A stretch of 26,090 nt of DNA from Acidobacteriota bacterium (lineage in GTDB: Bacteria; Acidobacteriota; Terriglobia; Terriglobales; Acidobacteriaceae): NCBI GenBank assembly GCA_021799405.1, contig JAJZAL010000050.1, positions 1-26,090 of the forward strand, written 5' to 3'. A program made the position numbers and the translations under genes. Each line of letters begins with the position of its first letter. Within the stretch, counting starts at the first letter, position 1. Shown here piece by piece: positions 1-26,090 of the stretch. A model generated the notes under the pieces. The model searched no databases and was not told the DNA's origin. It was given only the letters and a program-made list of their open reading frames with translations.

Positions 1-826
1 GGACTTCTTCGTTGGCCCCGCCATGCAGCGGCCCGGAGAGAGCGGCGGCGGCGGCGGCGGTCGCCACATAGGGATCGGCCTGCGAGCTGCCCACCGAACG
101 CATGGTGTTCGTGCTGCAGTTCTGTTCATGGTCGGCGTGGAGGATGAACAGAACGTCGAGTGCGCGAGAAAGCACCGGGTTGGCCACATACTTGGGCCCA
201 ACCATCTTCCACAACATGTTCATGAAGTTCTCGGTATAGCTTAGATCGTTGTCGGGATAGATATAGGGGAAACCCAGGTTGTGCCGGTACGACATGGCGG
301 CGATGGTCGGCATTTTTCCGATCAGCCGTTTGATCTGTAACAAGCGGTTCTCGGGATCGTGGATATTTTTGGCTTCCGGATAGACCGTGGCCAGAGCTGC
401 CACGGTACTGACCAGCATGGTCATGGGATGGGCATCGTAGCGGAACCCTCCCATGAACTTCTTGGTGGTCTCGTGCAGCATGGTATGGTAGGTGATCTCA
501 TGCACCCAGTTTTTCAGTTCCGTCTCATTCGGAAGCTCGCCGAAAAGCAGCAAATACGCGACCTCCAGAAATGTGCAGTGCTCCGCCAATACTTCAATCG
601 GATAACCGCGATACTCCAGAATGCCGCGTTCGCCGTCGATGAAGGTGATGCCGCTTCGGCAGGATGCTGTGTTCGTGAACGCGGGATCGTACGTCATAAG
701 CCCGAAATCCTCCGGACCAGTCTTGATTTGCCGCAAGTCCATCGCCCGGACGGTCCCGTCCTCAATCGGCAGCGTGTAGGTGCGGTTCGTGCGATTGTCT
801 GTAATCGTAAGGGTGTCCGATGCCAT
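1..826 (-). CDS. gltA: Citrate synthase (partial, C-terminus off the left edge)
   Basis: Condenses acetyl-CoA with oxaloacetate to citrate, the entry step of the TCA cycle, in the cytoplasm. The visible 275 codons begin MASDTLTITDN and contain family signatures in order: a GILEYRGYPIEVLAE segment, HADHEQNCSTNTMRSVGSSQ (a catalytic-histidine region), and LHGGANEEV at the window edge, the start of the second active-site histidine block. The start ATG (824-826) has an AGGGAG Shine-Dalgarno on the minus strand about 8 bases upstream. A run of six alanines is encoded by a GCC tract (plus-strand GCG repeat at 42-60). The gene follows the siroheme gene on the same strand across a 354-base spacer holding a strong Crp/Fnr-type palindrome, so it probably has its own promoter. 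Identity is certain at family level; a 2-methylcitrate synthase role cannot be excluded because the C-terminus is missing. Confidence 0.95.
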   Translation of the reverse strand, partial: MASDTLTITDNRTNRTYTLPIEDGTVRAMDLRQIKTGPEDFGLMTYDPAFTNTASCRSGITFIDGERGILEYRGYPIEVLAEHCTFLEVAYLLLFGELPNETELKNWVHEITYHTMLHETTKKFMGGFRYDAHPMTMLVSTVAALATVYPEAKNIHDPENRLLQIKRLIGKMPTIAAMSYRHNLGFPYIYPDNDLSYTENFMNMLWKMVGPKYVANPVLSRALDVLFILHADHEQNCSTNTMRSVGSSQADPYVATAAAAAALSGPLHGGANEEV

Positions 827-963
827 GATGCAATCTCCCTAATCTCGAAGTCTGCTGCCGTGCGACGATGCGCCTACAACGCTACCCAGATGAAATAGAC
901 ACCATCCCAGCGAATCGGCGGCCCGTTTGCACAACCAATCATTTGGTGCGTTGCCGGCTTGAT

Positions 964-989
964 TTGTCTGTGATCGCAATCACGGACAA
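964..989. promoter_or_regulatory. Crp/Fnr-type palindrome (HcpR-like) upstream of citrate synthase
   Basis: The 26 bases read TTGTCTGTGAT, CGCA, ATCACGGACAA: 11 of 13 position pairs are complementary. The core is TGTGA-N6-TCAC, the spacing of Crp-family operators. The right half TCACGGACAAT (980-990) recurs exactly in the aprB upstream region (7191-7201) with TGTGAT at the same distance. It lies 138 bases before the citrate synthase start. In Desulfovibrio the Crp/Fnr-family regulator HcpR uses a TTGTGA-N6-TCACAA site and controls sulfate-reduction genes; assigning this site to HcpR is inference. Confidence 0.6.
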
Positions 990-1045
990 TCGTAAGGAAG
1001 GCCTCAACCGATGCAGCACCGCATTTGTAGACGTTTTTTGTGGCA

Positions 1046-1063
1046 CAACGGCCTACGCCGTTG
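1046..1063. repeat. Short inverted repeat, 7-bp stem with 4-base loop
   Basis: CAACGGC, loop CTAC, GCCGTTG is a perfect 7-bp inverted repeat. On the minus strand, the direction of the flanking genes, it is followed by an A-rich rather than a T-rich run, so it is not a canonical terminator for the siroheme gene. Its role is unknown. Confidence 0.4.
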
Positions 1064-1180
1064 GAAGAATATATTTGCCAGATCAAAGCTGATCGTCAGC
1101 CGCCGCACGTGCCGCGATGTCGTTCACTCCGGATTTTCAGTGAGCGACGCCACGAAATCGCTCCTCCTGCATGGCCGCCT

Positions 1181-1873
1181 TCATCCGATATCTGCCGACT
1201 TCATGCGTTCCTGCGCAAACCGGCGTGTCGGGCATTCGGGAAGACTGCAAAGCGAGCGTTGGGCAACTGAGTTTAGGAGAAGATTCCTCTCTTCCCCAGC
1301 CGGGAGTGCAGCCAGCACTTCACGGCGCAATTCTCCTTGTTCCGTGAGCCACGGGCCCAGATCCAACGGAAGCTGCGCTTCGATTTCACGTTTGAGTTGC
1401 TGTGCGAATGCCGGGCTCTCGCCGGCCGTTGAGATGGCGATCTGCAGATCCCCCCGTTCCACTACGGCGGGAGTGAAATAATTACAATGCTGCGGATCAT
1501 CCACAACGTTGCAGAGAAGGCCCAGCTTCTCAGCTTCTTCCCATAGCGCGGTCTGGGTCGGGGGGTGGTTGGTGGCGCCAATGACGAGAAAGTATTGGCC
1601 GTTCACGTCTGCGCGCTGAAATTCCCGGTGCATAAGGCGGAGTTGCTCACTCTCTGCGAGAGGTTCGAAATCCGGCTTGATGTTCGGGGCAATGAGCGTG
1701 ACTTTAGCTCCGGCGGCAAGTAGTTTTCGTACCCGCTGTAGGGCGATCTCTCCTCCGCCTACTACCAGTACACGGCGGTTCCGCAAGCGCAGGAAGACCG
1801 GATAAACGTCATGCGACGGCTCGTGAACACTGGAAGGCGGGATTCTGCTGGGGCCTTGATCGCTCTCGGTCAC
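1181..1873 (-). CDS. Precorrin-2 dehydrogenase / sirohydrochlorin ferrochelatase (CysG N-terminal / Met8p type)
   Basis: Likely oxidises precorrin-2 to sirohydrochlorin with NAD+ and inserts iron to give siroheme, the cofactor of DsrAB. The 230-residue protein has YPVFLRLRNRRVLVVGGGEI near the N-terminus, a Rossmann GGG dinucleotide loop, then a CNVVDDPQHCNYFTPAVVERG block and an ISTAGESPAFA block, all typical of the CysG N-terminal/Met8p family. There is no uroporphyrinogen methyltransferase domain, so that step must be encoded elsewhere. The last roughly 25 residues are a cysteine- and arginine-containing tail of unclear meaning. The start is GTG (1871-1873) with a weak AAGGG about 10 bases upstream; no later in-frame start precedes the conserved YPVFL. 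It lies 62 bases after the cytidylate-kinase-like gene, probably in one operon. Confidence 0.9.
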   Translation of the reverse strand: MTESDQGPSRIPPSSVHEPSHDVYPVFLRLRNRRVLVVGGGEIALQRVRKLLAAGAKVTLIAPNIKPDFEPLAESEQLRLMHREFQRADVNGQYFLVIGATNHPPTQTALWEEAEKLGLLCNVVDDPQHCNYFTPAVVERGDLQIAISTAGESPAFAQQLKREIEAQLPLDLGPWLTEQGELRREVLAALPAGEERNLLLNSVAQRSLCSLPECPTRRFAQERMKSADIG

Positions 1874-1935
1874 TTTGGGCGGACCCTTCTTGGGATACCT
1901 TGTTAGGTGGTGCGCAACAGTTTTTAGCTCAGCCG

Positions 1936-2775
1936 TTAGAAGTCTGGATCCTCGGAAAACCTGTACAAGCGGACGATAGCCGTATTGACTCCCATGACCG
2001 TGCGGGCAATGCGCGCGATCTCTTCCTCACTGGGGCCGGAAGGGCGGACCAGCACACCACTGGCAGCCATCTCATTGAAAATTTCCACCGTCGTGCCATT
2101 GGCTCGAATATCAAATACCATATTGCGAGTTTTATTGTTGGCCGCAAGGGCCAGCTTTACCCGGCATTTGACCGCAAAATCCAACAGTTTTTTTCGTATC
2201 TTGTCCGTGATGGCAAACTCTGGGAGAGCGGCCGCTGCGGAGAGGATGCCACAGGCCTCAGGTATCGTGATATGTTCCAGGTTCAACACCATGTCGTACC
2301 CAGACGGGTCGCCCCAGTCCACGTCGTATACGAAGCGACACCATTCTACGCGGTTTTTGTCCTGAGTGTTGATGAAGTTTAGGGCCGCTTCGTGACTTAT
2401 GTTGTCGCGCTTCATCAGTTTTTGGATGCGTACATCCAGCGGGGCGATCAGACGGACCCGTAGAACGCAGGGCACACCCTTTAACAGCAGATGGCCGGCG
2501 TGACCGTGATAGATCAGGTTGCCGTGGAGGCACTGTTCCGCAAGCGCCGATTGCAGGGCAATCACATAGAGACGACGGTCATCGGAGAAGCGCTCCCAAA
2601 AGCCCACTTCCTTCATGATCTTTTCGTGCAGGGTCTCCTCGGAGACCCCCAGCATCGCAGCCGCATCCACCAGTACCTCGCGCGACAATGAGGGGTAACC
2701 CAAAGCGTCGGCAAGACACAGGGCAAGATCAGATCCACCGCTCATGGTGCCACGAGAGATTGTGATGATTGCCAT
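1936..2775 (-). CDS. Cytidylate kinase-like family protein with BON-like C-terminal region
   Basis: A 279-residue soluble protein starting MAIITISRGTMSGGSDLA, which matches the glycine-rich N-terminal loop of the cytidylate-kinase-like family (Cytidylate_kin2). As is usual there, it lacks the Lys of a classic Walker A motif. Residues up to about 190 follow this nucleotide-kinase fold, including a VRLIAPLDVRIQKLMKR lid-like segment. The last 90 residues (DKIRKKLLDFAVKCRVKL to VMGVNTAIVRLY) resemble a BON domain: a small alpha-beta unit ending in a helix plus GV..a.v strand. The substrate is unknown; real CMP kinase activity is doubtful. It sits between the exporter pair and the siroheme gene on the same strand. 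The ATG has GGAG upstream. The family call is good, the BON call moderate, and any role in sulfur metabolism is inference from position. Confidence 0.8.
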   Translation of the reverse strand: MAIITISRGTMSGGSDLALCLADALGYPSLSREVLVDAAAMLGVSEETLHEKIMKEVGFWERFSDDRRLYVIALQSALAEQCLHGNLIYHGHAGHLLLKGVPCVLRVRLIAPLDVRIQKLMKRDNISHEAALNFINTQDKNRVEWCRFVYDVDWGDPSGYDMVLNLEHITIPEACGILSAAAALPEFAITDKIRKKLLDFAVKCRVKLALAANNKTRNMVFDIRANGTTVEIFNEMAASGVLVRPSGPSEEEIARIARTVMGVNTAIVRLYRFSEDPDF

Positions 2776-2856
2776 AATTTATTCTCCGTTGAAAGTTCCG
2801 TTTTGCATTCAATCCAAAGCCAACGGCATCAACCCACTTACTCTATCCCATCGAAT

Positions 2857-3243
2857 CTATTGAACAAACAGGCTGTATAGCAGGATGCCAAGTACGACTG
2901 TGGTTACGAGTACAAAAAACCAGTCACGGCCCAGCAGAAAGAGCAGTTCCGTCAGGACGATGCGAAGCAATTGGACCGCCACCAGGAGCAGCAGCCCTAT
3001 TTGGATGGTCGCAGGGCCGGAAAAATGGTAGACCCCTTGCATGATGCCATGCAAAGAACAAAGGTCCGCAGGCGCACCGTGATAGATCTTGTAGTTGGCC
3101 GGTAATTTCCCATCCTGGCGCAGGTAGATTCCGCCGCCCAGCAATACAATCGCAGCCGAAATAAGGGCGCCGAAGAGCATGACTAAGCCCATCGAATTTT
3201 CGATTTGAGCAGCGCTAAATAACTTTTTGATGCGTGGTCGCAT
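2857..3243 (-). CDS. DUF1634 small membrane protein, TauE/SafE partner
   Basis: A 128-residue protein with three or four hydrophobic segments (roughly residues 18-42, 78-100 and 105-127) and a central polar stretch with a tyrosine/proline-rich loop. This fits the DUF1634 family, which is commonly encoded directly after a TauE/SafE exporter. Here its ATG (3241-3243) lies two bases after the exporter stop, with GGAAGGA inside the end of the exporter gene, so translation is probably coupled. It likely works as an accessory subunit of the exporter. Biochemical function is unknown. Confidence 0.75.
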   Translation of the reverse strand: MRPRIKKLFSAAQIENSMGLVMLFGALISAAIVLLGGGIYLRQDGKLPANYKIYHGAPADLCSLHGIMQGVYHFSGPATIQIGLLLLVAVQLLRIVLTELLFLLGRDWFFVLVTTVVLGILLYSLFVQ

Positions 3244-3245
3244 GA

Positions 3246-4082
3246 TTAAATCCTTCCCCGCAGACCGTTGTAGATCATTTCCAGGGCCACGATGAGAATG
3301 ACCGCAGAAAATAAAAGCCTCAGGCTCTTGGCTTTGAAAAACGCCAGTAGTTTGGCCCCGAGGACCGCACCGCCAAGAACCCCCAGCATGACGGGCATGG
3401 CAATGCCAGGCTCAATCAGTCCGCGACTGAGATAAATGCCCACGCTGGTGGCGGCGGTAACGCCAATCATAAAATTGCTGGTGGTGGTGGAGACCTTGTA
3501 CGGCAGCCGCATGGCCAGATCCATAGACAGCACTTTCAGGGACCCGGAGCCAATGCCAAGAAGTCCAGAAGTGACTCCGGCAACGATCATTCCCGCAAAG
3601 CCTGCCATCACATGGTAGACGCGGTAGGGCTGCCATCCTCCTGGAATGGGATAGCTGCTGCACATGCGCATCTTGACCGCCAACGGATCTGCGGGCCTGT
3701 CTGGTTCCTTACCCTCCTTGCGGCTTGCAACCCCATACGAGGAAAAGAGAAGCACCAGGCCGAAAATAATGGCAATGAGGCTCGTGGAGAAATATTTGGA
3801 AATGGCGGCGCCCAGCAAGGCGCCGCTACAGGTGGCCATCAGCAAAAACATTCCGATGCGGATGTTGGTATATCCCTCACGTATATAGGCCGCCGCCGCA
3901 CCGGAGGAAGTGGCGATCACGGAGATCAGAGATGCGCCCACGGCATAGCGCACATTGACGTGATAGAGCAACGCCAACATGGGGACCAGGAACACCCCTC
4001 CGCCCATCCCAGTCAGGGCGCCAAAGATGCCAACCACAAAGGCCCCCACGAACAACAAAAGGATAAATTCGGTGACGCACAT
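3246..4082 (-). CDS. TauE/SafE-family anion exporter (probable sulfite/sulfonate exporter)
   Basis: A 278-residue polytopic membrane protein with about eight hydrophobic segments arranged as two similar halves. The first half carries GALTGMGGGVFLVPML and the second GLLGIGSGSLKVLSM, the paired glycine-rich motifs of TauE/SafE (DUF81). Members export sulfite, sulfonates or other small anions. Next to a sulfate-reduction locus, removal of leaked sulfite is the natural guess, but the substrate cannot be read from sequence. A cytoplasmic loop (about residues 118-150) is rich in Lys, Glu and Asp. The ATG (4080-4082) has GAGGAG about 6 bases upstream. It is followed immediately by the DUF1634 gene. 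Confidence 0.88.
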   Translation of the reverse strand: MCVTEFILLLFVGAFVVGIFGALTGMGGGVFLVPMLALLYHVNVRYAVGASLISVIATSSGAAAAYIREGYTNIRIGMFLLMATCSGALLGAAISKYFSTSLIAIIFGLVLLFSSYGVASRKEGKEPDRPADPLAVKMRMCSSYPIPGGWQPYRVYHVMAGFAGMIVAGVTSGLLGIGSGSLKVLSMDLAMRLPYKVSTTTSNFMIGVTAATSVGIYLSRGLIEPGIAMPVMLGVLGGAVLGAKLLAFFKAKSLRLLFSAVILIVALEMIYNGLRGRI

Positions 4083-4402
4083 GGCGCACTCCTCGAATCA
4101 AGTGGGCGGCCAATATCCAAAACTCAAAAGACCGTCACACTCACGATAAGAAAATCTCTCGGTGATCGGCGCAGCAGTGTGTTGCAACAACGCAAAACAA
4201 CCACGCCGCGTTGGACCTCTCAGCCCGGATAGAGGCAGACCCACCAGTGCGCAAGCAGTCCAGCCGAGGAAACGGCGAGGACACAATGACGTGTCGCGGC
4301 CGTTTCCCCGACAGGACAGACCGAAGCAAGCCTCTGCCGGCCACGCGTCCCATCTGTACCTCGGCAGGCAATGCTCCGGCTGACTCAATTGCGGGCTCCC
4401 TT
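4083..4402. other. 320-base spacer between sat and the exporter gene
   Basis: No gene is supported on either strand; short open frames are low-complexity and have no homology I recognise. The clearest structure is a long imperfect hairpin at 4266-4309, listed separately. Both flanking genes are on the minus strand, so this should hold the end of the sat transcript and the promoter or leader of the exporter operon. I see no canonical terminator with a T-run and no GTGA-N6-TCAC site. Confidence 0.55.
4266..4309. repeat. Imperfect 19-bp inverted repeat (long hairpin) downstream of sat
   Basis: The arms at 4266-4284 and 4291-4309 pair at 15 of 19 positions (one mismatch would be a G-U pair in RNA), interrupted by a 3-base internal loop, with a 6-base apical loop. 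The core is AAACGGC/GCCGTTT plus GACAC/GTGTC. There is no T-run on either side, so it is not a classic Rho-independent terminator. It could stabilise the sat mRNA 3' end, attenuate the exporter operon, or be one copy of a dispersed repeat. Confidence 0.55.
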
Positions 4403-5668
4403 CTACTTCTTTACTTCCCCGGTAGCAGCCGCATGCAACTCGACTTCGACTTTATTCTCCAGGTGGTCGTAGTACTCCTTAAGAATGGCGATGACTTCCG
4501 GTTTGGAGAACTCCGCCGGCACAGGCTTGCCTTCGCTCATCAGCTTGCGCAGCAAGGTTCCCGATAGTAGCAAACGCGCGCCACCCTGGTATTTCCCATT
4601 CTCATCAATGATTGCTTTGCTCTCATGCGGGCAAGTCTTCATGGAAGCCATGCTGCCGCATTCGTAGCAGTAGAAGGTCCAGTCCATACACAATGGTCGT
4701 AGAAGCAGCGCATTATGTGGAATCTCATTGAAGATTTTCTGCGCGTCGAATGGGCCGTAATAGTCGCCCACCCCGGCGTGGTCTCGTCCGACAATCAAGT
4801 GGGTGCAGCCATAGTTCTGACGGAAGATGGCGTGCAGCAGGGCCTCACGCGGTCCGGCATAACGCATCTCCATCGGGTAACCACCCTGAAGGACTCTTTC
4901 TTTGCGGAAATACTTGTTGACCAGGGCGTCGATCGCCTTGACGCGCACGTCGGCGGGAATGTCCCCCGGCTTCAGTTTGCCTACCAGTTGGTGGATATAC
5001 ACGCCGTCGCATATCTCGACTGCGATCCATGCCAGATAGGCATGCGAATTGTGCATGGGATTTCGCAATTGCAATGCGGCAATAGTGGTCCAGTCACGCC
5101 TTTGAAACTCCGCGCGAGCTTCAGTTGGGCGCTGGTAAATCCCCGCAAACATTTCCGGATAATAGGACTCTGACACCACTTTGACGGGACCGGCCAGGTT
5201 CACACCTCCCTGCTCCATCACTTTTTGCACGCCGGGATGTTTTGGATCCGTGGTGCGAAAGACCTGCTGGCATTCATAGCCTTTGTCGATCTTGTATTTT
5301 TCTGTGACCTTCATGGTGCCCATCAAGGAATCTGTTTCTGTGTCCCAGAGTGCGACCTCCTCGCCAATCGCAATCGATTTCGCATAGTCTTCTTCCACCG
5401 AAAGCGTGATAGGAATGGGCCAGAACAGACCGTCCTTGGAGGGCATGGACATGGTGTCGCAGCAGCCCCTCCAATCTTCATGTCCCATGAAACCATCCAA
5501 GGGGGTAAAGGCGCCGATGCCCATCATGATGAGATCGCTGGTCTCACGCGATGTCATTGGGACCCTCTTCAGATGCAGGGCGTTTTGGATTTCTTGTTTC
5601 CGCTCTTCTCCATCGAGTAAAAGCACTTTGAGTGACTGGTTGCCGTGCGGAAGTATCAACTTGCTCAT
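4403..5668 (-). CDS. sat: ATP sulfurylase (sulfate adenylyltransferase), dissimilatory type
   Basis: Activates sulfate with ATP to adenosine 5'-phosphosulfate (APS) and pyrophosphate, the first step of sulfate reduction, in the cytoplasm. The 421-residue length fits the homo-oligomeric Sat family. Visible motifs are [14 protein letters not shown] (about 199-212, the nucleotide/sulfate-binding QxRN-HxxH element), [12 protein letters not shown] (294-305), and a zinc site CYEC...CPH (C334, C337, C346, H348) typical of Sat from sulfate reducers and thermophiles. There is no APS kinase domain, so the product stays at APS and feeds AprBA. The ATG (5666-5668) has AAGGAGA 6 bases upstream. It is divergent from the regulator at 5878 across a 209-base spacer. 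Confidence 0.97.
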
Positions 5669-5772
5669 ATATCTCTCCTTGTGGTTCGAACTACCCGGCT
5701 GCGATAGTAGTAGCCTTCACACTTCGGAACAAACGTACTTTTGAGGCATGAAAAAGCCTGCCAAAAATCCAT

Positions 5773-5786
5773 AATTTCCAGAAATT
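5773..5786. promoter_or_regulatory. Candidate operator palindrome in the sat/regulator spacer
   Basis: AATTTC, CA, GAAATT is a perfect dyad of two 6-base arms around a 2-base centre. Its right arm overlaps the TTGACA hexamer at 5785-5790. That is where a repressor or activator of the divergent pair could act. Short AT-rich dyads also arise by chance, so confidence is low. Confidence 0.3.
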
Positions 5787-5863
5787 GACACGCGGCGATC
5801 AAACCTATTTCTGCGATCGAGGTTGCATTTTTCAAGAGAGAGGATCAAACTTTACTTGCTACC

Positions 5864-5868
5864 GGAGG
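5864..5868 (+). promoter_or_regulatory. Shine-Dalgarno deciding the GTG start of the regulator
   Basis: GGAGG lies 9 bases before the GTG at 5878-5880. The upstream in-frame ATG at 5785 has no ribosome site and would add 31 cysteine/arginine-rich residues before the helix-turn-helix, so the GTG is preferred. Confidence 0.7.
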
Positions 5869-5877
5869 CGTAATGCC

Positions 5878-6918
5878 GTGGCGGCCCAATACATTACGAC
5901 GGGCAAGGCCGCACGCCGTTGCTCTGTCCAGCCGGACACCGTCCTGAAGTGGGTCAAAAAAGGCAGGCTACCCGCGATACGGACCGCAGGCGGGCACTAT
6001 CGCATCGACGAGCGCGATCTCGCACGCTTCACGGGCATGGGTGAGCCGGAACATTCCAACCCCCTCCCCGTGCTCCAGACAGACAGGCACATTCTCCACT
6101 GCTGGGAATACTTCAGTGAAGACCTCCGCGTGAAGTGCAAAAGCTGCATCGTTTATCGTGTGCGCGCGAGCATGTGTTTTCAACTCCGGTTGGCGATGCA
6201 TGGGAGCGGGCATAACAAGGCATTTTGTAAAGACCTCTGCGAAGATTGCCCATACTCGCGACGAGTACATGGGATGCCAACCAATGTTTTAGTGATTACT
6301 CGCAACGAGCAACTGATACAACGGCTGTCGCAAAGACCCAATGAACATCTGGTTTTGCGGTATGCGCGCAGCGGATACGATTCATCGGCAGTGCTAGCGT
6401 TCTTCCGTCCCGCACTGGTAGTTGTGGATGTGCGCTTATTCGAGAACCGCTGCGAGACGGAAGACCTGCTCGCCGCCTTGAACTCCGATGACCGGGCAAA
6501 GGGGATGCGGGTCGTGATTTCCGTTCCGGCGGATGGCATGTACGCAGAGCTGCCGGGGGCTTGCGAGGCCGGCCTCATTCCCGAGCCCTTGTCCTCCGCC
6601 GACCTACTGCGCTGCGCCACTCGCGGAGAAGTGGAAATTCTGCCCGAAGAGCCCACGCACAGGACGCCATTGTCTGCTGGCGCCAAGGGCACGATACCGA
6701 AGGAAATATCCGTACAGCCTCTTCCAGAGACAGATATTCCGGCCGGGAATTTCGAGCAGCGTCCGCGAAATGCCACTGCCGGCCCCAGACAATTGACGCG
6801 TGTTGCGAATCCAGAAAATCCAGAAAACGTCGTGATGGTCCGCAATGTGCGCAAAGAGCGCAGCAATCGCAGAGAACAACCCCAATCCCATCCTGCCAAA
6901 TCGCTGAAATTGCAATAG
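5878..6918 (+). CDS. MerR/excisionase-type HTH regulator with cysteine cluster and degenerate receiver domain
   Basis: With the GTG start the protein has 346 residues. Residues 1-53 (AAQYITTGKAARRCSVQ through GGHYRIDERDLARF) form a MerR/excisionase helix-turn-helix. Residues 75-126 hold seven cysteines (C75, C87, C90, C100, C117, C121, C124) in a CWEY...CxxC...C...CxxxCxxC arrangement like the 'two-CW' cysteine domain, suited to a metal, Fe-S or redox switch. Residues about 135-245 look like a response-regulator receiver: the phospho-acceptor Asp is kept (D184, in VVVDV), but the N-terminal acidic pair and the usual Lys are absent. The last about 85 residues are polar and probably disordered. 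It lies between sat (divergent) and aprBA, so control of these genes is the natural hypothesis. No partner kinase gene is present. Confidence 0.8.
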   Translation: MAAQYITTGKAARRCSVQPDTVLKWVKKGRLPAIRTAGGHYRIDERDLARFTGMGEPEHSNPLPVLQTDRHILHCWEYFSEDLRVKCKSCIVYRVRASMCFQLRLAMHGSGHNKAFCKDLCEDCPYSRRVHGMPTNVLVITRNEQLIQRLSQRPNEHLVLRYARSGYDSSAVLAFFRPALVVVDVRLFENRCETEDLLAALNSDDRAKGMRVVISVPADGMYAELPGACEAGLIPEPLSSADLLRCATRGEVEILPEEPTHRTPLSAGAKGTIPKEISVQPLPETDIPAGNFEQRPRNATAGPRQLTRVANPENPENVVMVRNVRKERSNRREQPQSHPAKSLKLQ

Positions 6919-7243
6919 CTACGGCTATTCACAACATTGCAAACGGTCGATTCTTTCGCGCCTGAATATCTCACACAATCGGGCAGCGCATGGATTCGCG
7001 AGCATTCTTGCTGCGAGTTCTCAACCGGTCTACATTCGATTGCGGATGTTACGACAGAGGTGGCGACGATGCAACCGAGAAAGAAGCGCGCCATTCAAAG
7101 CGAAATCACTGAAACCTAAACCACAGAGATGCGAGTATGGCGCACTGAATGCGAACAGGCAGGATGGATGCGCCATGCATGTGATTCTTGTCACGGACAA
7201 TAAGTTGGATTACGCAAATAGTTAGGAATTAGAAGGAGAGGTT
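6919..7243. other. 325-base spacer upstream of aprBA
   Basis: No gene is supported. The right part holds a Crp/Fnr-type site (7180-7201) and the strong aprB ribosome site AAGGAGAGG just before ATG 7244. The left end begins with a small 6-bp hairpin overlapping the regulator stop codon. I did not find a convincing sigma-70 promoter. Confidence 0.55.
7180..7201. promoter_or_regulatory. Crp/Fnr-type site upstream of aprBA
   Basis: TGTGAT, TCTTG, TCACGGACAAT. The core GTGA-N6-TCAC is symmetric, and 17 of the 22 bases match the site at 969-990 with the same spacing, including the full 11-base TCACGGACAAT. It lies about 42 bases before the aprB start, a position compatible with control of an aprBA promoter. 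The cognate protein is inferred to be of the Crp/Fnr family; HcpR is the best-known member in sulfate reducers. Confidence 0.6.
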
Positions 7244-7690
7244 ATGCCGAGCTACGTAAACCCCGACAAATGCGACGGGTGCAAAGCACTGGACAGGACC
7301 GCCTGCCAGTATATCTGTCCCAATGACCTGATGGTGCTGAATAAGAGCACCATGAAGGCCTATAACCAGGATGTTTCGATGTGCTGGGAATGTTATAGCT
7401 GCGTCAAGATTTGCCCCACACAAGCCATAGAAATCCGCGGATACGCGGATTTTGTTCCTATGGGCGCTGAAGTCACCCCGCTGCGCTCGACCGATTCCAT
7501 CATGTGGACCGTGAAGTTCCGAAATGGGACCCTGAAGCGCTTCAAATTTCCCATTCGCAGCACTGCGGAAGGAACCGCGGTACCGAGCGGTGGGTTCGAG
7601 GACGATAGCGATCTCGACAGCGCGGTCCTGTTTACGGAACCGGCATCGCTGGGGCTGAGAGAAGTTTTCACTTTCAACAAAAACGCTTAG
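7244..7690 (+). CDS. aprB: Adenylylsulfate (APS) reductase beta subunit
   Basis: Electron-transfer subunit of APS reductase: passes electrons from QmoABC to the FAD of AprA, in the cytoplasm. The 148-residue protein has eight cysteines for two [4Fe-4S] clusters, CDGCKALDRTACQYICP (C10, C13, C21, C25) and CWECYSCVKICP (C47, C50, C53, C57). The longer spacing in the first set is the AprB pattern. The C-terminal tail, rich in aromatic and acidic residues, wraps around AprA in known structures. The start has an excellent AAGGAGAGG. aprA follows 13 bases later. Confidence 0.97.
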   Translation: MPSYVNPDKCDGCKALDRTACQYICPNDLMVLNKSTMKAYNQDVSMCWECYSCVKICPTQAIEIRGYADFVPMGAEVTPLRSTDSIMWTVKFRNGTLKRFKFPIRSTAEGTAVPSGGFEDDSDLDSAVLFTEPASLGLREVFTFNKNA

Positions 7691-7703
7691 GAAGGAGTCG
7701 TTC

Positions 7704-9632
7704 ATGGAAAAGTTTGACGTACGGATTGTTGAAACTGATCTGCTCATCCTGGGCGGAGGGATGGCAGCCTGTGGAGCGGCTGTCGAAGCCGCGCACTGGG
7801 CGCGAAAAAAAGGACTCAAGGTCACCTTGGTGGACAAGGCGGCCATCGACAGGTCTGGCGCTGTTGCCATGGGCCTGTCGGCCATCAACCAATACGTGGG
7901 CCTGAAAGACGGAAAGAACACGGTAAAGGACTACGTGGACTATGTGCGCAATGACCTGATGGGTGTGACCAGAGAGGACCTGGTGGCAAACATCGCGCGA
8001 CATGTGGATTCCTCGGTTCACCTGTTCGAGAAGTGGGGCCTGCCCATTTGGAAAGACGAAAAAGGAAATTACGTGCATGAAGGCCGCTGGCAGCTCATGC
8101 TGAACGGCGAGTCGTACAAGGTCATCGTGGCCGAAGCGGCCAAGAACGCACTCAACCAGGATGGAGTGGGCCAGATCTTCGAGCGCATCTTCATCGTGGG
8201 ACCGCTGATGGATGGAGATCGCTGCGCCGGTGCCGTGGGGTTCTCGGTGCGGGAAAACAAAGTGTACGTGTTCAAAGCCAAGGCAACCCTGGACGCCATG
8301 GGCGGCGCAGTACACGTCTTCAAACCCAGGAGTTCGGGCGAAGGCTTCGGACGCGCGTGGTATCCGCCATGGAACGCGGGATCGTCGGCGTACTTCACGT
8401 TGAAGGCTGGGGCGGAAATGACGTGTCAGGAAGTGCGCTTCATTCCCATCCGGTTCAAAGACGCGTATGGTCCTGTGGGCGCATGGTTCCTGCTCTTCAA
8501 ATCGCGGGCGACCAATGCCATGAATGAGGAGTACATGGTGACGCGCCGACCGGAACTGGAGAACTGGCTGCCCTATGGACGCGTCAAGCCGATCCCGGCG
8601 AATCTGCGGAATTACCTGGGAATGCTGGATGTGGCGGATGGAAAGGGTCCCATCTTCATGCGCACCGACGAGGCGATCGGTAAGATTGCCGACGCATTCA
8701 AGGACGATCCGAAAGCCTACAAGAAGAAGATGAAGGATCTGGAGAACGAGGCCTGGGAAGACTTTCTGGATATGACGATCTCGCAAGCGATTCTGTGGGC
8801 GGGAAGCAATGTCCAACCGGAAGAGACGTGTTCGGAGATCGCGGCTGCCGAGCCGTACTTTATCGGCTCCCACTCCGGCGCCTCGGGAGCATGGGTCAGC
8901 GGTCCAGCGGACCTGCAGACAGACGAGACCCGCAGCAAATACTTCTGGGGTTACGCCAACATGTCCACGGTGAAAGGGCTATTTTGTGCGGGAGATGCTT
9001 CCGGCGCATCGAGCCACAAGTTCTCTTCCGGCTCGCACGCAGAAGGGCGCATCGCCGCCAAGGCCGCAGTGAAATTCATTGTGGACAACAACATGATGCC
9101 GGCGGTGGCGCAGAGCGTCATCGACGCCACAGTTGCGGAAATCCTGAAGCCCATGGAGACGTTTGAGCAACACAAGAACGCCACCACGGATACAGAGGTG
9201 AACCCGCATTACATTAAACCGCGCATGTTCATGTTCCGATTGCAGAAGATCATGGACGAATACGCGGGCGGTGTCAGCGCCCAGTTCAAAACCAACAAGG
9301 CGCAACTGGAACAGGCGCTGAACCTGTTGGCCTTTCTGCGCGAAGACTCGGAGAAACTGGGAGCTTCCAACCTGCATGAACTGATGCGGGCCTGGGAGAA
9401 CATACATCGCATGTGGCAGGCGGAAGCCCATGTGCGAACGGTCCTATTCCGCGAGGAGACTCGCTGGCCGGGTTATTACTACCGGGCCGATACGCCAAAG
9501 ATAGACGAGGAGAAATGGCATGTTTTCGCCAACTGCCGTTTCGACCCCGCAAGCAAGGATTGGCAAATGATGGCCCGCCCGATTTATCACGTGTTCCCGC
9601 AAGCCAAGGAACACGAGTTATTGGGTGGTTAA
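7704..9632 (+). CDS. aprA: Adenylylsulfate (APS) reductase alpha subunit
   Basis: Flavoprotein that reduces APS to AMP and sulfite. At 642 residues it has the usual length. The N-terminus carries the FAD Rossmann motif LLILGGGMAACGAAVEAA and IDRSGAVAMGLSAINQYVG. The substrate region has RFIPIRFKDAYGPVGAWFL (about residues 244-262, containing the expected active-site arginine) and GSHSGASGAWVSGP (around 388-401, active-site histidine). A GLFCAGDASGASSHKFSSGS block closes the FAD site. It partners with AprB just upstream and is followed by a strong terminator (9645-9673). The reading frame is intact. Reductive use is inferred from the qmo and dsrD context; apr alone does not give direction. Confidence 0.97.
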   Translation: MEKFDVRIVETDLLILGGGMAACGAAVEAAHWARKKGLKVTLVDKAAIDRSGAVAMGLSAINQYVGLKDGKNTVKDYVDYVRNDLMGVTREDLVANIARHVDSSVHLFEKWGLPIWKDEKGNYVHEGRWQLMLNGESYKVIVAEAAKNALNQDGVGQIFERIFIVGPLMDGDRCAGAVGFSVRENKVYVFKAKATLDAMGGAVHVFKPRSSGEGFGRAWYPPWNAGSSAYFTLKAGAEMTCQEVRFIPIRFKDAYGPVGAWFLLFKSRATNAMNEEYMVTRRPELENWLPYGRVKPIPANLRNYLGMLDVADGKGPIFMRTDEAIGKIADAFKDDPKAYKKKMKDLENEAWEDFLDMTISQAILWAGSNVQPEETCSEIAAAEPYFIGSHSGASGAWVSGPADLQTDETRSKYFWGYANMSTVKGLFCAGDASGASSHKFSSGSHAEGRIAAKAAVKFIVDNNMMPAVAQSVIDATVAEILKPMETFEQHKNATTDTEVNPHYIKPRMFMFRLQKIMDEYAGGVSAQFKTNKAQLEQALNLLAFLREDSEKLGASNLHELMRAWENIHRMWQAEAHVRTVLFREETRWPGYYYRADTPKIDEEKWHVFANCRFDPASKDWQMMARPIYHVFPQAKEHELLGG

Positions 9633-9644
9633 CTGTAGTGATTT

Positions 9645-9673
9645 GGGGGGCCACGTTGGCCCCCCCGGTTTTT
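9645..9673 (+). terminator. Rho-independent terminator after aprA
   Basis: A perfect 9-bp stem GGGGGGCCA / TGGCCCCCC (9645-9653 with 9657-9665) closes a 3-base loop and is followed by CGG and five T. It lies 12 bases after the aprA stop and 26 bases before the next gene on the same strand. It should end or attenuate aprBA transcripts ahead of the genes leading to qmoABC. Confidence 0.85.
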
Positions 9674-9698
9674 CAGGAACGATTTTCCGGTAGGGAAA

Positions 9699-9986
9699 AT
9701 GGATTTCGGCGACCCAATTCGCTGCCCGCACTGCAATGTTCCGATGGCACGGTGGGCGAACCCCGAACTCACAAATTGGAGCGGGGATTTCCAATATGTC
9801 TGTTTCAACGATGCTTGCCCGTATTTCGTTCATGGCTGGGCGTGGATGGAAGAACACTTCAACGTGCATTCCTCCTACCGATGCCGCCTGGATCCAACGA
9901 CGGGCGAGAGCGGGCCTTTACCCGTCTGGTCACATGAAGCATTGAAGGATCGGATTGTCCGGTCCGAGGAGAACTCCGATGCCTGA
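9699..9986 (+). CDS. Ogr/Delta-like zinc-finger protein in the apr-qmo locus
   Basis: A 95-residue protein with CPHC (C9, C12) and CFNDAC (C35, C40), giving CxxC-x22-CxxxxC, the metal-binding layout of Ogr/Delta-like zinc fingers, followed by aromatic-rich VHGWAWMEEHFNVHSSYR. The rest is a short acidic tail. It is probably a small zinc or iron protein; whether it binds DNA or helps cofactor handling for Apr/Qmo is unknown. It lies between the aprA terminator and a YkgJ-type gene, whose ATG overlaps its stop by 8 bases, implying translational coupling. The upstream TAGGGA is a weak ribosome site. Confidence 0.72.
   Translation: MDFGDPIRCPHCNVPMARWANPELTNWSGDFQYVCFNDACPYFVHGWAWMEEHFNVHSSYRCRLDPTTGESGPLPVWSHEALKDRIVRSEENSDA
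9966..9971 (+). promoter_or_regulatory. Shine-Dalgarno deciding the YkgJ-type start
   Basis: GAGGAG lies 7 bases before the ATG at 9979, which overlaps the end of the upstream gene. An in-frame TTG at 9955 is upstream of this site and lacks support. Confidence 0.65.
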
Positions 9987-10806
9987 AGCAAAACTCATCC
10001 AACCGGAACGGCCTAAAGATCTGCCTCCTATTGGACTGGATGACGTCTTTCCTTTTCAGTGTCGCCGTGACTTGGACTGCTTTACCACCTGTTGCCAGAA
10101 TGTGTCCATTATCCTGACTCCCTACGACGTGCTGCGCATGCACAAGGCGTTGGGCATCGATTCGACGGAGTTTCTGGAAAAATATACGCTCTCAGCTTTT
10201 ACCAATGAACAGAAACTTCCGCTGCTGCTGCTGCGCATGGACCCGGAAACGCTGCGCTGCCCCTTCGTCAGCGATACCGGCTGCGCCATCTATCAAGACC
10301 GTCCCTGGGCCTGCCGGATGTATCCATTGGGACTGGCTGAGCCGCGCCGGGCAACGCCGGAGGAGCAGCCGTTTCATTTTTTGATGCAGGAGGATTTGTG
10401 CCACGGACACGAATGCGGCAACAAGCAGACCGTGCGGCAATGGCTGGATGGACAGGGAATGGAGCAGTTTGAAGCCATGGAGGCCCCATTTAAGAAACTG
10501 ATGCTGCACGAATTCTGGCAGAAGGGAGAGCCCTTGCCGGACAACAAGGCGGCGATGACCTACATGGCCTTTTACGACCTCGACCGGTTCCGGCGTTTTG
10601 TCTTCGAGTCGCGATTTTTGTTGTTGTTCGATGTGGACGAGGCGCGTGTGGAGGCAATCCGTGCGGATGACGAAGAGTTGCTGGACTTTGCCATGGAGTG
10701 GCTGCAATTCGTGCTGTTGGGCGCCCGCACTATGAAGCTCCGTCCGGAGGTCCGCGAGCAAGCTGGAAAAACAGCCGTTGTTGCAGCGGCAGCAGCAGGG
10801 GAGTAG
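9979..10806 (+). CDS. YkgJ-family cysteine-cluster protein
   Basis: A 275-residue soluble protein. Residues 28-41 carry CRRDLDCFTTCC, and further on come CPFVSDTGCAIYQDRPWACR with MYPLG, then DLCHGHECG. This is the CxxxxxxxC..CC plus C-x8-C-x9-C pattern of the YkgJ family (putative Zn- or Fe-chelating domain, sometimes an Fe-S protein). The C-terminal half is mostly helical with no recognised motif. Function is unknown in any member I know of. Position directly before qmoA and coupling to the zinc-finger gene suggest a shared role in maturing or protecting the AprBA-Qmo enzymes; this is inference. Confidence 0.82.
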   Translation: MPEAKLIQPERPKDLPPIGLDDVFPFQCRRDLDCFTTCCQNVSIILTPYDVLRMHKALGIDSTEFLEKYTLSAFTNEQKLPLLLLRMDPETLRCPFVSDTGCAIYQDRPWACRMYPLGLAEPRRATPEEQPFHFLMQEDLCHGHECGNKQTVRQWLDGQGMEQFEAMEAPFKKLMLHEFWQKGEPLPDNKAAMTYMAFYDLDRFRRFVFESRFLLLFDVDEARVEAIRADDEELLDFAMEWLQFVLLGARTMKLRPEVREQAGKTAVVAAAAAGE

Positions 10807-10812
10807 AGAACC

Positions 10813-12087
10813 ATGACGCCTGCAGGCATCCCGCAAAGCGAAGGGCTGGACATCCTAGTGCTGGGCGGCGGTGTGGCTGGCATCTCCGCGGCTATTGAGG
10901 CAGCCGAAGCAGGCTGCAACGTTATCTTGATAGAAAAGTCTCCCACACTAGGTGGACGGGCGGTACGCAACCAGCAGTATTTCCCCAAGCTTTGTCCTCC
11001 CTCCTGCGGCATGGAGATCAACTTTCAGCGCATCAGGAAAAATCCACGTATTCATGTCATTACGCAGGCGAAACTGGAACGGCTGGAAGGCGTGCCCGGG
11101 GACTTTGAGGCCACCCTGAAGATTGCGCCGCGTCACGTCAACGCCAACTGTACGCAGTGTGGGGCCTGCGTCGAGGTATGTCCGGCGGAACGAGTCGACG
11201 AAGTGAATTGCGGACTCTCCCACACCAAAGCAGCGTATTCGCCATCATTGACGGCCTTCCCACCTTGGTATGCGATCGACCGGCAGGCCTGTCCCGCCGG
11301 GTGCCAAGCATGCGTCGATGTCTGCCGGTACTCCGCCATTGATTTACAACAAGAGCCGGAGCAGAAGACGGTGCGGGTTGCGGCGGTGGTGGCGGCGACG
11401 GGCTGGGAGCCTTACGACGCGGCAAAGATCGACAACCTGGGTTTCGGGCGTTGTCGCAACGTAGTGACCAATGTCATGATGGAGCGCCTGGCATCGCTGT
11501 CCGGGCCGACTCAGGGAAAAATTCTTCGTCCGTCCGATGGACAGCCGCCGCGCTCTGTGGCCTTTGTGCAATGCGCCGGCTCACGCGACGCCAATCATCT
11601 TCCCTACTGCTCGGCGGTCTGTTGCTCCGCATCTCTGAAACAGACCACGTATCTTCATCGCCAACTCCCCGAATGCAAGACCACCCTTTTCTATATCGAT
11701 CTACGCACTCCCGGCCTGCTGCAGGATTTCTTCAGCAAAGTCACGGCGGATGGGAGCGTTTGTCTGATCAAGGGCAAAGTGGGGAAGGTCGAGGAAGATG
11801 CATCCACTGGAGATCCGATCGTGACGGTGGAAGAGGTCATGACAGGAAAAAAGACATCCACGCGATTCGACATGGTGGTGCTGGCTACCGGTATGGTGCC
11901 GAATACGCAGGACCTGCCTGCTGGCTTCGGCCTAGACGAATTCGGTTTTGTAACGAATGAAAGCAAGGGGCTGTACGGCGCCGGGTGTGTTCAACGGCCT
12001 AGTGAAGTAGCGAGCAGCATTCGCGACGCTACGGGCGCGGCGCTGCGGGCGCTGCAATGCGTGGTGGAGGGCCTTCCCCGTGGATAA
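10813..12087 (+). CDS. qmoA: Quinone-interacting membrane-bound oxidoreductase subunit QmoA (HdrA-like)
   Basis: FAD- and Fe-S-containing soluble subunit of the QmoABC complex, which links the menaquinone pool to APS reductase. The 424-residue protein opens with LGGGVAGISAAIEAAEAGC and an FPKLCPPSCGMEINFQRIR stretch typical of HdrA/QmoA, then CTQCGACVEVCPAE (about 113-126) and CPAGCQACVDVC (about 159-170) for clusters, a VAATGWEPYD motif and a CAGSRD block. It overlaps qmoB by 8 bases. The nearby ATG spacing and length are normal; no defect is seen. Confidence 0.94.
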   Translation: MTPAGIPQSEGLDILVLGGGVAGISAAIEAAEAGCNVILIEKSPTLGGRAVRNQQYFPKLCPPSCGMEINFQRIRKNPRIHVITQAKLERLEGVPGDFEATLKIAPRHVNANCTQCGACVEVCPAERVDEVNCGLSHTKAAYSPSLTAFPPWYAIDRQACPAGCQACVDVCRYSAIDLQQEPEQKTVRVAAVVAATGWEPYDAAKIDNLGFGRCRNVVTNVMMERLASLSGPTQGKILRPSDGQPPRSVAFVQCAGSRDANHLPYCSAVCCSASLKQTTYLHRQLPECKTTLFYIDLRTPGLLQDFFSKVTADGSVCLIKGKVGKVEEDASTGDPIVTVEEVMTGKKTSTRFDMVVLATGMVPNTQDLPAGFGLDEFGFVTNESKGLYGAGCVQRPSEVASSIRDATGAALRALQCVVEGLPRG

Positions 12088-14335
12088 AAAACTGGGCGTC
12101 TACATTTGCAGCGGTTGTGAGATTGGCGCAAAAATCGCCATGGACGGGCTGGTCGGTGTGGCCGGGAAGGAATGCAAGGCTACGATTTGCCGCACGCATC
12201 CGTTTCTTTGCGGGCCGGAAGGCACGGCGCTGATTCACCAGGACCTGGAGAGCGGCGCGGTCAACACGCTGGTAGTTGCCGCCTGCTCGGCGCGGGCCAA
12301 GACCGAGGCATTCTCCTTTGATCCGCGCATGGTGATGGAGCGAGTGGATCTGCGCGAGCGCGTGGTATGGAGTCATCCCGCGGGCGAGGATGAGACGCAG
12401 GCTCTAGCGGAAGACTATCTACGCATGGGCATTGCCAAGGCCAATAAGATGGAGCCGTTGGAGCCGATGACCGGCGAGATCTCCAAGGCCATTCTGGTGG
12501 CGGGAGGCGGCATCGCGGGCCTGACGGCTGCGCTTGAAGCTGCGAACGCCGGCTATGAAGTTGTCCTGGTGGAAAAAAGCGAACGGCTGGGCGGCAGCCT
12601 GGCCGAGGTGAAGCGGCCCACGCCACTCAAAGCGCCGTACACTGCATCGCCCACCAATGACGCGCAGGAACGCGCGCGCCTGGCAATGGAGCATCCGCGC
12701 ATCCAGGTCCATACCGCAACAAATATTCTGCGCACCGAAGGCCAGCCGGGACAATTTGATGTCACTCTGGCAACTTCCAGCCAGCAGGTCATCGTCCGTG
12801 TGGGCGCGATTGTGATGGCAACAGGTTGGAAGCCATACGACCCAGCGCGACTCAGCGGGCTAGGATATGGTTCCAACCCCAATGTGGTGACCAATGTGGA
12901 AGCAGAACGGATGGCGGTGGAAGGCCGGATTCGCAGGCCCTCGGACAAAAAGCCCCCGCAACGTACGCTCTTCATTCAGTGTGCCGGATCGCGCCACGGC
13001 GACCACCTGCCGTACTGTTCCTCGGTCTGCTGCATGGCCACGCTGCAGCAGGCGGAATACCTCCATGAGGCGGACCCGAATGCGGAAGTGTACGTCATTT
13101 ATCAGGACATGATGACGCCGGGGCCGTACGAAAAGTTCTATCAAAAGGTGCAGGAGCACCCGCGGTCTTTTTTTATAAAGGGCGAGGTGACCGGCGTGGA
13201 TCCGCGGTCAGATGGCCAGGTGCGGGTACGCGTGGAACACACATTGGCCAATGAGCCGCTAGAGATCGATGTGGATCTGGTAGTGCTGGCCACGGGTATG
13301 GTCCCGAATGCAGCCGATAACGAGGCCATCCGCATCTTGCATGACGCGCAGGCAAAGGTCCTGCGCAATGAGTCCGAAAAGCAACGTACCGAAGCGGAAG
13401 CGGTCGTTGCCAGTTTGCGTCAGCACGAGAACACGGAAATCCTGCGCCTGGCGTATCGTCAAGGACCGGACCTGCCGGTGCTGCGGCATGGCTTTCCAGA
13501 TTCCAACTTCATCTGTTTTCCTTACGAGTCCCAGCGGACCGGTATTTATGCAGCCGGGGCCGTTCGCTCGCCGATGGATTGGACGGGTGCAGAAGAAGAT
13601 GCGGCCGGCGCGGCCTTGAAGGCAATCCAGAGCGTAGAACTAGCTACGCTTGGTGCGGCCGTGCATCCCCGGGCGGGAGACCTATCCTTTCCATTTTTCA
13701 ATCTTCAACGCTGCACGCAATGCAAGCGCTGCACGGTTGAGTGTCCGTTTGGCGCGATTGACGAAGACGAAAAAGGGACGCCGAAATTCAATCCGTACCG
13801 CTGCCGACGTTGTGGTGTCTGCTTGGGAGCGTGTCCGGAGCGCATCATCTCTTTCAAAAATTATTCCGTGGAGATGATCGCCGGCATGATCAAGGCGGTC
13901 GAGGTTCCGGAAGAAGAGGAAGAAAAGCCGCGGATATTGCTCTTCGCCTGCGAGAATGACGCGGTTCCAGCTCTCGACATGGCAGGCATGGAGCGGACGC
14001 AGTTGGATGCCAGTGTGCGTGTGATTCCGCTGCGCTGCCTGGGATCGATGAACGTGGTTTGGATTGCGGACGCGCTCTCCAGCGGATTTGACGGCGTAAT
14101 GCTGGCGGGATGCAAGCACGGGGAAGACTACCAGTGCCACTTTGTGCGCGGCAGCGAACTGGCCGAGCGGCGCTTGGACAACGTGAAGGAGACCCTGCAA
14201 AGGTTGCAGTTGGAGTCGGAGCGCATCGAGATGGTAGAAGCCGCATTTGACGATTTTCAGCGACTGCCACAGTTGATCAACGATTTTGCCGGACGCATTC
14301 GGGCGCTCGACCCCAATCCGTACAAGGGATTTTAG
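12080..14335 (+). CDS. qmoB: QmoB, HdrA-like subunit with ferredoxin and MvhD-like domains
   Basis: Second flavin subunit of the Qmo complex. Its 751 residues have the QmoB order: an N-terminal cysteine-bearing segment (GVYICSGCEIG, ICRTHPFLCG) seen in HdrA, FAD Rossmann motif AGGGIAGLTAALEAANAGY (from about 141), CAGSRHGDHLPYCSSVCC, two [4Fe-4S] motifs CTQCKRCTVECP and CRRCGVCLGACP (about 545-590), and a C-terminal MvhD/FrhD-like domain (about 615-720) with RCLGSMN and LAGCKHGEDYQCHFVRG. MvhD-like domains pass electrons in hydrogenase-heterodisulfide reductase complexes. The start overlaps the end of qmoA, so they are translationally coupled. Confidence 0.94.
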   Translation: MDKKLGVYICSGCEIGAKIAMDGLVGVAGKECKATICRTHPFLCGPEGTALIHQDLESGAVNTLVVAACSARAKTEAFSFDPRMVMERVDLRERVVWSHPAGEDETQALAEDYLRMGIAKANKMEPLEPMTGEISKAILVAGGGIAGLTAALEAANAGYEVVLVEKSERLGGSLAEVKRPTPLKAPYTASPTNDAQERARLAMEHPRIQVHTATNILRTEGQPGQFDVTLATSSQQVIVRVGAIVMATGWKPYDPARLSGLGYGSNPNVVTNVEAERMAVEGRIRRPSDKKPPQRTLFIQCAGSRHGDHLPYCSSVCCMATLQQAEYLHEADPNAEVYVIYQDMMTPGPYEKFYQKVQEHPRSFFIKGEVTGVDPRSDGQVRVRVEHTLANEPLEIDVDLVVLATGMVPNAADNEAIRILHDAQAKVLRNESEKQRTEAEAVVASLRQHENTEILRLAYRQGPDLPVLRHGFPDSNFICFPYESQRTGIYAAGAVRSPMDWTGAEEDAAGAALKAIQSVELATLGAAVHPRAGDLSFPFFNLQRCTQCKRCTVECPFGAIDEDEKGTPKFNPYRCRRCGVCLGACPERIISFKNYSVEMIAGMIKAVEVPEEEEEKPRILLFACENDAVPALDMAGMERTQLDASVRVIPLRCLGSMNVVWIADALSSGFDGVMLAGCKHGEDYQCHFVRGSELAERRLDNVKETLQRLQLESERIEMVEAAFDDFQRLPQLINDFAGRIRALDPNPYKGF

Positions 14336-14337
14336 TT

Positions 14338-15516
14338 ATGGCCATTACACCGATCGGCAGACCCGACAACGATTTTATCCGGGACGTGCAGGGTCTCGGA
14401 GGAGAGGATCTGAAGAAGTGTTATCAGTGCGCCGCCTGCACCTCCGCCTGTTCGTTGTCGACGGATCAGAACGGCTTTCCGCGCAAGCAGATGCTGATGG
14501 CACAGTGGGGGATGAAGGACAGGGTGATCGAAGATCCGGGGCCGTGGCTTTGCTACTATTGCGGCGATTGCTCCAAAGCCTGTCCGCGCAAGGCTAATCC
14601 CGGCGAGACCATGATGGCTTTGCGTCGCTATCTTACGTCTTACTACGATTGGACAGGACTTTCCCGACGGATGTACCGCTCCGGCATCTGGGAGATTGGC
14701 GTCCTGTTGCTGACGGCCGCGGTGGTGCTGGCGTTGTTCACGCTGCCGCAGGGGTTTGGTTTCGGTTTGCTGGCCCGCTCCGGCCCGGCGCCGCTGGCGC
14801 ACGTGATGCTGGATCGCTTCGCGCCGGTCGCCATTGCGCACCGAGCGGACCAATTGCTGGCCTTGCTGTTGGCCGTCTTTCTGCTCTCCAATGCCGCACG
14901 CATGTTTTTCTTCCTGACGCGCGGAAGGAAGATCCCTGTCGGCCTTTATTTTTCCTATCTTCCTGTTTTTGTTCTACACGGACTGACCCAGATGCGGTGG
15001 GAGTCGTGTGGTAGCAGGGAATCGACAAAGAACTGGCTGCGCCATCTCGCTCTAGTCTCAGGCTACGCGACGATGTTTTTGCTGGTAGTAATTTTCCTGC
15101 CTTGGTTTCAGATACAAAACAATAGTTTCCATTGGACCAGCTTTCTCGGCTACTACGCGACGATCGTCTTACTGGTAGCTACGGTATGGATATTGATCGA
15201 TCGCACAAGAAAGCGGGATGAAATTCACAAGTACAGCCATATTTCCGATTGGATGTTTCCGATTCTTCTGTGTTTTACGGCTCTTTCCGGCATCCTGCTT
15301 AACGTGCTGCGGTTGATGGACATGCCGATGCCGACCTATGTGATGTATACGATCCACTGGGCCATTGCGGCGCCCATGCTGATCGTGGAAGTTCCTTTCG
15401 GAAAATGGGCGCACCTGATCTATCGCCCGCTGGCCATCTATCTTGCTGCGGTAAGAAACAAGGCGGAGGAACTATCCGGAGAAAAGAGTGTTTCCATAAG
15501 CGAGAAAGTTGCATGA
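14338..15516 (+). CDS. qmoC: QmoC, membrane Fe-S/cytochrome b subunit
   Basis: Membrane anchor of Qmo that takes electrons from the quinone pool. The 392-residue protein is an HdrC-like plus HdrE/NarI-like fusion. Residues 28-38 (CYQCAACTSAC) and 72-83 (CYYCGDCSKACP) bind two [4Fe-4S] clusters; from about residue 120 there are five or six hydrophobic segments of a b-type cytochrome, with histidines in them as candidate heme ligands. It starts two bases after the qmoB stop. It is the last gene before a 348-base spacer, so the apr-qmo unit probably ends here. Confidence 0.95.
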   Translation: MAITPIGRPDNDFIRDVQGLGGEDLKKCYQCAACTSACSLSTDQNGFPRKQMLMAQWGMKDRVIEDPGPWLCYYCGDCSKACPRKANPGETMMALRRYLTSYYDWTGLSRRMYRSGIWEIGVLLLTAAVVLALFTLPQGFGFGLLARSGPAPLAHVMLDRFAPVAIAHRADQLLALLLAVFLLSNAARMFFFLTRGRKIPVGLYFSYLPVFVLHGLTQMRWESCGSRESTKNWLRHLALVSGYATMFLLVVIFLPWFQIQNNSFHWTSFLGYYATIVLLVATVWILIDRTRKRDEIHKYSHISDWMFPILLCFTALSGILLNVLRLMDMPMPTYVMYTIHWAIAAPMLIVEVPFGKWAHLIYRPLAIYLAAVRNKAEELSGEKSVSISEKVA

Positions 15517-15619
15517 ATGATCGCGTACAGAATGACTGAGAAGGGCAGTGCTCATCGGTAAAGGAGATACAGGATGTGCGCATATTTGAGCGACTTATAG
15601 GCAATAAGTATTTCTTTCT

Positions 15620-15661
15620 GGACAGTGGACGTTTACGAGATAAAATACTTCACTGTTTTTT
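15620..15661 (+). terminator. Weak candidate terminator after qmoC
   Basis: GGACAGTGGA (15620-15629) can pair with TTCACTGTTT (15649-15658), with 7 Watson-Crick and 3 G-U pairs over a 19-base loop, and T continues to 15661. The loop is large and the stem only partly strong, so this is a tentative call for the end of the qmo transcript. Confidence 0.3.
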
Positions 15662-15694
15662 ATCGGCGATGGCTTATTAGTCGTGACCATATGC

Positions 15695-15708
15695 GTGATA
15701 GAGATCAC
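15695..15708. promoter_or_regulatory. Crp/Fnr-type dyad upstream of dsrAB
   Basis: GTGAT, AGAG, ATCAC is a perfect five-base dyad around four bases, which is the GTGA-N6-TCAC core also seen at 970-983 and 7181-7194. The flanks do not show the longer TTGTC/GACAA extension. It lies 157 bases before the dsrA ATG, further out than at aprB, so its role depends on where the promoter is. Confidence 0.45.
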
Positions 15709-15864
15709 CGCTAGAAATAAGGTCCCGGCGCATAGTTACAACGTAGGTAAAAACATGAGCAGAATCCAGCAAGTCCAGTTAGAAAAGTAAGTTGAACGAT
15801 TGCCAAATATCCACGTTACGGAGTTAGGCATGGCGACCTGAATCGTGGGCTAAAGGAGAAAAAC

Positions 15865-17049
15865 ATGGCGGACAAGAAATATGATACCCCGATGCTGGAT
15901 GAGTTGGAAAAAGGCCCGTGGCCAAGCTTCGTGAAGGAGATAAAACAGGCCATGGACATCAGTCCGGCCTCGCAAGACCTTCTCGGAGTGCTGGAGGTCT
16001 CGTACGAGGACAAGAAGAACCACTGGAAGCATGGCGGCATTGTTGGGGTCATGGGTTATGGCGGCGGGATCATTGGCCGTTATAGCGACATGCCGGAGCG
16101 TTTTCCCAAGGTCGCCCACTTTCACACCCTGCGCGTCAACATGCCGTCCGGATGGTTTTATACCAGCGATGCCTTGCGCACCTTGTGCGATATCTGGGAG
16201 CGCCACGGTTCCGGTCTGACCAATATGCATGGATCCACCGGGGACGTCATTTTTCTGGGCACTACGACCGATGAATTGGAGCCAACTTTCAAGGACCTGA
16301 CCGCTGCAGGGTTCGACCTGGGAGGGTCCGGATCTTGTGTGCGGACTCCCTCTGCCTGCGTGGGGAAAGCTCGCTGCGAGTGGGCGTGCTATGACACCCT
16401 GGCCGCCTGTAACGACATCACGCAGACCTATCAGGACGAGTTGCATCGGCCCGGCTTCCCCTACAAGTTCAAATTCAAGTTCAGCGGCTGCCCGAACGAT
16501 TGCGTCGCCTCCATTGCCCGCTCGGACCTGGCCATTATCGGCACTTGGAAAGACGACATCCAGCAGGACGATGCCGCAGTGGCCGAGTACGCCGCGGCCG
16601 GGTTGGACATCCAGAGGGACGTTTGCAATCACTGCCCCACGAAATGTATGGATTGGGACGGCACCAAGCTAACCATCAGTAACAGAGAATGTGTGCATTG
16701 CATGCACTGCATCAATGTCATGCCGAAGGCCCTGCGTCCCGGCAAGGAGAAGGGCGCGGCGATCCTGATTGGGGCGAAAGCGCCGATCGTGCAGGGTGCG
16801 CTGCTGGCTTCGGTGCTGATCCCCTTTGTGCCTGTCGAGGAGTTGCTGGACACGATCAAGGAACTGACTTCCCGCATTTGGGACTTCTGGGGAGAGTATG
16901 GCAAGAACCGCGAGCGGATCGGGGAATTGATCCAGCGTGTAGGCATGGCGAATTTTCTGGATGCCATCGGGTTGGATCCTGTGCCCCAGATGGTCTCTGC
17001 GCCCCGCGACAATCCATATGTTTACTTCAAGGCGGAAGACAAAATATAG
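15865..17049 (+). CDS. dsrA: Dissimilatory sulfite reductase alpha subunit
   Basis: With DsrB, reduces sulfite at a siroheme-[4Fe-4S] centre; sulfur is passed to DsrC. The 394-residue protein contains the siroheme/cluster ligands CVGKARC (C-x5-C) and CPNDC (C-x3-C), then an inserted ferredoxin domain with CNHCPTKC and CVHCMHC. The [15 protein letters not shown] signature reads [11 protein letters not shown] here, and the protein begins [20 protein letters not shown]. The ATG has a good AAAGGAG. It is followed by dsrB after 56 bases. dsrD downstream argues for the reductive form. Confidence 0.97.
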
Positions 17050-17105
17050 CGCGTCGGCCGGGGAGCCGCAGCGCACCCGGCTACCAGGAGAATGGAGACA
17101 CGATC

Positions 17106-18188
17106 ATGGCAACAGCCCCAGTCAAGCGCATCACGGACATTGGTCCACCGAGCTACGAAAAGTTCCTGCATCCGGTCATCAAGAAAAACTATGGTCTGTG
17201 GAAGTATCACGAGAACATTGCCCCCGGTGTCCTCTGTCATGTTTCGGAGACAGGTGACCGCATCTACACGGTGCGGGCCGGCTCGCCGCGGCTGCTTAGC
17301 ACGCACACCATCCGCATGTTCGCGGCGTTGGCGGACAAGTACTGCGATGGGTTCCTGCGTTTTACCAGTCGCAACAACGTGGAGTTCCTGCTGGACAAGA
17401 AGGAAAATATCGAACCGCTGAAGCAGGAGCTTCATGCCGCCGGTTTTCCCGTGGGAGGCACCAACAACGCCATCAGCAATATAGTGCATACGCAGGGATG
17501 GGTGCATTGCCACTCCTCGGCAACGGACGCTTCTGGCATTGTCAAGTGCGTCATGGATGCACTATACGAGCACTTCACAGAAGAAAAGCTGCCGGCTAAG
17601 ATGCGCATTGCACTGGCCTGCTGCCTGAATATGTGCGGCGCGGTACATTGCTCGGACATTGCCATTCTCGGCATCCATCGCAAGCCGCCGCAGATCAATA
17701 CTGACACGATCAACAAGATCTGCGAAATCCCCAACGTGATCGCTTCCTGCCCGACCGGGGCCATCCGCACCGCTACGGTCAATGGCAAGCCTTCGGTGGA
17801 GGTTGTGGAGGAGCAGTGCATGTACTGCGGCAACTGCTACACCGTCTGCCCGGCGATGCCGCTGAACGACCCTGCCAATGATGGGATTTCCATCTGGGTG
17901 GGGGGCAAGGTGAGCAACGCGCGCAGCGAGCCGCGCTTCTCTAAATTGGCCATTCCTTTTCTGCCCAACAATCCGCCGCGCTGGCCGGAGGTGGTGAACG
18001 CGGTGGTAAACATCGTCAATGTCTATGTGGAGAACGCGCGCAAGCATGAGCGTATGGGGGAGTGGATCGAACGCATCGGATGGCCTCGTTTCTTTGAGCT
18101 GACGGGCATTGAGTTCACCCGCTACCACATAGACGACTTCAAAAATGCCGGCCTGACATATGCCCGCTCGGCGCACATCCGGTACTAG
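17106..18188 (+). CDS. dsrB: Dissimilatory sulfite reductase beta subunit
   Basis: Partner of DsrA in the alpha2beta2 enzyme and carrier of the catalytic siroheme. With the ATG at 17106 it has 360 residues, starting [20 protein letters not shown], and a GGAGA ribosome site 7 bases upstream. Conserved blocks are [25 protein letters not shown] (siroheme-cluster cysteines), CPTGAI, and the ferredoxin motif [12 protein letters not shown]. The C-terminal helical end ([11 protein letters not shown]...) is also typical. A longer in-frame reading back to 16689 runs through dsrA and is not real. Confidence 0.97.
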
Positions 18189-18199
18189 GAGGGAACACT

Positions 18200-18448
18200 A
18201 TGTCTGTCCCAGTCGAAACCATTGCGGAAGAGATGTTCAAGATGGTCACGGAATACCAGGGGAAAAAAAACCTGAAGGCCTTGGACCTGACCAAGGCCAT
18301 GATAGCCAAATACGGCGACGCGGAATGCAGCAAAGATGACTGCAAGCACGCCATCCGTCTACTGATGGATTCCGGGCGCTGTGTCTACAGCTATTTTGGG
18401 GGAAGTTTTATTACCCTGCCGCACAAAGAAGGAGCCGCGCCGGAGTAG
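18200..18448 (+). CDS. dsrD: DsrD, small winged-helix protein of reductive dsr operons
   Basis: An 82-residue winged-helix protein beginning MSVPVETIAEEMFKMVTEYQ, with the GRCVYSYFGGSFITLP end typical of DsrD. It lies 11 bases after dsrB with GGAGGGA upstream of the ATG. DsrD is found in most sulfite-reducing organisms and is reported to act as an allosteric activator of DsrAB; sulfur oxidizers generally lack it. Its presence is the main sign of a reductive direction here. Confidence 0.92.
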   Translation: MSVPVETIAEEMFKMVTEYQGKKNLKALDLTKAMIAKYGDAECSKDDCKHAIRLLMDSGRCVYSYFGGSFITLPHKEGAAPE

Positions 18449-18487
18449 TCCTAACGAAGCCACATGGCAACGTCTCAGCACGGCATG

Positions 18488-18496
18488 AAGGAGAGG
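18488..18496 (+). promoter_or_regulatory. Shine-Dalgarno deciding the start of the ferritin-like gene
   Basis: AAGGAGAGG lies 6 bases before the ATG at 18503. An earlier in-frame ATG at 18464 has no comparable site. Confidence 0.65.
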
Positions 18497-18502
18497 ATCG
18501 CA

Positions 18503-18955
18503 ATGAACGCAAAAACGCTGGACAGGAAAAAAGTTGCGGATCGACAGGTGGCGCTTACCACCCTGCTGCGCCAGTGGCAGCAGATCGAAGACCACAGCGT
18601 TGAATCGACCACGCACATCATCCAGCAGACGAAGAATCCGTTCATCCAGCTGCTGATGGAGATCATCCGGCAAGATTCGGCGATGCACAAAAAGGTACAG
18701 CAATTCATCCTCGACAGCTTGGAAAAAGAAGCTGTCACATTGACGCCGGAGGACGTGGGGGAAATTTGGGAGAGCATCGAGCAACACGCGGCTATGGAGA
18801 GGAAGACCATCGAACTGGCGGAAAAGGCGCAGAAGGAATGCCACCTCTTTGTCCCCAGCCAACTTCTGACCTACCTCATTGAGGATGAGCATTTGCATGA
18901 CCGCCTGCTTGGTCAGCTTGAGGACTTCAAACGCACGATGTATTCCAACGGATAA
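18503..18955 (+). CDS. Small all-helical ferritin/hemerythrin-like protein in the dsr operon
   Basis: A 150-residue protein predicted by eye to be four long helices. Each helix carries acidic or histidine residues at spacings seen in ferritin-like diiron proteins: QIEDHS, IIRQDSAMHKK, IEQHAAMERK and LIEDEHLHDRLL. No transmembrane segment or cysteine pair is evident (a single cysteine, in KECHLF). Family is not firmly recognised; a diiron oxygen or redox sensor, or a structural partner of DsrAB or DsrL, are possibilities. It lies between dsrD and dsrL, 14 bases before dsrL, clearly co-transcribed. If the earlier ATG at 18464 is used it gains 13 residues. Confidence 0.75.
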   Translation: MNAKTLDRKKVADRQVALTTLLRQWQQIEDHSVESTTHIIQQTKNPFIQLLMEIIRQDSAMHKKVQQFILDSLEKEAVTLTPEDVGEIWESIEQHAAMERKTIELAEKAQKECHLFVPSQLLTYLIEDEHLHDRLLGQLEDFKRTMYSNG

Positions 18956-18969
18956 GTAGAGATACGACT

Positions 18970-20628
18970 ATGGGTCTCTTTAAGGAAGTCAAGAAACCGG
19001 TCATCAAAGGAGGAGGGAGCGGCGCGGACATCTCCCACACGCGACCGCATTTCGTGGAGAAGACACCTCCCTGCATCAGTACTTGCCCATGCGGTACGGA
19101 CATACGAGGATGGCTGACGACGATTGCGCAGGCCGAAGAATACGGGCGCACCCATGAGCAAGCCTGTGAGATCGCCTGGCAGAAAATCACCGAGCACAAT
19201 CCTTTTCCGGCAGTCTGCGGACGGGTTTGCCCGCATCCGTGCGAAGACGCGTGCAACCGCAGCGCTAAGGAAGGAAGCGTGGCCATCAATGCGCTGGAGC
19301 GCTATGTGGGCGACTTCGGACTCTCCAAGGCGCTCAAGCTGGCGAAGCTGACTGAAGAGATGCAGCCGGAGAAGGTGGCGGTCATCGGTGCCGGTCCGGC
19401 AGGACTTTCCTGTGCTTATCAACTGGCGCGGCGCGGCTATGGCGTCACTGTGTTTGAGGCTTTCAGCCGCGCCGGGGGCATGCTGCGGTACGGCATTCCC
19501 TGCTATCGCCTTCCCCGAGAGATTCTCGATGCGGAAATACAAAACATCCTGGACACAGGGGTCGAACTGCGTTGCAACACACAGGTGGGCCGCAACATTT
19601 CCCTGGAACAGCTTCGTAGGGACTACGCTGCCATCTTCGTGGGGATCGGCGCCCATAAAGGGGCGCGACTGGGAGTGCCAGGCGAGGATGCGCCAAATGT
19701 CTATACCGGTACGGAGTTCCTGAACCACGCCAACAGCGGCGAAGCTGTTGATCTTGGCAAAACTGTGATTGTGGTAGGTGGCGGCGACACGGCCATCGAT
19801 GCAGCGCGTATGAGTAAGCGGCTGGGCGCTTCCGTGACCATCTTCTACCGCCGCACACGCCAGGAGATGCCTGCTATCAAGCCGGAAATCGAAGGGGCGT
19901 TGGAAGAAGGGGTCAAGATCGATTTTCTGGTTGCGCCGGTAGAAGTGTTGCTGAAGGATGGCAAAGCTGTGGGTCTGAAGTGCATTCGCATGGAACTGGG
20001 CGAACCGGATGCCTCAGGACGGCGGCGGCCGGTTCCGATTGTGGGGTCCGAGTTCGAAACTGCGGCCAGCGCGATCATCACGGCCATCAGCCAGGCGCCG
20101 GAGTGGGACGGACTGGCGGACATCCAGCCGGACAAGAACTGGCTCAAGACCGGAGAGTGGGGCGAGATCGGACTGGACGGGCTGTTTGCGGGCGGTGACG
20201 ATACCGGCCTGGCGCTGGTGACCACGGCGATTTCGCAGGGTCAGTTTGCCGCCAAGGCCATCGACGCCAAGCTGCGGGGCAGAAAGCTGGAAAGCCCCTT
20301 GCATGGCTCCACTATCAAGCCGGAGAACTTGAAGCTGGGCTGGTACAAGGAAATGGCCCGTCACGAGCGCGCGCACATCCCCGCAGCAGAACGAGAGAAG
20401 GACACCGAGATCGAGTTGGGACTCACCGAAGCCGAAGTCTTTGAAGAAGCAAAACGCTGCATGTCCTGCGGCATGTGCATGGACTGCGAGACCTGCTGGA
20501 TGCTTTGCTCCAATAGCTGTTTTGTGAAACAGCCCAAGGGAGAACACTTCAAGATCAAGCTGGAGCTTTGCAACGGATGTCAGAAGTGCGCACAGGAATG
20601 CCCGTGCGGCTATATCGAAATGCAATGA
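18970..20628 (+). CDS. dsrL: DsrL, NAD(P)H-dependent iron-sulfur flavoprotein of the Dsr system
   Basis: Couples NAD(P)H to DsrAB. The 552-residue protein is GltD-like: N-terminal cluster cysteines (PPCISTCPCG at C35, C39, C41; CGRVCPHPCEDAC from C83), FAD motif VIGAGPAGLSCAYQLARRGYG (from about 137), NAD(P) motif VVGGGDTAIDAARMSKRLGA (about 266) and a C-terminal ferredoxin region from about 497 (CMSCGMCMDCETC; CNGCQKCAQECPCG). The sulfur-oxidizer DsrL is longer (about 650 residues in Allochromatium); the shorter form here may fit the DsrL-2 group linked to sulfite reduction, an inference to be checked by tree. It starts 14 bases after the preceding gene with a weak ribosome site. It is not plain glutamate synthase beta: the C-terminal ferredoxin part and dsr context exclude that. 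Confidence 0.93.
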   Translation: MGLFKEVKKPVIKGGGSGADISHTRPHFVEKTPPCISTCPCGTDIRGWLTTIAQAEEYGRTHEQACEIAWQKITEHNPFPAVCGRVCPHPCEDACNRSAKEGSVAINALERYVGDFGLSKALKLAKLTEEMQPEKVAVIGAGPAGLSCAYQLARRGYGVTVFEAFSRAGGMLRYGIPCYRLPREILDAEIQNILDTGVELRCNTQVGRNISLEQLRRDYAAIFVGIGAHKGARLGVPGEDAPNVYTGTEFLNHANSGEAVDLGKTVIVVGGGDTAIDAARMSKRLGASVTIFYRRTRQEMPAIKPEIEGALEEGVKIDFLVAPVEVLLKDGKAVGLKCIRMELGEPDASGRRRPVPIVGSEFETAASAIITAISQAPEWDGLADIQPDKNWLKTGEWGEIGLDGLFAGGDDTGLALVTTAISQGQFAAKAIDAKLRGRKLESPLHGSTIKPENLKLGWYKEMARHERAHIPAAEREKDTEIELGLTEAEVFEEAKRCMSCGMCMDCETCWMLCSNSCFVKQPKGEHFKIKLELCNGCQKCAQECPCGYIEMQ

Positions 20629-20649
20629 GCGAAAGAGGAGTAAAAAACG

Positions 20650-20967
20650 ATGCCTAAGTTCGAAGCAAACGGTCATAGCTACGAAGTGGATGAGGATGGC
20701 TTTCTGCAGGATCCAGAAATCTGGAACGAGGAAGTGGCTAAGGATTTTATGACCACGGAAGGAATCACGGAACTGACTGCGGATCACTGGAAGGTGATCA
20801 AGATGTTGCGGGACTATTACCTGCAGTTCGGAATTGCGCCGATGGTGCGCAAAGTCTGCAAGGACACAGGTTTCAAGCTGGGCCGAATCTATGAGTTGTT
20901 TCCGTCGGGACCGGCCAAGGGCGCTTGCAAACTGGCGGGTCTACCCAAGCCAACCGGGTGCGTCTAG
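20650..20967 (+). CDS. dsrC: DsrC, sulfur carrier of dissimilatory sulfite reduction
   Basis: Cytoplasmic protein that takes the sulfur of sulfite from DsrAB as a trisulfide on two C-terminal cysteines. At 105 residues it has the usual size. The end GACKLAGLPKPTGCV shows both redox cysteines, C93 and C104, ten residues apart, so it is a true DsrC and not a TusE (which keeps one Cys). YELFPSGPAKGACK is also conserved. AAGAGGAG precedes the ATG. It follows dsrL by 21 bases. Confidence 0.97.
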   Translation: MPKFEANGHSYEVDEDGFLQDPEIWNEEVAKDFMTTEGITELTADHWKVIKMLRDYYLQFGIAPMVRKVCKDTGFKLGRIYELFPSGPAKGACKLAGLPKPTGCV

Positions 20968-21030
20968 CCGCGTCCAAACAGGACCGGAAAGTTGGCGCTC
21001 GTCGGTTGTCCGGCAATCGAGTGCAGCCCC

Positions 21031-21037
21031 AGGGAGG
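21031..21037 (+). promoter_or_regulatory. Shine-Dalgarno deciding the RsbRD_N-like start
   Basis: AGGGAGG lies 7 bases before the ATG at 21045. A longer in-frame reading from 20925 would overlap the end of dsrC and add sequence without conservation. Confidence 0.6.
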
Positions 21038-21044
21038 CGCGAAC

Positions 21045-21548
21045 ATGCGCACATTGGACAATGCAGAAATCGATGGGATCGCCAAGGCATGGCTGATCAA
21101 GGTCGTTCAGTCTTTTTCGCTGCACGGCCAACCTTTTCTTGAACAGAAAAAAGATCCCTTCCGCAATCCCATGGGGCATGCGATTCAGGAGAACCTCCCA
21201 ATCGTGCTGCAAGAGATATTGGGCGGCATGGATCGCGCACGGCTGGCGGCGGCGCTGGAAGCGATTGTGCGCATCCGCGCGGTGCAGGAAGCCACCCCTA
21301 GCAAGGCGGTGGAGTTTCTTTTCCAGCTCTCTTCCATCCTGCGAGAGCAATGGAAAGCGTGGCCCGACGCGCAGGAAGAAGTGATGCAGCATACGCAGCA
21401 GGCCGCGCTGATCGCCTTCGATTTGTACATGGCGTGCCGGGAAAAGATTTTCGCTCTGCGAGCGGATGAGGCGCGACGGCGCACGGCACAACTGGAGAGG
21501 GTCTATCAAAAGCTAGAAGCGCAGAGCATGGAGGCGGAGCCGAGATGA
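21045..21548 (+). CDS. RsbRD N-terminal-like helical protein upstream of dsrM
   Basis: A 167-residue soluble helical protein. The segment LPIVLQEILGGMDRARLAA followed by IVRIRAVQEATPSKAVEFLF is the sort of helical bundle annotated as RsbRD N-terminal domain (globin-like sensor fold of stressosome proteins). A gene of this type is known directly before dsrM in several Deltaproteobacteria sulfate reducers. No STAS output domain is attached. The TGA overlaps the dsrM ATG as ATGA, so translation is coupled. Role unknown: a sensor or assembly factor for DsrMKJOP is a guess. Confidence 0.75.
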   Translation: MRTLDNAEIDGIAKAWLIKVVQSFSLHGQPFLEQKKDPFRNPMGHAIQENLPIVLQEILGGMDRARLAAALEAIVRIRAVQEATPSKAVEFLFQLSSILREQWKAWPDAQEEVMQHTQQAALIAFDLYMACREKIFALRADEARRRTAQLERVYQKLEAQSMEAEPR

Positions 21549-22546
21549 GCACGTTGCGAGCTGGCATCGCGTTTTTGGTGGTGTTTCTGGTGGCCGCTCT
21601 GGCGTATTTCGGCGCGGAGACGGCTGCCGTGCGGCCCCTGCTTGCGGACATCCTTCCGTATGCAGCGCTGCTGATTTTTTTGGCTGGTTTCAATTTCAAG
21701 GTGGTTCGCTGGGCATGGTCGCCTGTTCCCTTTCGCATCCCCACCACCTGCGGGCAACAAAAATCATTTCCCTGGATCAAGGCCAACCGCCTGGACAATC
21801 CATCGACCAAGACCGGAGCGTGGGGCCGTATGGCGCTGGAGGTCCTGTGTTTTCGCTCCCTGTTCCGCGATACCCGGGCGGAGTTGCGCGAAGGCCCTAG
21901 AATCGCCTACTCGGAAAATAAATTCCTGTGGCTAGCCGCACTGGCCTTTCATTGGTCTCTTCTCTTCATCCTGCTGCGTCACTTGCGCTTTTTTCTGTTG
22001 CCAGTGCCGCACTGGTTGATGGGGATGAGTGCGCTGGACGGATTTTTTCATGTGGGCGCTCCCAGGCTATACATCACGGATGGGGTGATTTTTCTGGCGC
22101 TGCTCTACCTGCTGGCGCGACGCTTCTGGGATGCGCAAGTACGCTACCTATCTCTGCTGGCGGATTATTTTGCGCTCTTTCTATTGCTCGGACTGGTGTT
22201 GACGGGAATCCAAATGCGCTATTCCGACAGAGTGGACCTGGAAAGGGTCAAGGAGTTTGCTCTCAGCCTGACCGCTTTTTCTCCCCACATTTCGCCCAAC
22301 GTGGCACCTTTGTTTTTCGTTCACCTGACCTTCGTATGTGTTTTGCTGGCTTACATTCCTTTCAGCAAGCTGATGCATCTTGGCGGCGTTTTCCTGAGTC
22401 CCACGCGCAATCTGGCCAACAATAGCCGCATCCAGCGCCACATCAATCCCTGGAATCCCGCAGTGAAGGTCCATACCTATGCGGAGTGGGAGGACGAGTT
22501 CCGGGAAAAAATCAGGGCGGCTGGACTGCCGCTGGAGAAGGAATAA
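21545..22546 (+). CDS. dsrM: DsrM, NarI-like cytochrome b subunit of DsrMKJOP
   Basis: Membrane cytochrome b that exchanges electrons with the quinone pool and passes them to DsrK. The 333-residue protein has an N-terminal hydrophobic hairpin, then KFLWLAALAFHWSLLFILLRH and later hydrophobic segments with histidines (AFHWS, LLRHL, LFFVHLTFV, KLMHLGG) as likely heme b ligands, similar to NarI. About six membrane segments are visible. A PWNP...YAEWEDEFREKI tail is typical of DsrM. The start overlaps the RsbRD-like gene by 4 bases; dsrK follows after two bases. Confidence 0.94.
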   Translation: MSTLRAGIAFLVVFLVAALAYFGAETAAVRPLLADILPYAALLIFLAGFNFKVVRWAWSPVPFRIPTTCGQQKSFPWIKANRLDNPSTKTGAWGRMALEVLCFRSLFRDTRAELREGPRIAYSENKFLWLAALAFHWSLLFILLRHLRFFLLPVPHWLMGMSALDGFFHVGAPRLYITDGVIFLALLYLLARRFWDAQVRYLSLLADYFALFLLLGLVLTGIQMRYSDRVDLERVKEFALSLTAFSPHISPNVAPLFFVHLTFVCVLLAYIPFSKLMHLGGVFLSPTRNLANNSRIQRHINPWNPAVKVHTYAEWEDEFREKIRAAGLPLEKE

Positions 22547-22548
22547 CC

Positions 22549-24171
22549 ATGTCCGATCATGCGCCATCGCCGCAGGAATTGGTCCAGATAACGTATCGGC
22601 CCACAGGGAGCACAGATTGGCTGGAACCGGTTGCCACGCTGTCTAAGGGGAGGTACTGCTACAGCGCGACTCCCAAAAACCTGAAGGCCATGGAGCAGCC
22701 CAACCCGCGTGAGTGGCAGCCCTATGAAGAAGATTGGAAGCTGCCGCCGGGCTGGCAAAAAATCATCCTTCAGGGAATGCAAGAACGGCTGAAGAAATTC
22801 CGCTCCTTCCGACTGTTCATGGAAATTTGCGTGCGCTGCGGAGCCTGCGCCGACAAATGCCACTTTTACCTTGGTTCGGGCGATCCGAAAAACATGCCGG
22901 TTCTGCGGGCGGAGTTGATGCGTTCGGTGTACCGCCGTTATTTCACCATAGCTGGGCGGTTGTTTGGGAAATGGGCGGGTGCGCGCGATTTGACCGTGCC
23001 GGTGCTGAAGGAGTGGTTCTATTACTTTTATCAATGCACGGAATGCCGCCGCTGCTCAGTCTTCTGCCCCTATGGCATCGACACGGCGGAGATCACCATG
23101 ATCGCCCGCGAGTTGCTGAACCTGGTGGGAGTGAACGTCAACTGGGTGATGGAGCCGGTGGCCAATTGCTACCGGGTGGGCAATCACCTGGGCATCCAGC
23201 CGCACAGCTTCGTGAATAGCATCGAGATGGCTGTGGATGATATTGAGGATCTGACTGGCATCCACATCGAGGTCCCTATCAACCGCAAGGGCGCGGAGAT
23301 CCTGTTCGTGATGCCCTCGGCGGACTACTATGCCTCACCCCACTATTACACCCTGCTCGGTTACCTGATGCTGTTCCATGAGATCGGGCTGGATTATACG
23401 ATCAGCGCCTACGCGGCCGAGGGGGGCAACTTCGGACTATTCGCCTCCAACGAAATGATGAAGCAGCTGAATTACAAGATCTACGCCGAGGCCAGACGCC
23501 TGGAGGTGAAATGGCTACTGGGCGGCGAGTGCGGCCACATGTGGCGCGTACTCAATCAATACATGGACACCATGAACGGTCCCGCAGATTTTCTTGAAGT
23601 GCCGGTCTCGCCCGTCACCGGAACGCGTTTTGAGAATACCCGCTCCACCAAGATGGTACACATCTGCGAATTCACCGCCGACTTGATCCATCACGGCAAA
23701 CTGAAGCTGGATCCCAGCCGCAACGATCACTGGCGGGTGACCTTTCACGACTCCTGCAACCCGGCGCGTGGCATGGGGCTGCTGGAGGAACCGCGCGCCA
23801 TCATCCGCAGCACCTGCAATCAGTTTTATGAGATGCCGGAGAACACCATCCGCGAACAGACCTTCTGTTGCGGCAGCGGCGCCGGCCTGGGGACGGATGA
23901 AAACATCGAGATGAGAATGCGCGGCGCATTGCCCCGCGCCAATGCCGTCAAGTACGTCCAACAGCGCCACGGAGTGAACATGCTGGCCTGCATCTGCGCC
24001 ATTGATAAAGCCACCCTGCCCACAGCAATGAACTACTGGGTGCCTGGAGTCGAGGTGGGCGGCGTGCATGAGTTTCTCGGCAACGCCTTGGTGATGCAAG
24101 GCGAAAAAGAACGCACGATCGACCTGCGCGGCGAGCTGCTGAAGGAAAAGGAGGTGCCAGTCCATGCGTAA
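22549..24171 (+). CDS. dsrK: DsrK, HdrD-like Fe-S subunit of DsrMKJOP
   Basis: Cytoplasmic catalytic subunit, thought to reduce the DsrC trisulfide. With ATG at 22549 it has 540 residues and AAGGA just upstream. It has two [4Fe-4S] motifs, CVRCGACADKC (from C94) and CTECRRCSVFCP (from C163), and HdrD-type CCG elements HDSCNPARG (C403) and FCCGSGAGLG (C440-C441) that hold the special [4Fe-4S] centre of heterodisulfide reductases. CEFTADLIHHGKL and the last CICAID are also conserved. It overlaps dsrJ by 8 bases. Confidence 0.95.
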   Translation: MSDHAPSPQELVQITYRPTGSTDWLEPVATLSKGRYCYSATPKNLKAMEQPNPREWQPYEEDWKLPPGWQKIILQGMQERLKKFRSFRLFMEICVRCGACADKCHFYLGSGDPKNMPVLRAELMRSVYRRYFTIAGRLFGKWAGARDLTVPVLKEWFYYFYQCTECRRCSVFCPYGIDTAEITMIARELLNLVGVNVNWVMEPVANCYRVGNHLGIQPHSFVNSIEMAVDDIEDLTGIHIEVPINRKGAEILFVMPSADYYASPHYYTLLGYLMLFHEIGLDYTISAYAAEGGNFGLFASNEMMKQLNYKIYAEARRLEVKWLLGGECGHMWRVLNQYMDTMNGPADFLEVPVSPVTGTRFENTRSTKMVHICEFTADLIHHGKLKLDPSRNDHWRVTFHDSCNPARGMGLLEEPRAIIRSTCNQFYEMPENTIREQTFCCGSGAGLGTDENIEMRMRGALPRANAVKYVQQRHGVNMLACICAIDKATLPTAMNYWVPGVEVGGVHEFLGNALVMQGEKERTIDLRGELLKEKEVPVHA

Positions 24172-24559
24172 GAAATTGGGCATTCTGGCCATCCTGGCGG
24201 TGTTCCTTGGACTGGTGACCTTCCCTTTTTGGCGCAGCTTGGGGATACGGCACTCCCAGCCACCGCCGAACTTGGTTCTGCCCGCAAACCAGAAAGACTG
24301 TGTGATGCCGGTCGCCTATATGCGGTCTTCTCACGTGTTCCTCCTGTTCAATTGGCGGGATTTGGTGGTCCGTCGCGATCGGCACGCCTTTCGTTCCTTT
24401 GACGGTAAGACGTACAACATGAGTCTGACAGGAACGTGTCTGGGCTGCCATAACAAGGAACAGTTTTGCGATCGTTGCCATACGTACATGGGGGTGCGGA
24501 CGCCCGATTGCTGGAACTGCCACATAGATCCCAGGGCGTTGCGCGGAGGCTTGCAATGA
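24164..24559 (+). CDS. dsrJ: DsrJ, triheme cytochrome c of DsrMKJOP
   Basis: Periplasmic triheme cytochrome, 131 residues, with an uncleaved or cleaved N-terminal hydrophobic helix (KLGILAILAVFLGLVTFPF). Three heme c motifs are seen: CLGCH (C92), CDRCH (C102) and CWNCH (C116). Cys46 (in KDCVMPVAYMRSSH) matches the conserved cysteine proposed as an unusual axial heme ligand in DsrJ. Its start overlaps dsrK and its stop overlaps dsrO (ATGA). Electron path through DsrJ is still unclear in the literature. Confidence 0.93.
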   Translation: MRKKLGILAILAVFLGLVTFPFWRSLGIRHSQPPPNLVLPANQKDCVMPVAYMRSSHVFLLFNWRDLVVRRDRHAFRSFDGKTYNMSLTGTCLGCHNKEQFCDRCHTYMGVRTPDCWNCHIDPRALRGGLQ

Positions 24560-25320
24560 ATATGACACGCAAAGAATTTCTAGGGCTTGCCGGAGCCTCC
24601 ATGCTGGTCGCTGTCAGCGGCAAGCAGGTGTTGGCCGAATTGGAGGGCGAACGGAAAGATGGCAGGCCGCGACCGCGCAAGCAATACGCGATGATTGTGG
24701 ATACCCGAAAGTGCAGCACCCTGCCCGACTGCACCAAGTGCATCGACGCCTGCAACAGTAGCCACAACGTCCCGGTAATTCCCGATCCGAACCACGAGAT
24801 CAAGTGGATATGGAAAGAAAAGGTCGAGAACGTTTTTGAGGCGCAGCAAATCCCCTATCTGGAAACGACGCTGAAAGAGCGGGCGACGATGGTGCTCTGT
24901 AATCATTGCGACGATCCTCCCTGCGTCCGTGTGTGCCCCACCGGGGCCACCTGGAAGCGGGAAGAAGATGGCATCGTGATGATGGATTGGCACCGCTGTA
25001 TCGGCTGCCGTTATTGCATGGCTGCGTGCCCGTACGGCTCGCGCAGCTTCAATTGGATCGACCCTCGCACGGAGTTAAAAGTATTGAATCCGGCTTTCCC
25101 GACCCGTACCAAGGGCGTAGTGGAGAAATGTATTTTCTGCTACGACCGACTCGCTCTCGGTCAGGGGCCGGCGTGCGTGGAGGTATGTCCGGCAAAGGCG
25201 CTGATCTTTGGCGACCTGAACGATCCAGGATCGGAAGTGCGGAAGATGCTCGGTTCGGGGCTGACTCTGCGGCGTCGACCTTCACTGGGTACCGGGCCTA
25301 ACATCTACTACATCCTCTGA
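24556..25320 (+). CDS. dsrO: DsrO, periplasmic ferredoxin-like subunit of DsrMKJOP
   Basis: 254 residues from ATG 24556, or 252 from a second ATG at 24562. The N-terminus TRKEFLGLAGASMLVAVSG looks like a Tat signal, but with Arg-Lys in place of the twin arginine. Cysteine motifs for about four clusters follow: CSTLPDCTKCIDAC, CNHCDDPPCVRVCP, CIGCRYCMAACP and CIFCYDR...CVEVCP, as in DmsB/NrfC-like proteins. It should pair with the NrfD-like DsrP next to it. A longer in-frame reading from 24466 lies within dsrJ and is rejected. Confidence 0.93.
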   Translation: MNMTRKEFLGLAGASMLVAVSGKQVLAELEGERKDGRPRPRKQYAMIVDTRKCSTLPDCTKCIDACNSSHNVPVIPDPNHEIKWIWKEKVENVFEAQQIPYLETTLKERATMVLCNHCDDPPCVRVCPTGATWKREEDGIVMMDWHRCIGCRYCMAACPYGSRSFNWIDPRTELKVLNPAFPTRTKGVVEKCIFCYDRLALGQGPACVEVCPAKALIFGDLNDPGSEVRKMLGSGLTLRRRPSLGTGPNIYYIL

Positions 25321-25330
25321 GGTGGTTGTG

Positions 25331-26090
25331 ATGTTCATGCTGGAAAAAGCCATGACCGGAAGCAGAAAGTACTGGACGTGGATATCCGGGCTGCTGCTGG
25401 TGATCCTGGTGGCCTTTTACTACTACATGCGCCAGTTCGACTACGGCCTGGGACTGACAGGCATGGGCCGAAACATTTCCTGGGGTCTCTACATCGGCCA
25501 GTTCACCTTTATGGTGGGAGTGGCCGCCTCGGCGGTGATGGTGGTGCTGCCGTATTATCTCCACGACCACAAGGAATTCCACCGTATGACCATTCTGGGG
25601 GAGTTGCTGGCTGTTGCCTCGGTCGTGGTGTGCATGCTCTTCATCTTTGTCGATGTCGGCCAGCCGATGCGCATCCTTAACGTGCTTTTGTATCCGCAGT
25701 TCCACTCCGTGATGTTCTGGGACATGGCGTCACTCAGCGGCTATTTGTTGTTGAATATCATCATCACGCTGGCGGCGCTGCACGCCGAACAAAAAGGCTT
25801 GCCCGTGGAGCGGTGGGTGCGGTATGTGATCCTGCTCTCGATTCCGTGGGCTGTCAGCATCCACACCGTGACTGCATTTTTGTACGCCGGTCTTCCAGGT
25901 CGGCCATTCTGGCTGACTGCCATCATGGCCCCGCGGTTTCTGGCCTCCGCATTCGCTTCGGGGCCTGCGCTGCTGATTTTGCTCTGTATGCTGGTTCGGC
26001 GGCTGACAGGGTACGATGTGGGCCGCAAGGCCATTGACGCCCTCGCCGTCATCATTACCTATGCGATGGCGATGAATGTTTTTTTCCTGT
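25331..26090 (+). CDS. dsrP: DsrP, NrfD-like membrane subunit (partial, C-terminus off the right edge)
   Basis: NrfD-family integral membrane subunit thought to exchange electrons with the quinone pool, partner of DsrO. 253 codons are visible of a protein usually near 400 residues. Visible traits are GLTGMGRNISWGLYIGQFTF, a typical NrfD opening, then six or seven hydrophobic segments including VAASAVMVVLPYYLHDHKEF, VDVGQPMRILNVLLYPQF and SIHTVTAFLYAGLPGRPFW. The ATG at 25331 follows the dsrO stop by 10 bases with GAGGTGG upstream; GTG 25328 directly before it is an alternative start. dsrN and dsrT, if present, would lie beyond the window. Confidence 0.93.
   Translation, partial: MFMLEKAMTGSRKYWTWISGLLLVILVAFYYYMRQFDYGLGLTGMGRNISWGLYIGQFTFMVGVAASAVMVVLPYYLHDHKEFHRMTILGELLAVASVVVCMLFIFVDVGQPMRILNVLLYPQFHSVMFWDMASLSGYLLLNIIITLAALHAEQKGLPVERWVRYVILLSIPWAVSIHTVTAFLYAGLPGRPFWLTAIMAPRFLASAFASGPALLILLCMLVRRLTGYDVGRKAIDALAVIITYAMAMNVFFL

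Follow-up and report, generated by a model that had tools for sequence, protein, structure and literature searches.

The route from DsrAB through the DsrC trisulfide to DsrMKJOP is established, and DsrD is an activator of DsrAB. DsrL of the DsrL-2C type has been described in Acidobacteriota, encoded next to DsrD and a reductive DsrAB (Hausmann 2018, PMC6018796; Flieder 2021, PMC8528874; Diao 2023, PMC10591310), and in the MAG SbA2 the sat, aprBA, qmoABC and dsr genes lie on one scaffold (Hausmann 2018, PMC6018796). For the reductive DsrL-2 proteins, an Arg replacing a Cys at the distal cluster is a distinguishing mark, and purified DsrL-2 of Desulfurella amilsii uses NADP(H) only (PMC7596348).

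The window, that is the whole stretch of DNA analyzed here, likewise carries sat, aprBA, qmoABC and dsr genes together on 26 kb, and represents the cluster for dissimilatory sulfate reduction in a species of Acidobacteriota that is uncultured. The closest relative found is an Acidobacteriota MAG, with 90% identity for DsrL and 97% for DsrB. The initial annotation had considered the joint occurrence of DsrD and DsrL unusual, but this combination is the already published DsrL-2/DsrL-2C type (PMC6018796, PMC7596348, PMC10591310).

Gene content and organization of the cluster

Within the full sat-apr-qmo-dsr pathway of the window, dsrA, dsrB, a dsrD-like gene, a small helical gene (hereafter HEL), dsrL and dsrC run head-to-tail at 15865-20967. 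The gap between dsrA and dsrB is 56 bases and the following gaps down to dsrC are 11, 54, 14 and 21 bases. The order from dsrB to dsrC reported in the initial annotation was confirmed, and because the nearest relatives retain the same order it is not due to chance. The genes are as follows.

4403..5668, minus strand: sat, sulfate adenylyltransferase (TIGR00339, 365.6 bits, cut-off 322.95)
7244..7690, plus strand: aprB, APS reductase beta subunit (PF12139, 3.8e-34)
7704..9632, plus strand: aprA, APS reductase alpha subunit (TIGR02061, 889.9 bits, cut-off 641.75)
9699..9986, plus strand: Ogr/Delta-like zinc-finger protein in the aprA-qmoA interval (PF04606, 5.2e-7; relatives carry homologues there too)
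9979..10806, plus strand: CxxCxxCC metal-binding-domain protein in the aprA-qmoA interval (PF03692, 1.8e-9; relatives carry homologues there too)
10813..12087, plus strand: qmoA, HdrA-like (HdrA-type matches below cut-offs; named from position and content)
12080..14335, plus strand: qmoB, HdrA-like with FlpD domain (PF02662, 3e-39; HdrA-type match below cut-off)
14338..15516, plus strand: qmoC (NF038018, 225.6 bits, below the cut-off of 300)
15865..17049, plus strand: dsrA, dissimilatory sulfite reductase alpha (TIGR02064, 594.2 bits, cut-off 392.85; matches solved DsrA)
17106..18188, plus strand: dsrB, dissimilatory sulfite reductase beta (TIGR02066, 524.7 bits, cut-off 341.5; reductive side in the tree)
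18200..18448, plus strand: dsrD-like winged-helix gene, 82 aa (homologues in dsrABD-L clusters; winged-helix model)
18503..18955, plus strand: HEL, small four-helix, putatively ferritin-like gene, 150 aa (family alignments; structure model; co-occurrence with dsrB)
18970..20628, plus strand: dsrL, type 2 (DsrL-2C-like), presumed NADPH:acceptor oxidoreductase, 552 aa (NF009410, 590.5 bits, cut-off 516; tree; S22, R25, YRR 293-295)
20650..20967, plus strand: dsrC (TIGR03342, 119.4 bits, cut-off 53.5)
21045..21548, plus strand: RsbRD_N-domain gene in the dsrC-dsrM interval, which we take to be dsrT (PF14361, 7.4e-11; synteny)
21545..22546, plus strand: dsrM (NF038037, 476.4 bits, cut-off 300)
22549..24171, plus strand: dsrK (NF045796, 727.7 bits, cut-off 400; scored on the longer ORF from 22486)
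24164..24559, plus strand: dsrJ, triheme cytochrome c (three CxxCH in the translation; no Pfam match above cut-off)
24556..25320, plus strand: dsrO, ferredoxin-like subunit (PF13247, 9e-24)
25322..26089, plus strand: dsrP, truncated by the window end (PF03916, 7.8e-37)

The translation of dsrC keeps both C-terminal cysteines, Cys94 and Cys104. Between 15400 and 21100, promoter-like sites were not in excess (3 versus 2.8 in shuffled sequences) and 8 terminator-like sites were counted versus 5.7 in shuffles. When 10 kb of the window was compared with one plasmid collection by megablast, nothing matched.

DsrB and DsrL group with reductive systems

DsrAB was placed by its DsrB subunit in a midpoint-rooted tree of 56 rows. 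The 13 oxidative rows form one side of this tree (support 100/100), and the window DsrB joins 11 Acidobacteriota rows (100/98), which share a side with the 11 canonical sulfate-reducer rows. An oxidative DsrAB was rejected on this placement; the window DsrB falls on the reductive side and not in the oxidative clade, a grouping that would have refuted the reading of the initial annotation.

In the DsrL tree (65 rows, with group labels of our own and a sample without reference DsrL-1B and D. amilsii sequences), the window protein lies inside a group of 37 mostly DsrABD-linked rows (100/96). The 15 oxidative-linked rows form a separate group (100/99) and the DsrL-1A-like rows fall outside the window's group. 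Membership in DsrL-1 was rejected on this placement, in line with the DsrL-2 assignment proposed earlier, and the length of 552 residues, cited then as fitting DsrL-2, also counts as support. By its coordinates and by the DsrB tree, the gene is a neighbour of reductive-type dsrAB. The window DsrL contains the motif S22xxR25. Arg25 is common to all 31 other rows found beside reductive DsrAB, and the same position is a Cys in 15/15 oxidative-linked rows. Judging by their spacing, S22 and R25 may correspond to Cys39 and Cys42 of NfnB. An inspection of the NAD(P)-binding loop, also suggested earlier, did find the motif YRR (residues 293-295) at the NAD(P) site, but YRR occurs as well in 5/9 DsrL-1A-like rows, 6/6 other oxidative-linked rows and 33/33 remaining rows, non-Dsr paralogues included. 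YRR was consequently rejected as a type marker, since it did not discriminate among the rows compared.

A winged-helix protein in the place of DsrD

The DsrD family model PF08679 gave no match for the gene at 18200..18448 and matched only one of its 21 relatives, at E 0.15, while another winged-helix family, PF07106, matched 6 of the 21 (best E 3.5e-5). At the genome level PF08679 was found in 0/19 genomes versus 26/26 canonical genomes. The protein is nevertheless encoded directly after dsrB and has a predicted winged-helix structure (pLDDT 82.9). Alignment with canonical DsrD by hhalign indicated a weak similarity (probability 7.9%, E 0.0044; 2 of 300 column shuffles scored as high). Canonical DsrD was absent among the matches listed in a fold search with the winged-helix model, an absence that is not informative. 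The claim that the locus encodes DsrD, a marker of reducers, is based on position and fold and is not backed by the family model; the gene in DsrD's place probably does DsrD's job. Automated annotation that relies on the DsrD model may miss such a gene and misjudge the direction of the pathway.

A conserved four-helix protein encoded before dsrL

The start of HEL was set at 18503 by an AAGGAG-like ribosome site and by comparison with relatives; another ATG lies further upstream in the ORF, at 18464. HEL represents a conserved family, and the predicted structure has four helices (pLDDT 91.9). Nine Glu, Asp and His residues spread over the helices, including one ExxH, are invariant in 59 rows (E29, E53, D58, H62, H95, E99, D128, E129 and H132). 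The rubrerythrin model PF02915 did not match the window HEL, though it matched 5 of 9 family members (best E 0.0028). Fold searches gave weak matches only and none that was significant, which is not informative, and the HEL profile gave only weak matches against solved sequences, some of them designed diiron bundles (best E 0.019).

The distribution of HEL follows that of dsrB. HEL was found in 20/32 dsrB-positive versus 0/364 dsrB-negative genomes of Acidobacteriota, and in 40/51 versus 4/81 genomes of a second phylum, giving 60/83 versus 4/445 for both samples together. Two HEL-positive genomes without DsrL at an identity of at least 50% argue against a strict link between HEL and DsrL. In a Kapaibacterium locus a HEL gene also lies before dsrL, there after a 466 aa ORF.

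In the literature HEL could be located only as 'hyp', in the accessible part of PMC6338057. Our search found nothing joining a dsr gene cluster with a rubrerythrin-like protein, and 'ferritin-like' was absent among the matches listed. The rubrerythrins of PMC8528874 are proteins unique to a genus; the accessible portion of PMC11406059 does not contain the words ferritin, rubrerythrin or hypothetical; and the Fig. 2 legend of Hausmann 2018 (PMC6018796), as far as that paper was available, marks four syntenic unknown genes.

A ferritin-like nature of HEL is unproven. On the basis of its conserved Glu, Asp and His residues and its fold, HEL most likely serves the pathway through a di-metal function like that of ferritin or rubrerythrin; guarding DsrL/DsrAB from oxygen or peroxide would be one example, and is a guess. 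We further propose, tentatively and with less than even confidence, that HEL founds a new accessory family in sulfate reduction of the DsrL-2C type. The family did not turn up in the canonical sulfate reducers that were tested. As a four-helix protein with a di-metal site, it would be linked to DsrAB fed by NADPH, and might keep the DsrL/DsrAB path active in reducers that are facultative aerobes or join its electron transfer directly. This family is the part of the cluster worth following, as a testable candidate for a missing component of NADPH-driven sulfite reduction.

Direction of the pathway and role of DsrL

With good confidence we interpret the window as a sulfate-reduction cluster in which DsrL would feed NADPH electrons to reductive DsrAB. 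Judging from the gene set, sulfate would be activated by Sat and converted to sulfite by AprBA with QmoABC. The reductive-type DsrAB would then reduce sulfite and load sulfur onto DsrC, whose trisulfide would be reduced via DsrMKJOP. DsrL, an iron-sulfur flavoprotein of type 2 (DsrL-2C-like), would in all likelihood pass electrons from NADPH to DsrAB in the reductive direction; the winged-helix protein probably serves as DsrD, and HEL would be a further accessory. The present data show the genes themselves, where DsrB and DsrL are placed, and the motifs; the direction, the contact between DsrL and DsrAB and the preference for NADPH are extrapolated from characterised relatives. Of the NAD(P)H-driven sulfite reduction first suggested, the reduction is supported by the reductive DsrB, the DsrL branch, Arg25 and the full pathway, while the cofactor is better given as NADPH, by likeness to D. 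amilsii DsrL-2. Of the refuting outcomes named in the initial annotation, none appeared where the data allowed a test. NADPH-driven sulfite reduction is the best reading, yet not a new one. Counted against it were the QmoC score below the family cut-off, the weak DsrD membership and the unspecific YRR.

The cluster could instead work backwards, or reversibly, with DsrC, DsrAB, Apr and Sat oxidising sulfide or sulfur and DsrL moving electrons from DsrAB to NADP+. DsrL does run both ways in vitro (PMC7596348), reductive DsrAB has been proposed to run backwards in cable bacteria (PMC13293266) and Hausmann 2018 (PMC6018796) left reverse operation open. The nearest relative, G001, has TusA and DsrE2 inside an Hdr/Qmo-like cluster elsewhere in its genome, along with a DsrE-like gene close to that of an SQR-like flavoprotein (SQR-like match of 108.5 of 525 bits, far below cut-off); an oxidative or disproportionating use is therefore possible. 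Against this, both DsrL and DsrB sit on reductive branches. Among the main ORFs labelled in the window, no dsrEFH gene is present. Genome-wide absence of dsrEFH was tested in relatives, where DsrE (TIGR03012) exceeded the cut-off in 0/11 Acidobacteriota; it did so in 5/25 genomes overall, the five being all but one of the six tested genomes with oxidative dsrAB. For DsrEFH type II (PMC13293266), searches for the TusA and DsrE families across 16 genomes served as a substitute. Eight stretches from relatives were taken for sulfur-carrier genes and six of them were gone through one ORF at a time (L205 and L207 were left out). Genes of the DsrE or DsrE2 family number one or two in each of five stretches (PF02635; PF13686 confirmed for one) and two in L204, and no dsrEFH trio was recognised in the six. 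In a related MAG, moreover, dsr transcription was nearly confined to anoxic conditions with sulfate reduction (PMC10564751), although that MAG, unlike G001, is without TusA and DsrE. We consider reverse or bidirectional operation unlikely.

Far less probable still is that DsrL is a generic GltD-type NADPH oxidoreductase that lies in the operon by accident and is no partner of DsrAB. Its protein family is indeed very large, with 7965 of the 7998 proteins scored reaching E <= 1e-60, and NF009410, the model that it passed, describes a general NAD(P)-binding subfamily. However, its branch adjoins dsrAB or dsrC in many phyla, and 13 of the 14 rows labelled as non-Dsr paralogues sit on a different branch.

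Comparison with known systems

The DsrL-2 of D. amilsii (Loffler 2020, PMC7596348) is similar to the window DsrL by description, and YRR is reported there too; its host is a sulfur and thiosulfate reducer, unlike the organism of the window. The winged-helix gene shares with canonical DsrD (PF08679) the position after dsrB, a length of about 80 aa and the winged helix, but differs in its lack of a family match and its weak profile similarity. HEL resembles rubrerythrin, sulerythrin and ferritin-like proteins in its four helices, with Glu, Asp or His on each, and its single ExxH, and differs in lacking a rubrerythrin match and a significant fold match. Its place before dsrL is that of the 'hyp' of Ca. 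Thermonerobacter in the order dsrD-dsrN-hyp-dsrL-dsrC, known in the accessible part of that paper merely as hypothetical (PMC6338057). With the Acidobacteriota DsrL-2C systems the window has in common the gene set, the dsrL-dsrC pair, the short DsrL, the reductive DsrAB and a cluster without dsrEFH, and it differs from them as another species. The cluster is a further case in which DsrL does not mark sulfur oxidation.

Gene layout of the window and its closest relatives

The window has a G+C content of 56.5% over its 26,090 bases and carries the following genes, in order.

leftward: citrate synthase, partial
leftward: siroheme-synthase N-terminal-type gene
1936-2775, leftward: PF13189 cytidylate-kinase-like gene
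leftward: DUF1634 gene
leftward: membrane-protein-like gene, unlabelled
leftward: sat
rightward: helix-turn-helix-like gene, recognized by eye
rightward: aprBA
9699-10806, rightward: two small genes (Ogr/Delta-like zinc finger; CxxCxxCC domain), between aprA and qmoA
rightward: qmoABC
rightward: dsrAB, then the winged-helix gene (18200-18448), the small helical gene (18503-18955), dsrL and dsrC
rightward: RsbRD_N gene, dsrMKJO and the start of dsrP, downstream of dsrC

Our gene calls agree with the order and coordinates that the initial annotation gave for the stretch from dsrB to dsrC. Because the intergenic distances there are only 11 to 54 bases, these genes are likely carried on a single transcript. 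The two small genes between aprA and qmoA are similarly placed in several relatives, and at several loci a PF13189 homologue is again close to a dsr or Qmo/Hdr-like cluster.

Genome contigs were searched with a profile of 12 aligned DsrL sequences and the best 80 of at least 576 relatives were kept. The top DsrL among these (90% identity) belongs to an Acidobacteria MAG (locus L001), whose gene order is that of the window over the stretch examined and whose DsrB is 97% identical. Two Acidobacteriota genomes encode second DsrL-like copies 56-57% identical to that of the window (G003:C25:34185-35903, in L205, and G009:C253:491-2206), lower-scoring DsrL (409-458 bits) occur in some Acidobacteriota dsr clusters (L170, L172, L173, L178), and the DsrL open frame is 429 aa in genomes G123 and G170.

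DsrL and DsrB group apart from oxidative-type rows

The DsrL had been proposed to differ from the oxidizer type. In a midpoint-rooted tree of 65 rows (16 of 81 were omitted as fragments, fusions or far paralogues) it indeed lies within a 37-row group (support 100/96), which also takes in L046, a non-Dsr row on a long branch. DsrL linked to oxidative DsrAB form a separate 15-row group (100/99), counting L033 though its stretch is without dsrAB. The DsrABD-linked label was given to 35 rows, including six without dsrAB in the stretch examined (L003, L012, L014, L016, L020 and L029). The N-terminal motif of the window DsrL is SxxRP, and its arginine is present in all 31 rows beside reductive DsrAB (L021 has Thr for Ser), whereas all 15 oxidative-linked rows have Cys at that position. 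This agrees with the arginine described in a section of Loffler 2020 (PMC7596348). The YRR motif of the window is also carried by 5 of 9 DsrL-1A-like (oxidizer-type) rows and by 33/33 other rows, and is therefore no evidence of DsrL type in this sample.

DsrB was placed in the same way. In the midpoint-rooted DsrB tree (56 rows) the 13 oxidative-labelled rows make up one side (100/100); the opposite side includes the window DsrB, grouped with 11 rows of Acidobacteriota (100/98), and another 11 rows from one canonical sulfate-reducer family.

Electron supply and direction of the pathway

The proposal of NAD(P)H-driven sulfite reduction through DsrL is still the best reading: judging from the relatives, NADPH probably feeds the reduction. 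In a related MAG, dsrAB transcription was almost exclusively anoxic, according to part of a 2023 Nature Communications article (PMC10564751).

The alternative, raised at the outset as a reversible pathway, is that it may operate in the oxidative direction. Of 25 genomes, 5 scored above the TIGR03012 (DsrE) cut-off, and all 5 belong to the six tested genomes that have oxidative dsrAB. None of the 11 Acidobacteriota relatives passed it; four gave weak matches. Type I dsrEFH was thus not found among these 11 relatives, yet sulfur-carrier genes are present: the broad DsrE family PF02635 matches in nine and TusA in four. The genome of L001 encodes, close together, a DsrE-like protein, an SQR-like flavoprotein and a cysteine desulfurase; it also has a TusA and a DsrE2 gene inside an Hdr/Qmo-like cluster. 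Since the relatives have such carriers, and since a second DsrEFH type is reported to accompany reductive DsrAB (Plum-Jensen 2026, PMC13293266, in the portion available), the pathway may also run in reverse. In the nearest relative an ArsR-rhodanese regulator accompanies the flavoprotein, desulfurase and DsrE-like genes (L113 4165-7640), and TusA, Hdr/Qmo-like and DsrE-family genes occur together in dsr-bearing Acidobacteriota, the nearest relative included (L202 4727-11163; L204; L206).

A helical gene upstream of dsrL

In Acidobacteriota, and also in a Kapaibacterium, an Ignavibacteria and one further bacterium, relatives of the small, putatively ferritin-like helical gene (HEL) lie directly upstream of dsrL. 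An Ignavibacteria locus (L029, L168) reads HEL-dsrL-dsrC, without dsrAB within the stretch examined. Among 396 Acidobacteriota genomes HEL was found in 20, all included in the 32 with dsrB (E <= 1e-30; 29 above the family cut-off). Of the 20 HEL-bearing genomes, 14 have it flanked by dsrD and dsrL, and a further one has it following dsrD where the contig ends. Two genomes place it with sat on one side and a divergent dsrL on the other, one next to dsrC, and two next to a siroheme-synthase-type gene. The phylum that includes the Zixibacteria genome G453 was represented by 132 genomes, 44 with HEL, 51 with dsrB and 40 with both; the four with HEL alone comprise a short-fragment match, G546 with a 52% DsrL, and two with distant DsrL paralogues only. 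Fisher tests of HEL-dsrB co-occurrence gave 1e-25 and 4e-19, values that overstate the association because the genomes are related.

A strict link is disfavoured by the phylum of Desulforhopalus (matches in 5/198 genomes): in the two genomes with strong matches, G671 and G620, no DsrL exceeds 45% identity, and the 15-16 kb examined are free of dsr genes. HEL is not required either, since dsrL-positive genomes lacking it are common (e.g. G004, G006, G007). Across 60 chosen genomes it occurs in 26, with none of 12 canonical reducers and none of nine DsrL-1A-like oxidizers. In a set of 63 distinct copies biased to dsr genomes, 23 are at most 1.2 kb from dsrL, 10 near other pathway genes and 30 near neither in the stretch examined.

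Nine Glu, Asp or His residues, spread over four helices, are invariant in the family (59 rows aligned), and structure prediction returned a confident four-helix model. Family and fold comparison gave a weak likeness to rubrerythrin-type proteins. Thiel 2019 (PMC6338057), in the part available, labels the gene at this position 'hyp'. The window is one more case of the already described combination of DsrL with reductive DsrAB, and its surprise is the gene one upstream of dsrL.
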